NCBI GenBank assembly: GCA_022564295.1
Contig: JADFLR010000021.1
Location: 1-64,000 of the forward strand
Length of the DNA stretch: 64,000 nt
Direction: 5' to 3'
Source of the DNA: Bacteroidota bacterium
GTDB lineage: Bacteria > Bacteroidota > Ignavibacteria > Ignavibacteriales > Ignavibacteriaceae
Each line of letters opens with the position of its first letter. The first letter of the stretch is position 1. A program made the translations under genes and the position numbers. Positions 1-64,000 of this stretch are shown here, piece after piece. A model generated the notes under the pieces. It did no database searches. It worked only from the letters and a program-made list of their open reading frames with translations, and was not told the DNA's origin.

Positions 1-13
1 ACTTATTATATTA

Positions 14-1471
14 TTAGGATTTATGAAGTAATGCAACATTTTCAATATGATATGTATGAGGGAACATATCAACCGGTTTCATCTTCTTTAATTTATAACC
101 TGCCTCAACCATCAATTTAATATCCCTCGCCTGGGTTGCAGGATTGCAGCTTACATAAACTATCTTTCCCGGGTTTAGTTGTATCACATCATCAACCGTG
201 TTTTTATGCATGCCGCTTCTTGGGGGATCAATTATTATCACATCAGGTTTTGGGAGTTTTTTCTTCTCAACAATCGGCAGAAATGATTTGTACAAGTTTG
301 CCTCGACAAATTCAACATTATCAACGGAGTTTATCTTTGCATTCTTGTCAGCATCTTTCAGAGCAGATCTAACGGATTCAAAACCATAAATTTTCTCCGC
401 TTTATCCGAAACATAAATTGAAATAGTTCCTGCACCGGAATAAAGATCATAAATAATTTCATCACCTTTCAGCTCTGCAAATTCCATTACGGTTTTGTAC
501 AGGTTCTTCGCCTGAATAGTATTTGTTTGAAAGAAAGAATTTGCGCTTATCCTAAATTTATAATTTCCAATTTTATCGTAAATAAAACCTGTTCCACAAT
601 AAACTTTTTCATAATCACCAATTGCAACAGATGCTTTTTTTAGATTAATATTATTAATGATAGTTGTTATTTGAGGAACAGCTTTTAGCAGTTCGGTAGT
701 ATATTCATTCATCAACTCATCATCTTCGCTGTTTGTAACAAGATTTACCATCAGATCATCTGTGTTTTGCGATTGCCTGATCACAAGATGTCTTAAATAT
801 CCTTTATGGGTTTTTGTCGAATAGATTACTGTATTTTTTTCTTTAAAAAACTTACGAGTAAAATTTAAAATATCATTGCTGAGTTCTGATTGAAGGAAAC
901 ATTCATCAATATCTAAAACCTTATCAAATATTCTTGGTATGTGAAGTCCAAGAGCAAAATCTTTATCAATAATTTCATCCGCACCGATTTCATCTTTTGT
1001 TAACCATCGTTTATCTGAAAATGAAAACTCCATTTTGTTGCGGTAAAAGAAAACGTTTTCCGAAGGAATGATATTTTCAAATTTAAAATCTGTTAATCCG
1101 CCGATGTGCTCAAAAGTTTCTTTTACAAGTTCTTCTTTATATTTAAGCTGGGTTTCATAATTGAGGTCCTGTTGTTTGCAGCCACCGCACGTTCCAAAAA
1201 ATTTGCATCTTGGTTCAACCCTATGTTTTGAAGGTGAAATTATTTCTATTGCTTTTGCTTCGGCGTAAGAGTTTTTAATCTTTCTTAACTGCGCAGTTAC
1301 TTTATCGCCAGGATAGGAACCATGAACAAAAACAACGTAGTTTTCCTCTTCAATATTTTGATCTTCAGTTTTTTGCGTAGGTTTAATTTTACTGCGGTTT
1401 ATCTTCGCAATTCCTTTACCTTCTGATGCGTACCTGGAAATCGTTAATTCTAATGTGTCACCTTTTTTCAA
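14..1471 (-). CDS. rlmD: 23S rRNA (uracil-C5)-methyltransferase, RlmD/TrmA family
   Basis: Predicted SAM-dependent RNA methyltransferase making 5-methyluridine in 23S rRNA. An N-terminal TRAM RNA-binding domain (about residues 1-78) is followed by the [4Fe-4S] cysteines C89, C95, C98 and C191. The SAM-binding segment reads DLYSGAGTISIY, and the catalytic region has IIDPPRSG and VSCNP with nucleophile C442. The 485 residues fit the family. The TRAM domain carries an extra charged loop (about residues 27-44). The start codon overlaps the stop of the upstream methyltransferase gene by 4 bp, so the two are probably translationally coupled. RlmD versus RlmCD-type position specificity (U1939, U747 or tRNA U54) cannot be decided from sequence alone. 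Confidence 0.9.
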   Translation of the reverse strand: MKKGDTLELTISRYASEGKGIAKINRSKIKPTQKTEDQNIEEENYVVFVHGSYPGDKVTAQLRKIKNSYAEAKAIEIISPSKHRVEPRCKFFGTCGGCKQQDLNYETQLKYKEELVKETFEHIGGLTDFKFENIIPSENVFFYRNKMEFSFSDKRWLTKDEIGADEIIDKDFALGLHIPRIFDKVLDIDECFLQSELSNDILNFTRKFFKEKNTVIYSTKTHKGYLRHLVIRQSQNTDDLMVNLVTNSEDDELMNEYTTELLKAVPQITTIINNINLKKASVAIGDYEKVYCGTGFIYDKIGNYKFRISANSFFQTNTIQAKNLYKTVMEFAELKGDEIIYDLYSGAGTISIYVSDKAEKIYGFESVRSALKDADKNAKINSVDNVEFVEANLYKSFLPIVEKKKLPKPDVIIIDPPRSGMHKNTVDDVIQLNPGKIVYVSCNPATQARDIKLMVEAGYKLKKMKPVDMFPHTYHIENVALLHKS

Positions 1472-2208
1472 CTTATTCTCCTTACGATGATTGATGTGAA
1501 TCCCATATAATCTTTACCGCCAAGCTTAAGATAAGCATTCGATTCATGGCTCATCCGTTTTAATAATTTTTTATAATATGCTTTTTCGTTTTCCGATAGA
1601 GATTCGATATTATTAAATAAAAGTTTTTTACTTTCAAGATAAAAATCTTTTAAATGTTCTGATAAATCCAAAGTGTCAACAACTTCAAATTTTCTTTCCT
1701 CATAATATTTTTTAATATCATAAGAATTTAATGGTGAGATATTTCCGGATTCCCAAATATCATCAACAAATTTTGGGGGCGATGATTTAAGCGAAGTAAT
1801 TTCACCAACGTTTAAAATCCCATCTGGCTTTAATATTCTTTTTATTTCCTTTATTATTTTATTCCTCATTTTGCTGGAGATTGAAGCTTGTGCGTAAACA
1901 ATATCAAACACAGCATTGTTAAAATCCGTACCGATAGAATCCATTAACCGCACAGATATTTTCCCTTTATTTTTGAGCAGATATCTTGCTTTAAGGAATG
2001 AATCATATTCATCTAAAATTATAGTTACAACATTAACTTCAGCACTTAAAAACATTTGTGCTATCTTCTCTGAGTTGGAACCAATAATCAGAATATCCTT
2101 ATTTTCTAAACTTACTTTGGCTTTTAAATGATTGAATTGTTTGCCGGAACCCGGCAGAAATATTGTGTGATCTTCAGCCATTGTATTAAAAAATATTAAT
2201 GAGTTCAA
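1468..2208 (-). CDS. class I SAM-dependent methyltransferase, substrate unknown
   Basis: A 246-residue Rossmann-fold methyltransferase. A degenerate glycine motif (ILIIGSNSE, residues 39-47) and a downstream strand (FDIVYAQASIS, about 101-111) match the Methyltransf_11/UbiE layout. The segment IKRILKPDGILNVGE is the usual post-motif helix and strand. It is first in a two-gene minus-strand unit with rlmD, overlapping it by 4 bp. An internal Met at residue 10 (position 2181) is an alternative start. No substrate-specific motif was recognised. The pairing with rlmD hints at an RNA- or translation-related target, but that is inference. Confidence 0.75.
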   Translation of the reverse strand: MNSLIFFNTMAEDHTIFLPGSGKQFNHLKAKVSLENKDILIIGSNSEKIAQMFLSAEVNVVTIILDEYDSFLKARYLLKNKGKISVRLMDSIGTDFNNAVFDIVYAQASISSKMRNKIIKEIKRILKPDGILNVGEITSLKSSPPKFVDDIWESGNISPLNSYDIKKYYEERKFEVVDTLDLSEHLKDFYLESKKLLFNNIESLSENEKAYYKKLLKRMSHESNAYLKLGGKDYMGFTSIIVRRIS

Positions 2209-2371
2209 ACTTACTTAATCTGTTGGATATTTAGAATAAACTTTGCCGGGGATAAATTGCTAAGTTGCCTTTAGCAGATGCTAACACTATTTTTGAATAG
2301 ATTGAAGCAGAAAAAAATATACACTCTTAGTAATCTGTTATTTCTGGTGATAAAATCAGAAGGAGAATTAA

Positions 2372-2782
2372 ATGAATAAAGAAAATAAAACCATGGAAGA
2401 TGAAATTATTTTTGATGATCTGGGGGATTTGAGTGAACTGGATTTCGGTGGAAAAAGCAAAGAGGAAATTAAAAAAGAGTATAAACCGAAAGCAGAATAT
2501 GTGGAAGAAAATCTTTGGTACAAATTAGAGAAAGTAGGGAAGAAGATTTCCTTCGCTAAAGATATTATGGCGTTGTTCAGTTATATGCAGGATTCTTTTG
2601 TATCGTGGCACCGGAAAGCCATAGTAATTGCAGCGCTCATATATTTCATTTCGCCAATTGATACGATACCCGACGTTGCACCTTTGTTCGGTTATTTGGA
2701 TGACCTCGGTGTAATAACCGCTTTGCTAAAGTTTTTAGGCAGTGAATTGATACCTTATTATGAGGCGGGATACCGCTCCTGA
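2372..2782 (+). CDS. DUF1232 (YkvA-like) small membrane protein
   Basis: A 136-residue protein with an acidic, Lys-rich N-terminal half and a C-terminal DUF1232 domain. The domain signature is one hydrophobic helix with IYFISPIDTIPDVAPLFGYLDD (given in two parts: residues 90-101 and 102-111). The family is widespread and poorly characterised; members are thought to be membrane-associated. A good Shine-Dalgarno (AGGAG) lies about 7 bp before the ATG. The gene stands alone between a divergent methyltransferase operon and a Nudix gene on the same strand. No specific function can be assigned. Confidence 0.8.
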   Translation: MNKENKTMEDEIIFDDLGDLSELDFGGKSKEEIKKEYKPKAEYVEENLWYKLEKVGKKISFAKDIMALFSYMQDSFVSWHRKAIVIAALIYFISPIDTIPDVAPLFGYLDDLGVITALLKFLGSELIPYYEAGYRS

Positions 2783-2879
2783 ATTCCTTATCTTCCAAAT
2801 CAATAGTTACAAATACTGATCAACCGAGCAATTGAGAAAATTTAATGCTCTCAAAAATGAATTAATTTACATCTAAGAA

Positions 2880-3413
2880 ATGAATTTCAAACTAACAAAC
2901 AGCAAAACACTTTTTGAAGGCAAAGTCTTCAATCTTAAAGTTGATGAAATAGAATATAACAGCGGGAACAAAGGGATAAGAGAAGTTATTGTTCATCCCG
3001 GCGGGGCGGTTGTGGTTCCTGTTACGAATGAAGGAAAGTTAGTCATGGTCACCCAATTCCGTTATCCATTTCAAACTACGTTGTTGGAATTTCCTGCAGG
3101 AAAATTGGATGTTGATGAAGACCCTTTGGATTGTGCTGTTCGGGAGCTTGAAGAAGAAACCGGCTATAAAGCCGCAAAGGTTAATAAGCTTGGAAAAATT
3201 TATACTGCTCCGGGTTATTGTACTGAAACTCTTCATATTTATGTTGCGCAGGAATTAAAGAAAGGCGATCACAAAAGAGAGGAAGGTGAATATGGAATGG
3301 CAATCTATGAATTTGATATTGCAGAAATTGAAGATAAAATTAGATCCGGAGAAATTATTGATGCTAAAACAATTTGTGCGGTTTACCTTTTAAAGAGCAA
3401 AATTACTTTGTAG
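2880..3413 (+). CDS. Nudix hydrolase, ADP-ribose pyrophosphatase type
   Basis: A 177-residue Nudix protein. The full Nudix box spans G74-Y96 (G-x5-E at 74-80, then RELEEETGY at 88-96), giving the Mg2+-binding glutamates. The preceding LLEFPAGK wording is typical of NudF/ADP-ribose pyrophosphatases, which split ADP-ribose to AMP and ribose 5-phosphate. The exact substrate (ADP-ribose, GDP-mannose or another nucleoside diphosphate sugar) is not proven by sequence. It lies 82 bp upstream of recN on the same strand and could share a transcript with it. Confidence 0.88.
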   Translation: MNFKLTNSKTLFEGKVFNLKVDEIEYNSGNKGIREVIVHPGGAVVVPVTNEGKLVMVTQFRYPFQTTLLEFPAGKLDVDEDPLDCAVRELEEETGYKAAKVNKLGKIYTAPGYCTETLHIYVAQELKKGDHKREEGEYGMAIYEFDIAEIEDKIRSGEIIDAKTICAVYLLKSKITL

Positions 3414-3495
3414 CTACGGTTGTATTAAATTTTTTTCCTTTTGAATTTCCACCCTAATTAGATTAATTTAACCAGACCAAAATTATTTTTACATT

Positions 3496-5199
3496 ATGCT
3501 CAAAACCTTTGAAGTAAAAGACTACGCACTAATAGACCAAATTAATGTCGAGTTCGGGAAAGGACTTAATATTATAACCGGCGAAACCGGTGCAGGTAAA
3601 TCAATCTTAATTGATGCAATGGGTTTGCTTTTGGGTGAACGTGCTTCAACCGAAGTTGTGCGTAAGGGAGCTAACAAATCTATTGTTGAAGGAATCTTCG
3701 ATGTTGAGGGAAATAATAAGGTAAAAAATTTGCTTGGCGAAAATGAAATTGACGATTATCCGGAGCTTATCCTTAGAAGAGAGATTTCGTTAAAAGGCGC
3801 CAACCGTTGTTTTGTTAACGATACGCCCGTATCACTTTCTTTTATAAAGGAAATCGGTAATTTGCTTGTGGATCTGCATGGGCAGCACGAACACCAATCA
3901 CTTTTACACACTGAAACTCATATAGATTATCTTGATGAATTCGGGAATTATGATGACCTTCTTACAAAATACAAAAACAAGTATAATGAACTTATAAAAA
4001 CTGAAAAGGAGCTTGAAACACTTAGAGAACGTGAAGCAATTTTGATTGAAAAGAAAGGAATTTATGCGTTTCAAATCAACGAAATTGATGATGTTTCTCC
4101 CGTAGAAGGAGAAGAAGAAAAATTAAATGGCGAGCTAAAAATTCTTGAAAATTCAGAAAAACTTGCAGAGCTATCTTCGGAAGTTTACCAGATTCTTTAT
4201 GATGCGGATAAATCGGTTCACGATTCAATTGTTAAAGTAAAAAATGATTTGAGCAAACTTGCAGAGATTGATAAATCATATACCGAATCATCGAATGAAG
4301 CAGAAACAGTGCTGGCGCTGATAAATGATATTTCGTCTTTTATTAGAAGTTACGAATCTAAAATTGATTTGGAACCGGAACATATTGAGGATGTTCGTAA
4401 GCGGCTTGGTTCAATAAATATGCTTAAGAAAAAATACGGCGGTACAGTTCATTCTGTTTTAGAGCATCGTAAAAAAATTGGTGAAGAGTTTGAACTTGCA
4501 GAAAATTTTTCTAAAAGAATAACAGATCTAAACAATAAACTCAACTCAATTAGAATTGAAACTGGTAAACTTGCAAAAAGTATATCAGAGAAAAGAAAAA
4601 CAGAATCTAAAAAAGTAAGACAAGGGATAGAAGATTCGTTAAAGGAACTTGGTATTTCACACCCTAACTTTCGAACAGAAATACTAAACGAGTTAGCAGT
4701 TGATAATAATTTTATAACCGTAAATGGTAAGTCGTTCAGGTGCTCTGCAAAGGGCATTGATAAAGTTGAATTTTTTATTTCTACCAATCAAGGTGAAGAC
4801 CCGAAACCGCTTGCAAAAGTTGCCTCCGGCGGTGAAATATCGCGCATAATGTTGTCACTAAAATCCACACTTGCAAAAAACGATAAACTTCCACTTCTCA
4901 TATTTGATGAAATTGATGTTGGAGTTAGCGGAAGGATTGCTCAGAAAGTTGGGAATGTTTTAAAGGACCTTGCAAAATATCATCAAATAATTGCAATTAC
5001 ACATTTACCTCAGATAGCCGGATTAGCAGATCATCATTACGTAGTTGAAAAGAGACTTAAAAATAGAAGAGTTATCAGTTTAATCAAACAACTTGATGCT
5101 AAAGAAAGGATTGTTGAAGTAGCAAAGCTAATTAGCGGCGAAGAAATAACCGAAGCAAGTTTAAAAGGAGCAAAGCAATTGATGAGCAATAAATCTTAA
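3496..5199 (+). CDS. recN: DNA repair protein RecN
   Basis: SMC-like ATPase of recombinational double-strand-break repair. The Walker A motif is GETGAGKS (residues 29-36), the ABC signature is SGGE (444-447) and the Walker B motif is LLIFDEIDVG with D471/E472. The C-terminal ITHLPQIAG segment is diagnostic of RecN. Between the halves is the expected short coiled coil with Glu/Lys-rich heptads (about 150-390). The length of 567 aa is normal. The ATG lies directly after an AT-rich leader without an obvious strong ribosome-binding site. Confidence 0.96.
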   Translation: MLKTFEVKDYALIDQINVEFGKGLNIITGETGAGKSILIDAMGLLLGERASTEVVRKGANKSIVEGIFDVEGNNKVKNLLGENEIDDYPELILRREISLKGANRCFVNDTPVSLSFIKEIGNLLVDLHGQHEHQSLLHTETHIDYLDEFGNYDDLLTKYKNKYNELIKTEKELETLREREAILIEKKGIYAFQINEIDDVSPVEGEEEKLNGELKILENSEKLAELSSEVYQILYDADKSVHDSIVKVKNDLSKLAEIDKSYTESSNEAETVLALINDISSFIRSYESKIDLEPEHIEDVRKRLGSINMLKKKYGGTVHSVLEHRKKIGEEFELAENFSKRITDLNNKLNSIRIETGKLAKSISEKRKTESKKVRQGIEDSLKELGISHPNFRTEILNELAVDNNFITVNGKSFRCSAKGIDKVEFFISTNQGEDPKPLAKVASGGEISRIMLSLKSTLAKNDKLPLLIFDEIDVGVSGRIAQKVGNVLKDLAKYHQIIAITHLPQIAGLADHHYVVEKRLKNRRVISLIKQLDAKERIVEVAKLISGEEITEASLKGAKQLMSNKS

Positions 5200-5305
5200 C
5201 TAGTTACTCCTTGCAAATGCACATAATGTTTTAATAAACCAATGTTGCAATTTAGCAGACAAAATATGATGTTTAAACTAAATTAATAATTCACTTTAGG
5301 AGGCA

Positions 5306-6214
5306 ATGATGAAAAAAATTGTTAGTACGGTTTTTCTAATAATTCTGTTCTATTTTAATGCATCCTTTTCTCAAGTAGGAGAAAGGATAACATCACTCCC
5401 ACCAGGTGAAGCATCTCAATTTGCCACACCGCTATCTACCTGGTTTGGTACGTATTTCAATTCTGGTGGTTATTATACCGCGAGCGTTCCAAAAACATTT
5501 AGTTTCAAATTCAGCATTATTGGAATGTACATTTTTGTGCCTGATGGACAAACAACTTTTACTCCCGATTTACCCGAAGGTTATAATGGTTCCGAAAGAA
5601 CAGCAGCTTTTTTTGGATCCAAAGGTGGTGTTTATCTCGGTCCAGATGGATTTCTTCTTTATCCTTTCGGTATCAATTTGCAAAAAGTTCCTGCGGGCAT
5701 TTATCAGGCATCAGGAAGTATGTTTGGAGCAGAATTAATGTTAAGGTATTTTCCAAGGATTAGAATAAAAGATGTTTCAACTGACTTGTGGGGAATTGGA
5801 TTGAAATACAGCATAAGCCAGTTCATTCCTCTATCCCCTATCGATATTGCAGTTCAGGTTCTTTACAATAATTTTAACTTTGAATTTGACGGCGATAATG
5901 ATGACTATGATTTTAAAAGCGATTCCAAAAACTTTGCAGCAAATGTTCATGTAAGTAAAACTTTTAGCGGTATGTTCACTCTTTATGGAGGGTTACAGTA
6001 TGAGTCATCATCTATGGATTTAACTTATAATTTTAGAGATCCGGATGAAGTTTATCCGAATTTGGCTGGTCAGCAAGAAGTTACGATTGATGGCGATAAC
6101 AATTTTAGGTTAACACTTGGTACAGCAGTTAAATTAGCAGTTATAGTGTTTAATATTGATTATAATATAACCTCACAAAGCCTCTTTACTGCTGGTATAT
6201 CATTAGAACTTTAA
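5306..6214 (+). CDS. secreted/outer-membrane protein, DUF6588-like
   Basis: A 302-residue protein with a classical signal peptide (MMKKIVSTVFLIILFYF..., cleavage probably after ...ASFS). The rest consists of alternating amphipathic beta-strands ending in a hydrophobic strand (FTAGISLEL), as in small outer-membrane barrels. The early segment about a protein of fixed diameter (TPLSTWFGTYFNSGGYYTA) resembles the DUF6588 family common in Bacteroidota-like genomes; that match is from memory and moderate. The AGGAGG ribosome-binding site sits 3-8 bp before two consecutive ATG codons. Only 11 bp separate it from the next lipoprotein gene, so the two form an operon. Function unknown. Confidence 0.65.
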   Translation: MMKKIVSTVFLIILFYFNASFSQVGERITSLPPGEASQFATPLSTWFGTYFNSGGYYTASVPKTFSFKFSIIGMYIFVPDGQTTFTPDLPEGYNGSERTAAFFGSKGGVYLGPDGFLLYPFGINLQKVPAGIYQASGSMFGAELMLRYFPRIRIKDVSTDLWGIGLKYSISQFIPLSPIDIAVQVLYNNFNFEFDGDNDDYDFKSDSKNFAANVHVSKTFSGMFTLYGGLQYESSSMDLTYNFRDPDEVYPNLAGQQEVTIDGDNNFRLTLGTAVKLAVIVFNIDYNITSQSLFTAGISLEL

Positions 6215-6225
6215 AGGAGATCAAA

Positions 6226-6765
6226 ATGAATAAAATATATAAACAATTATTATTATTTATTGGAATTATTATTACAATTGGAATATTAAGTTGCGATGAA
6301 TTGGAAAATCTTTTCATCAATCTAAAAATTTCTCAGGAAATAACCGCCTCCGGGGATGGTCCTATATCGGCGACAGACTTCTTCTGTTTAAGCGATTTTG
6401 ATGAAATACAGGACAACATTGATAATATACAAGAAATTATATATGTAGCTGCTGCTTACAGAACTCTTTCTTCCACACCGGGATTGACAGGGGATATCTT
6501 TGCAAGTCTTGTTTCAGATGATGGGACGACTATGTTTTCAGTCACTATTCCGGGTGTAATGGTTGAAGATTTTATCGACAATCCATTCGAAATTGTTTTA
6601 ACACAAGAGCAGATCGATTTGTTTAATGCTTACCTGGCAGACTATCAAAATAAAGATTGTTATACCACAACCCTGTCAGTAACTAATATATCGGCAGGTT
6701 CTGGCCCACCTTATTCACTAACGGGTGTTGTAGAAATTGTGGTTGAGATAAAAACAAAGATTTAA
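6226..6765 (+). CDS. small predicted lipoprotein, unknown function
   Basis: A 179-residue protein with a lipoprotein signal: hydrophobic segment (residues 7-21) and lipobox GILSC with lipidated C23. The mature part is acidic and Thr/Ser-rich with predicted beta structure and no recognised domain. It carries an internal disulfide candidate (C at 'FFCLS' and at 'KDCYTT'). It has a good ribosome-binding site (AAAGGAG) and follows the DUF6588-like gene by 11 bp, so the two products probably act together at the outer membrane. Confidence 0.6.
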   Translation: MNKIYKQLLLFIGIIITIGILSCDELENLFINLKISQEITASGDGPISATDFFCLSDFDEIQDNIDNIQEIIYVAAAYRTLSSTPGLTGDIFASLVSDDGTTMFSVTIPGVMVEDFIDNPFEIVLTQEQIDLFNAYLADYQNKDCYTTTLSVTNISAGSGPPYSLTGVVEIVVEIKTKI

Positions 6766-6961
6766 TTACTTTTTAAATAAGCTGACACAAAATCCGATTA
6801 ATAAATTCAATTCCGGTTAACAATGGTAAGCAGGATAGCCGGAAAAGAAATCAAACCGGGTATCTAACAAGCATAGAGTTACTTATCTTTCAATGCTATA
6901 TGTTGTTTTTAATTATTAATTTTGAAGAAAGTTATTTGAAATTTAATAACCAGGTTTTTGC

Positions 6962-8092
6962 TTGAAAAAGACTGCTTTCTACATTCATATTCCATTCTGC
7001 GATCATAAATGTATTTATTGTGATTTCTATTCGATTATTACAAGCGATAATATTTCATCATTTCTTCAATCACTTAAGAAGGAAATAAAATATTATGCGG
7101 AAAATTATTCCTCAAACAGAATTATAACTTCAATCTTTTTTGGCGGCGGAACACCGTCTTTAATGCAGCCCGAATATCTTGAGGAAATAATTTCATCAAT
7201 AGCGGAGAACTATACTGTTTCTACTGAGGCTGAAATTACAATGGAAACAAATCCTGGAACCGTTGATAAAGATAAACTCCAAAAATTTAGATCTTCGGGT
7301 ATAAACCGTATCAGCATTGGCGTGCAATCATTTAACGATGATGAGCTTAAATTTCTCACCCGTGTTCACAATAGCAATACTGCAGTTGAGACTTTACACA
7401 TTGCATCGGAAGTGGGTTTTGAAAACATTAGTCTGGATTTAATTTTTAATCTTCCAAAGCAAACAAAACAGATGTGGTTAAGCAATTTGAAACAAGCTAT
7501 TCAGCTTCCGATAAAACATATTTCAACATACAGTTTAATTTTAGAAAGAGGAACAATTCTTAATAAAATGGTTTTGGATGGAAAAGTTAAAATGCAAAGT
7601 GATGATCATGATGCTGATCTTTACGAAACCACTATAGAATTTCTTACTCAAAATGGTTTTTATCAGTATGAAGTTTCCAATTTTGCAAAACCTGGTTATG
7701 AGTGCAATCATAACAATGCTTACTGGCAATATAAAGATTACCTCGGTCTCGGAACTTCAGCTCATTCTTTTGTAGATGGAAAGCGCTGGTGGAATTTTTC
7801 AAGCTTGAAAAGATATATAAGTGAAATAGATACTAACGGTAATGCCATTGCTAATTATGAAGAATTGTCTCCCGAAGAATTTCACAATGAATACGTAATG
7901 TTAGCATTAAGAAGCTCCGGAATCAAATTGAACAAATACAAAAAAACTTTCGGTGATAATTGGCTTAAGAAAAATTATTCTTATCTTGAAAAATTAGAAA
8001 ATGAGAATTTTATTTTTCTTAATGATTCAAACATTAAATTAACAAAAAAGGGCTACACTGTTTGTGATGAAATTCTTCAAAACATTTTATAA
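6962..8092 (+). CDS. hemW: radical SAM heme chaperone HemW
   Basis: A 376-residue coproporphyrinogen III oxidase-like radical SAM protein. The cluster motif is C13-x3-C17-x2-C20 followed by DFYS, which fits HemW rather than true HemN (no extra Cys after the triad). The FGGGTPSLM motif and the SIGVQSFND segment are also HemW/HemN hallmarks. HemW binds heme and delivers it to respiratory enzymes; it does not oxidise coproporphyrinogen. The start is a TTG at 6962 immediately before KKTAFYIHIPFC, which matches the family N-terminus. The following symporter gene begins about 20 bp downstream. Confidence 0.9.
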   Translation: MKKTAFYIHIPFCDHKCIYCDFYSIITSDNISSFLQSLKKEIKYYAENYSSNRIITSIFFGGGTPSLMQPEYLEEIISSIAENYTVSTEAEITMETNPGTVDKDKLQKFRSSGINRISIGVQSFNDDELKFLTRVHNSNTAVETLHIASEVGFENISLDLIFNLPKQTKQMWLSNLKQAIQLPIKHISTYSLILERGTILNKMVLDGKVKMQSDDHDADLYETTIEFLTQNGFYQYEVSNFAKPGYECNHNNAYWQYKDYLGLGTSAHSFVDGKRWWNFSSLKRYISEIDTNGNAIANYEELSPEEFHNEYVMLALRSSGIKLNKYKKTFGDNWLKKNYSYLEKLENENFIFLNDSNIKLTKKGYTVCDEILQNIL

Positions 8093-8111
8093 AATATTTT
8101 AAGATATTTTC

Positions 8112-9329
8112 TTGATGTTAAAATTAAAGCTGCACTGGCAAATCTTAATTGCACTTGTTATCGCTGTTATATATGGATTATTCCTCACCGATTATGTTAG
8201 TTATGTTAGCTGGATGGGCGACCTCTTTTTAAGAGCGTTGAGGATGATAATTGTTCCTCTTATTCTCACTTCAATTATTTCAGGTGTTGCAAACATAGGC
8301 GATGCCCATAACCTTGGAAGGTTGGGATTAAAAACCTTTGCATACTATATAACCACAAGCTTCTTTGCAATCATAACAGGATTAGTACTTGTTAATATTA
8401 TTCAGCCTGGTATTGGTGCAGATTTAGGATTAAAAAGCGAAGTGCCGGAACTTGCAGCAACGAGCGGTGATTTAGGTGATATTATTATGCGAATGGTTCC
8501 CACCAATATATTTGATGCGCTTGCTTCTGCAGATATGCTTGCTATTATTTTCTTTTCGATATTGATAGGATATTTCATCACGCGGGTTAATGAAAAACAT
8601 AAAATAATGTTTACCGATTTCTTTAACGGCGGTTTCGAAGTGATGATGAAACTAACTCACTTTATAATAAAATTCACACCTCTTGGCATTATAGGACTTG
8701 TTGCAGGTGTTGTTGCAGAGCAAGCAGATAACCTGACGAACCTGATTGGAAGTCTTGGGTTATATATGGCTGCAGTATTACTTGGCTTGATAATCCATGC
8801 TTTTATTACTTTACCATTAATAATAAGATTTGTTGCAAAAGTTAATCCACGGTTACACGCAAGGGCAATGAGTGTCCCATTGCTAACTGCATTTTCAACA
8901 TCTTCATCTTCAGCTACTTTGCCGTTAACACTTGATGCTGTTGAAAATAATTCCGGTGTGTCGAATAAAGTTACAAGTTTTGTGCTTCCTCTTGGTGCAA
9001 CGGTTAATATGGATGGCACTGCGTTATACGAATGTGTTGCTGCCATGTTTATCGCGCAGGCATACGGTATTGAGTTGAGTTTTCTTTTGCAGATGGTTGT
9101 AGTGATGACAGCACTGCTTGCTTCAATTGGTGCTGCCGGTATCCCGATGGCAGGGCTTGTAATGATCACCGTAATTCTTTCTGCTGTTGGATTGCCGTTA
9201 GAAGGGATAGGATTAATTTTAGCTGTTGATAGAATTTTAGATATGTGCAGAACAACCGTAAATGTGTGGAGTGATTCCTGTGGCGCCGTAACTATTGCTA
9301 AGTCAGAAGGGGAAACATTAAAAGTTTAG
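8112..9329 (+). CDS. dicarboxylate/amino acid:cation symporter (DAACS family)
   Basis: A Na+- or H+-coupled carrier of glutamate/aspartate or C4-dicarboxylates. It has about eight membrane helices with two re-entrant hairpins: the Ser-rich motif TAFSTSSSSATLPLT and the HP2 motif AAGIPMAG. The TM7 signature NMDGTALY and the TM8 substrate-binding region DRILDMCRTTVNVWSD are complete, with the Asp/Arg/Asn residues expected for acidic substrates. 405 aa is normal. The true start is probably ATG 8115 rather than TTG 8112. It is likely co-transcribed with hemW. GltP versus DctA specificity is not resolved. Confidence 0.92.
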   Translation: MMLKLKLHWQILIALVIAVIYGLFLTDYVSYVSWMGDLFLRALRMIIVPLILTSIISGVANIGDAHNLGRLGLKTFAYYITTSFFAIITGLVLVNIIQPGIGADLGLKSEVPELAATSGDLGDIIMRMVPTNIFDALASADMLAIIFFSILIGYFITRVNEKHKIMFTDFFNGGFEVMMKLTHFIIKFTPLGIIGLVAGVVAEQADNLTNLIGSLGLYMAAVLLGLIIHAFITLPLIIRFVAKVNPRLHARAMSVPLLTAFSTSSSSATLPLTLDAVENNSGVSNKVTSFVLPLGATVNMDGTALYECVAAMFIAQAYGIELSFLLQMVVVMTALLASIGAAGIPMAGLVMITVILSAVGLPLEGIGLILAVDRILDMCRTTVNVWSDSCGAVTIAKSEGETLKV

Positions 9330-9404
9330 TTTAATTTATATCAACTTTTGGCTTCATTTTTATTGAAATTTTAAGTTATATAAATATATATTAAAATAAA
9401 AAAT

Positions 9405-11834
9405 ATGAAATGTAGTATGAAAACTGTAATCATTTGCCTGTTAGCTTTCGTAATTTCTGCCTTTCCTCAAGACCATAAAAAAGTTAAAATCTTTATTAAC
9501 AACGACCTTGATCTTAACAAGGTTGCTGAATTGTCTCTGGATTTAGAAGATGCGGGTTATGATAAGAGCGGCAATATCTCTCTCTTTGTTAACGATGCTG
9601 AATTTTCAGAACTTCAACAAACCGGTTTGGGATATGAAGTTTTAATTGATGACTGGAAAACTTACTATAATTCTCTTCCTGTATTAACTGAAGAAGAAAA
9701 AGCTATTGTAAAAATGAAAAGTAATATGAGTTTTGGTGTGTCAGGTTTTAAATTCGGTTCGATGGGCGGCTTTTATACTTTTGATGAGATTCTTGCCGAT
9801 CTTGATACAATGTTTCAGTTATATCCTAACCTGATCACAGAAAAAGATTCTATAGGTACGAGTCATGAAGGCAGAACAATTTGGGCTGTTAAGATATCGA
9901 ATAATCCAAATATTAATGAAGATGAACCTGCTGTTGGTTTTGATGCTTTGACTCATGCGCGCGAACCTCAGGGTATGGCAACACTTATGTATTTTATGTG
10001 GTACTTGCTGGAAAACTATGGTACAGATCCTGAAGTAACATACCTCCTAGATAACAGGGAAATATACTGCGTACCATGTTTTAATCCGGATGGTTATGAA
10101 TACAACCGCCAGAATAATCCTAACGGCGGCGGTTTGTGGAGAAAGAACAGGAGAGACAATGGTGGTTCTTTCGGTGTGGATCTGAACAGGAACTTTGGAT
10201 ATAAATGGGGCTACGATAATAACGGATCAAGCCCTAACCCAACAAGCAACACCTACCGTGGTCCTGCACCTTTTTCAGAACCTGAATCCCAGGGAGTTAG
10301 CGATTTAGCAATTCTGCATAACTATGGAACTCATTTCAATATGCATGCATATTCTGATGCTTACCTTTATCCCTGGGGCTACATAAACCAGCAGTGCCCT
10401 GATTCATTAACATATAGAGAATTTGCCGGCGATATGACAGCTTTAAATGGTTACGTTTTTGGAACAAGCGGAGAGATACTCGGTTACCAATCTAATGGCA
10501 CTGTTAGAGATTGGATGTACGGAGAACAGGTTGATAAGAGTAAAATATTTGGATATACAGTGGAGTTCGGAAGTTCATCAGACGGCTTTTGGCCCAATCA
10601 AAACAGGATATTTCCAATAGCACAGATAAATGTAAAACCTAATATGTACCATGCTTTTGTTGCCGGGGAGTATGTAAAACTTAATTATCCTAACTTTAGC
10701 CAGGAATATTTTTTACCCGGAGATAATGTAGAACTGATGCCAGAGTTTAAAAATAAAGGATTGGCAACAGCTTATGATCTAACTATTGAATTAAGTTCGC
10801 CAAGCGGATTAGTTACTGTAAATAACGGAAGTGTTTCAATAGATTCAATTGAAGCCAGGAGTTTACTAACTGCCACATCACCACTTTCATTTACGATCTC
10901 AAATTCTGCAACTGTAGAACAAGAAATTCCTTTAGCATTTACAACATATTCTAACGGCAGCTTAATGAGCACCGATACGGTAACTATAATAATCGGGTTT
11001 CCAGTTGTGGTTTTTGCGGATACAACGAATGACCCGACTGAACTCTGGACAATAACTGCCACCCCATCCAATCCTAAATGGGAGGCAACCACCGTAACTT
11101 ATTATTCTGATCCTACTTCATTTACCGATAGTAAGAATGGCAACTACTCAAACAATGCAACAGTAACTATGACTTTAACTAACGCCATAGATATAAACGG
11201 ATACACAAATCCAAGATTAACTTTCCGGACTAAATTTGATATTGAAAGCAACTGGGATTTCGGTCAGGTAGACGTATCAACAAATAACGGTGTTACCTGG
11301 ATTCCACTTGAGGGTGAATATACCGAACCTGGAGTTGGCAGCTTTCAGCCTGCCGGTGAACCGGTTTATGATGGAGTAGTTATAGACTGGGTTCAGGAAA
11401 GAATTTCATTGGCAAATTATTTAAGCAGTGAATTTAAAATTCGTTTCCAGCTTGAATCTGATGGTGCAGTCAGAAAAGACGGCTGGTACGTGGATGATAT
11501 AGGGATTCTTATTTATACAATTCCAACTTCAAAACAGGATAACGTTGTTAGAATTACGCAATTTGAATTGGAGCAAAACTATCCCAACCCCTTTAACCCA
11601 AGCACTATGATAAAATATTCTATTCCGTCAAACGTAAAACATGAGACGTCAAACGTAAGTTTAATAGTTTATGATGTTTTGGGTAACGAAGTTGCAATTT
11701 TGGTTAATGAAGAAAAAATCGTAGGAAATTATGAAATAGAGTTTAATGCAAACAATCTAAGTAGTGGAATTTATTATTATAGATTGGTAGCTGGATCCTA
11801 TACAGATACCAGGAAGATGATATTGCTAAAGTAA
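9405..11834 (+). CDS. secreted M14 zinc carboxypeptidase with T9SS sorting domain
   Basis: An 809-residue exported metallocarboxypeptidase. Order: signal peptide (about 1-22), propeptide-like region, M14 catalytic domain (about 120-420), beta-rich middle, and T9SS type A C-terminal sorting domain (about 722-809; EQNYPNPFNP ... LVNEEK ... MILLK). Zinc ligands are H184 and E187 (THARE) plus H314 (MHAYSD). The general base is E387 (TVEFGS), and NRNFGYKWG matches the substrate-carboxylate region. It should cleave C-terminal residues outside the cell after T9SS export. The sorting domain contains a small DNA-repeat-derived insertion (see findings). The gene stands alone and faces a convergent nitroreductase gene. 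Confidence 0.9.
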   Translation: MKCSMKTVIICLLAFVISAFPQDHKKVKIFINNDLDLNKVAELSLDLEDAGYDKSGNISLFVNDAEFSELQQTGLGYEVLIDDWKTYYNSLPVLTEEEKAIVKMKSNMSFGVSGFKFGSMGGFYTFDEILADLDTMFQLYPNLITEKDSIGTSHEGRTIWAVKISNNPNINEDEPAVGFDALTHAREPQGMATLMYFMWYLLENYGTDPEVTYLLDNREIYCVPCFNPDGYEYNRQNNPNGGGLWRKNRRDNGGSFGVDLNRNFGYKWGYDNNGSSPNPTSNTYRGPAPFSEPESQGVSDLAILHNYGTHFNMHAYSDAYLYPWGYINQQCPDSLTYREFAGDMTALNGYVFGTSGEILGYQSNGTVRDWMYGEQVDKSKIFGYTVEFGSSSDGFWPNQNRIFPIAQINVKPNMYHAFVAGEYVKLNYPNFSQEYFLPGDNVELMPEFKNKGLATAYDLTIELSSPSGLVTVNNGSVSIDSIEARSLLTATSPLSFTISNSATVEQEIPLAFTTYSNGSLMSTDTVTIIIGFPVVVFADTTNDPTELWTITATPSNPKWEATTVTYYSDPTSFTDSKNGNYSNNATVTMTLTNAIDINGYTNPRLTFRTKFDIESNWDFGQVDVSTNNGVTWIPLEGEYTEPGVGSFQPAGEPVYDGVVIDWVQERISLANYLSSEFKIRFQLESDGAVRKDGWYVDDIGILIYTIPTSKQDNVVRITQFELEQNYPNPFNPSTMIKYSIPSNVKHETSNVSLIVYDVLGNEVAILVNEEKIVGNYEIEFNANNLSSGIYYYRLVAGSYTDTRKMILLK
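11626..11658 (+). repeat. 12-bp direct repeat inside the T9SS sorting domain
   Basis: CGTCAAACGTAA occurs at 11626-11637 and again at 11647-11658, a 21-bp (7-codon) period that encodes SNVKHETSNV. It sits in the loop between the first two strands of the sorting domain. The equivalent loop of the other T9SS protein in this window is about five residues shorter and has no repeat. Confidence 0.6.
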
Positions 11835-11900
11835 AAAATCTAACTCTTTATCTCCCCAATCCAGCACAGTTCCTGGCGAGGGGAGAGTGAAGGGAGATTG

Positions 11901-11919
11901 ATTGAAGCAATGCTTCAAT
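11901..11919. terminator. hairpin between convergent genes
   Basis: ATTGAAGC (11901-11908) and GCTTCAAT (11912-11919) form a perfect 8-bp stem with a 3-nt loop between the carboxypeptidase (plus) and nitroreductase (minus) genes. There is no T-tract, so termination is only a positional inference. Just upstream, TCTCCCC and GGGGAGA form a second, looser inverted pair. Confidence 0.3.
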
Positions 11920-11935
11920 GGGTCATCTAAATTTT

Positions 11936-12604
11936 CTAAATAAAACTCGCAATCTCTTCCAACTTTTTCTTTTTAATATCCGGCACTTGTGCATCTTTTG
12001 CAGGATAGCCAACAACTAACAGTAAAAAGGGTCTTTCATTATTTGGTCTTCCTAAAATTTCATTCAGAAAGTTCATCGGGCTTGGTGTATGAGTGAGCGA
12101 AACCAATCCGGCATTGTGAATGGCGGTTATTAATATTCCACACGCAATTCCGGTTGATTCCTGCGAATAATATTGCTTCACTTTTCGCCCATCGGCTAGT
12201 ATATCGTAACTCTTTGCAAAGATGGCAATCAAATGAGGTGCTTTTTCGAGGAAAGGTTTCTTTTCGTCTGTTCCTAAAGGAGCAAGTGCATCTAACCATT
12301 CCTTCGGTGCGCGGTTTGTGTAAAACTCTTTTTCTTCTTTTTCAGCAGCAAATCTTATTCGCTTTTTAATTTTTGGATCAGATACAACCACAAAATGCCA
12401 TGGCTGTAAATTTGCTCCGCTAGGTGCAGTACCGGCAGTACGTATGCAGTTTTCAATCACTTCTTTTGAAACCGGTTTATCTGAAAAATCACGTACAGTT
12501 CTTCGCTGTTTTACTTGATTGTAAAAACTTTCGGATCTTTTGATCATTTCTTCGGGAGAATATTCTTTAAAATCGTTCAATGGAATGAAATTGTATTTAG
12601 ACAT
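11936..12604 (-). CDS. nitroreductase-family flavoprotein, iodotyrosine deiodinase-like
   Basis: A 222-residue FMN-dependent nitroreductase-fold protein ([24 protein letters not shown]). It resembles the iodotyrosine deiodinase (IYD) branch more than ordinary nitroreductases. E91, Y95 and K116 have the same spacing (4 and 21 residues) as human IYD E157/Y161/K182, which bind the tyrosine zwitterion. The LTHTPSPM and VVGYPA segments also fit. Predicted activity: reductive dehalogenation of halotyrosines, with halophenols or generic nitroreduction as alternatives. The gene stands alone; the long intergenic region upstream (12,605-12,802) carries a terminator for the next gene. Confidence 0.8.
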
Positions 12605-12717
12605 TTTAACCTTAAATATTTTTTAATAGTTCCATTGAATTATAAAGAAAAATGATCAAAAACACACAGGATATTTTTAGGAATGATTTCTCCTCGCTGT
12701 GAAACTACTACCGCCAT

Positions 12718-12744
12718 AAAAAAAAGCGATCATAAAGTGACCGC
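12718..12744 (-). terminator. Rho-independent terminator of the T9SS Asp-box gene
   Basis: Read on the minus strand: GCGGTCA, loop CTTTA, TGATCGC (one G-U pair), then eight T residues. It lies 58 bp past the stop codon of the gene at 12803-15400. Confidence 0.7.
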
Positions 12745-12802
12745 CTAATAAATTTATTTTCACTTAAAGTGTTAAGAATATGTCACATTTTCTCTTTTAA
12801 AA

Positions 12803-15400
12803 TTACCTCAAGAGAATCATCTTCTTCGTCTGAACAAAACTGCCGACTTCAAGTCTGTAAAAGTATGTTCCGCTGGATAATTTTGAAGCATCAAATTCAG
12901 TTTGGTAACTACCTGCAATTTTTTCTTCATTCACCAATACGACAATCTTGTTTCCAAGCACATCATAAACCTTTAATGAAACAAAACTGTTTACTGGTAT
13001 CTGCCAGTTAATGACCGTGGTTGGGTTAAACGGGTTGGGATAGTTTTGTTCAAGACGAAAATCTTCAACTACAATTTCATTGTCATCAACTTCGGTTACA
13101 ATCGTGCTCAATAATTTTCTTTCATAAGCACCGTTGCCGTGTGTCATCACTCTTATAACATTATTTGTATACGTAATATTCAAATCCATTCCCAGAACAG
13201 CATCGGGCAGTCCATCATTTAAATCCTGCCAGTTCCCACCGCCATCAGTAGAAACAAAAACACCAATATCAGTCCCAATGTAAACGTGATTAGAATTATT
13301 CATATCCACAATAACAGCAGGTGTTGGTACATCAGGCAAATTATCGCTTATATCGGTCCACGTATCCCCACTGTTTGTAGATTTAAAGACGTGCCCCGTT
13401 CCAAAACCATAAAAAGTAACGTAAACTATATTATCATAATTCGGATCTACGGCAATGTCAGCTGGGAACCTGTCCGGAAGAGTTCCTGTGATGTTATCCC
13501 AGCCTGTTCCACCGTTAGTTGTGCGGAATAAACCTGAACGTGTTTGGAAAGGAGCCGTTCCAACATATACCTTATCGCTGGTCTGATAACTTATATCCAT
13601 AGCAAGTGCCGGATTACCGTCTAAAACATTTCCACTATTAGTTGTTGTCCAATTTCCCCCACTGTTAGTTGATTTATAAATTCTATCTCTTCCTGCATAT
13701 ATGATTACACTGGTTCCGACATAAATTTTAAAAGGCGCTATGAATGCAGTAAGATTACTGACTCCAGGTGGAGAAATATTAGAGAAACTGTTACCTCCGT
13801 TTGCAGATCTTCTCACACTCAGGAATTGAGAAGATGCATACATAATATTATCGTTGGCTGCATCTATAGCAGTCCAGCTGCCATCACCCCCAAAAGGAGC
13901 CCTAAACCATGCTAAGTCTCCGCTATAAATATCAGTACTGTTATCCTGGAAACCGCCCATTGCTTTCAACGAATCAGTTTGAGAGCTGGAAGTTCCATTG
14001 TAAAACTGTGTGGTTTGATATCTTCCGTTATGAGATGAAAATGTTTCACCGAAATCAGTTGTTCTGAAAATACCTCCATCGGTAGCGAAATAATAAGTAT
14101 TATAATCAGTTGGATGCTGCTTTACATCGTGAGCGTCAGAGTGAACATAAGTAGGTCCACCCTCCTGTCCTCCAATAGGTGGAGTTGTTCCAGTGATTAT
14201 ACCGCCAATTGATTTTTGTACAATTGTGGAACCGCCATCTGTCGATTTCCAAACCGAGATTCCTATTACAAGTAATTCATCAGGATTAGATTGGTTGATT
14301 GCAACATCGTGCGAAAACCATCCCTGCCATCTTGAATAATCTTGTGTTGTCATTATAGTCCAGGTCAATCCTGCATCATTGGATCTGCAGAGCCAGCTTG
14401 CACCGTTAGCTAAACTAAAACCATTACCAATACTTGCGTAAACAATATTCGGATCTGCATTATAAATATCTAATTGAATTTTACCTTCATAAAAGTTTGG
14501 AAGACCTGTTGTAATATGGGTCCAGCTATTACCTCCATCTGAAGTACGGTAAATACCGAACCCGGCGCTTGCAAAATTTCCATTTCCAGTGATAACTATG
14601 TTAGTATCAACAGGATTAATAACAAGGTCCATAGCCATTACCACATCGTGCACCTGAGTCCATGTTGTACCAGCATCATAAGATCTATATGTTCCTTCAG
14701 TGGTGGCAGTCCAAACTGTGTTATGGTTAAGAGGATTTATTTTAACAGCCCAAATACCTTTTTGCTCCTGGTAAGACCAATCAAGACTCTTGGTCCAGGT
14801 TCCTCCGCCATCAGTAGTTTTTAGAATACCCATTCCATATGTGCCACGGGTGTTTCTGTATGCTGCGCCGGTTCCCGCCGCATCATAATTATATACTTCC
14901 CCCGTCCCAATATAAATTGTGTTCGAGTCATTTGGCTCAATTGCAATTGTACTCACACCCAAAATTGGAAATCCTGTTGGAACATAATGCCAGCCATCAA
15001 CACCAACACCACCAGTGTAGCTTCTCCACAAACCTCCGCTCGCAGTTCCCGCATACATTGTATTTGGATTTTGAGGATTGAAAGCGATGACATTTGTTCT
15101 ACCTCCTTTATTATGAGGACCAATTGTTTGCCACTGGTCTGTTAGCAGAAGTTTTTCTGTTTTATATAAATCGTTTAGCTTTGCTTGTTCATAAGCTGAG
15201 TACCTTGCAATGTTTGGTATATCATCATTTGGATACGCACGTGCCATTGTCCAGAAATTCAATGCATCGTATGCACCTGATGTTTTATCTTCCTTTGTGT
15301 TTTTATTATCGCTTATTTTTGTTTGATCTTCAAAAGTTATATAAGAAAACATTATGGATGCTATAAACAAAAAAAGTATAATTATATTTTTGAGTTTCAT
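12803..15400 (-). CDS. secreted Asp-box (BNR/sortilin-like) beta-propeller protein with T9SS sorting domain
   Basis: An 865-residue exported protein. After a signal peptide (about 1-20) come some eleven Asp-box-like motifs (S/T-x-D/N-x-G-x-[TS]-[WF], e.g. TTDGGGTWT, TSDGGNSWT, STNSGDTWT), typical of multi-bladed propellers of the sortilin/VPS10 or WD40/YVTN type found in sialidases, xyloglucanases and unknown surface proteins. The C-terminus (about 780-865) is a T9SS type A sorting domain (EQNYPNPFNP ... VYDVLGN ... MILLR). No catalytic residues for a glycosidase were recognised, so binding or structural function is as likely as enzymatic. The gene is monocistronic, with its own terminator; it diverges from the DUF4097 gene. 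Confidence 0.85.
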   Translation of the reverse strand: MKLKNIIILFLFIASIMFSYITFEDQTKISDNKNTKEDKTSGAYDALNFWTMARAYPNDDIPNIARYSAYEQAKLNDLYKTEKLLLTDQWQTIGPHNKGGRTNVIAFNPQNPNTMYAGTASGGLWRSYTGGVGVDGWHYVPTGFPILGVSTIAIEPNDSNTIYIGTGEVYNYDAAGTGAAYRNTRGTYGMGILKTTDGGGTWTKSLDWSYQEQKGIWAVKINPLNHNTVWTATTEGTYRSYDAGTTWTQVHDVVMAMDLVINPVDTNIVITGNGNFASAGFGIYRTSDGGNSWTHITTGLPNFYEGKIQLDIYNADPNIVYASIGNGFSLANGASWLCRSNDAGLTWTIMTTQDYSRWQGWFSHDVAINQSNPDELLVIGISVWKSTDGGSTIVQKSIGGIITGTTPPIGGQEGGPTYVHSDAHDVKQHPTDYNTYYFATDGGIFRTTDFGETFSSHNGRYQTTQFYNGTSSSQTDSLKAMGGFQDNSTDIYSGDLAWFRAPFGGDGSWTAIDAANDNIMYASSQFLSVRRSANGGNSFSNISPPGVSNLTAFIAPFKIYVGTSVIIYAGRDRIYKSTNSGGNWTTTNSGNVLDGNPALAMDISYQTSDKVYVGTAPFQTRSGLFRTTNGGTGWDNITGTLPDRFPADIAVDPNYDNIVYVTFYGFGTGHVFKSTNSGDTWTDISDNLPDVPTPAVIVDMNNSNHVYIGTDIGVFVSTDGGGNWQDLNDGLPDAVLGMDLNITYTNNVIRVMTHGNGAYERKLLSTIVTEVDDNEIVVEDFRLEQNYPNPFNPTTVINWQIPVNSFVSLKVYDVLGNKIVVLVNEEKIAGSYQTEFDASKLSSGTYFYRLEVGSFVQTKKMILLR

Positions 15401-15649
15401 TTTATCATTCCTTAAAAATATTTAGTTAAATTTCTTACCGAAGATAACTTGTAGTTAAATTATTGTATATCAGATTACTATAAGAATTATATAGTTTCAA
15501 CACTCATTTAATACCAATAATGTAACAGTTCAAAATTCTTAAAAATATTATGTTGTGATCTAATAGAAATTGCTAAGAATATTAATCTCTTTTAAATAGT
15601 GAGTAACTATTTTACATTTTAAAGAGTCTAAAACTGCAATAATTAATTT

Positions 15650-16480
15650 ATGAATGGAATAATAATGATTAAAAAATATCTTTTAACTTTACTATTTGTT
15701 ACTCTTATTTCATATTTGTTTTTAGGGGCTGCAAATTCAGGCGCAACAACATATATGGATGATCTCAAAGTTCTCCATGAAAAAACATTTCCAATAAATC
15801 CGGGTAAACAATTAAAAATAAAAACGCCAACAGGTGATGTTGAGGTAACTTATTGGGATAAATCAAAGGTGCATATAAAAATTTTGGGTGACGATAATGC
15901 AGAGGAAAGAATGTCTTTTGGGTTTAATAATAATGATAAACTGATTGAAATTATTGCGGATAAGGATGGCTCATTATTCAGCTGGTTTTCAGGAATTAAT
16001 CTGAAATATGAGATTAAAGTACCGGCAAAATTTAATGTTGATGTTTCAACATCCGGCGGGGATATTAAACTTGGAGGAGTGAACGGCACTGCAAAGTTAC
16101 ACACATCCGGAGGAGACATTTGGGCAGAGAGAGTTAAAGGCAATCTTGGTGTCACAACTTCCGGAGGAGATATTACACTGATTTGTGGGGATACTGAAAT
16201 AGTTGCACATACATCCGGAGGAGATATAAATTTGAACTACTTTGGCTCAAACCTTGGAATCGATCTGTCAACGTCTGGTGGCGATATTCAGGTAGAGCTT
16301 CCTGCTGATTTTAATGCATCAATGAATTTATCAACGTCTGGCGGTGATGTGAGCTGCAATCTTACATTGAACAATGCAACTAAATTATCCAAAAATAAAA
16401 TAATTGCTGATCTTAATAACGGCGGTATGGATTTTAATGCTCATACATCCGGCGGAGATATTGAGGTTTTAAAAAAGTAA
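15650..16480 (+). CDS. DUF4097-family beta-helix-like envelope protein
   Basis: A 276-residue (or 271 from ATG 15665) protein with an N-terminal hydrophobic signal/anchor segment. The body is DUF4097 (putative adhesin): seven copies of [HST]TSGGD[IV] at roughly 15-40-residue spacing, one degenerate (NNGGMDF), forming a regular right-handed beta-structure. The family is found near anti-sigma factors and PspC proteins in many genomes; its function is unknown. GGA about 7 bp upstream favours ATG 15665. The gene diverges from the T9SS Asp-box gene across a 249-bp AT-rich region. Confidence 0.8.
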   Translation: MNGIIMIKKYLLTLLFVTLISYLFLGAANSGATTYMDDLKVLHEKTFPINPGKQLKIKTPTGDVEVTYWDKSKVHIKILGDDNAEERMSFGFNNNDKLIEIIADKDGSLFSWFSGINLKYEIKVPAKFNVDVSTSGGDIKLGGVNGTAKLHTSGGDIWAERVKGNLGVTTSGGDITLICGDTEIVAHTSGGDINLNYFGSNLGIDLSTSGGDIQVELPADFNASMNLSTSGGDVSCNLTLNNATKLSKNKIIADLNNGGMDFNAHTSGGDIEVLKK

Positions 16481-16537
16481 ATCATCATCCCCATTCCTTC
16501 TTTGACACTGAAAGAAATGATAGATTTAAAAACAAAA

Positions 16538-16559
16538 AGGGCAGAATCGCTTCTGCCCT
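16538..16559 (-). terminator. Rho-independent terminator downstream of trxA
   Basis: AGGGCAGAA (16538-16546), loop TCGC, TTCTGCCCT (16551-16559): a perfect 9-bp stem. On the minus strand it is followed by a T-rich run (complement of AAAAACAAAA), so it terminates trxA. On the plus strand the tail is weak, but the hairpin may also stop the DUF4097 transcript. Confidence 0.8.
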
Positions 16560-16588
16560 CTTTCAACCAACCAACATAAAGTGGGAGA

Positions 16589-16924
16589 TTAGTTTATGCT
16601 AGATAAATGGGGCTTTATTTTTTCTACGAGATGCTGTTTTGGAACAGCGCCAATTATAGAATCAACTACTTTGCCGTCTTTAAAAATTCCTAAAGTGGGG
16701 ATACTTCTTATTCCGTAAGTAACGGCAATATTTTGGTTTTCGTCGGTATTAAGTTTAACAACTTTTATCTTGCCTTCGTATTCATTTGCAATTTCTTCAA
16801 CTACCGGGGCAACAATTCTGCATGGTCCACACCATGGAGCCCAAAAATCAACTAATACAGGTATATTCGATTGCAGTACTTCCTGCTCAAAGTTCAGATC
16901 GGTTCCTTCTACAATGTTTTTCAT
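16589..16924 (-). CDS. trxA: thioredoxin
   Basis: A 111-residue classical thioredoxin. The redox-active site is WAPWCGPC with C32 and C35; the cis-proline segment is [13 protein letters not shown]; and the buried Asp (LVDFWAP) is present. It reduces protein disulfides in the cytoplasm using thioredoxin reductase, which is not in this window. There is no signal peptide, so it is cytoplasmic. Monocistronic, with an inverted-repeat terminator 30 bp past the stop and a long non-coding stretch upstream. Confidence 0.95.
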
Positions 16925-17174
16925 TTTATTATTATCCTTTCTTTCGTTTTTAATTGTATCAGTTAAGATGTTTAGGGTTTAAAAAAGTTTCGAAAATAAG
17001 TTGATATAAATCACAAGTAGTCATTATCGCATTATTTTTAGTATAAAGCACAAAATATTTGCATAATTAAAGATTTTCGTGCAGAAATGTGCTGCTTAAA
17101 ATTTGCACTTCTTTTAAGAAGAAGTCTGTAATAATTAATGTGAAAAACGGGGGAGCTGTGTAGCAATTATATTA

Positions 17175-17187
17175 GCTGCGTAGCAGC
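17175..17187. repeat. short hairpin GCTGC-GTA-GCAGC
   Basis: A perfect 5-bp stem with a 3-nt loop. It is the first of a run of GC-rich palindromes in this spacer; no function assigned. Confidence 0.4.
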
Positions 17188-17222
17188 GACAAATTAGTAT
17201 AGACTCTTATCAAAGATCAAAA

Positions 17223-17289
17223 TAGCTTCGGAGAAGCGAAACAGAGTTACTCAAACAATCACTCAATTTGTATCGTTCCTCCGAAGCTA
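17223..17289. repeat. palindromic element, 67 bp
   Basis: TAGCTTCGGAG at 17223-17233 is matched by its exact inverse, CTCCGAAGCTA, at 17279-17289; the similarity continues imperfectly inward. Resembles a REP/BIME-like intergenic repeat unit. A third hairpin (GCCAC/GTGGC, 17323-17338) follows 34 bp later. Confidence 0.5.
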
Positions 17290-17528
17290 AGTATAAGTTA
17301 TACATTTATAGGTTACTAATGCGCCACCGTTGCGTGGCTTTAAAGTAGAACGAAAAATAACAGGTTAATAGAATTTATTAATAAGTTTTTAAATCACTAA
17401 TGAGTTCAATCTAATAATCTCATTAGCCATGAACGTCGTTGTATAAATTAACCAGGCGAATATTGGCTTTAACCAAAAATGTAGGATGAGATGTAGCTAA
17501 AGCCATATTTTTCTTATGTTTATAAAAT

Positions 17529-17712
17529 CCCCGACTTAAAAGTCTGTGTTGCACAAGTCTAGAACATCATTCTGAATGGAGCGACCTTGTGGTTAGCAAG
17601 CATGAGCGAAATGAAGAATCTCAACCTTACTAAATTTGAGACTCATCATCCGGCAACTGCCGGATTCAGAGTGACATAAATTAGTTCTGCAACAGACTCT
17701 TAATAGTCGGGG
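17529..17712. mobile_element. MITE-like element with ~25-bp imperfect terminal inverted repeats
   Basis: The left end (17529-17553, CCCCGACTTAAAAGTCTG...) and the inverse of the right end (17688-17712, CCCCGACTATTAAGAGTCTG...) match over most of about 25 bp. The 184-bp interior is non-coding. It contains a nested inverted pair (TCATTCTGAATGG near 17568 and GATTCAGAGTGAC near 17663) and a perfect 8-bp hairpin, ATCCGGCA/TGCCGGAT (17648-17665). It has no transposase; copy number in the genome cannot be judged here. Confidence 0.5.
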
Positions 17713-17852
17713 CAATTAAGTTGACGCGCCTGCGTTTTCACGGGAACGACTTTTTTGTAGGAGAATTACTAATAGAAAGACTTAAATAAGCAAGTTGTAA
17801 TTGGCTCACAATCAACTATCATTGATTTTTATGAACACTTACACAAAGCATA

Positions 17853-18671
17853 TTAACTATGCCAAAACGTTTCGGGATCAACTTTATGTACATCGGATAT
17901 TTGGCGTCCTAAAAATAATTCTGCTACAGATTTAAAGGTCGTGGGAATATCGCTTACATAAAACTCGCTCATTCCTTTATCGGAAGAATAGTTTACTAAA
18001 TTAATTTGTTTCAATTCTTTTTTAACTGCTTCGGTGGAAGCAATACCCGAATCGATTAACGTTACATTTTCTCCAATTATTTTTTGTATTACCCTTGAAA
18101 GAATGGGATAATGTGTACAGCCAAGTACAAGAGTATCGATATGTAAATTACGAAGTTCACTTAAATAGTCTTCTGCTATTTCAATTGTTGCCTGATGATC
18201 TATCCATCCTTCTTCTGCAAGCGGAACAAAAAGTGGACATGCTACTTCAAACACTTCTACTGCTGCGTCTATTTTTTTTATCTCTTTTGAATATGCTTTA
18301 TTACCAATTGTTGATCTTGTTCCAATCACTCCAATTTTTTTATTCTTTGTATTTCTAACAGCCATTTCCGCACCCGGTTCTATCATACCAATAACCGGGA
18401 CATTAAATTTTTCTTTTAACGCTGAAATAGCAACGGACGAAGCTGTGTTACAAGCAACTACAACCACTTTAACGTTTCTGTTCAATAAAAAATTCACATT
18501 CTGAATTGAGTATTCGATAACAGTTGAGTTAGATTTTGAACCATAAGGCACACGTGCAGTATCTCCGAAATAAATAATATTTTCGTTGGGCAGATTTGCA
18601 GCAAATCTTTTAACTACTGTTAATCCGCCAATTCCAGAATCAAAAACGCCAATAGGTTTATTGTTATTCAT
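17853..18671 (-). CDS. murI: glutamate racemase
   Basis: A 272-residue cofactor-independent racemase supplying D-glutamate for peptidoglycan. The N-terminus GVFDSGIGGLTV, the P-Y-G-S segment (VPYGSKS), and the two catalytic cysteines C74 (ACNTASS) and C185 (GCTHYP) are all present. The start ATG is followed by MNNNKPIGVFDSG, which is the standard family beginning. It lies 99 bp downstream of glnD on the same strand and may share its transcript. Confidence 0.96.
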   Translation of the reverse strand: MNNNKPIGVFDSGIGGLTVVKRFAANLPNENIIYFGDTARVPYGSKSNSTVIEYSIQNVNFLLNRNVKVVVVACNTASSVAISALKEKFNVPVIGMIEPGAEMAVRNTKNKKIGVIGTRSTIGNKAYSKEIKKIDAAVEVFEVACPLFVPLAEEGWIDHQATIEIAEDYLSELRNLHIDTLVLGCTHYPILSRVIQKIIGENVTLIDSGIASTEAVKKELKQINLVNYSSDKGMSEFYVSDIPTTFKSVAELFLGRQISDVHKVDPETFWHS

Positions 18672-18770
18672 CTGTTTATAATTGTTCGTTTTTTGCCAGA
18701 TGGAACTCGCATTATAATCATTTTCTTTTTTGTAAATACTTTTTTCATGCTCGTTTCATTAAAAAATATT

Positions 18771-21350
18771 TTATAAAATTTGAGAGATTGTTGACTTTAA
18801 TTCCGATTTAATAAATTCATAATCGTTGGGTGAGATTTTATTGCTATTTCTATCCAAAACATAAAATGAATCAACAATATCATCACCACGGGTAGAAATT
18901 TTTGCAAAGTAAATGTTCAAACCAAGTTCATTCATTTTGTTGGTAACCTGGTAAAGAAAGCCCAGACGGTCAGGAGAGAAGATATCGATGATAGTGTACT
19001 TTTCATGTTTTTCAAAAACAATTTTCACCTGTCCTGTTCGTTTAAAAAATTTACTTTCAATTCTCCACCATTTGGATTTCATCGATGCTACTTCTTTATT
19101 TAACTGCAATAAACCGGCAACAACTCTCTTAAGATCCATTTCAATTTTTTTATATCTTTTCTCTTCAATTTTTTGATGGGATCTGAAATCAGTTACGTTA
19201 AATGTATCGATAACAATACCATCTTTCTGTGTGAATATTTTAGCGTCCTGTATGTTTACATCATTAACTGCAAAGACACCACAGATTTTTGAGAGAAGAG
19301 ATGAGAAATCTTTTGTAACTAATGTGATATTTGTAAATCCGTTTTGCTCTTTAAACAGAACGGTCATATTAGTTCCTTTGCGAATCTCTTCAATATGTTT
19401 AGCAATCTCTTTTACGGAAAATTGCTGGGTATAACCAATGTCGTTTATAGAATCGATGTGTTCTTTGGCATGGGTTTCCGTTATTTCCTCAGAATGTTTT
19501 GATATCTCCTCGGGAACACCTGATGTACTTGAGATTAAAAGTTCTTCGCCTGAAATTTGCTTTTTAAGCATAGCATAACTTTTCTGATAAAGTTCTTCAA
19601 GTAAATCGCTTTTCCAGTTCGTCCATACAGCCGGATTAACTGCGGAAAGATCAGCATAAGTGAGTAAATAAAGTAAGTCTAGTTCTTCAACCGTACTGAA
19701 AATTGAAGTGAAATTATTTAATGTTTCCGGATCGCTTAAGTTCCTCCGAAAAGCTATCTGTTCCATCACAAGATGATTTTTTACCAGGAAGGAAACTGTT
19801 TCAATTTCCTCTTCGCTGTAACCTAATCTGTTCATGATTGAGGAAGCCATTTCAGCACCTATAATTTCATGCCCGTCAATATCAATTGGTTTGGCAATAT
19901 CGTGAAAAAGTAATGCCAGTAAGAGTATCTCTTTATCAGTTTGTTTGTGATATATTTTACCAAGTGTTGATGAGTTGTTTTCCAGTTTCTCAAGGTTTTT
20001 GATTGTCATTAAAGAATGTTCATCGGTAGTGTAACAATGATAAACGCCATGTTGCAAGAATCCGTTTAACTCAGCAAACTCAGGCATGAAAACTCCGAGG
20101 ACACCAAGTTCATTCATAACTGATAGAGTCTGACCAACGTTTTTCGGGAGTTTCATCACCTCTCTGAAAAAAACAGAAGAAACATTTTCAATTACTGTTA
20201 GTTTGTCAGTGCTCTCTACAAATTTAATTATTGCCATTCTTAAACTCTCTTCAAATCGTGCTGAATAAAGTCCACGGTAATAAAAAGCTCTGAGAATATT
20301 GGAAAACGATAAACTGCTGTTTGCCTGATGGGAAATGATTTTCCCTGTAATTTTAAAATCGTCATCGAGTACAATTGCCAGAGAAGAAGGAATTGGTTTG
20401 GTTATTTCTTCGGTGTATTTTTTTATCATCGATTTTGAAAAACGGTTAAGTGCATTCGAAGCTTTGAAATATTTACGCATAAACTGAGTTAAGTCCGATT
20501 CATCGTAGCCAAATACCTCGGCAATTTTTATTTGTGAAGCAAACTCAAATCGATCGGTTTTTTGTCTTGTACTTAAATGGAGAAGGTTTCTTATATTGAG
20601 TATCAGCTTGTAGCTATCTAATAATCTCTTACATTCTTCTTTCGAAGTAATATTTTCTTTTAATAAGGTGTGAATAAATTCTTCGGCTTGTGTGGTTTCG
20701 TATTGTTTATTCAGCAAAGTTTTATTTTTGAAAATGTACATCCACTCAACTGCCTGAAAATCTCTCAAACCGCCGGCGGAAAGTTTAACATTCGGCTCAA
20801 GCACTTTTGGGGAATCGCCATATTTATCGTACCTTAAATTAAAATCTTCGAACAATGCATTCAAAAGCTTTACTCTAATTTCATGAGTTAATGTTCGGAG
20901 TAACGTTTTGTTCCAGTTTTTATAAACTGTATTTGAACCAAGCAGGTAACGTGTCTCGATAAATTGAGTAAATGTATGAAGATCGGTAAGTAAATATTTA
21001 TCAATATCGTTAAAATCTCTAACGGTATGAGATACTTCAATTCCGCTGTCCCAAAAAATCTTAACCAGATAGGATATATCTTTTTCGTTTTCTTCAACAG
21101 AATTAGCGATGAAGATTAGATCAATATCGGAATAAGGTGAAAGTTCTCTTCGGCTAAAACTTCCTGCGGATGCAAGTATAAATTTATACCTCTTCGAACC
21201 GGCAAGCGTACGAATAAATTCTTCTACTAACAAACTGTATTCAACACTAAAGTTAAACGAATCAGCTTGTTTAAGATGCTGATTGAACAATTGTTCTTTC
21301 CTTTTTAAGAAGCTGTTCGCTATTGTTTTAACAGTGCTCATCGCTTTCAT
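18771..21350 (-). CDS. glnD: [protein-PII] uridylyltransferase GlnD-like
   Basis: An 859-residue GlnD-type sensor. Domain order: nucleotidyltransferase (GSFSRRELSPYSDIDL, residues 63-78, catalytic D75/D77), GlnD-PII UTase linker helices, HD phosphohydrolase (FHDIAKP with H483/D484) and two C-terminal ACT domains (about 680-750 and 790-859). In characterised GlnD, the NT domain uridylylates PII, the HD domain removes UMP and the ACT domains sense glutamine. No PII (glnB) or ammonium-transporter gene is in the window. The nucleotidyltransferase motif has Ser-Phe-Ser where proteobacterial enzymes have GGYG, so activity toward PII should be tested. It is followed by murI (99 bp). Confidence 0.88.
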   Translation of the reverse strand: MKAMSTVKTIANSFLKRKEQLFNQHLKQADSFNFSVEYSLLVEEFIRTLAGSKRYKFILASAGSFSRRELSPYSDIDLIFIANSVEENEKDISYLVKIFWDSGIEVSHTVRDFNDIDKYLLTDLHTFTQFIETRYLLGSNTVYKNWNKTLLRTLTHEIRVKLLNALFEDFNLRYDKYGDSPKVLEPNVKLSAGGLRDFQAVEWMYIFKNKTLLNKQYETTQAEEFIHTLLKENITSKEECKRLLDSYKLILNIRNLLHLSTRQKTDRFEFASQIKIAEVFGYDESDLTQFMRKYFKASNALNRFSKSMIKKYTEEITKPIPSSLAIVLDDDFKITGKIISHQANSSLSFSNILRAFYYRGLYSARFEESLRMAIIKFVESTDKLTVIENVSSVFFREVMKLPKNVGQTLSVMNELGVLGVFMPEFAELNGFLQHGVYHCYTTDEHSLMTIKNLEKLENNSSTLGKIYHKQTDKEILLLALLFHDIAKPIDIDGHEIIGAEMASSIMNRLGYSEEEIETVSFLVKNHLVMEQIAFRRNLSDPETLNNFTSIFSTVEELDLLYLLTYADLSAVNPAVWTNWKSDLLEELYQKSYAMLKKQISGEELLISSTSGVPEEISKHSEEITETHAKEHIDSINDIGYTQQFSVKEIAKHIEEIRKGTNMTVLFKEQNGFTNITLVTKDFSSLLSKICGVFAVNDVNIQDAKIFTQKDGIVIDTFNVTDFRSHQKIEEKRYKKIEMDLKRVVAGLLQLNKEVASMKSKWWRIESKFFKRTGQVKIVFEKHEKYTIIDIFSPDRLGFLYQVTNKMNELGLNIYFAKISTRGDDIVDSFYVLDRNSNKISPNDYEFIKSELKSTISQIL

Positions 21351-21375
21351 TTAATTAGTTAAATTTCCTAGCTGC

Positions 21376-21756
21376 TTAATTAAATGTTTCATCACCCCAG
21401 ATATCTTCACTTTCGTATTCTGCTTCTACTACTGATGAAATTCCGCCGCGAACATTAAATTCGGCAGTAACCAGCATGTAACGCGGGCTGCATACTTCAA
21501 CAAGGTCTTCCAGTATTCTGTTTGTAACACTTTCAAAAAAAACACCGTCGTTCCTGTAAGAATTTAGATACAATTTTAAAGACTTTAATTCAATGCAAAG
21601 TTTATCGGGTATATAATCAATCTCAATTGTTGCAAAATCGGGCTGCCCGGTTTTAGGGCAGAGCGATGTAAATTCAGGCGCGGTATGAATTATTGTATAA
21701 TCTCTATTTGGGAATTCATTTTCGAATGTTTCCAAAAGTTTTATTTTGTCTTCCAT
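21376..21756 (-). CDS. queF: preQ0 reductase (NADPH-dependent 7-cyano-7-deazaguanine reductase)
   Basis: A short, unimodular QueF of 126 residues, which reduces preQ0 to preQ1 in queuosine synthesis. The catalytic Cys is C33 ([10 protein letters not shown]) with D40. The QueF NADPH motif is ELKSLKLY (56-63), and E75 (FFES) contacts substrate. It lies 25 bp upstream of glnD's start on the same strand and 72 bp downstream of queC, with which it forms the preQ0-preQ1 section of the pathway. Confidence 0.94.
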
Positions 21757-21828
21757 TTTTCACCTCTAAATAATAATAATTACAATAATATATGCTGAAA
21801 GAACCCTGCGATAGTAGGAATGACATCA

Positions 21829-22533
21829 TTAATTATTTACTAAATAATCCGGTTTAACTTTATATGTTATGGGGTCTTCAATCCCTGCCTGCTGAAAACC
21901 TCTTAATCTAAATGCACAACTGTCACAAACTCCGCAGGCTTTATCTTCGTTTTGATAACAAGACCACGTTAAATGAATTGGCGCTTTAAGTTCCATTCCT
22001 TTTTTTATTATATCTGCTTTTGATAAATGAATAATCGGTGTAACGATTTTTATTGATGTTTCCGGTTTTGTTCCAAGATCAGCCATCTTTTCAAATGCTT
22101 CAAAGAATGATGGTCTGCAATCCGGGTAACCAGACGAATCTTCAAACACTGCACCAACAAAAACTGCTTCGGCTTTTAATACTTCTGCCCAGCTAACACA
22201 AGCAGAAAGTATATTTGCATTCCTGAACGGTACATACGATGTTGGTATTTTTTTACTTGTCAAATCAGCGTACGAGATTTCAATGTTTTTTTCAGTTAAA
22301 GATGAACCGCCGATTTTTGAAAGATGAGAATAATCAATAATCAATCTTTTATCAACATTATAAAAATCCGCAATTTCGTTAAAAGCTTTTAACTCACGCC
22401 TTTCAGTTTTCTGTTCATAATTAAAATGAGCAAAAGCAATTTCATAGTATCGTTTTGCGATTGCTGCAGTAACGCAGCTATCCAATCCTCCGCTAACAGC
22501 AATTACCGCAATATTTTTTTTATTCTCACTCAT
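21829..22533 (-). CDS. queC: 7-cyano-7-deazaguanine (preQ0) synthase
   Basis: A 234-residue ATP-dependent PP-loop enzyme that converts 7-carboxy-7-deazaguanine to preQ0. It has the ATP PP-loop SGGLDS (14-19) and a C-terminal zinc site of C192, C200, C203 and C206 (CYQNEDKAC-GVC-DSC). A conserved segment before it reads HLTWSC. It probably forms an operon with queF. queD and queE were not found in the window; queA is 16 kb away. No preQ1 riboswitch was recognised in its leader. Confidence 0.94.
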   Translation of the reverse strand: MSENKKNIAVIAVSGGLDSCVTAAIAKRYYEIAFAHFNYEQKTERRELKAFNEIADFYNVDKRLIIDYSHLSKIGGSSLTEKNIEISYADLTSKKIPTSYVPFRNANILSACVSWAEVLKAEAVFVGAVFEDSSGYPDCRPSFFEAFEKMADLGTKPETSIKIVTPIIHLSKADIIKKGMELKAPIHLTWSCYQNEDKACGVCDSCAFRLRGFQQAGIEDPITYKVKPDYLVNN

Positions 22534-22640
22534 TATAAAATTGATAATTAATTTTAAAGGGCAAAATAGTTATTTTAAGGGAAAGAGGGAAAATGCAGTT
22601 TCTAAATTTTAATATTATTGTGACACATAGCAATTCGTCT

Positions 22641-23798
22641 CTACTTTTTAATTGTTAAAATTATTACCCCAATAATCAAACTAACAACTGCAGATAGTAA
22701 AAATGGAATTGTTGAGCCAAATTCATCCCATAAAAATCCTGCTGTAAATGAACCGAGCATTATTGCAAAACCTGAGAGCATTGTTAATAAGCCAATTGCA
22801 GTGCCGCGTCTTTCATCAGGAACCATATCTGAAACCCATGCTTTTGAGACTCCTTCCGTTGCTGCAGAGTATAGACCGTAAAGTGCAAAGAGTATCCATA
22901 TAAAAAATGTTTGGGGAATAAAAGCAAATCCGAAGTAAACCAAAGAAAACACTAACAATCCTCCGCCGTAAATTATATTTTTACCGAATTTATCCGATAA
23001 CTTTCCAAACGGATAGGAAGCACCTGCATAAATAAGATTATAAAAAACATAACCAAGTATAGCTAAAATATTTGAGTCGGAAACATCTCTTGATTTAAGA
23101 ATTAAGAAAACATCGCTGCTGTTTACAAAGGAAAAGATAGTAATAAGCAGCAGTAAGGTTTTAAATTGTTTCGGTGCTGAACGCCAAAATTCAGCATAAC
23201 TTCCTTTTGCTCTTTTTGAGGGAGAAATTTTTCTATCTTTAACTAAAAGAGTGAAGAAAACTGCAAATGCCGAGGGAACAATAGCAGCAAGAAAAATCAG
23301 TTGGAAATTATCCGGGAAAAGATATAACAGTAAAATTGCGGCAAGAGGTCCTATCACAGCACCTAAGGTATCCATCCCTCTATGAAAGCCGAAAATCGCA
23401 CCGCTGTTATTATTATCGGAGTAGCTTCCAAGCAGCGCATCGCGGGGAGCGGTACGCATTCCCTTGCCTGTGCGGTCTGCTGTTCTGGAAATTGCAACTG
23501 CAGAAATATTTGGGAAGATTCCCGGTAGGGGTTTAGCAAGTGCTGATAAACCGTAACCCAAAACAATAAAGATTGATCTTCGTCCAACCTTATCAGAAAG
23601 ATTACCGAAATATCCTTTAAGAAAAGCAGCCGTTACTTCGGCAATCCCTTCTATTATTCCAACAACCGCCATTGATGAACCAAGCACAACAGTTAAGAAA
23701 ATAGGAGTGATCGGATAAAGCATTTCACTTGCCATATCGGTAAAGAGACTAACAAAACCAAGTACTATAACCTGGCGGGGAATATTCTTCCTCTTCAT
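22641..23798 (-). CDS. MFS transporter
   Basis: A 385-residue major facilitator with about 12 membrane helices. The first cytoplasmic loop has the MFS A motif in the form GNLSDKVGRRSIFI, and a second copy appears in the C-terminal half (GKLSDKFGKNIIYG). The N-terminus (FVSLFTDMASEMLYPITPIFL) is that of a subfamily usually annotated as generic drug/sugar efflux MFS. No substrate can be inferred. The gene is separated from queC by 107 bp and diverges from tpiA. Confidence 0.82.
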   Translation of the reverse strand: MKRKNIPRQVIVLGFVSLFTDMASEMLYPITPIFLTVVLGSSMAVVGIIEGIAEVTAAFLKGYFGNLSDKVGRRSIFIVLGYGLSALAKPLPGIFPNISAVAISRTADRTGKGMRTAPRDALLGSYSDNNNSGAIFGFHRGMDTLGAVIGPLAAILLLYLFPDNFQLIFLAAIVPSAFAVFFTLLVKDRKISPSKRAKGSYAEFWRSAPKQFKTLLLLITIFSFVNSSDVFLILKSRDVSDSNILAILGYVFYNLIYAGASYPFGKLSDKFGKNIIYGGGLLVFSLVYFGFAFIPQTFFIWILFALYGLYSAATEGVSKAWVSDMVPDERRGTAIGLLTMLSGFAIMLGSFTAGFLWDEFGSTIPFLLSAVVSLIIGVIILTIKK

Positions 23799-24006
23799 TC
23801 GATAAACTCTTATTGAAAAATAAAGTCAAAACTAAAATATTTTATCATCAACCCAAATATTATAATTTGTAAATACAAATCATCAAAAATAACAAACCCG
23901 TTTTGTTGCGGAATGAATTACAATCTCATGTTTGCTATTATTGAAGCACAGCTATTGAATTAGTAATTTGAGCTTAAGAATTTCAGAATTTAAAATAGAG
24001 GGTAAA

Positions 24007-24759
24007 ATGAGAAAAAAAGTAATTGCCGGTAATTGGAAAATGAATAACGACCTTAGCGAATCACAAAATTTGGTTTCCGGAATAATAAGCGGATTAGGTA
24101 ATGATACTAAATGTGATGTAATTGTTTGTCCACCGTTCACATCTTTAAGCGAAGTAAATACATTAATAAAAGACACACCGGTTAAACTTGGCGCACAGAA
24201 TATGCACTACGAAGACAGCGGCGCTTTTACAGGAGAGATTTCTAATTCTATGCTGAAATCGGTTGGGTGTGAATATGTTATTATCGGGCATTCGGAAAGG
24301 CGCACTATTTTTGGAGAAAATGATGAGATGATAAACAAAAAAAATAAAAAAGCATTAGAAAGCGGGTTGAAAGTTATCTTCTGTATAGGTGAATCGCTTG
24401 AACAAAGAGAAGAAGGTATTACAAATGAGGTTGTAAAAAAGCAGATTGTAAATGGATTAATGAATGTTACGCCTGACGATTTAATGAATATTATTATTGC
24501 TTACGAACCAGTTTGGGCAATCGGAACAGGTAAAACCGCCACACCCGAACAAGCACAGGAAGTTCATTCATTTATCAGGGGACAAATTGAAAATATTTAT
24601 TCAAAAGAATCTTCTGAAAATTTGCAAATTCAATATGGAGGAAGCGTTAAACCTGAAAATGCTGCAACTCTTTTATCTCAACCAGATATTGACGGTGCTT
24701 TGGTTGGAGGAGCATGTTTAAAAGCAGACTCATTTTTAAGTATCATTGCATCAGCGTAA
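24007..24759 (+). CDS. tpiA: triosephosphate isomerase
   Basis: A 250-residue glycolytic TIM. Catalytic K11 (NWKMN), H95 (IIGHSERR) and E167 (AYEPVWAIGTG) all sit at canonical positions; the phosphate-binding IQYGGSVK is present. The start is set at ATG 24007, with AGAGGG just upstream, rather than the longer 5' reading at 23968. The gene ends before a terminator-like hairpin (24788-24810). Confidence 0.97.
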   Translation: MRKKVIAGNWKMNNDLSESQNLVSGIISGLGNDTKCDVIVCPPFTSLSEVNTLIKDTPVKLGAQNMHYEDSGAFTGEISNSMLKSVGCEYVIIGHSERRTIFGENDEMINKKNKKALESGLKVIFCIGESLEQREEGITNEVVKKQIVNGLMNVTPDDLMNIIIAYEPVWAIGTGKTATPEQAQEVHSFIRGQIENIYSKESSENLQIQYGGSVKPENAATLLSQPDIDGALVGGACLKADSFLSIIASA

Positions 24760-24787
24760 CTTGTTATAATTTAATGTTTTAAGGTGA

Positions 24788-24810
24788 GAGCCGTATTCCC
24801 CAAACGGCTC
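24788..24810 (+). terminator. hairpin downstream of tpiA
   Basis: GAGCCGT (24788-24794) pairs with ACGGCTC (24804-24810), loop 9 nt, followed by the T-rich GCATTTCTTCTTT. Position 28 bp past the tpiA stop supports a terminator role; the U-tract is imperfect. Confidence 0.55.
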
Positions 24811-24899
24811 GCATTTCTTCTTTACACATTGATTTCCCCTCGTTTCATTAGTATATTTACCAGTTTTTTAGAAAATACTAAGGATACTCTTCCCGGATA

Positions 24900-27497
24900 A
24901 TGATTATCAGACATAATCACGTGCTTTTTCTACTTTTATTTGCACTATTTTTTAGTGGATTCACTCCGGGTCAAGTTGTTTTTAGAGAACTGCCGGATTA
25001 TAAACCAAATCTCGAAGACCATTCTTTTTTTGAGATCACGCAAACCAGAGATATAATATTGTTAAACGGAAAGTGGAAGGTATATCCTGCAGATGGAGAC
25101 GTTGAGAAAAAGGTTACAATCAATGTTCCTTCAGTCTTTGATGGGGAGGGTGAATTTGTTTTTGAAAGAAGTTTTAACATAAGTGAAAGAGATATCAAAA
25201 CAAATTCTTTCGATTTAGTGTTTCTCGGGTTAAACTATCGAGCAGATATTTCTATTAATAATATAATTATTTACAGGCATCCCGGTGGCAAATTTCCGTT
25301 TAAAATGGATCTTCCAAGGGATATATTAAAAAGTGATGCAGCAAATCTTCTTACTGTAAAACTATTTTATAAGTTGGATTCTAAAATCACCATTCCATTA
25401 AAGCAAAGATTTTTATTTGCAAGAAATTATGGAGGTATCATTCATGATGTTTATATATATAAAAAGCCGTCTATAAATATCAACGGTTTTGAAATTCAAT
25501 CAGAGGTAAATCCATACATAAAAAAAGCCATAATTAAACTTAATTCTGCTGTGGTTGATCATGAAATCTTAGAATCTTATCAGTTAACGGATGAAGTTGC
25601 CAATCTTTCCCTTAAAGCATTTATAACTTCACCTGATAGTGTCAACACCTTTGAGATTCCGCAGCATTCATTTGGATTAAAGAGAAACAAAGAAGAAGCG
25701 ATAGAGCAATCTATAGAAATTAGCAGCCCCGTGCTTTGGTCACCGGAAAATCCAAAATCGTATAAAATTAGAATGGAGTTATGGCGGGAAGATGTTTTAG
25801 TTGATGTGTTAGAAAGAACGGTTGCGCTTTATAGTTTTGAAGTTACGGATAATTCATTGATGCTTAATGGAAATAACTTCAAGCTTGAAGGAGTGACTTA
25901 TATTCCGGAGTTTCATTCGTACGGCGATTTAATGAGCTATGAAAAATTTGAAGAAGATATAAGATTAATAAAAAATGCCGGATTTAATGCTGTAAGAATA
26001 GCTAAGATAGTACCTCACCCATATTATTTAGCACTTTGCGAAAAGTATGGGCTGATGGTATTTATTGAAATACCCATTGGTATGCTTCCTGCAAAAGTCA
26101 GCCAGGATCAAAACTTTGTAGCACGGTGCAGATATTTTATAACAAGCTACTTCAGCGCTTATGAAAAATACTCTGCGGTTGTTGCTGTTGGATTAGGGAG
26201 TTCATTTCTAACTTCGATAGATTCACATCGAGCGCTTCTTATAAATTTAGGTGAACTTGTTAAAAAAAATACTGATTGGATTACATTTGCAACATTCGGC
26301 AATTTAAAAATCAGTGAAGTTGATAATATCGATTTATATGGTTTGGAATTATTAAATGAATTACCCGAAGATAGATTATTAGAAATCAACAAGCTGCAGA
26401 ATGATATTGGTGTTGGAAGAGTTTTTATTTCCGAGGCAACTTACACGGTTAATAAAGGAAATTCGGACGGTTATGTAAATAAGTTCTCTTATGAAGCACA
26501 AGCAAAATTCTTCTCGGATTTGATAGATTATTCGCGTAGCAATTCGCTTTCCGGATTTTTCATCAATAGTATAACCGATATCAGAGGAGATTATTCATCG
26601 CTTCTATCGGGCTACTCAACTAACAACATTTATAATATTGGTCTTGTGGGAGAAAACAGATCAACTAATCGTATTGCTTATAAAGTAGTTTATTCAAAAT
26701 TAAATAACACTGAACGAGTTACAATTCCTATTGGCAGCATTAAGGATGATGCTCCTATGGTATTTATACTAATTGGCTTAGTGCTTGCATTATTTATGGG
26801 TGTGCTTGTAAATTCCGGTAGGAAATTTAGGGAAGATGCTTCAAGAGCGTTATTGCGTCCGTATAATTATTATGCGGATATAAGAGATCAAAGGATAATG
26901 TCAGCATATCACACCGCTTTTTTGGGACTGATAATTGTAATTGTACAGTCGCTCATCCTAGGTAATTTATTATACTATTTTAAAACAAGTATTGTTTTTG
27001 AAAAGTTGTTACTTTCTTTCGGCTCGCCGATTCTTATTAAGGCTGTAAATTATTTGTGCTGGAATCCATTCAATGCTATAGTTTGGATATCAATGTTCGG
27101 AATAATATTCGCACTGCTTACTACTTTGCTTATAAGGCTGGCTGCACTTTTTATTAAGACGCGAGTGTATTTAACCAGTATATTTTTTACAGTTATTTGG
27201 GCATTTCTTCCGATGGTATTTTTGATTCCTCTGGGGATTGTTCTCTACAGAGTGTTGGTTGCAGATATCGTTAACATTTACATCTATATTTCTTTATTTG
27301 CGCTATTAGTTTGGGCTGGTTACAGGCTACTGAAAGGCATTTATGTTATATTCGATGCGAGTCCTGGAAGCGTTTATTTTTACAGTTCGCTTTTTATTTT
27401 ATTCATATTCGGTGGCATTCTTCTTTATTTTGAAATTAACAACTCTGCAATTCAATATATTCTTTTTACATTAAAGCAATACAGCATTATTGGTTGA
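24900..27497 (+). CDS. GH2-like protein fused to a multi-pass membrane domain; catalytic acid/base residue missing
   Basis: An 865-residue chimera. Signal peptide (about 1-24), GH2 sugar-binding jelly-roll (about 40-190), Ig-like domain (about 200-320) and TIM barrel (about 330-610) follow the glycoside hydrolase family 2 plan. After residue ~617 there are about six membrane helices resembling the Yip1-type fold. The usual GH2 acid/base motif (N-E after the fourth strand) is replaced by VGLGSSF (S434-S435), while a possible nucleophile E512 remains (FISEATY). The protein is therefore probably not a working retaining glycosidase. The 8-bp spacing to smc suggests co-transcription. Function unknown. 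Confidence 0.7.
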   Translation: MIIRHNHVLFLLLFALFFSGFTPGQVVFRELPDYKPNLEDHSFFEITQTRDIILLNGKWKVYPADGDVEKKVTINVPSVFDGEGEFVFERSFNISERDIKTNSFDLVFLGLNYRADISINNIIIYRHPGGKFPFKMDLPRDILKSDAANLLTVKLFYKLDSKITIPLKQRFLFARNYGGIIHDVYIYKKPSININGFEIQSEVNPYIKKAIIKLNSAVVDHEILESYQLTDEVANLSLKAFITSPDSVNTFEIPQHSFGLKRNKEEAIEQSIEISSPVLWSPENPKSYKIRMELWREDVLVDVLERTVALYSFEVTDNSLMLNGNNFKLEGVTYIPEFHSYGDLMSYEKFEEDIRLIKNAGFNAVRIAKIVPHPYYLALCEKYGLMVFIEIPIGMLPAKVSQDQNFVARCRYFITSYFSAYEKYSAVVAVGLGSSFLTSIDSHRALLINLGELVKKNTDWITFATFGNLKISEVDNIDLYGLELLNELPEDRLLEINKLQNDIGVGRVFISEATYTVNKGNSDGYVNKFSYEAQAKFFSDLIDYSRSNSLSGFFINSITDIRGDYSSLLSGYSTNNIYNIGLVGENRSTNRIAYKVVYSKLNNTERVTIPIGSIKDDAPMVFILIGLVLALFMGVLVNSGRKFREDASRALLRPYNYYADIRDQRIMSAYHTAFLGLIIVIVQSLILGNLLYYFKTSIVFEKLLLSFGSPILIKAVNYLCWNPFNAIVWISMFGIIFALLTTLLIRLAALFIKTRVYLTSIFFTVIWAFLPMVFLIPLGIVLYRVLVADIVNIYIYISLFALLVWAGYRLLKGIYVIFDASPGSVYFYSSLFILFIFGGILLYFEINNSAIQYILFTLKQYSIIG

Positions 27498-27505
27498 GGT
27501 AATAT

Positions 27506-30500
27506 TTGTATTTATCAGGCATTGAAATATTTGGTTTTAAATCGTTCGCCCAGAAAACGGAAATTAAATTTAACGAGGGCATTACTGCAATTGTTGGTCC
27601 CAACGGTTGTGGTAAAACCAATATTGTTGATGCGATAAGATGGTGTTTGGGTGAACAGAAAAGTAGTATGCTTCGCAGCGATAAAATGGAAAACGTTATC
27701 TTCAACGGCACCGCATCTAAAAAACCAATGGGAATGGCAGAAGTTTCACTTACAATCCATAACACCAAAGGAGTACTTCCAACTGAATACACAGACATTA
27801 CTATAACACGGAGAATTTTCAGATCGGGAGAGAGTGAATATCTTCTAAACAAAAACATCTGCCGGTTAAAAGATATCACCAACCTTTTTATGGATACCGG
27901 TATTGGAGCAAACGCTTATTCGGTTATCGAATTGAAAATGGTGGAAACGATTCTAAGCAGTAAAGCTGATGAACGAAGAGTAATGTTTGAAGAAGCTGCC
28001 GGAGTTAATAAATATAAGCACCGAAGAAGACTTGCTCTTAGAAAATTAGATGAAGTTGAATATGATTTGACAAGGGTAAATGATATTGTTTCCGAAGTGA
28101 CTAAAAAAGTTAATTCTTTAGAGAGACAAGCTAGAAGAGCAGATAGGTATAATAAATTAACATCCACTTTAAGAGAACTTGAACTTGATTATTCGGAAAG
28201 AGAGCTTGCTTTATTTCACCATCAAATGAAGGAGTTGAAAGTAAGTAAAGAAGAAAATCAAATTAAAAAAAGTGATTATGAAAGTGAAATTGCAAGAATA
28301 ACCGATCATCTATCCGAATTAAAACAGGCACTTGCAGCGCTTGAGAATACCCTGAACGATAAACGTTATGAGATCTCAATTCAAACTGAAAAAACATACA
28401 ATCTGCAAAACACAATTTCTATTTCCGAAGAGCGGAAAAGCTCTTTAAATAATAATATTGAAAAGTACATTCATGAATTAGAAGAGCTGGAAAATCAGCT
28501 AAGTCTTACTGTTGAAACAATTAAAAATGGTAAAGAAGATTTACTCGCTGTTACTGAAGAGATTGAGAAAAATGAAAAAAGAGCCGATGGGTTAACATCA
28601 AAACTGAGTGAATTTAAAATGCAGTTGGATGAAAAAAGGTATTTACTTAAATCTAATTCAGACGAAATGAATGAGAGATTGAAAGTAATAACCAATAAAG
28701 AAAATGAAATGAATAACCTGGTAAAAGCTCTTGATGAAAAGAACAAAGCAATTACCAAACTAAGTAATAAAATATTTGAGCTGACAAATAACGTTGCAAA
28801 AACAGTTGGATACATTGAAGAGCTAACAGTAGAAAAACAAAATGTTTCTAAAGAACTTCAAAAGTCCGAGGAAACTTATCTTCAAAAGCAAGATGAAGAA
28901 GAAAAATTGGAGGCACATCTTGAAGACTTAAAATCAAATGAACTTGAGCTAAAAGGTATTATTAATGCGGTTAAAGATAAAATAATTTTTCTTCAGAATT
29001 TAGTTGAGAATCTTGAAGGATTTTCTAAAGGGACGAAAACATTAATTGAAAATTCAGATTGGGCAAGAAATGAAGCTGTTTTGCTTGCTAATGTTGGTCA
29101 TTCTGCATCGGAATACAGATTTGCAGTAGAAGCAGCATTAAAAAACTATTTGAACAATATACTTATTGATTCTTTAGATGATTTAAAAAACGGAATTGAA
29201 TATCTGAAGAAAAATGAAATTGGTAAAGCTTCATTTTATCTGCTTGATTCTGCAGAGAAAAATATAAAGGGATTAATGAACAAACTGCAAGACTGGAAGA
29301 CGAAAAGAAACGCAAAAAATATAATTGCGGAAATTGGAGTTTTAGGTTTTGCTTCCGAATTTGTTGAAACCGATGCAAAGTGGCAGCCATACTTCACTAA
29401 TTTATTGAGTAAAGTAGTTATTATTAATACACTCGAAACTGCTATCGACCTTTCCGGAAAATATCCCGATTTCAAGTTTGCAACATTGGAAGGAGATTAC
29501 CTGGATAACAACGGTGTTTTTGAAGGCGGTTCAAAACCAAGGGTAGATGATTCGCTTTTCGGAAGAAAACAATTGTGGGATGAACTGAAAAATGGGTTGC
29601 CGGAAAGAGAAAAACAGCTTGAAGAACTTGAAGAATTGATTGAGGATGTTGAACTGAAGATTAACAGCATAGATCTTAAAGATATTTCTGAACAAGGAAG
29701 AATGCTTGTAAATGATCTCGCAAACATCGAAAAACAAATTGGGCAGTTTGATTTTGAAAAAGAGAAAGCGAATGACGAAATAGAAAATGTGCATAGTGAA
29801 ATCAAAGAGATGGCTGCCGAATCGAATGAAATTGATAATGAAAGAATTGTTGTGTCGGATGAGCTGGTTAAACTTTTAGAAGAAAAACAATTAGCCGGGA
29901 TTGAACTTTCTGATCTGGAAAAAGAATTTTATGAATTTGAAAACGAATATAATTCTCTGATTGAACAGTATAACAATACAAAGATTCAGTTGGAAAGATT
30001 ACAGGGTAATAAGAGAAACCTGATAAATAATATTGAACAATTGCAACATAATATTGAAAGAATAAAGAAAACTGTTGAAGTGAGAATACACGATATTAAT
30101 GTTTCTAAAGAAGAAATTGCAAATACTGAAAAAGATATTGAGCAGCGAACCATCGAATTTGAAGAACACAACAGGGTGAAAGTATCTCTTCAAACAGAGG
30201 AAGAAGAAATTGCAGCGAAACATACCGGCTTAAAAACGGAAGTTGATGAGTTAGATAGAGAACAAAGTGAATTACGAAGCAAACGCGAGTTTCTATCGGA
30301 AGAACTTCATTCATCCGATATAAAACTGAGCGAAATGCGAATGAAATGCGAAAACCTTATCGAGCATATCAAAGAATATTACTCATTAGCACTTGAACAA
30401 AAACAATTTGATGATCTCGATATGTTCAACTTCAGCGAAAGAAGAAATGAAGTTCAGGAATTAAAACAGAGAATTAAAAACCTCGGTCCAATAAATTTAT

Positions 30501-31117
30501 TAGCTTACTCAGAATTTGAAGAGGAAAAACAGCGGGAGGAATTTCTTCTTAAACAAAGAGATGATCTGCTGGAATCGAAACGTGACATCGTTAAAACAAT
30601 AGAACAAATTGATATTACAGCCCAGGAAATGTTTAATGATACTTTTGAAAAGATAAGAGGACATTTTGTTGAGATCTTTCGCGGCTTGTTTAATCCCGGT
30701 GATGAAGTTGATCTCCGGTTAGAAGAAAATGTTGATCCGTTAGAAGCAAAGATTGAAATAATTGCGAAGCCAAAAGGTAAACGCCCGACTTCAATTGAGT
30801 TGTTATCGGGAGGTGAAAAAACTTTAACTGCAATTGCATTGCTGTTTGCAATATATCTTGTTAAACCAAGTCCGTTCTGTATTTTGGATGAGATTGATGC
30901 TCCTTTGGACGACGCTAACATCGACAGGTTCACCAGAATACTTTATGACTTTAGTAATTCAACTCAGTTTATAGTTGTTACGCATAATAAAAGAACTATG
31001 GAAGCAGCACAAACAATGTACGGAGTTACAATGCAGGAAGAAGGAATTTCGAAGCTGGTTGGCGTAATGTTTAACGAGGATTTTGATTTTGCCGCTCAAA
31101 ACAAAACGACAGTATAG
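27506..31117 (+). CDS. smc: chromosome partition protein SMC
   Basis: A 1203-residue condensin ATPase. Walker A is GPNGCGKTN (31-39); long coiled coils flank a hinge domain near 520-680; the signature is LSGGEKTLTA (S1101) and Walker B is FCILDEIDAP (D1128/E1129). The start is TTG at 27506, giving MYLSGIEIFGFKSF, the standard SMC N-terminus. With ScpA/ScpB (not in the window) it compacts and segregates chromosomes. It lies 8 bp downstream of the GH2-like gene. Confidence 0.97.
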   Translation: MYLSGIEIFGFKSFAQKTEIKFNEGITAIVGPNGCGKTNIVDAIRWCLGEQKSSMLRSDKMENVIFNGTASKKPMGMAEVSLTIHNTKGVLPTEYTDITITRRIFRSGESEYLLNKNICRLKDITNLFMDTGIGANAYSVIELKMVETILSSKADERRVMFEEAAGVNKYKHRRRLALRKLDEVEYDLTRVNDIVSEVTKKVNSLERQARRADRYNKLTSTLRELELDYSERELALFHHQMKELKVSKEENQIKKSDYESEIARITDHLSELKQALAALENTLNDKRYEISIQTEKTYNLQNTISISEERKSSLNNNIEKYIHELEELENQLSLTVETIKNGKEDLLAVTEEIEKNEKRADGLTSKLSEFKMQLDEKRYLLKSNSDEMNERLKVITNKENEMNNLVKALDEKNKAITKLSNKIFELTNNVAKTVGYIEELTVEKQNVSKELQKSEETYLQKQDEEEKLEAHLEDLKSNELELKGIINAVKDKIIFLQNLVENLEGFSKGTKTLIENSDWARNEAVLLANVGHSASEYRFAVEAALKNYLNNILIDSLDDLKNGIEYLKKNEIGKASFYLLDSAEKNIKGLMNKLQDWKTKRNAKNIIAEIGVLGFASEFVETDAKWQPYFTNLLSKVVIINTLETAIDLSGKYPDFKFATLEGDYLDNNGVFEGGSKPRVDDSLFGRKQLWDELKNGLPEREKQLEELEELIEDVELKINSIDLKDISEQGRMLVNDLANIEKQIGQFDFEKEKANDEIENVHSEIKEMAAESNEIDNERIVVSDELVKLLEEKQLAGIELSDLEKEFYEFENEYNSLIEQYNNTKIQLERLQGNKRNLINNIEQLQHNIERIKKTVEVRIHDINVSKEEIANTEKDIEQRTIEFEEHNRVKVSLQTEEEEIAAKHTGLKTEVDELDREQSELRSKREFLSEELHSSDIKLSEMRMKCENLIEHIKEYYSLALEQKQFDDLDMFNFSERRNEVQELKQRIKNLGPINLLAYSEFEEEKQREEFLLKQRDDLLESKRDIVKTIEQIDITAQEMFNDTFEKIRGHFVEIFRGLFNPGDEVDLRLEENVDPLEAKIEIIAKPKGKRPTSIELLSGGEKTLTAIALLFAIYLVKPSPFCILDEIDAPLDDANIDRFTRILYDFSNSTQFIVVTHNKRTMEAAQTMYGVTMQEEGISKLVGVMFNEDFDFAAQNKTTV

Positions 31118-31256
31118 ATTGATGAGGTATATTGAATAATATGATGAGAAGTAAAAATTAAGAATTTATCTTTTTCGGTCTCCGTTATTGTTCCTTCACA
31201 AAAAAATAATGGGTGAGCAATCCTGATACCAATATTAAAATAGCGTTTATAAAGAA

Positions 31257-31976
31257 GTGAAGCAGAAAGTATTTAAAATATTTATGGATTTCGATGGAAC
31301 AGTTACTCAGCAGGATGTTGGAGAAGAACTGTTCAGAAAATTTGCAGAAGAAGAAAAAGTAAATAAAATAATCGATGACCTGTTGAATGACAGAATATCT
31401 TCGAGGGAATGCTGGATAAAGCTTTGCAGCGCGGTGTCTTTGGTGAATAAAAATGAATTTGATGATTTTATTGTTAGTATTCCTTTAGACCCTACGTTTG
31501 TAAAGTTTAAAGATTACTGCAAAAATGAAAATATTGAACTCTACATTTTAAGCGATGGATTCGATTATTATATAGAGAAAATCTTTGAGAAAAATAGGAT
31601 TAATGGTTTAACAGTTTACACAAATCATCTTGAAATTGTTGACGGCAAATTAATCCCGAGTTTCCCTTATTACGATGATGCAAGTTTCAGTTCAGCTAAT
31701 TGTAAGAGAAATCACATTATAAATCATTCGTCCGAAGAAGATTTTACAGTTTTTATCGGTGATGGAAATTCGGATAAAGATTCTATAGAATACTGTGATT
31801 TTATTTTTGCCAAAGATGATTTATTAAAGTTTTGTGAGAAGGAAAGAATAACTTATTTTCCTTTTAAAAATTTTGATGATGTGATTAAAAAATTGGATGT
31901 ACTAAAAGGAAGAAAAAGATTAAAGAAGCGTCTTCGGGCACAGCTTAAAAGACAGCAATCATATATAACAGAGTAA
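31257..31976 (+). CDS. HAD-family phosphatase, MtnX/phosphoserine phosphatase-like
   Basis: A 239-residue HAD-IB phosphatase. Motif I is DFDGTVT (nucleophile D11, D13), motif II is ILSDGFDYY and motif III/IV is FIGDGNSDKDS. This arrangement matches MtnX (methionine salvage 2-hydroxy-3-keto-5-methylthiopentenyl-1-phosphate phosphatase) and SerB-like enzymes; no other salvage gene is near. The start is a GTG at 31257. The C-terminal tail is Lys/Arg-rich. The substrate is uncertain. Confidence 0.78.
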   Translation: MKQKVFKIFMDFDGTVTQQDVGEELFRKFAEEEKVNKIIDDLLNDRISSRECWIKLCSAVSLVNKNEFDDFIVSIPLDPTFVKFKDYCKNENIELYILSDGFDYYIEKIFEKNRINGLTVYTNHLEIVDGKLIPSFPYYDDASFSSANCKRNHIINHSSEEDFTVFIGDGNSDKDSIEYCDFIFAKDDLLKFCEKERITYFPFKNFDDVIKKLDVLKGRKRLKKRLRAQLKRQQSYITE

Positions 31977-32021
31977 ATCTGATAAGTGCACTGTATGTCC
32001 TTATAAAAAATTAAGAAACAA

Positions 32022-32621
32022 ATGTGGAATATTTCAAATATATTTTTTAAATACAGAAGTTATACCCCCATTCCGTTTTTATTATTGATGTTGATATTTG
32101 CCGAACCAAGTATAATGTCGATTACAATAGGTTTTGCCATTGCGATATCCGGTGAGTTCATGAGATTCTGGGGAGTTAGTTGGGCTGGAAGTGAAACCAG
32201 GACAACAGGTGAAGTTGGTGGAACATATTTGATCATTAGCGGTCCATTTGCATTTGTAAGAAATCCGCTTTATGTGGGTAACATTCTTCTCTACACTGGA
32301 ATAGGAATTATGTCGTGGTCATTGTTTCCGTATTTACAAATCACTGCGGTAATGTTTTTTGCAGTGCAATATCATTTTATAGTTCTGGAAGAAGAGAAAT
32401 ATTTAAAAGAAAAATTTGGTGAAGATTATAAGAAATATGTTAATAATGTTCCGAGATTTATTTCGCGATTTACTCCATACAAGGATGCCATTATAGAGCA
32501 GCCGCCTTACAATCCTAAAGCCGGGGTAAAATCGGAAAATAGAACATTACAAGCATTCACTCTTATCTCGTTGATAATTGTGATTATATGGATTGTTAAA
32601 AATTATGATCTTATCAGGTAA
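32022..32621 (+). CDS. isoprenylcysteine carboxylmethyltransferase/PEMT-like membrane protein
   Basis: A 199-residue membrane protein with about five hydrophobic segments. The ICMT/PEMT-type SAM-binding signature is present: GPFAFVRNPLYVGNIL, followed by the EEEKYLKEKFGEDYKKY motif. Family members methylate lipids or prenyl-cysteine-like groups; bacterial substrates are largely unknown. The reading frame overlaps the region before lpxB, whose real start is 8 bp past its stop, so the two genes are probably co-transcribed. Confidence 0.8.
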   Translation: MWNISNIFFKYRSYTPIPFLLLMLIFAEPSIMSITIGFAIAISGEFMRFWGVSWAGSETRTTGEVGGTYLIISGPFAFVRNPLYVGNILLYTGIGIMSWSLFPYLQITAVMFFAVQYHFIVLEEEKYLKEKFGEDYKKYVNNVPRFISRFTPYKDAIIEQPPYNPKAGVKSENRTLQAFTLISLIIVIIWIVKNYDLIR

Positions 32622-32628
32622 GGAGAAT

Positions 32629-33765
32629 TTGAAACACAAACTTATGATAATTACTGGTGAAGTATCAGGCGATTTGATTGGAGCATCGTTAATTAGGGAA
32701 CTTAAAAAATTGGATGCAGAGTTAACGATTTTCGGTATCGGTGGGGATAGGATGTGCGAACAAGGAATGAACATTTTATATCATATTAATAAAATGGCGT
32801 TTCTTGGTTTTACAGAAGTTGTTAGGCATTTACCGTTTATTAAAAAAGTGCAGGCAGGTTTGTTAGCGGTTGTAAAAAAAGAAGAAATAAAAAATGTTGT
32901 ACTGATAGATTATCCCGGGTTTAATCTTAACATAGCAAAAAAGTTTAAAAAAAATAGAATAAAAACAATCTATTACATTTCACCGCAGCTTTGGGCATGG
33001 GGTTCAGGAAGAATGAAAAAGATAAAACGACTGGTTAATAAAATGCTAGTTGTATTTCTGTTTGAAGAAAAGTTATACAAAAGTAATAACGTTGATGTAG
33101 AGTTTGTCGGTCATCCGCTAATTGATAGAATAAATGAATATCAGTTTTTAAGCAAGGAAGAATTGTTTAGCAAATTTAATCTTGATGGATCAAAAGAATT
33201 GTTGCTCCTAATGCCGGGAAGTAGAAAACACGAGGTGGAGAAATTATTTCTGCAGATAATAAAAGCAGCAAATAAACTAGCTGATGAATTCAATTTGCAA
33301 ATTGTAATTGCCTGCTCATCAAATATAGATGAAAATCTCTTTTATGGGCTAAGTGGTCACTCTGATTTTAAAGTAATAACGGGTTATACTTATGATTTAA
33401 TGAAGTATGCAAAGTTCGGAATTATTAAATCAGGCACATCTACATTAGAAGCAGGTTACTTTGCACTTCCCATGATCATAGTTTACAAAATAAGCGGACT
33501 TACTTATTTAATAGTTAAAAAGCTGATAAAGGTAAGCAAAATTGGAATGGTTAATATTCTGTTAGATGATAATGTTGTTCCGGAATTAATTCAGAACGAT
33601 GTTTCGGAGGGAAAAATTTATGATGCGGGAGAAAAAATATTAAGTGATAAAGAATACTATAATTCTGTTAAACTAAAACTAAATATGGTTAAAGATAAAC
33701 TTGGTAATGAAGGAGCATCGGCTCGTGCAGCAAAGCAAATTTATGCATTAATGAATGAAACTTAA
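32629..33765 (+). CDS. lpxB: lipid-A-disaccharide synthase
   Basis: A 378-residue GT19 glycosyltransferase that joins UDP-2,3-diacylglucosamine and lipid X to form the lipid A disaccharide. The N-terminus is LMIITGEVSGDLIGASLI, with the conserved YYISPQLWAWG and LMPGSRKHEVEK segments and a C-terminal SGTSTLEAGYF motif. The start is TTG 32629, 6 bp after AGGAG, rather than the longer reading from 32593. Its 3' end overlaps the following acyltransferase gene by 11 bp. Confidence 0.95.
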   Translation: MKHKLMIITGEVSGDLIGASLIRELKKLDAELTIFGIGGDRMCEQGMNILYHINKMAFLGFTEVVRHLPFIKKVQAGLLAVVKKEEIKNVVLIDYPGFNLNIAKKFKKNRIKTIYYISPQLWAWGSGRMKKIKRLVNKMLVVFLFEEKLYKSNNVDVEFVGHPLIDRINEYQFLSKEELFSKFNLDGSKELLLLMPGSRKHEVEKLFLQIIKAANKLADEFNLQIVIACSSNIDENLFYGLSGHSDFKVITGYTYDLMKYAKFGIIKSGTSTLEAGYFALPMIIVYKISGLTYLIVKKLIKVSKIGMVNILLDDNVVPELIQNDVSEGKIYDAGEKILSDKEYYNSVKLKLNMVKDKLGNEGASARAAKQIYALMNET

Positions 33766-34414
33766 AAAAGCCAGACAATATTCATTAAGATTCATCGGGA
33801 AAATGTTTTTAACAAACATTGTAACTGCCCTTTGCAAAAGCTTGAAGACTATTAAAATTAATGATGAAACTATTAAAAAATTAGATGATGAGAATAATAA
33901 TTACATATTGGCATTTTGGCATGGAACGATGCTTCTTCCATGGTATTTGCACGGTAATCCAAACTTTGTAGCGCTAATAAGTAAAAGTAAGGATGGAGAC
34001 TTGCTGGCTAAAATTCTTAAACATTGGAATTATAATGTTGTTCGTGGCTCGAGCAGTTCTGACGGTGATATGGCTTTGGCTATTATGATTGATTTTACGA
34101 AGAACAGTTATTCAATTGCAATAACGCCGGATGGCCCAAGAGGACCGGCGCATAAATTTAAAGCAGGTGCAGTTATAACCGCAAAAAAAAGCGATGTGCC
34201 TTTAATTCTTGCAGGTGTAGGATATCAGAAGAAAAAAGTACTAAGCAATTGGGATAAATTTGAAGTGCCGTACTTTTTTAGCAAAGCAAAAATTATTTAT
34301 TCCGAACCGATTTTTATTGAGGCGAATCTTAGTTACGAAGAAACTTCTAACATAATAATTAATTGTCAAAACAAATTGAACGAACTACAAAGTGAAGCGC
34401 AAGATTTTCGGTAA
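33755..34414 (+). CDS. DUF374 lysophospholipid/lipid A acyltransferase, LpxJ-like
   Basis: A 219-residue DUF374-family protein. It has the WHGTMLLPW catalytic-type motif (LPLAT fold) and ITPDGPRGPAHKFKAGAV, the second family signature. In Helicobacter/Campylobacter, DUF374 proteins (LpxJ) are the lipid A secondary acyltransferases that replace LpxL. Position between lpxB and lpxK supports the same job here: adding a secondary acyl chain to the lipid A precursor. That is inference; there is no classical lpxL/lpxM in this window. Confidence 0.8.
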   Translation: MKLKKARQYSLRFIGKMFLTNIVTALCKSLKTIKINDETIKKLDDENNNYILAFWHGTMLLPWYLHGNPNFVALISKSKDGDLLAKILKHWNYNVVRGSSSSDGDMALAIMIDFTKNSYSIAITPDGPRGPAHKFKAGAVITAKKSDVPLILAGVGYQKKKVLSNWDKFEVPYFFSKAKIIYSEPIFIEANLSYEETSNIIINCQNKLNELQSEAQDFR

Positions 34415-34423
34415 CAGTGTACA

Positions 34424-35467
34424 ATGAAATTATTGAAAATTATTCTTTATCCGTTAATTCCGGTTTACTTACTCGTGATTAAATTACGAAATTTGTTCTT
34501 TGATAAAAATATTTTTAAAAGTAAAAAAGTTAAAGCAAAAATAATTTCTGTTGGCAACATAACTATTGGAGGTTCTGGCAAGACGCCGCTGGTAATTTAT
34601 CTTGCCGGGTTATTGAAAAACAGTAATCGAAAAGTTGGAGTGCTTAGTAGAGGTTACGGCAGAAAAAGTAGCGGGTATAAACTTGTTTCTGATGGTCAAT
34701 CAATCTTGTCAACTGTGCGCGAAAGCGGAGATGAAATTTATCACACAGTGCTTGAATGTAAAATTCCCGCTGCCGTTTGCGAAGACAGAGTGATCGGTGC
34801 CGTAAGACTTATTGAAGAAACCGGTATTGATACGATCGTTTTGGATGATGCCTTTCAGCATCGCTGGATTAAAAGAGATTTAGATTTAGTTGTTATCGAA
34901 CAAAGATTTTTAACATCTAACAATTTCTTTATAAATAATTTACTACCGACCGGAAACTTAAGAGAACCATACTCGGGTTTACAAAGAGCTGATGCAATTG
35001 TAATTAACAGGAAATTTTCAGAACAAAAAGAAATTCCTGCAAACCGAAAAAAATATTTTGAAGGAAAGAAAATTTTTACCGCAAGGTATAATGCAATTGG
35101 GTTTGTCGATTTTATAAAAAAAGAGGATTACGGGCTGGAAGAATTTGAGGGGCAGAAAAGTCTTGTGGTATCGGGTATTGCAAATCCCGTTTCTTTTTTA
35201 AATGTACTTTTGCAAACAAATGTTGATACTTCGAACAAAATAATTTTTAAGGATCATAAAGATTATACGTTAAAAGAAGTACAGCAAATTAGGAAAGAAT
35301 TTTATGCAACTAATTCTCATTCGGTTGTTACTACGGAAAAAGACGCGGTAAAACTGATGATCTTCGCAAAAGAATTAGATGATATAGATATATTCTATTT
35401 AAAGATTAAACTTGAAATTGATAATGAAGAACTATTCAGAAAGTTCTTACTTGAAAAAATAAATTAA
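34424..35467 (+). CDS. lpxK: tetraacyldisaccharide 4'-kinase
   Basis: A 347-residue inner-membrane kinase that phosphorylates the 4' position of the lipid A disaccharide. Walker A is GNITIGGSGKTP, followed by the conserved LSRGYGRKSSGY, GDEIYHTVLECKIP, LDDAFQHRWIKRD and VTTEKDAVKL segments. An N-terminal hydrophobic helix anchors it. It is the third gene of the lpxB-DUF374-lpxK cluster, 9 bp past the stop of the acyltransferase gene. Confidence 0.95.
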   Translation: MKLLKIILYPLIPVYLLVIKLRNLFFDKNIFKSKKVKAKIISVGNITIGGSGKTPLVIYLAGLLKNSNRKVGVLSRGYGRKSSGYKLVSDGQSILSTVRESGDEIYHTVLECKIPAAVCEDRVIGAVRLIEETGIDTIVLDDAFQHRWIKRDLDLVVIEQRFLTSNNFFINNLLPTGNLREPYSGLQRADAIVINRKFSEQKEIPANRKKYFEGKKIFTARYNAIGFVDFIKKEDYGLEEFEGQKSLVVSGIANPVSFLNVLLQTNVDTSNKIIFKDHKDYTLKEVQQIRKEFYATNSHSVVTTEKDAVKLMIFAKELDDIDIFYLKIKLEIDNEELFRKFLLEKIN

Positions 35468-35510
35468 TTTATCTGAAAAACAATAAAATCCAATTACAGA
35501 GGAACATTTA

Positions 35511-38291
35511 ATGTCGAAAAAAAGGAAATATGTTTATTTCTTCGGTGGTAAAAAAGCTGAAGGTAAAGCTGAAATGAAAAGTCTTCTTGGCGGTAAAGGA
35601 GCGAACCTCGCCGAGATGGTAAATATTGGTTTGCCGGTGCCTGCCGGATTTACTCTTACAACCGAAGTCTGTACTTATTATTATAATCACAAAAAAAAGT
35701 ATCCGAAAGAATTGAACGAGCAGGTACTTTCAGCGCTTAATAAAGTAGAAAAGAGAATGGGCGCAAAGTTTGGTGATGCTGATAATCCTTTGCTTCTTTC
35801 TGTTCGCAGCGGTGCACGTGCTTCTATGCCAGGCATGATGGATACAATATTAAATCTTGGTCTGAATGATACAACCGTTCAGGCGTTAATTGATAAAACA
35901 AACAACCCGCGCTTTGTTTATGATTCATACAGAAGATTTGTGCAGATGTACGGCGATGTTGTTTTAGAATTAAAACCCGAAGATAAACACGCGGAAGACC
36001 CGTTTGAAGTTATTCTTGCTAATAAAAAGAAAAAACATGGTTTAACGCTTGATACTGAATTAACAGCAGATCATTTGAAAGAATTAGTTGAAGAATTCAA
36101 AAAAGAAATTAAAGTAAAAACCGGAAACGATTTCCCCGATGATCCGATGGAACAATTGTGGGGTGCTATTAGCGCTGTTTTCGGTTCGTGGATGAATGAA
36201 CGTGCAATCGTTTATAGAAAATTAAATAATATTCCTGCAGAGTGGGGAACGGCTGTAAACATTCAATCTATGGTCTTTGGTAATATGGGCGAGGATTGTG
36301 GTACAGGCGTTGCTTTTACACGCGATCCGGCATCGGGTGAAAATATTTTTTACGGCGAGTATCTTTTTAATGCTCAGGGGGAAGATGTTGTAGCAGGAAC
36401 CCGCACACCTCATCCAATATCCGAGTTAGAAAAAGATAATCCTATAATTTACAAGGAACTAATTGGCTTCCGAAAAGCTCTTGAAAAACATTACAGAGAG
36501 ATGTTGGATATTGAGTTCACTATTCAGCAAGGCAAGCTTTGGATGCTGCAATGCCGTGTTGGTAAAAGAACCGGTTTTGCTGCTATTAAAATGGCAGTTG
36601 ATATGGTTAAAGAGAAACTTATTTCTAAAGAAGAAGCTATACTAAGAATTGAACCTAATCAATTAAATCAATTACTTCGACCAATTTTTGACGGAGCTGA
36701 AAAACGTAAAGCAATTGCCGAAGGAAAATTATTAGCAAAAGGATTAAATGCTGGTCCGGGTGCAGCCTCGGGTAAGATTGCTTTGAATGCACACGACGCT
36801 GAGGTAATGGCAGCGAAAGGTGAAAAAGTAATTCTTGTTAGAATTGAAACTTCACCCGACGATATTAAGGGAATGGATGCTTCCGAAGGAATTCTTACGG
36901 CACGTGGTGGAATGACATCGCATGCCGCTTTGGTTGCAAGACAGATGGGTAAGGTTTGTGTTGCAGGATGTGGATCGTTAAAGATCAATTATAAAAACAA
37001 AACTGTTGCGGTTGATGGAAGTGATATAGTTGTAAAAGAAGGAGACTACATCTCTTTAGATGGAACAACTGGCGAGGTAATTCAGGGTAAACTTGAAACA
37101 AAACCATCTGAAGTTATTCAGGTGTTAATTTCAAAAACACTTAAACCGTCACAATCGGATGTTTATCAAACATATGCAAGTCTTATGAAGTGGGCAGATA
37201 ATCTCCGTAGAATGAACGTGAGAACAAATGCAGATCAACCCGACCAATCAGCTAACGCAATTGCCTTTGGTGCTGAAGGTATTGGTTTATGCAGAACCGA
37301 ACATATGTTTTTCGGCGGCGATAGAATTAAAGCCATTCGTAAGATGATCGTATCAGATTCTTATGAGGAAAGAAAAGCAGCATTGAACGAGCTTCTTCCT
37401 TTACAACGATCTGACTTTGAAGGAATTTTTGAGGTAATGAATGGCAGACCTGTTACTATTAGAACTTTGGATCCGCCGTTGCATGAATTCCTTCCGCACA
37501 ACGCAAAAGAAATATCAGCCCTTGCTTCGGAACTAAAAATTTCTGAGAAGAAATTAAAAGAGAAAATTGAAAGTCTGCATGAATTCAACCCGATGCTTGG
37601 ATTCAGGGGCTGTCGTCTTGGTGTTGCTTTCCCGGAAATAACTGAAATGCAGGTAAGAGCCATAATAGAAGCCGCAATAAATGTTGCGAAGAAAGGCATT
37701 AAAGTTAAACCTGAAATTATGATTCCGCTGGTAAGTCACGTTAATGAATTTAAACTTCAGAAAGAGATTGTACGAAATGTAGCTAAGGAAGTTATGAAGG
37801 AAAAAGGTAAGAAGATCAAATACCTTGTTGGAACAATGATTGAATTACCAAGAGCTTGTATAACAGCAGATGAGATTGCCGAACATGCAGAATTCTTTAG
37901 CTTTGGAACAAACGATCTTACTCAAACAACATTTGGTCTTTCAAGAGACGATGCAGGGAAATTCCTTCCATTGTATGTGGAAAGAGAAATAATCCCCTCA
38001 GATCCTTTCGAGACATTAGACCAAACGGGAGTGGGAGAGCTGGTTAAGATGGGAACAAAAAAAGGACGTTCTGCAAACAGCGAACTTAAAGTTGGTATTT
38101 GCGGTGAGCATGGCGGCGATCCTTCATCTGTTGAGTTTTGCCATCGCATCGGATTGGATTACGTTAGCTGTTCTCCGTTTCGAGTACCGATAGCCAGGTT
38201 GGCAGCAGCAAGAGCAGTTGTTAACGGAATGTCGTCGAATAAAAAGAGTAAATCGAAACATAAAAAGAAAAAATCTTTTAAAAGTAAATAA
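35511..38291 (+). CDS. ppdK: pyruvate, phosphate dikinase
   Basis: A 926-residue PPDK that interconverts pyruvate + ATP + phosphate with PEP + AMP + PPi. Nucleotide-grasp domain ([28 protein letters not shown]), swivelling phosphohistidine domain with catalytic H471 ([13 protein letters not shown]) and C-terminal PEP/pyruvate barrel ([21 protein letters not shown] with C864) are complete. The last ~19 residues form an unusual Lys/Ser-rich tail ([14 protein letters not shown]). It probably links glycolysis and gluconeogenesis, consistent with glycogen phosphorylase further on. Confidence 0.97.
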
Positions 38292-38355
38292 GTGATATTA
38301 CGGTAAGCGGGTTAATATCTGTTTACCAATTATTAGTTTAAAAAAAAAGGTATGA

Positions 38356-39393
38356 ATGATGAAGTTATCAGATTTTAAATATAATTTGCCCAAAACAGTA
38401 ATAGCCAAGTATCCTGTTTTACCAAGAGATAAAGCAAAGCTAATGGTTGTAAATAGGGAGACTCAGGAATTAGAAACAAAAAAGTTCAGTAAGGTTTCTG
38501 ATTACATGAATAAGGGTGATGTAATGGTTGTTAACGAAACACGAGTCTTCCAGGCAAGATTGTTCGGTCAAAAGGAAAAGACAAATGCTAAGATAGAAGT
38601 TTTTCTTTTGCGGGAGCTTAATGAAACGGAATGTATTTGGGATGTAATTGTTGATCCGGCAAGGAAGGTAAGAATAGGTAATAAGATTTACTTTAACGAT
38701 AAACTTTGGTGTGAAGTTATTGACAATACAACTTCACGTGGAAGAACGGTAAGGTTTAATCAACCCGGTAATATTTTTAAAGCTGTGGATAAAATTGGTG
38801 TGACTCCTCTGCCTCCGTATATTAAAAGAGATCCGGAACCAGCGGACAGGGATAATTACCAAACTTTATTTGCCAGAGTTGATGGTGCTGTTGCTGCACC
38901 AACAGCGGGGCTGCACTTTACAAGTCGTTTAATACAAAAAATTAAGAATAAAGGAGTAACAATTGTTCCGGTTATTCTTCATATTGGTTTAGGAACTTTC
39001 AGACCTGTAGAGGTAGAAGACTTAACGAAACATAGAATGGATTCGGAATACTTCGAGATTTCCCAAAGGACAGCAGATAAAGTTAACAAAGCATTGGAAG
39101 CAAAGAAAAATGTTTTTGTTGTTGGAACAAGCACTTGCCGTGCGCTGGAAACAAGCACTACAGCAGACGGAATGCTTAAAGAAAACAGCGGATGGACGGA
39201 TAAATTTATTTATCCTCCTTACGAATTTAATATAACGACAAAACTTATTACAAACTTTCATATGCCGGAATCTACTTTGTTAATGCTAACTTCTGCTTTT
39301 GCAGAAACCGATTTAATTTTTAAAGCATATAAAAAAGCATTAAAGGAAAAATATCGTTTTCTTAGTTACGGCGATGCAATGATAATAGTATGA
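38356..39393 (+). CDS. queA: S-adenosylmethionine:tRNA ribosyltransferase-isomerase
   Basis: A 345-residue QueA, which transfers and isomerises the ribosyl group of SAM onto preQ1 in tRNA to make epoxyqueuosine. It starts MMKLSDFKYNLPK.IAKYP with the family's conserved VVNETRVFQARL, PLPPYIKR, APTAGLHFT and NFHMPESTLLML segments. It uses the product of queC/queF, encoded 16 kb upstream. The AAAGG ribosome-binding site lies 6-10 bp before two ATGs; the second (38359) may be used. Confidence 0.97.
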   Translation: MMKLSDFKYNLPKTVIAKYPVLPRDKAKLMVVNRETQELETKKFSKVSDYMNKGDVMVVNETRVFQARLFGQKEKTNAKIEVFLLRELNETECIWDVIVDPARKVRIGNKIYFNDKLWCEVIDNTTSRGRTVRFNQPGNIFKAVDKIGVTPLPPYIKRDPEPADRDNYQTLFARVDGAVAAPTAGLHFTSRLIQKIKNKGVTIVPVILHIGLGTFRPVEVEDLTKHRMDSEYFEISQRTADKVNKALEAKKNVFVVGTSTCRALETSTTADGMLKENSGWTDKFIYPPYEFNITTKLITNFHMPESTLLMLTSAFAETDLIFKAYKKALKEKYRFLSYGDAMIIV

Positions 39394-39664
39394 TTAAATG
39401 ATTGAATGGTTGTATGAGAAATGATTGTTAAAGATTTATTAAATGGGACATCAGGCTTCTGACTGATAGTAACAGAAATATTAATAGTTGTTTGATGAAT
39501 ATGATCAGACCTATTATTCATCAAAAAATAAATGAGTCTTTTATTAAAAAATTTAATAATGGTAAGTGGCAAAAGGTTATAAATAAGATTTTAAATTTAA
39601 TTTCATACAATCATGCAGCCATGCATTCATACTTAACTACGGCTGCAACTGGAAAAATAAACAG

Positions 39665-40351
39665 ATGAGGACTATCGCTATCATTCCTGCCGGAGGAAAA
39701 GGCATTAGGGGTGGCATTGCCGCTCCTAAACAATATTTAAAGTTTAACGGTAAAGAACTTATCGTTTACACACTCGATATCTTCCAGCAAAATGAAATGA
39801 TTGATGAAATAATTATCTCAGCCGAAGGTAATTATATTAACCTTCTTAACGATCTTAAAGAAAAATACAATCTCTCAAAAATTTCAAAAGTTGTTGAAGG
39901 TGGAAATACAAGACAGTATTCTGTTTACAACGCATTAAAATCACTTACTGCTGCTGCTGATAATGAACTGGTTGCAGTACACGATGCTGCGAGACCTCTC
40001 CTTCCTCAGGAAGTATTAATCGATGCAGTTCAAACCGCAAAGCAAAAAGGGAACGCACTTGTATGCATAAAAGCAAAAGACACACTTATTACAGGGAATG
40101 AGGTTGTTGAATCGTATCTTGATAGAGATGAAGTGTATTACGTTCAAACACCGCAAATCTTTCCACATTCCATTTTAATGAAAGCAATGAAAAACGCTTA
40201 TGAAAATAATTTTGTCGGAACAGATGAATCAATGCTTGTAAGACAAATAGGCGAAAAGGTAAACATTGTTGAAGGTTCTGTTTATAATTTTAAAGTTACA
40301 ACTGCCGATGATATTAAGATGTTTGAAAGGTTAATTTCTACTTCTTCTTAG
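39665..40351 (+). CDS. ispD: 2-C-methyl-D-erythritol 4-phosphate cytidylyltransferase
   Basis: A 228-residue IspD, third enzyme of the MEP isoprenoid pathway, making CDP-methylerythritol. The CTP-binding N-terminus is IIPAGGKGIRGGIAAPKQY, with the catalytic Arg/Lys. VHDAARPLLP and QTPQIFPHSIL are also conserved. The GG-I-R-G-G version of the glycine loop is slightly longer than in E. coli. It stands alone, preceded by 271 bp of non-coding DNA and convergent with the ABC ATPase genes. Confidence 0.94.
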   Translation: MRTIAIIPAGGKGIRGGIAAPKQYLKFNGKELIVYTLDIFQQNEMIDEIIISAEGNYINLLNDLKEKYNLSKISKVVEGGNTRQYSVYNALKSLTAAADNELVAVHDAARPLLPQEVLIDAVQTAKQKGNALVCIKAKDTLITGNEVVESYLDRDEVYYVQTPQIFPHSILMKAMKNAYENNFVGTDESMLVRQIGEKVNIVEGSVYNFKVTTADDIKMFERLISTSS

Positions 40352-40435
40352 AAAATTTATATTAAAAATCGTGTGTGTGAAAAGCAATAGGGATTTTTTA
40401 AGTAAAATGAAAATTGTGTTAACCCAATGGAAATG

Positions 40436-41245
40436 TCACTGTGTTTTATAATTACTTTGAATATGAATTTCTTCTTCCGATAAAGAAAACTCCTCAGCTC
40501 GTAATAAAAATTTTGTATAAGGATGTTCGGGTGAGATAAATATTTTTGATGTGTCTGCTATCTCTACTATTCTTCCGTTTTGCAGAACAATTACCCTGTG
40601 AGTAAATTTTCTTAAAATTTTTAAATCGTGACTTATGCATATCATCGTTACACCAAATTCCTCATTTAATCGGTTAAGAACTTTTACAAAATTTAGCTGG
40701 GATGTAACATCCTGTGCGGAAAATGGTTCATCTAATATTAATACTTTTGGCTTAACGGCTAACAACCTTGCGAGAGCAACTCTCTGTCTTTCTCCGCCGC
40801 TTAATTCAAATCCTCTTCTCTCCGTAAGTGCCTGGTTTATATTAAGTGTTTCAAACAGTTTGGCTTTCTTTTCGGCAATGTTAGTTTTGTTTGTGCTGGA
40901 AAGTTTTATAGCTTCATCGATAACAGCACTCACTTTTCTGTAAGGATTAATTAAATTGCTGTTGTTCTGAAAAAGAATCTGGATTGCTTGTGGGTTGTTT
41001 TTATTTGCGGATAACTTTTTGTTTAATATAAGTTCTCCGTTTGTAGGTTTGATTATTCCCGCAACCAACTTTGCCAAAGTTGATTTTCCGCCGCCTGATT
41101 CTCCGCAAATACCCAGCACATCTTCTTCGTACACAGTAAAACTTATATCAAACAATATGTCTGCGGTCATCCCTTTGCTTAAAGATAATTGTTCATCTTC
41201 AACTGAATAAGAAATATTTTTTAACTGTATCAGTTCTTCCTTCAT
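40436..41245 (-). CDS. peptide/nickel-type ABC transporter ATP-binding protein (DppF/OppF-like)
   Basis: A 269-residue ABC ATPase. Walker A is GESGGGKST, signature LSGGERQRVALARLL, Walker B VLILDEPFSAQD and switch His in CISHDLK. The C-terminal IFISPEHPYTKFLL segment is typical of oligopeptide-transporter ATPases. It overlaps the second ATPase gene by 4 bp and should power the permeases encoded on the opposite strand (43971-46240). Substrate is presumably peptides, as suggested by the adjacent SBP_bac_5 lipoprotein. Confidence 0.9.
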   Translation of the reverse strand: MKEELIQLKNISYSVEDEQLSLSKGMTADILFDISFTVYEEDVLGICGESGGGKSTLAKLVAGIIKPTNGELILNKKLSANKNNPQAIQILFQNNSNLINPYRKVSAVIDEAIKLSSTNKTNIAEKKAKLFETLNINQALTERRGFELSGGERQRVALARLLAVKPKVLILDEPFSAQDVTSQLNFVKVLNRLNEEFGVTMICISHDLKILRKFTHRVIVLQNGRIVEIADTSKIFISPEHPYTKFLLRAEEFSLSEEEIHIQSNYKTQ

Positions 41246-41982
41246 TGCACTTCTTTAATTGAATTTAACAAATCAATATCCTGCTTTGCAAAGAATTCAT
41301 CCTTTGTTTTAAATTGAGTGAGTGTTCCGTCAGATAGTAAAGCAAGTTCATCACTAACCTTTTCTGCAAAGATGATATCGTGCGTAACGATTAAAACCAT
41401 TTTGTTCTCTTCTTCTGTAAACTTCTTAATTTTTAGCAATAACAAATTGGAGATTACGTAATCAATTCCCGTGGTTGGTTCATCGAGAATGATAAGCTGC
41501 GGTTCTGCAAGGAATGCTAATATCATACTCAACCGCTGAGCCATTCCACCGCTTACTTCGTAAGAATAAAGACGGGATATTTCATTGTAGTCCGGCAGAA
41601 GAAAATATTCTAATAATTCATCAATTTTATTTTTATCGGCGAGGGAGTTATCAAAATAATATCGAAATGTTTTTAAAGGATCAAAACTGTTTGCTGCATC
41701 CTGAAACACATATCGTATTTTATTTTTTCTTATCTGAAGTAATTCATCAGCACCGCAATCTGAAATATTTTTGTTTTCCCAAATAATATTTCCGTTCACA
41801 CTAAAAATATTTTCATTAAGAAGCTTTGTTAAAGATTTAATTAATGTTGATTTCCCCGTTCCGTTCTTGCCGATGATCGTATAAACCTTTCCTTCAGAAA
41901 GTTCGAAATCAATTTTCTTTAAAAGTAAATGTGTATTGTTATTGTTTCTTATAGTTATATTTTCAATATCAACTTTAAGCAT
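41242..41982 (-). CDS. peptide/nickel-type ABC transporter ATP-binding protein (DppD/OppD-like)
   Basis: A 246-residue ABC ATPase, shorter than usual OppD (about 320 aa) because the C-terminal oligopeptide-type extension is missing. Walker A is GKNGTGKST, signature VSGGMAQRLSMIL, Walker B LIILDEPTTGID and switch His VTHDI. It is transcribed divergently from the binding-protein gene, with 84 bp between them. With the next ATPase it forms the heterodimeric motor of the transporter. Confidence 0.9.
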   Translation of the reverse strand: MLKVDIENITIRNNNNTHLLLKKIDFELSEGKVYTIIGKNGTGKSTLIKSLTKLLNENIFSVNGNIIWENKNISDCGADELLQIRKNKIRYVFQDAANSFDPLKTFRYYFDNSLADKNKIDELLEYFLLPDYNEISRLYSYEVSGGMAQRLSMILAFLAEPQLIILDEPTTGIDYVISNLLLLKIKKFTEEENKMVLIVTHDIIFAEKVSDELALLSDGTLTQFKTKDEFFAKQDIDLLNSIKEVQ

Positions 41983-42066
41983 ATTATATAAAATCTTATT
42001 TTTAATTTAGTTAGCAAAATAATAAATTATAGTAATAATTATCACAATTCTATAAAGGCATTACAA

Positions 42067-43722
42067 ATGATAAGAAAATCGTTATTCTTGTTGCCAATTC
42101 TCCTCATTATATTTTTATCTTCGTGCGGTACTAAAACCGAACACCCGAACAGAGTTGTAATTGGTATTCCCGCCGATGTTAATACATTTAATCCCTTGTT
42201 CGCTTTTAGCGTTGATGAAGGTCAAGTAACTGAATTACTTTATTTAAGCCTGGCAGATTTTAGATGGAATGAAAACCTGGGCGAACTTGAAGCGCACCCT
42301 ATGTTAGCCAATAGCTGGGAGTGGGCAGAAGATTCTTCTTCAATTACATTTTATTTACGCGATGATGTTATGTGGTCGGATAGCATTCCCTTAACTACCG
42401 AAGATGTAGTATTCTCGCTTGATGTTTATTCCGACCCGGTAGTGAACAGCAGATTGTATGGGTTTTTTGAAGACTTTTATACAGATGAAGAAAATCATAT
42501 TGATGTAAAAAAATCTTTTCTTGTTAAATCAGATTATGAATTACAAATAAACTTCAAACCAGGCGCTACGCCAAAATTAATTGATGTTGTTCATCCGGTA
42601 ATACCGAAACATATTTTTGATAAGTACGATAGAAAAGATATCGAAACGGCTGAAGCAAATTTCAATCCGGTTACAAACGGCCCTTTTGTTTTGAAAAAGT
42701 GGGACAGAAATCAAACTATTACTTTAGGTATTAATGAAAATTCTTTTTTATACAATCCAGAAAATATTAATGAACTGATTTTTAAAATTATCCCCGATTA
42801 CAAATCAAGATTGACTCAGTTAACAAAAGGTGAAATCGATTTGATGGAATTAATTAGCACAGAAGATATTGAAGAATTGAAGAATTTAGATAAAGTTACA
42901 TTGAGGACAATTGAGGGAAGAGAGTATGATTACGTTGCATGGAATAATATTGATCCGAACGTATACAAAGATGGTGGAGGAATCACCCCGAATAAATTGT
43001 TTGGAAAAAAAGAGGTAAGAATAGCACTTACTCATGCAATAAACCGGAAGGAGATACTTGAAGAATATCTTTACAATTACGGAGAGCTTGCTGCAACTCC
43101 AATTTCCCCAATCTTTAAGACATATATTAATTCTGATATCGAACAGTATAATTATGATCCTGAGAAAGCAAGAGAAATTCTTACAAAAGAAGGGTGGCGG
43201 GACACAAACAATAATGGTGTGATAGACAAAAACGGTGTTGAATTTGAATTTACGCTGAACATTCCCGGGGGTTCACCATTGAGAACTTATGCATCAGCAA
43301 TTATAAAAAATAATCTTAAAGCTGTTGGTATTAATATTAATGTTGAAACACTGGAAATGGGATCTTTAATGGATAAACTTTACTCAAAAAGCATGGATGC
43401 CTGGATGGCTGCATGGTATATTCCAATTCCAATAGAATTGAAAGCATTCTGGTATTCTGATTTACAAACCAGTCCGGTAAATTTTGTTAGTTACCAAAAT
43501 AAAAAAGCTGATAAAATTATGGATGAGTTAACAAAAAATTCTACGATTGATAAAAAGAAAAAATTGTACTTTGAGTTTCAGGAAATAATACACGAAGATG
43601 AGCCGATGACGTTTATGTATTGGACTTCAAACATCGTTGGTATAAATGAAAGTTTGAGAAACACGGGAATAGGACCTTTGGGCGCAATAACTCACTGCTG
43701 GGAATGGTCAGTTAAAAATTAG
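42067..43722 (+). CDS. peptide-binding lipoprotein (SBP_bac_5, OppA/DppA-like)
   Basis: A 551-residue family 5 solute-binding protein. The lipobox LSSC gives lipidated C20. The body has the family signature for peptide binding (LADFRW...; LTTEDVVFSLDVYSD; ALTHAINRKEIL). It should capture peptides outside the inner membrane and pass them to the permease pair. 248 bp separate it from the permease genes, unusual for an Opp operon, and this gap holds an inverted repeat. Peptide-length preference is not visible. Confidence 0.92.
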   Translation: MIRKSLFLLPILLIIFLSSCGTKTEHPNRVVIGIPADVNTFNPLFAFSVDEGQVTELLYLSLADFRWNENLGELEAHPMLANSWEWAEDSSSITFYLRDDVMWSDSIPLTTEDVVFSLDVYSDPVVNSRLYGFFEDFYTDEENHIDVKKSFLVKSDYELQINFKPGATPKLIDVVHPVIPKHIFDKYDRKDIETAEANFNPVTNGPFVLKKWDRNQTITLGINENSFLYNPENINELIFKIIPDYKSRLTQLTKGEIDLMELISTEDIEELKNLDKVTLRTIEGREYDYVAWNNIDPNVYKDGGGITPNKLFGKKEVRIALTHAINRKEILEEYLYNYGELAATPISPIFKTYINSDIEQYNYDPEKAREILTKEGWRDTNNNGVIDKNGVEFEFTLNIPGGSPLRTYASAIIKNNLKAVGININVETLEMGSLMDKLYSKSMDAWMAAWYIPIPIELKAFWYSDLQTSPVNFVSYQNKKADKIMDELTKNSTIDKKKKLYFEFQEIIHEDEPMTFMYWTSNIVGINESLRNTGIGPLGAITHCWEWSVKN

Positions 43723-43821
43723 TACTGTATGATACGAGTTCCATCTATTCTTAATAAGAAATTATGATAGATGAAATTAAAAAGATGGTTTGAAAAGCAA
43801 GATGAAGTTGAAACAAACATC

Positions 43822-43909
43822 TGTCATTCTGGAGGATACTTGTTATTGTAATGAAAAACAATTATAAACTGAATTCAAAAAATATTGACAAGATTCTTAC
43901 AGAATGACA
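43822..43909. repeat. inverted-repeat element between binding-protein and permease genes
   Basis: TGTCATTCTG (43822-43831) and its inverse CAGAATGACA (43900-43909) bound an 88-bp non-coding stretch. The same core (TCATTCTGA / TCAGAGTGACA) occurs inside the MITE-like element at 17.6 kb, so both are likely members of one dispersed family. Confidence 0.5.
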
Positions 43910-43970
43910 ATTTGAATTATATTCGCAATCAATTTTAATCTATGAAACGGGCATTTAGAAGTAGAATCAG

Positions 43971-44957
43971 ATGAATAAAGAGTTTCTTAAAGCTTTATTG
44001 AAAAGAATAATCAGTTCGCTGATAACCCTTTTTTTACTTATAAGTTTTTTATTTGTACTTATCAGGCTCTCACCGGGCGACCCGACACACAAATTTTTAT
44101 CGGCGAAATTTAGCCCCGAACTGAAAATAAAAGTCACTGCCGATTTTAAATTGGATCAACCGATATATGAACAGTATATAAATTTTGTAGCTAATATATT
44201 CAAGGGGGATTTGGGAATATCGTATAATTACAGGATGCCTGTTTTAAGTGTTGTGTGGCAATTCCTTTCTTTCACTTTGTTGTTCGCATCGATTTCGTTT
44301 GTAATTCAGATAATCATTTCATTTTACCTTTCAATAAAATCAATACGTAAAAAAGGCAATACGTTTGATAAAGTTGTTTCGAAACTTTCACTTATTGTTT
44401 ACGCTACACCTGCTTTTGTTCTTGGCGTGTTTCTAATTTATCTTTTTTCAGTTCAGCTAAATCTATTTCCTTCATCAGGTTCAAAATCATTAGACTTTGA
44501 TTCGTTTTCAATTGCGGGAAAAATCGGAGATTATTTTTGGCATCTAACTCTTCCGATAATAACGCTTTCATCAGCAGGAATAGCGATATTTTATAAATAC
44601 TTGCGGGATAATCTGGAAGAAACATATCAGCAGCCCTTCATATTAAATCTTAGGGCAAGTGGTTATGATGAAAAGGTAATATTAATAAAACACGTTTTGC
44701 CAAATGCAATTCGTCCGTTAATTTCTGTTGCAGGAATTGAACTTGGAATACTTTTAGGAGGGGCACTAATAACGGAAATAATTTTCGGGTTACCGGGAAT
44801 GGGAAGGTTGATGATGAGCTCTATTTTTGAGAGGGATTATCCGCTCGTTATCGGTTGTGCACTTACTGCAGGGCTGATTATTATAATTTCAAACTTCATT
44901 GCCGATCTGCTGAAAATGAAATTGGATAAAAGAATGATAAAGGGATTGATGAATTGA
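43971..44957 (+). CDS. peptide ABC transporter permease (DppB/OppB-like)
   Basis: A 328-residue inner-membrane permease of the BPD_transp_1 family with six predicted helices. It has a typical N-terminus (LLKRIISSLITLFLLISFLFVLIRLSPGDP, in parts) and the EAA-type loop that contacts the ATPases (ASGYDEKVILIKHVLPNA). Its stop overlaps the start of the second permease gene (TTGA), showing translational coupling. Confidence 0.93.
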   Translation: MNKEFLKALLKRIISSLITLFLLISFLFVLIRLSPGDPTHKFLSAKFSPELKIKVTADFKLDQPIYEQYINFVANIFKGDLGISYNYRMPVLSVVWQFLSFTLLFASISFVIQIIISFYLSIKSIRKKGNTFDKVVSKLSLIVYATPAFVLGVFLIYLFSVQLNLFPSSGSKSLDFDSFSIAGKIGDYFWHLTLPIITLSSAGIAIFYKYLRDNLEETYQQPFILNLRASGYDEKVILIKHVLPNAIRPLISVAGIELGILLGGALITEIIFGLPGMGRLMMSSIFERDYPLVIGCALTAGLIIIISNFIADLLKMKLDKRMIKGLMN

Positions 44958-46240
44958 AGTTTAAGCCTCAAATATGGCATCTGCTTTTATTCTTTTGGAT
45001 TACAATAATTATTATCCGCGTTGAGTTACTTATTGATTTAGTAGTTCTTTGGGCAAAATATTTTCTGTTATTTATAAGTGATTTTAACATTGCAATGCAA
45101 TTGCTTGATTTTAATTTGATTGATTCTATACTATCAATCAAGTTGTTTATAATTATCCCAATAATTCTTTTCCTTTTTAGAAAAAAAAGTTTATGGCTAA
45201 AAGCATCATTAAATTTTTCTTCTCTCACGTTAGTTATGCTTTTGCTTGCTTTTATTTTTGCACCGATTATTACAGATGAAAATCCCGAATTCCAAAAAGA
45301 TTTAAAGATGACGAAACTACTAACACCATTATCTTCGGTAAAAATTCTTCATCTTAGCAAAAAAGAGAACACACCAACATCAGCTTTAGAAAAATTTATC
45401 AATTATAAACATAAAATTATCAAACCATCTTATAATGAAAATATAATTTTAGTTAACAATGTAGAAGTGAAATCTGATCGCATTGTCTATTCACAAAAAA
45501 ATATACAAAAAGAGATTAATTTTTCTGATGTTCAAATAAAGGATGGAATTCCTTTTGTAACAAATAAAATTTTTATTTTAGGCACAGATGAATTTGGTAG
45601 AGATATATTCACACGATTAATTTACGGAGCAAGAATTTCACTGCTTGTTGGTATCGGTGCGGTAGTTGTATCTTTATTAATAGGTTTATCATTCGGATTT
45701 ATTGCTGGATTTAAAGGCGGTTTTATTGATATAATATTTAGCAGATTAACAGATTTGTTTTTAGCGTTTCCAATTATATACTTTATTGTTTTAATACTTG
45801 CATTGTTCGGCAATTCACTTTTAGCGGTAATTATTGTGCTGGGATTATCTGGCTGGATGGGGTTGTTCAAAATTGTTAAAAGCGAAGTGCTTGCTGAAAA
45901 AAATAAAGATTATATTATTACTGCTGGAATGTTAGGTCAGACGAATAGAAAAATTCTTACGAAAGAAATTCTCCCAGTAATATTTGTTCCATTGGTCGTT
46001 AATATAGTATTTCAATTTAGTAATGTTATTTTAGCCGAATCAGCATTAAGTTATCTTGGGCTTGGAACAGGAAACTCGTACCCATCATGGGGAGCAATGA
46101 TTGAATCAGGGCAGCGTTATATTATAAAGGCATGGTGGATGATTTCATTTCCAGGTCTCATTTTAGTAGCTACTCTTTTGTCAGCAAATGATTTTGGCAG
46201 AAGGTTGAATAAAGTTATTAATCCTGGAATCCGAAAATGA
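44954..46240 (+). CDS. peptide ABC transporter permease (DppC/OppC-like), extended
   Basis: A 428-residue permease, about 130 residues longer than typical DppC. The additional material is N-terminal: two or three extra hydrophobic segments (residues 5-110) and a polar, probably periplasmic insert (about 110-190) before the usual GTDEFGRDIFTRLIYGARISL motif. The EAA loop (AGMLGQTNRKILTKEILPV) is intact. The start is a TTG overlapping the dppB stop. Its own stop overlaps the start of the kinase gene (ATGA), tying the transporter to the signalling genes. Confidence 0.9.
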   Translation: MKFKPQIWHLLLFFWITIIIIRVELLIDLVVLWAKYFLLFISDFNIAMQLLDFNLIDSILSIKLFIIIPIILFLFRKKSLWLKASLNFSSLTLVMLLLAFIFAPIITDENPEFQKDLKMTKLLTPLSSVKILHLSKKENTPTSALEKFINYKHKIIKPSYNENIILVNNVEVKSDRIVYSQKNIQKEINFSDVQIKDGIPFVTNKIFILGTDEFGRDIFTRLIYGARISLLVGIGAVVVSLLIGLSFGFIAGFKGGFIDIIFSRLTDLFLAFPIIYFIVLILALFGNSLLAVIIVLGLSGWMGLFKIVKSEVLAEKNKDYIITAGMLGQTNRKILTKEILPVIFVPLVVNIVFQFSNVILAESALSYLGLGTGNSYPSWGAMIESGQRYIIKAWWMISFPGLILVATLLSANDFGRRLNKVINPGIRK

Positions 46241-49200
46241 TAAACTGCAGATTTGAAATACTTAAGCAAATTGGAAAAGGCAGAAGCGAAGTTTTTCTCT
46301 GCAAGGATATTGATTTCAACGGAAGGGAAGTTGCAGTTAAATTTTTACCTCCTAATGTAAGCGAAGAAGAATTAAAATACTTCCGGGATGAATTTTTCAC
46401 ATTAAGAAAATTAGATCATCCTAGTATTATTAAAGCATTTGAAATTGGCGAAGTTGTAATTGTTGACCAGGATGATCCCATACAGGTCGGTTCAAATTTT
46501 ATTTTACTCGAATACTTTGAGTCAACCGAGTTAACAAGTTTCAGTGAGCTGAAAGAAGAGAATAAACTAAAAGAGATTTTAAAACAGCTTTGCTCGGTTT
46601 TGTATTACCTTCACCAATCAAACTATATCTATTATGACCTCAAACCGGAAAACATACTTGTATCGGTTAATATAAATTCTACTCAGATCAAACTAATTGA
46701 TCTCGGTCTCGCAGAATATTTACCCAACCAAAATGAGCATGTTATTAAGGGAACTGCACAGTACATTGCTCCGGAATTGTTAAAGAAAGAACCTCATGAT
46801 TTCAGGGTGGATTTATACTCGTTTGGTATTTTGCTATATGAGATAATTTACGGTCATCTTCCTTTCGACGATTCCGATGAACTGAAAATTTATAAAGCAC
46901 AGGTTGAAGAAAAGTTTAACTTTCCGGAATCATCTCGGTTTAGTTCCAACTTAATCGAAATAGTTAAAAAACTTTTAGAAAAAGATCCGGAGAAAAGATA
47001 CCGGGATGCATTACAGGTTATTTGTGATTTAGGTTTTGAAATTGATGCTTCGATTTATCATAATTTTGTTCCAGCTAAAGTGTTCAGCAGCAGGCAGGAT
47101 TTCATGAATATTCTCACTGCGTACATTAACGACAAAAAAAGCAGTGAAGTGTTTTCGGTAAAGGGATTTGACGGTGCGGGTAAAAGCGCATTATTGAATA
47201 GGATGTATGAGGTGATCACAAATTCCATACTTATTAGTAATACGCAAGGAATAAGCGGAATAAATTTGATAAAACATTTTATTAAAAGGTTAATATTTAC
47301 TGGAAGCATATTCTTTAATTTAAATGATAACGAGAAGGAACATATCCTATCATTTATTACTAAATCAGAAAAAGATTATCTTGATGAACTGCATTCGATA
47401 ATTTCAATCATAACAAACAAATCGCAATTTGTGTTATTGGTTGATGATTACAACTTGTTTGATTCACTAGCAAAGGAAGTTATTTCTGAACTGATCCCGA
47501 TTTTCCAGGTGAATGGTTTAAAGGTTATAATTTCGGAAGCATCAGATTTTGATTATTCATCAGATAACATTAATAATCTTCGAGAAGTAATAGTTGGTTC
47601 ATTTACACAAACACAATTAAACGACTATTTAGAATTGGCTTTTTACGAATTGTTTCCGAGGGAAGATGTTAGTGAACTCATACTCCGTTTTGCCGACTTA
47701 CTCCCCGGCAATGTTATAGATTTTATTAAGGATATTATAAATCTACAAATCATACTTTTTGATAAGGATGGCATAACCATAAACGAAAACCTGGAAAAGA
47801 TTTCAGGTATTGAAGGTTCGATGAGTGGAATTTATGATTTACGGCTTTCGAATCTGAAAGCGGATGACATTCGTACGGCAAAAATAATTTCTGCTTTTGA
47901 GGGAAGTGTAGAGCAAAATTCACTTTCAAGGATGTTGGATATTGATCAAACAAAATTAGATGAAATATTGTCTAATTTACAAATCAATAATGTTATTCAA
48001 CCCTTTGGTGCAAACACCGTTCCGGTAATTGCATCGGATGGATTGAAAAAGCATATTTATTCCTTCGTTGATAATAAAGAAGAATTGCATGCTTCCCTTG
48101 CTGAATCGATTGCAACAAAATTACCCGGATTTAGCAGGGGCGAATTTGCACGCCAATATGAACTTGCCGGCAATTTTGAAAAAGCGTATTCAATATGGAA
48201 TGAAGAAATTGATAGCGCACAAAAACTATCGGCATTTTCTTATATTCGAGGTATTTTAACTCATATACTTGAACTGCCACTTTCCGAAACTGTAAAAAAT
48301 GAAGTAGACTTTAGATTAGCAGAAACTTTATACAAACTTAGTGATTACAATACGGCGCTAAATATCATTGAGCAAATTGAAATCGAACCGCTTCCTAAAG
48401 ATAAACTGCTCGAACTGTATATTATGAAGGGAAGCGCGATGATAAATGGTGGCAAAATAGAAGAAGGTAAAGAACTTATTAAATCTTTAATTCCTAAAGT
48501 TGAAAACGAGTATAGAAAAAGCAAGTTGTTAGTTGAAATTGCCTATGCTAAATTTGATTTAAATAATTTTGCCGAAGCAGCCGAAATGTGTAACGAAATC
48601 TTGTTAAGGCAGGAAGTCTCCAATGAAGATAGAGGAAGAATTCATAATTTATTGGGAATGTATTACCATTTTAACGAAAATGATTCGAGCTCTGCCCTAT
48701 TACAATTTGAAAAAGCTTTAAGTTGTTATGAAAAAGAAGGTTTACTTAGTAAAGAAGCTGCTATTGAAGTAAATATTGGTGTTATGCATAACATTATTGG
48801 TAATAAAGATCTGGCAGAAGCATCCTGGAAAAAGGCATTAAATATTAACCGTTCAATTGGAAACTTGGTACAGGAAGGAGTGCTGCTACTAAATAACGGC
48901 GTACACTATTTCGAAAATATAAATTTTGTTGTGGCAATTGATTATTATAAAAGAGCCTATAATATATTTCTTAGTTTGGGTAATACGAAGAATAGGGGTC
49001 TTGCATTAAGCAATTTGGGTGAAGTTTATTTTATAGTATGTGAATACCAGAATGCGTTTGAAGCGTTAGAAGAATCAAAAATAATATTAGGAGAGTCTGA
49101 TAATTTAGAAGAGTTCATCCCCGTTTTAGTTTTGTTAGCTCACTTTCATTTTACAATTGGTAATATTAAAGACTTAACCAACTTGAATAATGAAACCCTT

Positions 49201-49815
49201 AAGTTATTGGAAAATCCTGAAGTGAAGAAGAAATATAAAAGTGAAATAATGCTCCTTAATAATTTAAGTTTAATAGCAACTGGGAAAGAGATACAAATAG
49301 AAGACCTTAAAGTAATCAGAGATGAATATTTTGACAAGGAGGATTTAAAAAATTATGTTACAGTTAATTTAATTTTGTTAAATTATCTATTAGATTCAAA
49401 AAAAATCTCCGAAGCAATGGACGAATTAAATAAATTACGATTCATTGAAGTATGTGAAAAAAATAATATTTACAACGCATCCAGGGAATACTTGCTCGGG
49501 GAAGTATCGTCTTCAAATGGTCATAATGATTCGTCATCACCTATTGAGCATTATGAAAAAGCATATGAACTGTTATCGGATGAAAGCATTGTTGAATTAA
49601 CATGGAGAGTATTATTTGCTCTTGCTGAAAGCTATACACAGAGAGGCAATTTCAATAAAGCAAAAAATTTTATTATTTATGCGAGGGATCTTATATATTT
49701 AATTGCTGAAAATATAGAAACAACTCATTTTAAAACTGCATATCTGCAGAAAGAAGAAAGACGCACAGCCATTGAAATACTTGAAAAACTTCATAATGTT
49801 TATGGGACACATTAA
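46237..49815 (+). CDS. Ser/Thr protein kinase-P-loop (STAND-like) ATPase-TPR giant
   Basis: An 1192-residue, apparently cytoplasmic sensor. N-terminal eukaryotic-like kinase (about 6-270): glycine loop IGKGRSEVF, K35 (VAVK), catalytic loop YYDLKPEN (D134, K136, N139; YYD instead of HRD), DLG at 155-157 instead of DFG, and APE (GTAQYIAPE). It is followed by a P-loop ATPase domain (Walker A GFDGAGKS, 310-317; Walker B FVLLVDD, 398-404) and about 520 residues of TPR repeats (about 670-1192). This is the kinase-STAND-TPR layout seen in AfsR/PknK-like regulators. Overlaps both neighbours: dppC-like gene (ATGA) and the sigma-54 activator (TAATG). Confidence 0.85.
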   Translation: MINCRFEILKQIGKGRSEVFLCKDIDFNGREVAVKFLPPNVSEEELKYFRDEFFTLRKLDHPSIIKAFEIGEVVIVDQDDPIQVGSNFILLEYFESTELTSFSELKEENKLKEILKQLCSVLYYLHQSNYIYYDLKPENILVSVNINSTQIKLIDLGLAEYLPNQNEHVIKGTAQYIAPELLKKEPHDFRVDLYSFGILLYEIIYGHLPFDDSDELKIYKAQVEEKFNFPESSRFSSNLIEIVKKLLEKDPEKRYRDALQVICDLGFEIDASIYHNFVPAKVFSSRQDFMNILTAYINDKKSSEVFSVKGFDGAGKSALLNRMYEVITNSILISNTQGISGINLIKHFIKRLIFTGSIFFNLNDNEKEHILSFITKSEKDYLDELHSIISIITNKSQFVLLVDDYNLFDSLAKEVISELIPIFQVNGLKVIISEASDFDYSSDNINNLREVIVGSFTQTQLNDYLELAFYELFPREDVSELILRFADLLPGNVIDFIKDIINLQIILFDKDGITINENLEKISGIEGSMSGIYDLRLSNLKADDIRTAKIISAFEGSVEQNSLSRMLDIDQTKLDEILSNLQINNVIQPFGANTVPVIASDGLKKHIYSFVDNKEELHASLAESIATKLPGFSRGEFARQYELAGNFEKAYSIWNEEIDSAQKLSAFSYIRGILTHILELPLSETVKNEVDFRLAETLYKLSDYNTALNIIEQIEIEPLPKDKLLELYIMKGSAMINGGKIEEGKELIKSLIPKVENEYRKSKLLVEIAYAKFDLNNFAEAAEMCNEILLRQEVSNEDRGRIHNLLGMYYHFNENDSSSALLQFEKALSCYEKEGLLSKEAAIEVNIGVMHNIIGNKDLAEASWKKALNINRSIGNLVQEGVLLLNNGVHYFENINFVVAIDYYKRAYNIFLSLGNTKNRGLALSNLGEVYFIVCEYQNAFEALEESKIILGESDNLEEFIPVLVLLAHFHFTIGNIKDLTNLNNETLKLLENPEVKKKYKSEIMLLNNLSLIATGKEIQIEDLKVIRDEYFDKEDLKNYVTVNLILLNYLLDSKKISEAMDELNKLRFIEVCEKNNIYNASREYLLGEVSSSNGHNDSSSPIEHYEKAYELLSDESIVELTWRVLFALAESYTQRGNFNKAKNFIIYARDLIYLIAENIETTHFKTAYLQKEERRTAIEILEKLHNVYGTH

Positions 49816-51194
49816 TGGATGAAGTTCCAGTAAACATCAAGGTTTTCTCTGATTCGAATGATGTTGTTTCGATAACATCTGCATTGAAACAATTATCATT
49901 AAAGGGTATTCCCATTAATTTTACATTCCCCGAAACCTTTATACCTGAAGATAATGATATTATAGTCTTACACCTTGAATCAAAGGAATCCCTTAAATTA
50001 AAAGATGTAATTGCAGTACGAAATAAGATTAACAATAAAATCCTCATTATAATACGCAATGCAGATGCACTATTTGTAACCTCGCTGCTTAAATTCGGTT
50101 TTTATAACATTTTTGTTTTCCCCTATGAAGTTTTAAAATTCACATCATTACTTGCTGAAATAATATCTAACAAAACTTATATAACTGAAGGTAATAGATT
50201 AGGTACATTTGGTGTAAACAGGCAGGGTATCAATTCTATAATAGGAGAATCAGAAAGTTTATTGCGTGTGCTAAACCTTGCAAATAAAGTTTCTGAAAAA
50301 AGCAATGCAAACGTTCTCATACTTGGTGAAACTGGTACAGGAAAAGGACTTTTTGCACGTGCTATTCATAATAACGGGAAAACGAGAGCATTTCCGTTTA
50401 TTGATATCGTTTGTACCGCTATTCCTGAAAATCTTCTTGAATCAGAACTTTTTGGATATGAAGCAGGCGCTTTTACGGATGCAAGGACAAGAAAAATCGG
50501 ACTTTTCGAACTTGCAGACAAAGGAACTCTATTTCTTGATGAGATAGGAGATTTAAATATAAACATTCAAACAAAATTGTTAAGGGCAATAGAGAAAAAA
50601 GTTATCAAAAGACTTGGTGGTGTGGCTGATATACCAATAAATGCACGGATTATATCTGCTACAAACAGAGATCTTGATTCGATGGTAGAAGATAATCTTT
50701 TTAGAAGAGATTTATTTCATCGATTGAATGTTGTATCAATTGAAGTTCCTCAGCTACGCGAGAGGGAAGATGATATTGTGATACTCGCAAATCATTTTAT
50801 TAAAGAGTTTAATATTCAGTTTGAAAAATCAGTTAAGAAAATCGACAAGGATTTGCAACACTTTCTTAAGGGTTATTCGTGGCCCGGAAATGTTAGAGAA
50901 TTAAGGAACGCAATTGAGAGGGCAGTTCTTTTAAGTGATAGTGGCAAGATTAGTATTGATGATTTTTCCAACTTAATAAGAACAACTCAAATTGAATTTC
51001 AGGATAATATCACAAGTGAAAAAATCCCGAATAATATTGTTAGAATGGATATTAATTATGGTACAACCGGGTTAAGAAAGCTTGAAAAGCATTACGCACG
51101 TGAAGTTTTGAAACGGCTAAACGGTAATAAAACTCAAGCTGCAAGATTATTAGGGATTTCCAGACCAAAATTAGATACATTATTGAAAGAATAA
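49815..51194 (+). CDS. sigma-54-dependent transcriptional activator with degenerate receiver domain
   Basis: A 459-residue enhancer-binding protein. Residues ~5-120 fold-match a CheY-like receiver, but the phosphoacceptor Asp is His (H53 in IIVLHLE), the Thr/Ser is R81, and the conserved Lys is F102 (FVFPYE). The AAA+ domain (about 140-385) is intact: Walker A GETGTGKG (171-178), sigma-54-contact loop GAFTDA (218-223; usually GAFTGA) and Walker [10 protein letters not shown] (D242/E243). A Fis-type HTH (about 415-459; [22 protein letters not shown] in pieces) ends it. Starts one base inside the kinase stop codon. Activation cannot be by ordinary Asp phosphorylation. Confidence 0.9.
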
Positions 51195-51333
51195 AATAAT
51201 CTAAAATAATTCTGGGATTTTAAAACCTTCAAAAATTCAAAAATTTCAAAGAAATTTCATATGCTAATTCATTCAGATTTTGTTTAAATATCGTAATAAT
51301 ATTTTACAATCCTCACTAATTACAGTTGCTAAA

Positions 51334-51348
51334 TGGTAATTATTACCA
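51334..51348. promoter_or_regulatory. 15-bp palindrome, possible activator-binding site
   Basis: TGGTAAT-T-ATTACCA is a perfect dyad with a single central base. It lies about 53 bp upstream of the candidate sigma-54 promoter, where an enhancer-type site for the activator encoded just upstream could be. Binding is inference. Confidence 0.35.
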
Positions 51349-51400
51349 ATTAGAACCTTTCAATACGTTCAAAAATCAAGCATTTCATTGAAAAAGCACA

Positions 51401-51416
51401 TGGCATAAACATTGGC
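51401..51416 (+). promoter_or_regulatory. near-consensus sigma-54 (-24/-12) promoter
   Basis: TGGCATAAACATTGGC compares with TGGCAC-R-N4-TTGCW. The -24 GG and spacing are right; the invariant -12 GC is GG here, so the match is one important base short. It would start transcription near 51,427, about 87 nt before the repeat-protein gene and 200 bp past the sigma-54 activator gene. Confidence 0.35.
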
Positions 51417-51467
51417 TATTTAGAAGGCTTTTAAGGGCTACATGTATGCTTATGAGGGTGAGGTACC

Positions 51468-51494
51468 ATGCAGTTCTTATTGCGTCATTATTAA
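51468..51494 (+). CDS. possible 8-codon leader ORF
   Basis: ATG at 51468 follows a good ribosome-binding site (AGGGTGAGG, 4 bp spacing) and encodes MQFLLRHY before a stop at 51492-51494, 19 bp ahead of the repeat-protein gene. It could be a leader peptide controlling the next gene, or chance. Confidence 0.2.
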   Translation: MQFLLRHY

Positions 51495-51513
51495 CTAATT
51501 CTGAGAGGGCGCT

Positions 51514-51999
51514 ATGCGTTTAATTGTATTATCCCTTCTTGTTGGGGGACTTTTCATATCTTGTTACGCGCAGGTTGCTGATAATGTTCAGAAAGCAGAC
51601 CGTTATCGTGTAACGCAGGATAATATAATAATAATTGTGTCCGAGACCCACCCCTCATCCTCAAATGGTGAATATTTTCTGAATGATGCTGTACAAGTTG
51701 AATTCAGATCTAATTCACAACTAGAGGAACTTGGAGCCCGTTACGGTTTTACAAGATCAAGCTCACAGCTTGAAGAACTTGGAGCCCGTTACGGTTTTAC
51801 AAGATCAAGCTCACAGCTTGAAGAACTTGGAGCCCGTTATGGGTTTACAAGATCAAGCTCACAGCTTGAAGAACTTGGAGCCCGTTATGGTTTTACAAGA
51901 TCAAGCTCACAGCTTGAAGAGCTTGGAGCCCGTTATGGGTTCACGAGATCAAGCTCACAGCTTGATGAACTTGGAAGCCGTTATGCATGGTCGAGATAA
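51514..51999 (+). CDS. exported protein of six tandem 16-residue repeats; candidate peptide precursor
   Basis: A 161-residue protein. Signal peptide (about 1-19, MRLIVLSLLVGGLFISCYA) and a unique region (20-65) precede six head-to-tail repeats (66-161). Copies 2-5 are SSSQLEELGARYGFTR; copy 1 begins SNSQ; copy 6 is SSSQLDELGSRYAWSR. Each unit ends in Arg, so a trypsin/gingipain-like protease would release 16-mers (or 11+5-mers if cleaving at both Arg). No known family was recognised. RBS GAGAGGG precedes the ATG and a strong terminator closes the gene, so it is a monocistronic unit. Alternatives: a surface or adhesion protein with repeats. No cysteines are in the repeats. Confidence 0.75.
   Translation: MRLIVLSLLVGGLFISCYAQVADNVQKADRYRVTQDNIIIIVSETHPSSSNGEYFLNDAVQVEFRSNSQLEELGARYGFTRSSSQLEELGARYGFTRSSSQLEELGARYGFTRSSSQLEELGARYGFTRSSSQLEELGARYGFTRSSSQLDELGSRYAWSR
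51709..51996 (+). repeat. six tandem 48-bp repeats
   Basis: The 48-bp unit (16 codons) is repeated six times with no spacers. Copies 2-4 differ by one or two silent changes (TAC/TAT, GGT/GGG), copy 5 by a few, and copy 6 is diverged in sequence. Near-identity suggests recent expansion by slippage or recombination, and copy number may vary between strains. Confidence 0.95.
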
Positions 52000-52074
52000 G
52001 TTCATAGTTATTATTATATCGGCAACCTGTTAGGTTGTTAGATAATGGATTAGTTCTCCAAATTGCCTACTTTT

Positions 52075-52101
52075 AAAAGCCTTCATCCCGAAGGCTTTTT
52101 T
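52075..52101 (+). terminator. strong Rho-independent terminator after the repeat-protein gene
   Basis: AAAAGCCTTC (52075-52084), loop ATCCC, GAAGGCTTTT (52090-52099) and a T tract. A perfect 10-bp stem, 75 bp past the stop codon. A smaller hairpin (CAACCT/AGGTTG, 52023-52037) precedes it. Confidence 0.9.
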
Positions 52102-52245
52102 ATTACGTAAGACTTAACGTGATACTTTAATTCATGCGGTAAACTCTTTTATATAAATGAGGAAAGCTATATCTTCCATCTGTAAATAATTAGATTTAAT
52201 GATGTAACGTGCTTTCTCAAAAATTTCATATTGACAGTGAATTAA

Positions 52246-55200
52246 ATGTTTAGAAAACTTATTCTTCTTTTCTTTCTTTTTTATTCATTGGGTGCAGGTC
52301 AGGAAATTTCCAATATTAGCGTTATCGAAGAAAATAATGTATATCTCGTTCCTTCTTACAATTTTCAGGGTTCTATTTACATATCTTTATCACGATTAGC
52401 AGATATTCTCGGGTATAAATCTATTTACAATGAGGGCAATAAAAAGTTAACAATTTATTTTCAAGATTTTAAACTCGACGCTATAAAAAGTAATCCCTAC
52501 CTATTAATAAAAGAAAAAAGCACAAATAATGTTGAAACATTTCAATTGCCTACGTCTATTCATTTTAATAAAAATGAGGTTTTTATTCCGTTAAACGCAA
52601 CTATCAATCTGCTAAGTACTTTATCCGGCAAGGAAATTATAATTCTTAGCCCCAACAAATTATTTATTACTGGAAATTTAGCAAAAGAAAGAAATAAACT
52701 TTTTTCGGTTATACTATCAAACGAAAATTCGGACACATTTCTTCAAATTAAGATGTTAAAACATGCTAAGTATTCAATCAGAAGAAACCGGGAAAACGAG
52801 TTCTCTATCTTTTTTAGAAATACTTCGATTGATTTTGAGAATGATGAAGGATTTTCTCTTCAAGGTAATGTAAAAGATATTGATCTAATTTCAAACAAGG
52901 AAGATGCCATTATAAAAATAAAATTTGATTCGAGTTCAATGGCTTATGAAATTATTGAAACTAAAAATAATAATGAATTTATCTTACACTTTTTTTATAG
53001 GGAGGAATCTGATTGGTATGAAAAAGAGAGTGAACATTTCAAATTGATTTACAGGGAAAGTCATGCACATTTAGTAAATCATATTCTAAGCAGTGCTGAA
53101 AACTCGCTCAAGCGGTTAATACCAATATTTGATTATACACCAAAGGAGAAAATAATAATAAATACTTATGATGTTAGTGATTATGGATTTGGAGCAACGA
53201 CGAATGTTCCTCAGAATTACATTCGGTTGGAAATTGAATCATTTGAACCAGGCTATGAAGCAGTTCCTTACAACGAAAGGATTCAATGGCTTCTTAGCCA
53301 TGAGTTGGTTCATATTGTTGTAAACGATGAGGAATCTGATCTGGAAACAGTAGTGAGAGATTTATTCCGAAAGGTCCCTCCCGAAAAATCCCAGCCATTT
53401 ACAACTATATATAGTGTTCTCGGAAACTTTACCCGTTACACTCCGCGTTGGTATCAGGAAGGAATTGCAGTATTTATGGAAACATGGTTAAGCGGAGGTT
53501 ACGGCAGAACTTTAGGCAGTTTCGATGAAATGTATTTCAGATCATTAATACTTGAGGGCAAAAAGTTTCCATCACATTGGGATATTGAAACTATACTTAC
53601 TCACAATTCGATTTTTCTTGAGAACATCTTTTATTTTTACGGAACGCGATTCGTGTCTTACTTAGCAATTCACCACGGTGTTGATAAACTAATCGATTGG
53701 TTTAAAACATACCCCAATCAAAATTTAGTCGGTTTCATCGGCAAATTCAATGATGTGTTCGGAGAAGATTTTTATGGTGCATGGAAGGAGTTTGCAAAAG
53801 AAGAAAAAATATTTCAAGAAAAAAACATAGAAGTTCTTAAATCATCGCAACTAACTAAAGTTAATAAGCTTAGTAAAAATCCTTTTGGTTGGGTTACACA
53901 GCCGTACTTCGATTCACAAACATTATCAATTATTTACGGTTACCATCAGTCAGCTCATTTAGCAACATTGCAAAAATTTCACTTACTTACGCGCAATTCA
54001 GAAGATTTAATGTCTCTACCAACTCCAAGTATGTTTCAGGTGGCTTCTACTGCGTTTGATGCGAGCAATAACCTTTTCTTCTATACCACTAACAATAATA
54101 AGTTGTACCGGGATGTTTGGGTGGTGAATATGCTAACAAAGGAGGAAAAGATAATTTTTCCGGATAGCAGAATTGGCAATATTACGATTAGTACAAGCAC
54201 ACACGATCTATGGGGAGTTCAGCAGCAAGGTGGTTTGTCAACATTAGTTGTTTCGGCATATCCATATCAGGAGATTGAACCGATATTTTCTTTTGACTTC
54301 GGTGAAGAGTTATCTCATTTGGCTGTTTCAAAATCAGGTGAAAAACTTGCTGCAGTATTACATCGGGCAAACGGTCGGCAGTCTATCATTCTATTTGATA
54401 TTGGTGAATTATTATATGGTGAATCAATGTCTTTTAAAATATTAACATTGGATGGATCTCCGGAGAATCCTTCCTGGAGTGAAGATGCCAAGACTTTATA
54501 TTGGAATGCCTATACCAACGGTGTATCGAATATATATCGTTATTATTTTAGTGATTCCACCACAACAGCTATAACACATTGTTTAACTGGATTATTCAAA
54601 CCTATTGAGATTAGTCCAGATTCTGTTTTTGCTTTTGAATTTACTACCGATGGTTTTCTTCCGGTAATGATTGCAAATAAACCTGCAGTTTATTTGCCTG
54701 CAATTCAGTATTACGGACAAAGGATAATGAATAAAAATCCAAAAGTGTACGACTGGGTTTTAAAGGATGCTGCAAAAATAGTTGATGAAAAAAGTTTTAA
54801 AAAAGAAGAGGCTTATAACGGATTAGAAAATCTGCACATACATTCCTTGGTTCCGGTACTAAGTGGTTTTCAAAGCCAGATGGTATTTGGATTTTTTACT
54901 CGTATTTCCGATCCATTACTTTTACATGATTTTTATATGGAATTTGGAATTTCTCCTTTAAATGAAACTCCAAGTTTCCCTTTCTGGCATTTACGGTTTA
55001 AGTACGATTACAAACAAAGATTCTATATAGAATATTCTTTGAATGGGCCTGATTTCTTTGACCTTTTCAATTCCCGTAAAAGGGGGATGATCGGGTCACA
55101 ATTTAAACTTGGGCATACACATTATTGGTTGTTCGATAAACCTCATACTATTAAGCAAGAAGCCTCTATAGCATTTTTTAGAGGTGTAGAATTTATTAAT

Positions 55201-55881
55201 GATAACCTTGTAAGGGTTTCGGAGCCGGATTTTGGTGTTGCTGTATATAATTTGACTTCGAAAAATCTTAGGCGAACAATAGGGAGTTCCGGTTATGAGC
55301 AAGGCGATCAAGTTTCTTTCACACTTACATTGTATGGTACTAATTTTAATGAAAATGTAGAAGCACTTTTAAATGGTTATTTAGAATATGAAAGATATTC
55401 GTTGTGGATTGCAGACCACAATGTTGCTCATTTAAAATTAGCAGGTGGATATATGCTAGATAATGAAGAAGTTATTCAGGGAAGATTTTATTTTGGAGGT
55501 TTTGGTAACAGAGGAGTGGATAATGGACTCATAAGGCAGTTCAGAAAAGTTTTCAGGTTTCCCGGAATTCCAATTTATAGTATGATGACGACTAAATTTC
55601 TCAAATTAATGTTCGAAAATGCCTTCCCCCCGTTAAGGGTTAGCGGCTGGGCTTTAGGTAATCAAGTTATAAACCACTTTGATTTTTCGATTTATTCGCA
55701 ATCTTTAATAACTGAATCGGAATTTGGAAACTATTGGATAGATATTGGCGCACAATTAGACATTAAATTCAAACATTGGTATAATTTGGAAACGACATTT
55801 TCGGCAGGTGTAGCGAGAGCGTGGTCGGAAAAAATGACAGATTGGGAGTGGTTTTTATCACTTAAATTGCTAAAAAATTAA
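52246..55881 (+). CDS. surface gluzincin protease (peptidase MA-like) with beta-propeller and C-terminal outer-membrane barrel
   Basis: A 1211-residue exported protein. Signal peptide (about 1-19). Residues ~20-130 resemble a copper amine oxidase N-terminal domain and ~140-250 an AMIN-like beta-sandwich. A peptidase-MA-type gluzincin domain (about 255-540) has the zinc motif HELVH (H352, E353, H356) and a third ligand E405 (WYQEGIAVF). TolB-like propeller blades follow (about 550-860). The last ~300 residues have strongly alternating beta-strands ending in Trp/Phe (WEWFLSLKLLKN), as in an outer-membrane barrel. Probably anchored with the protease facing outwards. Preceded by 246 bp including the terminator. 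Substrate unknown; the repeat protein just upstream is a candidate. Confidence 0.75.
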   Translation: MFRKLILLFFLFYSLGAGQEISNISVIEENNVYLVPSYNFQGSIYISLSRLADILGYKSIYNEGNKKLTIYFQDFKLDAIKSNPYLLIKEKSTNNVETFQLPTSIHFNKNEVFIPLNATINLLSTLSGKEIIILSPNKLFITGNLAKERNKLFSVILSNENSDTFLQIKMLKHAKYSIRRNRENEFSIFFRNTSIDFENDEGFSLQGNVKDIDLISNKEDAIIKIKFDSSSMAYEIIETKNNNEFILHFFYREESDWYEKESEHFKLIYRESHAHLVNHILSSAENSLKRLIPIFDYTPKEKIIINTYDVSDYGFGATTNVPQNYIRLEIESFEPGYEAVPYNERIQWLLSHELVHIVVNDEESDLETVVRDLFRKVPPEKSQPFTTIYSVLGNFTRYTPRWYQEGIAVFMETWLSGGYGRTLGSFDEMYFRSLILEGKKFPSHWDIETILTHNSIFLENIFYFYGTRFVSYLAIHHGVDKLIDWFKTYPNQNLVGFIGKFNDVFGEDFYGAWKEFAKEEKIFQEKNIEVLKSSQLTKVNKLSKNPFGWVTQPYFDSQTLSIIYGYHQSAHLATLQKFHLLTRNSEDLMSLPTPSMFQVASTAFDASNNLFFYTTNNNKLYRDVWVVNMLTKEEKIIFPDSRIGNITISTSTHDLWGVQQQGGLSTLVVSAYPYQEIEPIFSFDFGEELSHLAVSKSGEKLAAVLHRANGRQSIILFDIGELLYGESMSFKILTLDGSPENPSWSEDAKTLYWNAYTNGVSNIYRYYFSDSTTTAITHCLTGLFKPIEISPDSVFAFEFTTDGFLPVMIANKPAVYLPAIQYYGQRIMNKNPKVYDWVLKDAAKIVDEKSFKKEEAYNGLENLHIHSLVPVLSGFQSQMVFGFFTRISDPLLLHDFYMEFGISPLNETPSFPFWHLRFKYDYKQRFYIEYSLNGPDFFDLFNSRKRGMIGSQFKLGHTHYWLFDKPHTIKQEASIAFFRGVEFINDNLVRVSEPDFGVAVYNLTSKNLRRTIGSSGYEQGDQVSFTLTLYGTNFNENVEALLNGYLEYERYSLWIADHNVAHLKLAGGYMLDNEEVIQGRFYFGGFGNRGVDNGLIRQFRKVFRFPGIPIYSMMTTKFLKLMFENAFPPLRVSGWALGNQVINHFDFSIYSQSLITESEFGNYWIDIGAQLDIKFKHWYNLETTFSAGVARAWSEKMTDWEWFLSLKLLKN

Positions 55882-55968
55882 ATTTTGAACTCGGAATAGA
55901 TTTTGTTCTTTAATTAAATTCTGTGCTATTTTTAGAAACTAAAAAAGTTATATTTATCTGGGAAAATA

Positions 55969-57279
55969 ATGAAGTTCTCAGAATTCAAAGAAAATATCGA
56001 TGCTGGTTTTAAAGCTACTCTTGGAAATGAAGAAACATCCGAGCGGGTAAAGAATCTTGAGGCAATACTCAACATTTTGAACACCATAAACCGCTCTCTT
56101 ATACTTGATGATGTACTTGAGCTTGTACTCAAAAATGCAATAAGACTTACAAATTCAGAGCGTGGGTTTATTGTGTTAAAGAACGACGAGGATAACCTTG
56201 AGTATAAACTAGGCTTAGATTCTGAAAAAAATGAATTGCCCGAAGAATCTTTTAATATAAGTAATACGGTTGTTAATGATGTGTTTCTCACTGGGCAATC
56301 AATTTTTCTCGAGGGTGCACAGAGTGATGCAAATTATGACCCATCGAAAAGTATTTTACGATTAGACCTTCAAACAATACTTTGCTCTCCCTTAATAACC
56401 GATGGAAAAAAAATAGGAGTAATTTATGTTGATAGTAAACACCTTCAAAAAATTAAGGTTCGTGAAATAACCGGAACATTTGAAATACTTGCCGGTCAGG
56501 TAGCTGCTGCTATCAGAAACGCACAATTGTACAACGGGCAGGTTGCAGCAAATAATGCTTTGCAGGAAGCAAATGCTCATCTTATTCAGGCAGAACGTAA
56601 AACATTAAAATCGAGTATTGATGCAGAAATCGGTCAATCGCTTCAGGGGCTTGTACACCTAGCTCTGCTTGAGAATGAAAGTCTTATGAGGACAATTGAA
56701 AAATCCCAAAAGGAATATGAAAGCAACTCAAATGGAAACAATACACTTGTTCTCGATAGATTAAAATTAAAATCCAGGGTTGCTATTGATAGTATCAGAA
56801 ATATTCAGAAATATGCACAGGTGTTATTAGAGACTTCTCTTCTCAATCTGAATAAAGACAGCGGCGACATTAACCATACAATTCAATCGGTAATTAAATA
56901 TTTATCTCCGATGAAAAAGTTTTATTTAGTCACTTTTAATACTGAATTAAATAAATTACCCAACTGTAATTTTGATTCGGAGCAAATACAACATTTAATG
57001 GTTCATTTATTTACAAATGCGGCAGAAGCAAAACGAGATACCACGATAAGTATAAAGTCTGGTTTTGAAAAAGAAAAAATAACTTTGGAGATTAAAGATG
57101 ATGGTTCCGGATTTCCTTCTAAAATATTGAAAAATCCTTTTGGCTCGGCTATGGACAGGAAAGGGAGTTATGGGTTATATCTTTGCAAAAGTATAGTTGA
57201 TAGACATAACGGAACAATGGAATTAGAAAATTCTAAAGAAGGCGGTGCACTCATAAAAATCACATTACCGGCAGCTTAA
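55969..57279 (+). CDS. GAF-domain sensor with HATPase domain, phosphoacceptor His not evident
   Basis: A 436-residue cytoplasmic sensor. GAF domain (about 45-190; IRLTNSERGFIVLKND, SPLITDGKKIGVIYVDS) is followed by a helical dimerisation region and a HATPase_c domain: N box HLFTNAAEAKRD (N350), G1 DDGSGF and G2 GSYGLYLCKSIV. The dimerisation helix (about 200-290) lacks a recognisable H-box histidine in an HELRTP-like setting. It may be a pseudo-kinase or a partner that uses the next gene's kinase. Only 2 bp separate it from the hybrid kinase gene, so the pair is an operon. Confidence 0.78.
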   Translation: MKFSEFKENIDAGFKATLGNEETSERVKNLEAILNILNTINRSLILDDVLELVLKNAIRLTNSERGFIVLKNDEDNLEYKLGLDSEKNELPEESFNISNTVVNDVFLTGQSIFLEGAQSDANYDPSKSILRLDLQTILCSPLITDGKKIGVIYVDSKHLQKIKVREITGTFEILAGQVAAAIRNAQLYNGQVAANNALQEANAHLIQAERKTLKSSIDAEIGQSLQGLVHLALLENESLMRTIEKSQKEYESNSNGNNTLVLDRLKLKSRVAIDSIRNIQKYAQVLLETSLLNLNKDSGDINHTIQSVIKYLSPMKKFYLVTFNTELNKLPNCNFDSEQIQHLMVHLFTNAAEAKRDTTISIKSGFEKEKITLEIKDDGSGFPSKILKNPFGSAMDRKGSYGLYLCKSIVDRHNGTMELENSKEGGALIKITLPAA

Positions 57280-57281
57280 AA

Positions 57282-58796
57282 ATGTCAGAGTCACTATTAA
57301 AATATTTTCGCTTAATGTATGATTCAATTCGTTTTCCTATTCAGGTTGTGAATAAGGGGGGTTACGTTGTTTATGTGAACGAATTATTTACCATCCAATG
57401 GGGCTACACACTTTCGGAAATTAAAGAATATAATATTTTCCAAGATAACGAATTAGTGAGGAAAGGTGTACAGCAATTAATTAATGATGCATTTGAAAAA
57501 GAAAAATATTCAACCTTTGATAATTATGTTGATTCACTTCTTATAAACAGAGAGTTTGCAGTGCCATTATTACGAACAAGTATCTTTCCTATTAACTATA
57601 ACGGTGAGAGCTATGTAGTTCTTCTTCACGAAGATCAAACAGAACAAGTGCTGGCTGAAGAAGAAATAAAAAAGGCGAGAGATATGGGTAAAGAAGCCGA
57701 GAGACTAAAAGATACTTTTTTAACCGTGCTTTCGCACGAATTAAGAACACCGCTTAACATAATATTAGGTTATTCAACAATAATAAGAGAAAATCTTATA
57801 GATAAATTTAATGCTGAAGAAAAAATATACCTTGATAATCTATATGCAGGAAGTACTAGGTTGTTTAAAAGTATAACACAAATGCTTGAGTTTGCGCAGA
57901 TTGAAGCTGGTAATTATAAAATGAGTATTGACTCCTATAATCTGTGTGAAGTAGTACAAAGCTGTATTGTTACTAACAATCAAAATGCAATTGATAAAAA
58001 TCTGGAAATCAAAGCTAATTTTGAAAAGAACAAAATATATGCGGATATGGATTTACAATGCACAGAAACAGCTATAAATAATCTTTTGGATAATGCAATT
58101 AAGTTTACCCGACATGGCTTTATTGATATCGAGGTAAGTTTAACGGAAGACAGAGGTTTAGCAACCTGTAAGATAAAAGATACTGGAATTGGTATTTCCT
58201 CTCAGTATTTAGATCATCTGCACCAGCCATTTAGCCAGGAGGATTTGAACATCGGCAGGAACTATGAAGGAAATGGACTAGGATTAGCCCTTTCCAAAAA
58301 GTATATAGAAAAAATGGGCGGTTCAATTTTGGTTGATAGTATTAAAGGAGTTGGAACTACTGTTACGGTTACTCTCCCGTTATCAAAAGAGCAATTCCGT
58401 GAACTGCCTGAATCGCCTGCAGTTGAGGGAGTCGATTTCAATAAAATATATATGTTTGATGATACACAAGAATCGTATAATTTGATAAAAGTGTTCCTCA
58501 GAGATACATACAAATTTGAAAATCATAATTTTGATAATTACGATATTGACTTTGTTAAAGAAGATTATTTTTCGATAATTATGTTGGATGTACCTAAAAA
58601 TTTGTGGGATAAATGTCTTGAGATGGTAAGAGAGATCAAGGATAACGATCCCTTTAAACGACCGGTGCTTGTTCTATCAAGTGAGTTTATGCACGACAAG
58701 ATTGCCAGTTTTTATCAATCAGGAGCCGATAAATTTTTGGTAAAACCATTTTCGAAAAATCATTTGCTTGCAGCAATAGAAAAAATCACAGCTTAA
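57282..58796 (+). CDS. hybrid PAS-histidine kinase with C-terminal receiver
   Basis: A 504-residue hybrid kinase. N-terminal PAS domain (about 10-120), HisKA box SHELRTPLN with H152, HATPase_c (NLLDNAIKFT, DTGIGIS, GNGLGLALSKKYI) and C-terminal receiver (about 385-504) with phosphoacceptor D436 (IIMLDV) and Lys K488 (VKPF). All catalytic residues are present, in contrast to the preceding GAF protein and the sigma-54 activator. No membrane helix, so the signal is probably intracellular. The final output is not encoded here. Confidence 0.9.
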   Translation: MSESLLKYFRLMYDSIRFPIQVVNKGGYVVYVNELFTIQWGYTLSEIKEYNIFQDNELVRKGVQQLINDAFEKEKYSTFDNYVDSLLINREFAVPLLRTSIFPINYNGESYVVLLHEDQTEQVLAEEEIKKARDMGKEAERLKDTFLTVLSHELRTPLNIILGYSTIIRENLIDKFNAEEKIYLDNLYAGSTRLFKSITQMLEFAQIEAGNYKMSIDSYNLCEVVQSCIVTNNQNAIDKNLEIKANFEKNKIYADMDLQCTETAINNLLDNAIKFTRHGFIDIEVSLTEDRGLATCKIKDTGIGISSQYLDHLHQPFSQEDLNIGRNYEGNGLGLALSKKYIEKMGGSILVDSIKGVGTTVTVTLPLSKEQFRELPESPAVEGVDFNKIYMFDDTQESYNLIKVFLRDTYKFENHNFDNYDIDFVKEDYFSIIMLDVPKNLWDKCLEMVREIKDNDPFKRPVLVLSSEFMHDKIASFYQSGADKFLVKPFSKNHLLAAIEKITA

Positions 58797-58855
58797 CTAT
58801 TTATTCTCCATTCTCTATTTAACTAAGTGTTGTATAATTAACCATTGGGTGTTAA

Positions 58856-59560
58856 TTGAATCTTAAAGAATTAAAAAAGACTATTAGGGCAAATGCTAAT
58901 AAGGATCACGCTAAGACAATGCAATGGTTCTTCAAAACAGGAAAGGGGGAATATGGAGAGGGAGATAAGTTTATTGGAATTAAAGTGCCTGTTCAAAGAA
59001 AGATAGCCAAAAAATTTGGGGAATTGGATTTAGAAGATTTACAAAAGCTACTTAATTCCAAAATACATGAAGAACGATTAATTTCACTATTGATACTTGT
59101 TGATAAGTATGATAAAGCTGATGAAAAAGTAAAGGATAAAATTTATCGTTTTTATAAAAAGAACAGAAGAAAAATTAATAACTGGGATTTAGTAGATCTA
59201 TCTGCTCCTAAAATTCTGGGAATACATTTATTAAATCATGACAAACAAATATTGTATAAGTATGCTCATTCAAAAAACCTTTGGGAAAAGCGAATCTCTA
59301 TTATTTCGACGTACAGCTTTATAAAAAATCATGATTTCAATACCACATTAGAAATATCGGATATCTTATTAAATGATGATCAAGACTTGATCCATAAAGC
59401 TGTGGGATGGATGCTTAGAGAAGTGGGAAAACAGAGTTTGCAAATATTAGAAAAATTTCTTAAACCACGATATAAAAAAATGCCGAGGACAATGCTTCGA
59501 TATTCAATTGAAAAATTTCCTGAGAAGAAGAGAAAAAAATATTTAAAAGGAGAAATCTAA
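58856..59560 (+). CDS. DNA alkylation repair protein, AlkD-like
   Basis: A 234-residue HEAT-repeat-like DNA glycosylase of the AlkD/YhaZ type that removes alkylated bases. Conserved segments are GVKVPVQRKIAKK-like FIGIKVPVQRK, NNWDLVDLSAPKILG and AVGWMLREVGK; the latter Asp/Trp residues line the AlkD active site. The start is TTG 58856. Ribosome-binding site is poor. It is followed by the RidA gene after 7 bp. Confidence 0.88.
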   Translation: MNLKELKKTIRANANKDHAKTMQWFFKTGKGEYGEGDKFIGIKVPVQRKIAKKFGELDLEDLQKLLNSKIHEERLISLLILVDKYDKADEKVKDKIYRFYKKNRRKINNWDLVDLSAPKILGIHLLNHDKQILYKYAHSKNLWEKRISIISTYSFIKNHDFNTTLEISDILLNDDQDLIHKAVGWMLREVGKQSLQILEKFLKPRYKKMPRTMLRYSIEKFPEKKRKKYLKGEI

Positions 59561-59567
59561 AGTAAAT

Positions 59568-59957
59568 ATGAAAAAGAGAGAAAATATTTCATCAGGTGCA
59601 ATTTGGGAAGATAAGGTTGGCTATTCACGGGCGGTAAAAGTTGATGATCTTATTGAAATATCAGGAACAACTGCTGTAAACGGCAGTGAAGTAGTTGCTG
59701 TTGGTGATCCTTATGAGCAAACTAAATTCATTATAGAAATGTTTTCTTCAATTCTTGAAGAAGCCGGCAGTTCGTTAAAAGATATAATTAGAGTTAGAAT
59801 TTATGTGAGAGAGATTACTGATTGGGAAAAAGTAGGAAAAGCCTTTTTCGAATATTTTAAAAATATAAGACCCGCAGCAACTTTAGTTGAGGTGAGTTCA
59901 TTAATTGATCCGCAATTACTTGTAGAGATGGAAGCCACCGCAATAATTACTGAATGA
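59568..59957 (+). CDS. RidA (YjgF/YER057c/UK114) family protein
   Basis: A 129-residue RidA-family protein. Conserved residues include the Arg near RPAATLVEVSSL and the Glu in MEATAI, which in RidA act on enamine/imine intermediates. The usual trimeric fold is expected. It lacks the N-terminal TxxAP segment of the best-known RidA proteins, so it is likely one of the diverged Rid subfamilies. Cotranscribed with alkD. Biological substrate unknown. Confidence 0.88.
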   Translation: MKKRENISSGAIWEDKVGYSRAVKVDDLIEISGTTAVNGSEVVAVGDPYEQTKFIIEMFSSILEEAGSSLKDIIRVRIYVREITDWEKVGKAFFEYFKNIRPAATLVEVSSLIDPQLLVEMEATAIITE

Positions 59958-60148
59958 AGTTAAAAAACTTATATTTCATTACAGCAGTTATGTCCAAAAT
60001 TGGTCACCGTTATTGGTGTTGATTGTATAATCCAGTTGATCTTAGTAATTAAACGCAGCTGAAATTGTACAGACCGTTTTATCATTTTGCAATAAACTAA
60101 TTCTATTATAAATTACATTATTAAGATTTAAAAAGCATAAAATAACTA

Positions 60149-62647
60149 ATGAAACAGAGAACAAAAGACAAAGTAATAAACAGCGAATCGATTTTCTTTA
60201 CAGATGAAGAAGACCCGCGTACTTATTCCCTTTCAAATCAATTTGCCGAACACATGGAATTTGAACTGGTTAAGGATAAAATAACAGCAACGGGAGACGA
60301 TGCATATTTTTCGTTATCATTGGCTGTCCGCGATCGTTTGGTAAGAAGATGGCTTCGAACTCAAAATCAATATTATGAAAAGGATGTGAAAAGAGTTTAC
60401 TACCTCTCGTTAGAGTATTTGATGGGAAGACTTTTGGGTAATGCCCTTATAAATATGGGTCTTTATGATGAATGCTATAAAATCCTTAAGAAGGACGGAT
60501 ACAGCCTAGAAGAAATCAGAGATTTTGAAAAAGATATGGGTCTGGGTAATGGGGGTCTCGGTCGTCTTGCAGCTTGTTATTTAGATTCTATGGCTACTCT
60601 GGAACTTCCTGCGTTTGGTTATGGAATCCGATATGAATACGGAATTTTTGAACAGGAAATTGAAAATGGTTATCAGGCTGAATATGCTGATAGCTGGCTA
60701 AGTGGCGGAAATCCTTGGGATATAATGAGAAGAGAGCTGTCCTTCAAAGTTAAATTTTATGGTAAGGTTGAGCGAACTGAAAATCCTGATGGTACTTATT
60801 CATTTGAATGGGTTGATACTGAAGATGTTCAGGCACTCGCTTATGATGTGCCGATACCCGGTTATAAAAATAATACTGTAAATAATTTACGCCTCTGGCA
60901 AGCAAAAGCATCTAAAGATTTTAGTTTTAAAGATTTTAATCTTGGCAATTATGTTGCAGCGGTTGCAACTAAAAATGAATCGGAAACAATATCAAAAGTT
61001 CTTTATCCGAATGATAGTTATGTGGAAGGCAAATTCCTCCGACTGAAACAACAATACTTTTTTGTTTCTGCAACTTTACAGGATATAATAAGAAAGTACA
61101 AAGTTAGTCATGATTCCCTAGATAATTTTGCGAAAAAGACAGCTATTCAGTTAAATGATACTCATCCTGTTATTGCAATACCTGAATTAATGCGAATCTT
61201 AATTGATGAAGAAAAAATTGGATGGAATAAAGCTTGGGAAATAACTTCCAAAACATTTGCTTATACAAACCACACAGTTGTTCCGGAAGCACTTGAAGAA
61301 TGGTCAATTCAACTTTTCGAGGAATTGCTGCCGCGTCATCTTCAGATAGTTTCTGAAATAAATAGAAGATTTTTAAAGGATGTTAAGAAAAACTATACTA
61401 GTGATGAAAATATTATTTCCAAACTTTCAATAATTGGGAGTGGAAACGTAAGAATGGCAAACCTTGCAATAGTTGGCAGCTTTGCTGTAAATGGTGTTGC
61501 AGCTCTTCACACTAAAATTATAAAGGAAAGAATTTTTCCGCATTTTAATCAGATATTTCCCGGCAAATTTATAAACATAACAAATGGAATAACACCAAGA
61601 AGATGGCTTAAAACTGCTAATCCTTTTCTATCTAAAATTATATCGGAAAAAATTGGAGACGGTTGGATCAAAAATTTAGGTGAGCTTGGCAAGTTAGAGC
61701 AGTTTATTGATGATGAAGAATTCCGTGAAAGCTGGCGCAGTGCAAAATGGCTTAATAAGCGGTTGCTGATTGATTACATCGAAAAAGATCAGGATATTAA
61801 AATTAATCCCGAAGCGATGGTGGATGCTCAAATAAAAAGATTTCATGAATACAAACGACAGCTTTTAAATGTGTTGCATGTTATTACACTCTATAACCGG
61901 ATAAAAGATAATCCTCAATTGGAGATGGTTCCACGCACAGTAATATTTGGCGGTAAAGCAGCGCCTGCTTATCACGCGGCAAAACTTATCATCAAACTAA
62001 TAAACTCTGTGGGCAAAGTTATTAATGCAGATAAAGATGTTGGAGATAAACTAAGAGTTGTCTTCATAAAAAATTATTCTGTAACACTTGCAGAAAGAAT
62101 TATTCCAGCATCCGAACTCTCGGAGCAAATTTCAATGGCTGGTTTAGAAGCATCAGGTACTGGAAATATGAAGTTTGCGTTGAACGGTGCATTAACCATT
62201 GGTACTATGGACGGAGCAAATATTGAAATTAAAGAAGAAGTTGGCGATGAAAATATTTTTATTTTCGGTCTTTTAGCAGACGAAGTGATTAAGCTGAAAG
62301 AAACCGGTTATAATCCGTATAAGTATTACGAAGCTAATACAAACTTGAAGCGTGTGATAGATATGATAAAATCCAATTATTTTAGTAAAAATGAACCGGG
62401 AATATTTAACTCTATTATCGATAGTTTATTAAACGATGATAATTATTGTTTATTTGCAGATTTTCAATCGTATGTGGATACACAGGATGAAGTTAGCTCT
62501 GTATATCAGAATGTTGATGAGTGGACGAGAAGATCGATTTATAATGTGGCAAGGATTGGAAAATTTTCAAGTGATCGTTCTGTTAAAGAGTACGCGGAAA
62601 ATATTTGGAAAGTTAAACCAACTCCGATAAAAGATACAACTAAATAA
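60149..62647 (+). CDS. glgP: glycogen/starch/alpha-glucan phosphorylase
   Basis: An 832-residue GT35 phosphorylase releasing glucose 1-phosphate from alpha-1,4-glucans. Full-length family motifs: GNGGLGRLAACYLDS, NDTHPVIAIPELMR, FHEYKRQLLN and the PLP site EASGTGNMKFALNGAL with Schiff-base lysine K675. No glycogen synthase or branching enzyme gene is in the window. It stands alone with 190 bp upstream. Confidence 0.97.
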   Translation: MKQRTKDKVINSESIFFTDEEDPRTYSLSNQFAEHMEFELVKDKITATGDDAYFSLSLAVRDRLVRRWLRTQNQYYEKDVKRVYYLSLEYLMGRLLGNALINMGLYDECYKILKKDGYSLEEIRDFEKDMGLGNGGLGRLAACYLDSMATLELPAFGYGIRYEYGIFEQEIENGYQAEYADSWLSGGNPWDIMRRELSFKVKFYGKVERTENPDGTYSFEWVDTEDVQALAYDVPIPGYKNNTVNNLRLWQAKASKDFSFKDFNLGNYVAAVATKNESETISKVLYPNDSYVEGKFLRLKQQYFFVSATLQDIIRKYKVSHDSLDNFAKKTAIQLNDTHPVIAIPELMRILIDEEKIGWNKAWEITSKTFAYTNHTVVPEALEEWSIQLFEELLPRHLQIVSEINRRFLKDVKKNYTSDENIISKLSIIGSGNVRMANLAIVGSFAVNGVAALHTKIIKERIFPHFNQIFPGKFINITNGITPRRWLKTANPFLSKIISEKIGDGWIKNLGELGKLEQFIDDEEFRESWRSAKWLNKRLLIDYIEKDQDIKINPEAMVDAQIKRFHEYKRQLLNVLHVITLYNRIKDNPQLEMVPRTVIFGGKAAPAYHAAKLIIKLINSVGKVINADKDVGDKLRVVFIKNYSVTLAERIIPASELSEQISMAGLEASGTGNMKFALNGALTIGTMDGANIEIKEEVGDENIFIFGLLADEVIKLKETGYNPYKYYEANTNLKRVIDMIKSNYFSKNEPGIFNSIIDSLLNDDNYCLFADFQSYVDTQDEVSSVYQNVDEWTRRSIYNVARIGKFSSDRSVKEYAENIWKVKPTPIKDTTK

Positions 62648-62771
62648 ATTGCAAGCTTAAAAAGTTAACTGCTAGAATAATACATCGCAAAAATATTTTG
62701 TAAATTTCCGTTAGTAAATAAAAAGCATTACATTTATTGAGAAAAATTAAGTTGAAAGAGATATAATATTT

Positions 62772-63266
62772 ATGGAGTATTCAATTCATTCCAAATCACA
62801 TATTGGTCATGTTCATTTAACTGTTGCTGATTTGGAACGTTCAATCAAGTTCTATCGCGATCTCCTGGGATTTAATGTTACTGCAAGGTTTGGTAATTCG
62901 GCGGTCTTTTTATCTTCCGGTGACTACCACCATCACATCGGATTGAATACCTGGGCAGGTCCCGCTGCAACTCCTCCACCCGAAGGTCATTCTGGTCTTT
63001 ATCATTTTGCCATTCTCTATCCGAATCGTCATGAACTTGCAAAAGCCTTTAAGGTTTTGTGGGAGGAAAAATATCCTATTGAAGGCGCATCCGATCATGG
63101 AATTACCGAATCAATTTACATTAATGATCCTGATGACAATGGTATTGAGCTGTATTGTGACAGATCAAACGAAGTATGGCCAACTGATGAAGACGGAAAT
63201 TTTATTCTTGTTACAACGCCTCTGGATCTTCCTAATTTGCTTTCTGAACTAGACTTACAAGAATAA
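62772..63266 (+). CDS. VOC-family (catechol 2,3-dioxygenase/glyoxalase-like) metalloprotein
   Basis: A 164-residue two-module VOC protein. Metal ligands are likely H13 (HIGHVHL), His of the HHHIGLNTWAG strand and Glu of GIELYCDR. The HLTVADLERSIKFYRDLLGF opening is that of CatE-like extradiol dioxygenases. Reaction and substrate cannot be determined; dioxygenase, isomerase or thiol-transferase roles are possible. It lies directly before the MarR-GNAT gene, 82 bp away on the same strand, and could belong to its regulon. Confidence 0.8.
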   Translation: MEYSIHSKSHIGHVHLTVADLERSIKFYRDLLGFNVTARFGNSAVFLSSGDYHHHIGLNTWAGPAATPPPEGHSGLYHFAILYPNRHELAKAFKVLWEEKYPIEGASDHGITESIYINDPDDNGIELYCDRSNEVWPTDEDGNFILVTTPLDLPNLLSELDLQE

Positions 63267-63308
63267 TAGGTTAAATCATTTTGAAATATGAGAATATTTC
63301 ACTAAATA

Positions 63309-63324
63309 ACGTAAGTACTTACGT
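63309..63324. promoter_or_regulatory. perfect 16-bp palindrome, probable operator
   Basis: ACGTAAGTACTTACGT is identical to its reverse complement and lies 24 bp before the ATG of the MarR-GNAT gene. A further half-site TACTTAC occurs at 63341-63347, and a looser dyad (GAAATAT/ATATTTC) at 63283-63300. MarR proteins bind such palindromes, usually for autorepression. Confidence 0.6.
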
Positions 63325-63348
63325 AAATAATAATATAAAATACTTACA

Positions 63349-64000
63349 ATGGATAATGAATTATTCTTTGGAATAAGACTAAAAAAAACAGGTGAAATGT
63401 TATCCTCACAGATAGCTCAGATTCTGTCAGATAAAAAAATTGAATTTGAGCCGCGTGGACTATATCTATTAATTATTCTGCAGGAAAAGGGACATGCCAG
63501 TATAAAAGAAATTACAGCAATTCTTAGGATGACACATCCGGCAATTGTTCAAATGGTAAATTCACTAAATAATATTGAGTTGATAACTCAGAGTAAATCA
63601 GTTGATGATAAGCGAATAACATTAATTGAATTAACTGAAAAAGGGAAAGAGGAACTTAATAGAATTAAGCCGGTTCTGACTGAAATAGAAAATGCCCTTG
63701 AATCAATAAACAATGAAATTGATGTAAATTTGAAATATTCGTTATCAAAATTAAATGAAGCTACAAAAAGCAAATTGTTAATACTGAAAGTGAAAGAAGG
63801 ATTAAAACAAAAAGCCATACAGGAAATAAATATTGTTCCCTATAACAGAAAGTACAAATCTGATTTTGCAAAATTGAATTATGAATGGCTTGAAAAATAT
63901 TTTGAAATAGATATAGAAAGTAAACGAACCCTAAAAAATCCTGAAAAAGATATCATTAAAAAAGGTGGCGAGATTTTCTTCGCAATACTTAATGAGTATG
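63349..64000 (+). CDS. MarR-type regulator fused to GNAT acetyltransferase (truncated by window end)
   Basis: 217 residues seen, the 3' end is missing. Residues ~10-145 are a MarR winged helix (ASIKEITAILRMTHPAIVQMV, SVDDKRITLIELTEKGKE). From residue ~161 (NIVPYNRKYKSDFAKLNYEWLEKYF) the text is that of a GNAT acetyltransferase domain found fused to MarR in many bacteria, and the ORF is still open at the window edge. The GNAT core with the acetyl-CoA loop lies outside the window. The upstream palindrome supports autoregulation. Confidence 0.85.
   Translation, partial: MDNELFFGIRLKKTGEMLSSQIAQILSDKKIEFEPRGLYLLIILQEKGHASIKEITAILRMTHPAIVQMVNSLNNIELITQSKSVDDKRITLIELTEKGKEELNRIKPVLTEIENALESINNEIDVNLKYSLSKLNEATKSKLLILKVKEGLKQKAIQEINIVPYNRKYKSDFAKLNYEWLEKYFEIDIESKRTLKNPEKDIIKKGGEIFFAILNEY

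Follow-up and report, generated by a model that had tools for sequence, protein, structure and literature searches.

An exported tandem-repeat protein of Ignavibacteria and lipoproteins with a co-varying C-terminal heptapeptide: a candidate peptide-signaling system

Organization of the Locus

The window, i.e., the whole 64-kb stretch of DNA analyzed here, carries a run of genes in the order OppF-OppD (reverse strand) followed, on the forward strand, by a solute-binding protein, OppB, OppC, a kinase-AAA-TPR protein, an activator, REP, MetPep, a GAF kinase, and a receiver kinase. The OppF-like ATPase (40436–41245) matches ABC_tran, with oligo_HPY below its cut-off, and the OppD-like ATPase (41242–41982) matches ABC_tran. 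The oligopeptide-type solute-binding protein (42067–43722) matches SBP_bac_5; Opp4A is the best match but lies below its cut-off. The OppB-like (43971–44957) and OppC-like (44954–46240) permeases are assigned by family match. A complete Opp-type gene set adjoins the kinase, activator, and REP genes.

The kinase gene (46237–49815) overlaps both oppC and the activator gene. Its product is a Ser/Thr protein kinase with an AAA-type region and C-terminal TPRs (Pkinase and TPR_12 matches; AAA_16 below its cut-off) and is the proposed peptide sensor. The activator (49815–51194) is a sigma-54-dependent enhancer-binding protein with Sigma54_activat and HTH_8 matches. Its loop reads GAFTDA, not GAFTGA; the others among 16 loci have GAFTDA, GAFTNA, GAFTSA, or GAFTGA. 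Beyond REP lies its usual neighbor, MetPep (52246–55881), an exported protein of 1211 residues with an HELVH motif and PD40-like repeats and the proposed processing protease. A GAF-domain histidine-kinase-like protein (55969–57279) is conserved in the locus, and a histidine kinase with a receiver domain (57282–58796) is often kept next to it.

The REP Protein and Its Repeats

REP (51514–51999, forward strand) is a 161-residue exported tandem-repeat protein, a candidate precursor, recognized by its open reading frame, its repeats, and its homologues. The gene is present in a single copy in the window's genome. By eye, the protein starts with a Sec signal peptide (MRLIVLSLLVGGLFISCYAQ; 51514–51573), and relatives have SGYAQ or SGNAQ at the corresponding place. 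The N-terminal part of the mature protein (51574–51708) includes the segment NVQKADRYRV; V25, A28, and R30 are invariant in 19 aligned rows. A conserved segment resembling NVExAxRYRV opens mature REP in the 19 REP proteins aligned. Six 16-residue units follow (51709–51996). Units 1–5 have the sequence S[NS]SQLEELGARYGFTR and end in GARYGFTR, that is, with the tail heptapeptide ARYGFTR; unit 6 ends in GSRYAWSR, with the tail SRYAWSR.

At the DNA level, the repeat has a period of 48 bp, 5.6 copies, 93% matches, and a score of 451, and it is the sole tandem repeat in the window at a score of at least 50. The sequence-only reading had described six 16-residue units in an exported protein, with near-identical DNA copies and no recognized family, and the open reading frame, the signal peptide, and the repeat score bear this description out. 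Searches of REP against Pfam and NCBIfam gave no convincing family. A marginal match to DUF3782 (PF12644) scores 25.1 against a cut-off of 24.4 bits, its best stretch covers 16 of 78 positions, and no single stretch passes; we take it to be chance on repetitive sequence. Structure prediction, suggested earlier as a check, was of low confidence: AlphaFold models of three REP sequences have no confident fold (pLDDT 38, pTM 0.16).

Among 59 genomes, REP genes were found in 21 (E 1e-3), the window's own included; a match in G014 with nine in-frame stops was left out of the count. A profile search of a class-wide sample, a wider search across Ignavibacteria of the kind proposed earlier, found REP in 28 of 391 genomes; the 28 belong to families f1, f2, and f14. 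These homologous arrays, in 21 of 59 and 28 of 391 genomes, exclude chance as an explanation of the REP array. Unit spacing is constant at 16 residues in 18 of the 19 measured arrays, the remaining array having both 15 and 16. The number of units does vary, as had been anticipated, from 2 to 16 across homologues, with only two intact units in G034; contigs often end inside the array, and unit counts from such assemblies are lower bounds. DNA identity of the units is 0.82 to 0.995 inside 19 arrays and 0.75 to 0.85 between seven array pairs; REP arrays are homogenized within each genome.

Two other expectations of the sequence-only reading need revision. A diverged last unit is found in the window's REP but is not the rule, as a different tail occurs in 4 of 18 arrays, the window's included. 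Nor is Arg general at the unit end: several genomes have Lys, and G020 has Thr in all 11 units. G020 also has Thr at this position in two of its three lipoproteins (see below). It follows that the position belongs to the shared peptide, and Arg as a cleavage mark is unsupported.

Gene Order and the REP–MetPep Pairing

The kinase gene lies upstream of REP in 16 of 20 relative regions, with nothing or the activator between them, plus a lipoprotein gene in G008. The G004 region stops at a contig end within REP. In the exceptions, G047, G048, and G057 (family f2), the two parts of REP are on different contigs: the 5′ part is found at the edge of one, in a different neighborhood away from the kinase; the 3′ part, with MetPep beside it, is at the edge of a second; and the kinase locus lies elsewhere. 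G033 has no activator gene between kinase and REP. REP-MetPep is flanked by Opp genes in G149 and G236; G382 has Opp-kinase-EBP-REP-MetPep-lipoprotein-TPR in a single series.

Among the 59 genomes, the set with a MetPep orthologue (E 0) coincides with the 21 that have REP; of the remaining 38, three have a relative at about 30% identity. In the class sample, orthologues (E 1e-250 or better) are found in 26 of the 28 REP genomes, G287 and G188 being those without, and in 1 of the 363 others. In G221, the one non-REP genome, MetPep neighbors a tagged lipoprotein, and because the contig breaks off immediately upstream of MetPep, REP may be missing from the assembly. Farther MetPep relatives (about 30% identity), as in G019, G038, and G050, are found in 35 more genomes of the 391 that have neither REP nor a close MetPep orthologue.

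HELVH is kept in all 15 MetPep homologues read, and H333, E334, H337, and E386 are invariant in 3 aligned rows. MetPep has the HExxH and downstream Glu of a zinc metallopeptidase, with the identity of the ligand Glu presumptive. Pfam gave no peptidase family at E 0.5 for three members, the PDB sequences gave no peptidase at E 1, and AlphaFold models of three sequences have no confident fold (pLDDT 41, pTM 0.31). Most simply, MetPep would be the REP-processing enzyme, with the HELVH motif alone pointing to a peptidase. Its substrate is proposed to be REP because the 11 lipoprotein-only genomes described next have no MetPep orthologue.

Lipoproteins Ending in the REP Tail

A second family, unrelated to REP, consists of lipoproteins of about 190 residues (168–243 for whole proteins) that carry the tail heptapeptide of the REP unit at or near the C-terminus. 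The window's genome encodes four that end in GARYGFTR, on two contigs apart from that of the window; the Ala is peculiar to the REP of this genome, and no HFS context precedes it. Of two degenerate tail-plus-stop searches of the same genome, the first gave five places, four of them the GARYGFTR lipoprotein ends (control 0); the second gave four, namely REP, two lipoproteins ending SRYGFVN, and an additional site (control 1).

Lipoprotein tails were sought within the last 40 residues only, and the tail counts omit six matches in which no tail could be read (fragments and a masked stretch). The tail is at the exact C-terminus in 57 of 80 lipoproteins and within the last 40 residues in the other 23. 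HF precedes it in 74 of the 80. The lipoprotein domain normally ends HFSxY, and this domain end by itself explains part of the lipoprotein tail. The six lipoproteins without HF before the tail keep the tail nonetheless, and four of them carry the Ala of the window's genome.

REP is absent from 11 of the 32 kinase genomes, and all 11 have lipoproteins. In G022, G024, G026, G027, G032, and G049, the activator is followed by a lipoprotein with the end HFSR[YF]x[WF]xx, in some cases plus further residues; lipoproteins lie in the kinase region in G043, G052, G055, and G058 and on another contig in G013. Most lipoprotein genes have a gene for a TPR protein of about 410 residues beside them: of 70 lipoprotein hits, counting fragments, 52 have a TPR gene no more than 2.5 kb away. 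By a crude test, a signal-like start is absent from all 45 distinct TPR proteins.

A second tail class, SR[YF]GF[VIL]N, which ends in Asn and is independent of the REP tail, is found in several genomes, often beside genes of the Arg-ending class (L082, 7642–8187 and 11428–11973; also L093, L094, L096, and L156). It is perhaps a second signal. In G251 (L212, 7485–11443), Opp genes and one TPR gene accompany four lipoproteins, all ending SEYGFVR, with Glu for Arg, and there is no REP match.

The kinase accompanies both carriers. At E 1e-100, 32 of the 59 genomes have the kinase; REP or a lipoprotein is present in all 32 and in none of the 27 without the kinase. In the class sample, a kinase match at E 1e-70 accompanies REP in 27 of its 28 genomes; G079 is the exception, with a more distantly related kinase beside its Opp genes. 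REP or a lipoprotein is matched in 50 of 51 kinase genomes of this sample, G112 having neither. Lipoprotein matches extend further: 26 of the 68 genomes with one have no kinase at E 1e-70, and class-wide lipoprotein matches are weak in families such as f18. Either the lipoprotein domain is broader than the system or the kinase has diverged past the E 1e-70 cut-off.

Promoters and Putative Activator Sites

The consensus for sigma-54 promoters has −24 and −12 elements, and upstream of REP a strict match, TGGCATAAACATTGG, is found at 51401–51415 on the forward strand. Two inverted repeats, GTAATAATATTTTAC (51293–51307) and GGTAATTATTACC (51335–51347), are putative activator sites on the same strand, each at a conserved distance from the −24 box. 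The 5′ leader extends from 51427 to 51513, its 5′ end being guessed from the promoter.

Taking one REP gene per genome from 32 of the 34 REP genomes, the strict pattern precedes 21 of 32 REP genes and 29 of 62 lipoprotein genes, compared with 4 of 324 control genes of REP loci; shuffles give 0.24 patterns per 32. The pattern was picked after inspection of some loci, that is, the enrichment test is not blind. In 20 of the 21 pattern-bearing REP genes, an inverted repeat GTAA..TTAC lies 105–108 bp upstream of the −24 box, and in 18 of the 21 a second lies 61–65 bp upstream. This constant spacing is as expected of activator sites, which the inverted repeats would then be. A −24/−12 promoter with upstream activator sites is thus predicted for the window's REP and 20 further REP genes of the 32.

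The strict pattern is missing in the other 11 REP genes (G033, G035, G047, G048, G057, G079, G149, G188, G236, G296, and G352). G033, the locus without an activator gene, has neither the sigma-54 pattern nor the inverted repeats. In family f14 (L202, L203, and L153), REP tails are of the SAY or SYY type and no strict pattern lies upstream, so REP regulation may differ in this family. The leader motifs GGGTGA and GTCAT are kept in the window and six aligned relatives. A search of the leader against Rfam gave one match, far below its cut-off; its predicted structure is weak, with no compensatory pairs in the window and relatives.

Co-Variation of the Tails

The REP tail and the lipoprotein tails change together from genome to genome. 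Over 25 genomes, the best-match tail agrees at 6.08 of 7 positions on average, compared with 4.15 in genome shuffles (0 of 20000); agreement is 7/7 in 11 genomes and at least 6/7 in 21. The tail test leaves out the remaining 9 of the 34 REP genomes, for want of a lipoprotein match: 4 of the first 21 and 5 of the 13 new ones. With one genome per genus (14 genera), the observed value was reached in 0 of 500 shuffles in each of 200 draws. In the first 17 genomes, the best-match mean is 6.24 versus 4.43 shuffled.

For the 13 new REP genomes, the prediction of a lipoprotein tail matching at least 6/7 was fixed before looking. Eight were testable, with matches of 7, 7, 6, 6, 6, 6, 5, and 3; that is, six of the eight agree with the prediction, and the mean of all eight is 5.75 versus 3.94 shuffled (3 of 20000). 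Within genus g1, the observed value is reached by 2 of 120 permutations; within g4 it is reached by 1 of 6, too few to tell.

Rare residues are altered in both families, as follows: Ala in G000, the AT end in G020, IFAK in G035, AFAK in G281, SRW in G010, and SAY in G079 and G149. Poor matches are G008 (3/7; SVYGYSK versus SRYTWAK), G382 (3/7), G296 (5/7), and G001 (4/7), whose readable tail is solely of the SRYGFVN type. Gene conversion from one gene family to the other was considered and is ruled out by differing codons: codons for the same residue are identical within genomes in 343 of 979 comparisons (0.35), against 0.29 between genomes, the comparisons being pooled over units and not independent. 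Since the two genes use different codons, the tails are kept alike by selection at the peptide level, not by recent copying.

Of the sequence-only reading, the exported precursor with a variable unit number is kept and is the best-supported account of REP; an Arg cleavage mark and a rule of a diverged last unit are unsupported. Unrelated lipoproteins with a matching, co-varying tail give the precursor account more support than was available to that reading.

A Proposed Peptide Signal and Its Alternatives

We think it rather probable that a peptide signal specific to each lineage is made from either of two precursors, REP or the lipoproteins, and is imported by Opp, read by TPR proteins, and amplified through sigma-54. 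The larger proposal is a complete intracellular-receptor peptide-signaling system in a Gram-negative phylum, with a heptapeptide, two precursor families, its own protease, a dedicated Opp importer, a kinase-TPR protein and Rap-like TPR proteins as readers, and sigma-54 amplification; to us, it could fall either way. The basis is at the sequence level: tails that co-vary, a gene order that is conserved, promoters with a pair of inverted repeats at even spacing, and the REP–MetPep pairing. To our knowledge, no such peptide-signaling systems have been known in this Gram-negative group.

Cleavage, import, TPR binding, kinase control, and population sensing, which we infer, would fit together as follows. 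REP would be the multi-copy precursor, with the unit tail as the signal core ([G]ARYGFTR in the window's genome), and the lipoproteins would be single-copy carriers of the same peptide at or near the C-terminus. The peptide would be freed outside the inner membrane, from REP most likely by the neighboring MetPep, and taken up through the adjacent Opp importer. The imported peptide would be bound by TPR proteins, namely the kinase beside Opp and the ~410-residue proteins beside the lipoprotein genes. The kinase would control the adjacent activator, and activator and sigma-54 would drive REP and many lipoprotein genes, closing a positive loop. REP would raise the dose, since each molecule holds several peptide copies and is served by a dedicated partner for their release. 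Release, import, and sensing of the peptide are proposed because import genes, a TPR kinase, and TPR proteins without a signal-like start adjoin the heptapeptide carriers.

An unlikely but serious alternative is that the heptapeptide is a recognition or sorting tag, read by an envelope machine of each lineage on the lipoproteins and, in many copies, on REP, with Opp and the kinase only regulating the genes. The exact C-terminal position of 57 of the 80 lipoprotein tails is as in C-terminal sorting signals, and MetPep, which looks exported and pairs with REP, might seem the reader. MetPep is, however, not a common reader, as tagged lipoproteins occur where there is no MetPep orthologue, in 11 of the 32 kinase genomes; in the 59 genomes the common partner of both carriers is the importer and kinase locus. 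Neither the TPR proteins without a signal-like start beside the lipoproteins nor the further residues after 23 of the 80 tails are expected of such a tag. A fibre-like or adhesive surface protein, with the lipoproteins as anchors or nucleators acting through a short homotypic segment, is a good deal less probable. CsgB and CsgA of curli share a homotypic segment in this way, and the homogenized repeats, the export, and the lineage-specific match between an anchored and a soluble protein would all suit a fibre. Here, though, the sharing is limited to 7 to 8 residues and does not span the 16-residue unit, the lipoproteins occur without REP in 11 of 32 kinase genomes, G034 has just two intact units, and the oligopeptide importer and TPR proteins beside both carriers would be left unexplained.

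Opp-type importers usually serve peptide feeding, and the MetPep motif is like that of an exported peptidase. Opp, the kinase, and the activator might then sense food peptides and induce exported degradative proteins, REP being a minor exported product; we give this little credence, as it leaves unexplained why unrelated exported proteins, many with the same promoter type, have a co-varying heptapeptide. Slightly less credible still, and already disfavored, is that the likeness of the tails is a by-product of the HFSxY domain end, chance, and shared descent of the genomes. ZU5-like domains usually end HFSxY, and HF does precede the tail in 74 of the 80 lipoproteins. Against this stand the six lipoproteins that keep the tail without HF, four of them with the Ala of the window's genome, together with the shuffles using one genome per genus and the new genomes and the 2 of 120 permutations in genus g1. 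A precursor-borne peptide signal is the reading we prefer. Its self-contained locus predicts the signal sequence for each species, making the question directly testable.

Comparison with Known Systems

In the Rap-Phr scheme of Bacillus, an RRNPP system, a secreted precursor with a C-terminal peptide is followed by Opp import and a cytoplasmic TPR receptor, the receptor gene adjoining the precursor gene. The REP system would resemble it in all of these respects. In contrast to Rap-Phr, the lineage here is Gram-negative, the precursors are ~190-residue lipoproteins and a tandem-repeat protein, one sensor candidate is a Ser/Thr kinase with TPRs, and the output is through sigma-54. One report (PMC10075063) states that in RRNPP systems the propeptide gene is adjacent to the gene of the intracellular receptor, that RRNPP_detector looks for propeptides of 10–100 residues, and that a large survey covered Firmicutes and viruses only. 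Another (PMC12998947) describes peptide signals with cytoplasmic TPR receptors for Gram-positive bacteria. Among the matches listed in our literature search, titles and abstract openings mention no peptide signaling in Ignavibacteria and no Gram-negative intracellular-receptor peptide system.

REP and the lipoproteins are exported precursors with a peptide near the C-terminus, the window's REP itself ending in a unit, and putative TPR receptor genes are adjacent to precursor genes. At 161 residues for REP and 168–243 for the lipoproteins, the precursors exceed the 10–100 range. A profile of the TPR proteins scores designed TPRs, LGN, and several kinesin light chains above Rap3T, RapF, and RapJ; the TPR likeness to Rap thus appears generic. 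The system would work like Rap-Phr, with parts not shown to be homologous, and we do not claim RRNPP membership because the precursor size lies outside the detector's range and the receptor homology is unspecific.

Other parallels touch single parts of the system. The sex pheromones of enterococci are also lipoprotein-borne peptide signals imported by an Opp-type system, but they are cut from lipoprotein signal sequences, whereas the peptide here would come from the C-terminal tail, and they have no repeat precursor. In the REP system, one peptide could occupy two unrelated precursors and change in both. Precursors of the yeast α-factor type, like REP, hold tandem peptide copies in variable number behind a signal peptide; REP differs in having no KR/STE13-type spacer, and the yeast system is eukaryotic with a different receptor. 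The tandem array of REP is accompanied by its own peptidase-like partner. Finally, the ATPase-TPR architecture of MalT-like STAND regulators and the domains of sigma-54 activators are found here as well, but here the former is joined to a Ser/Thr kinase in a single protein, whose gene runs in line with those of an oligopeptide importer.
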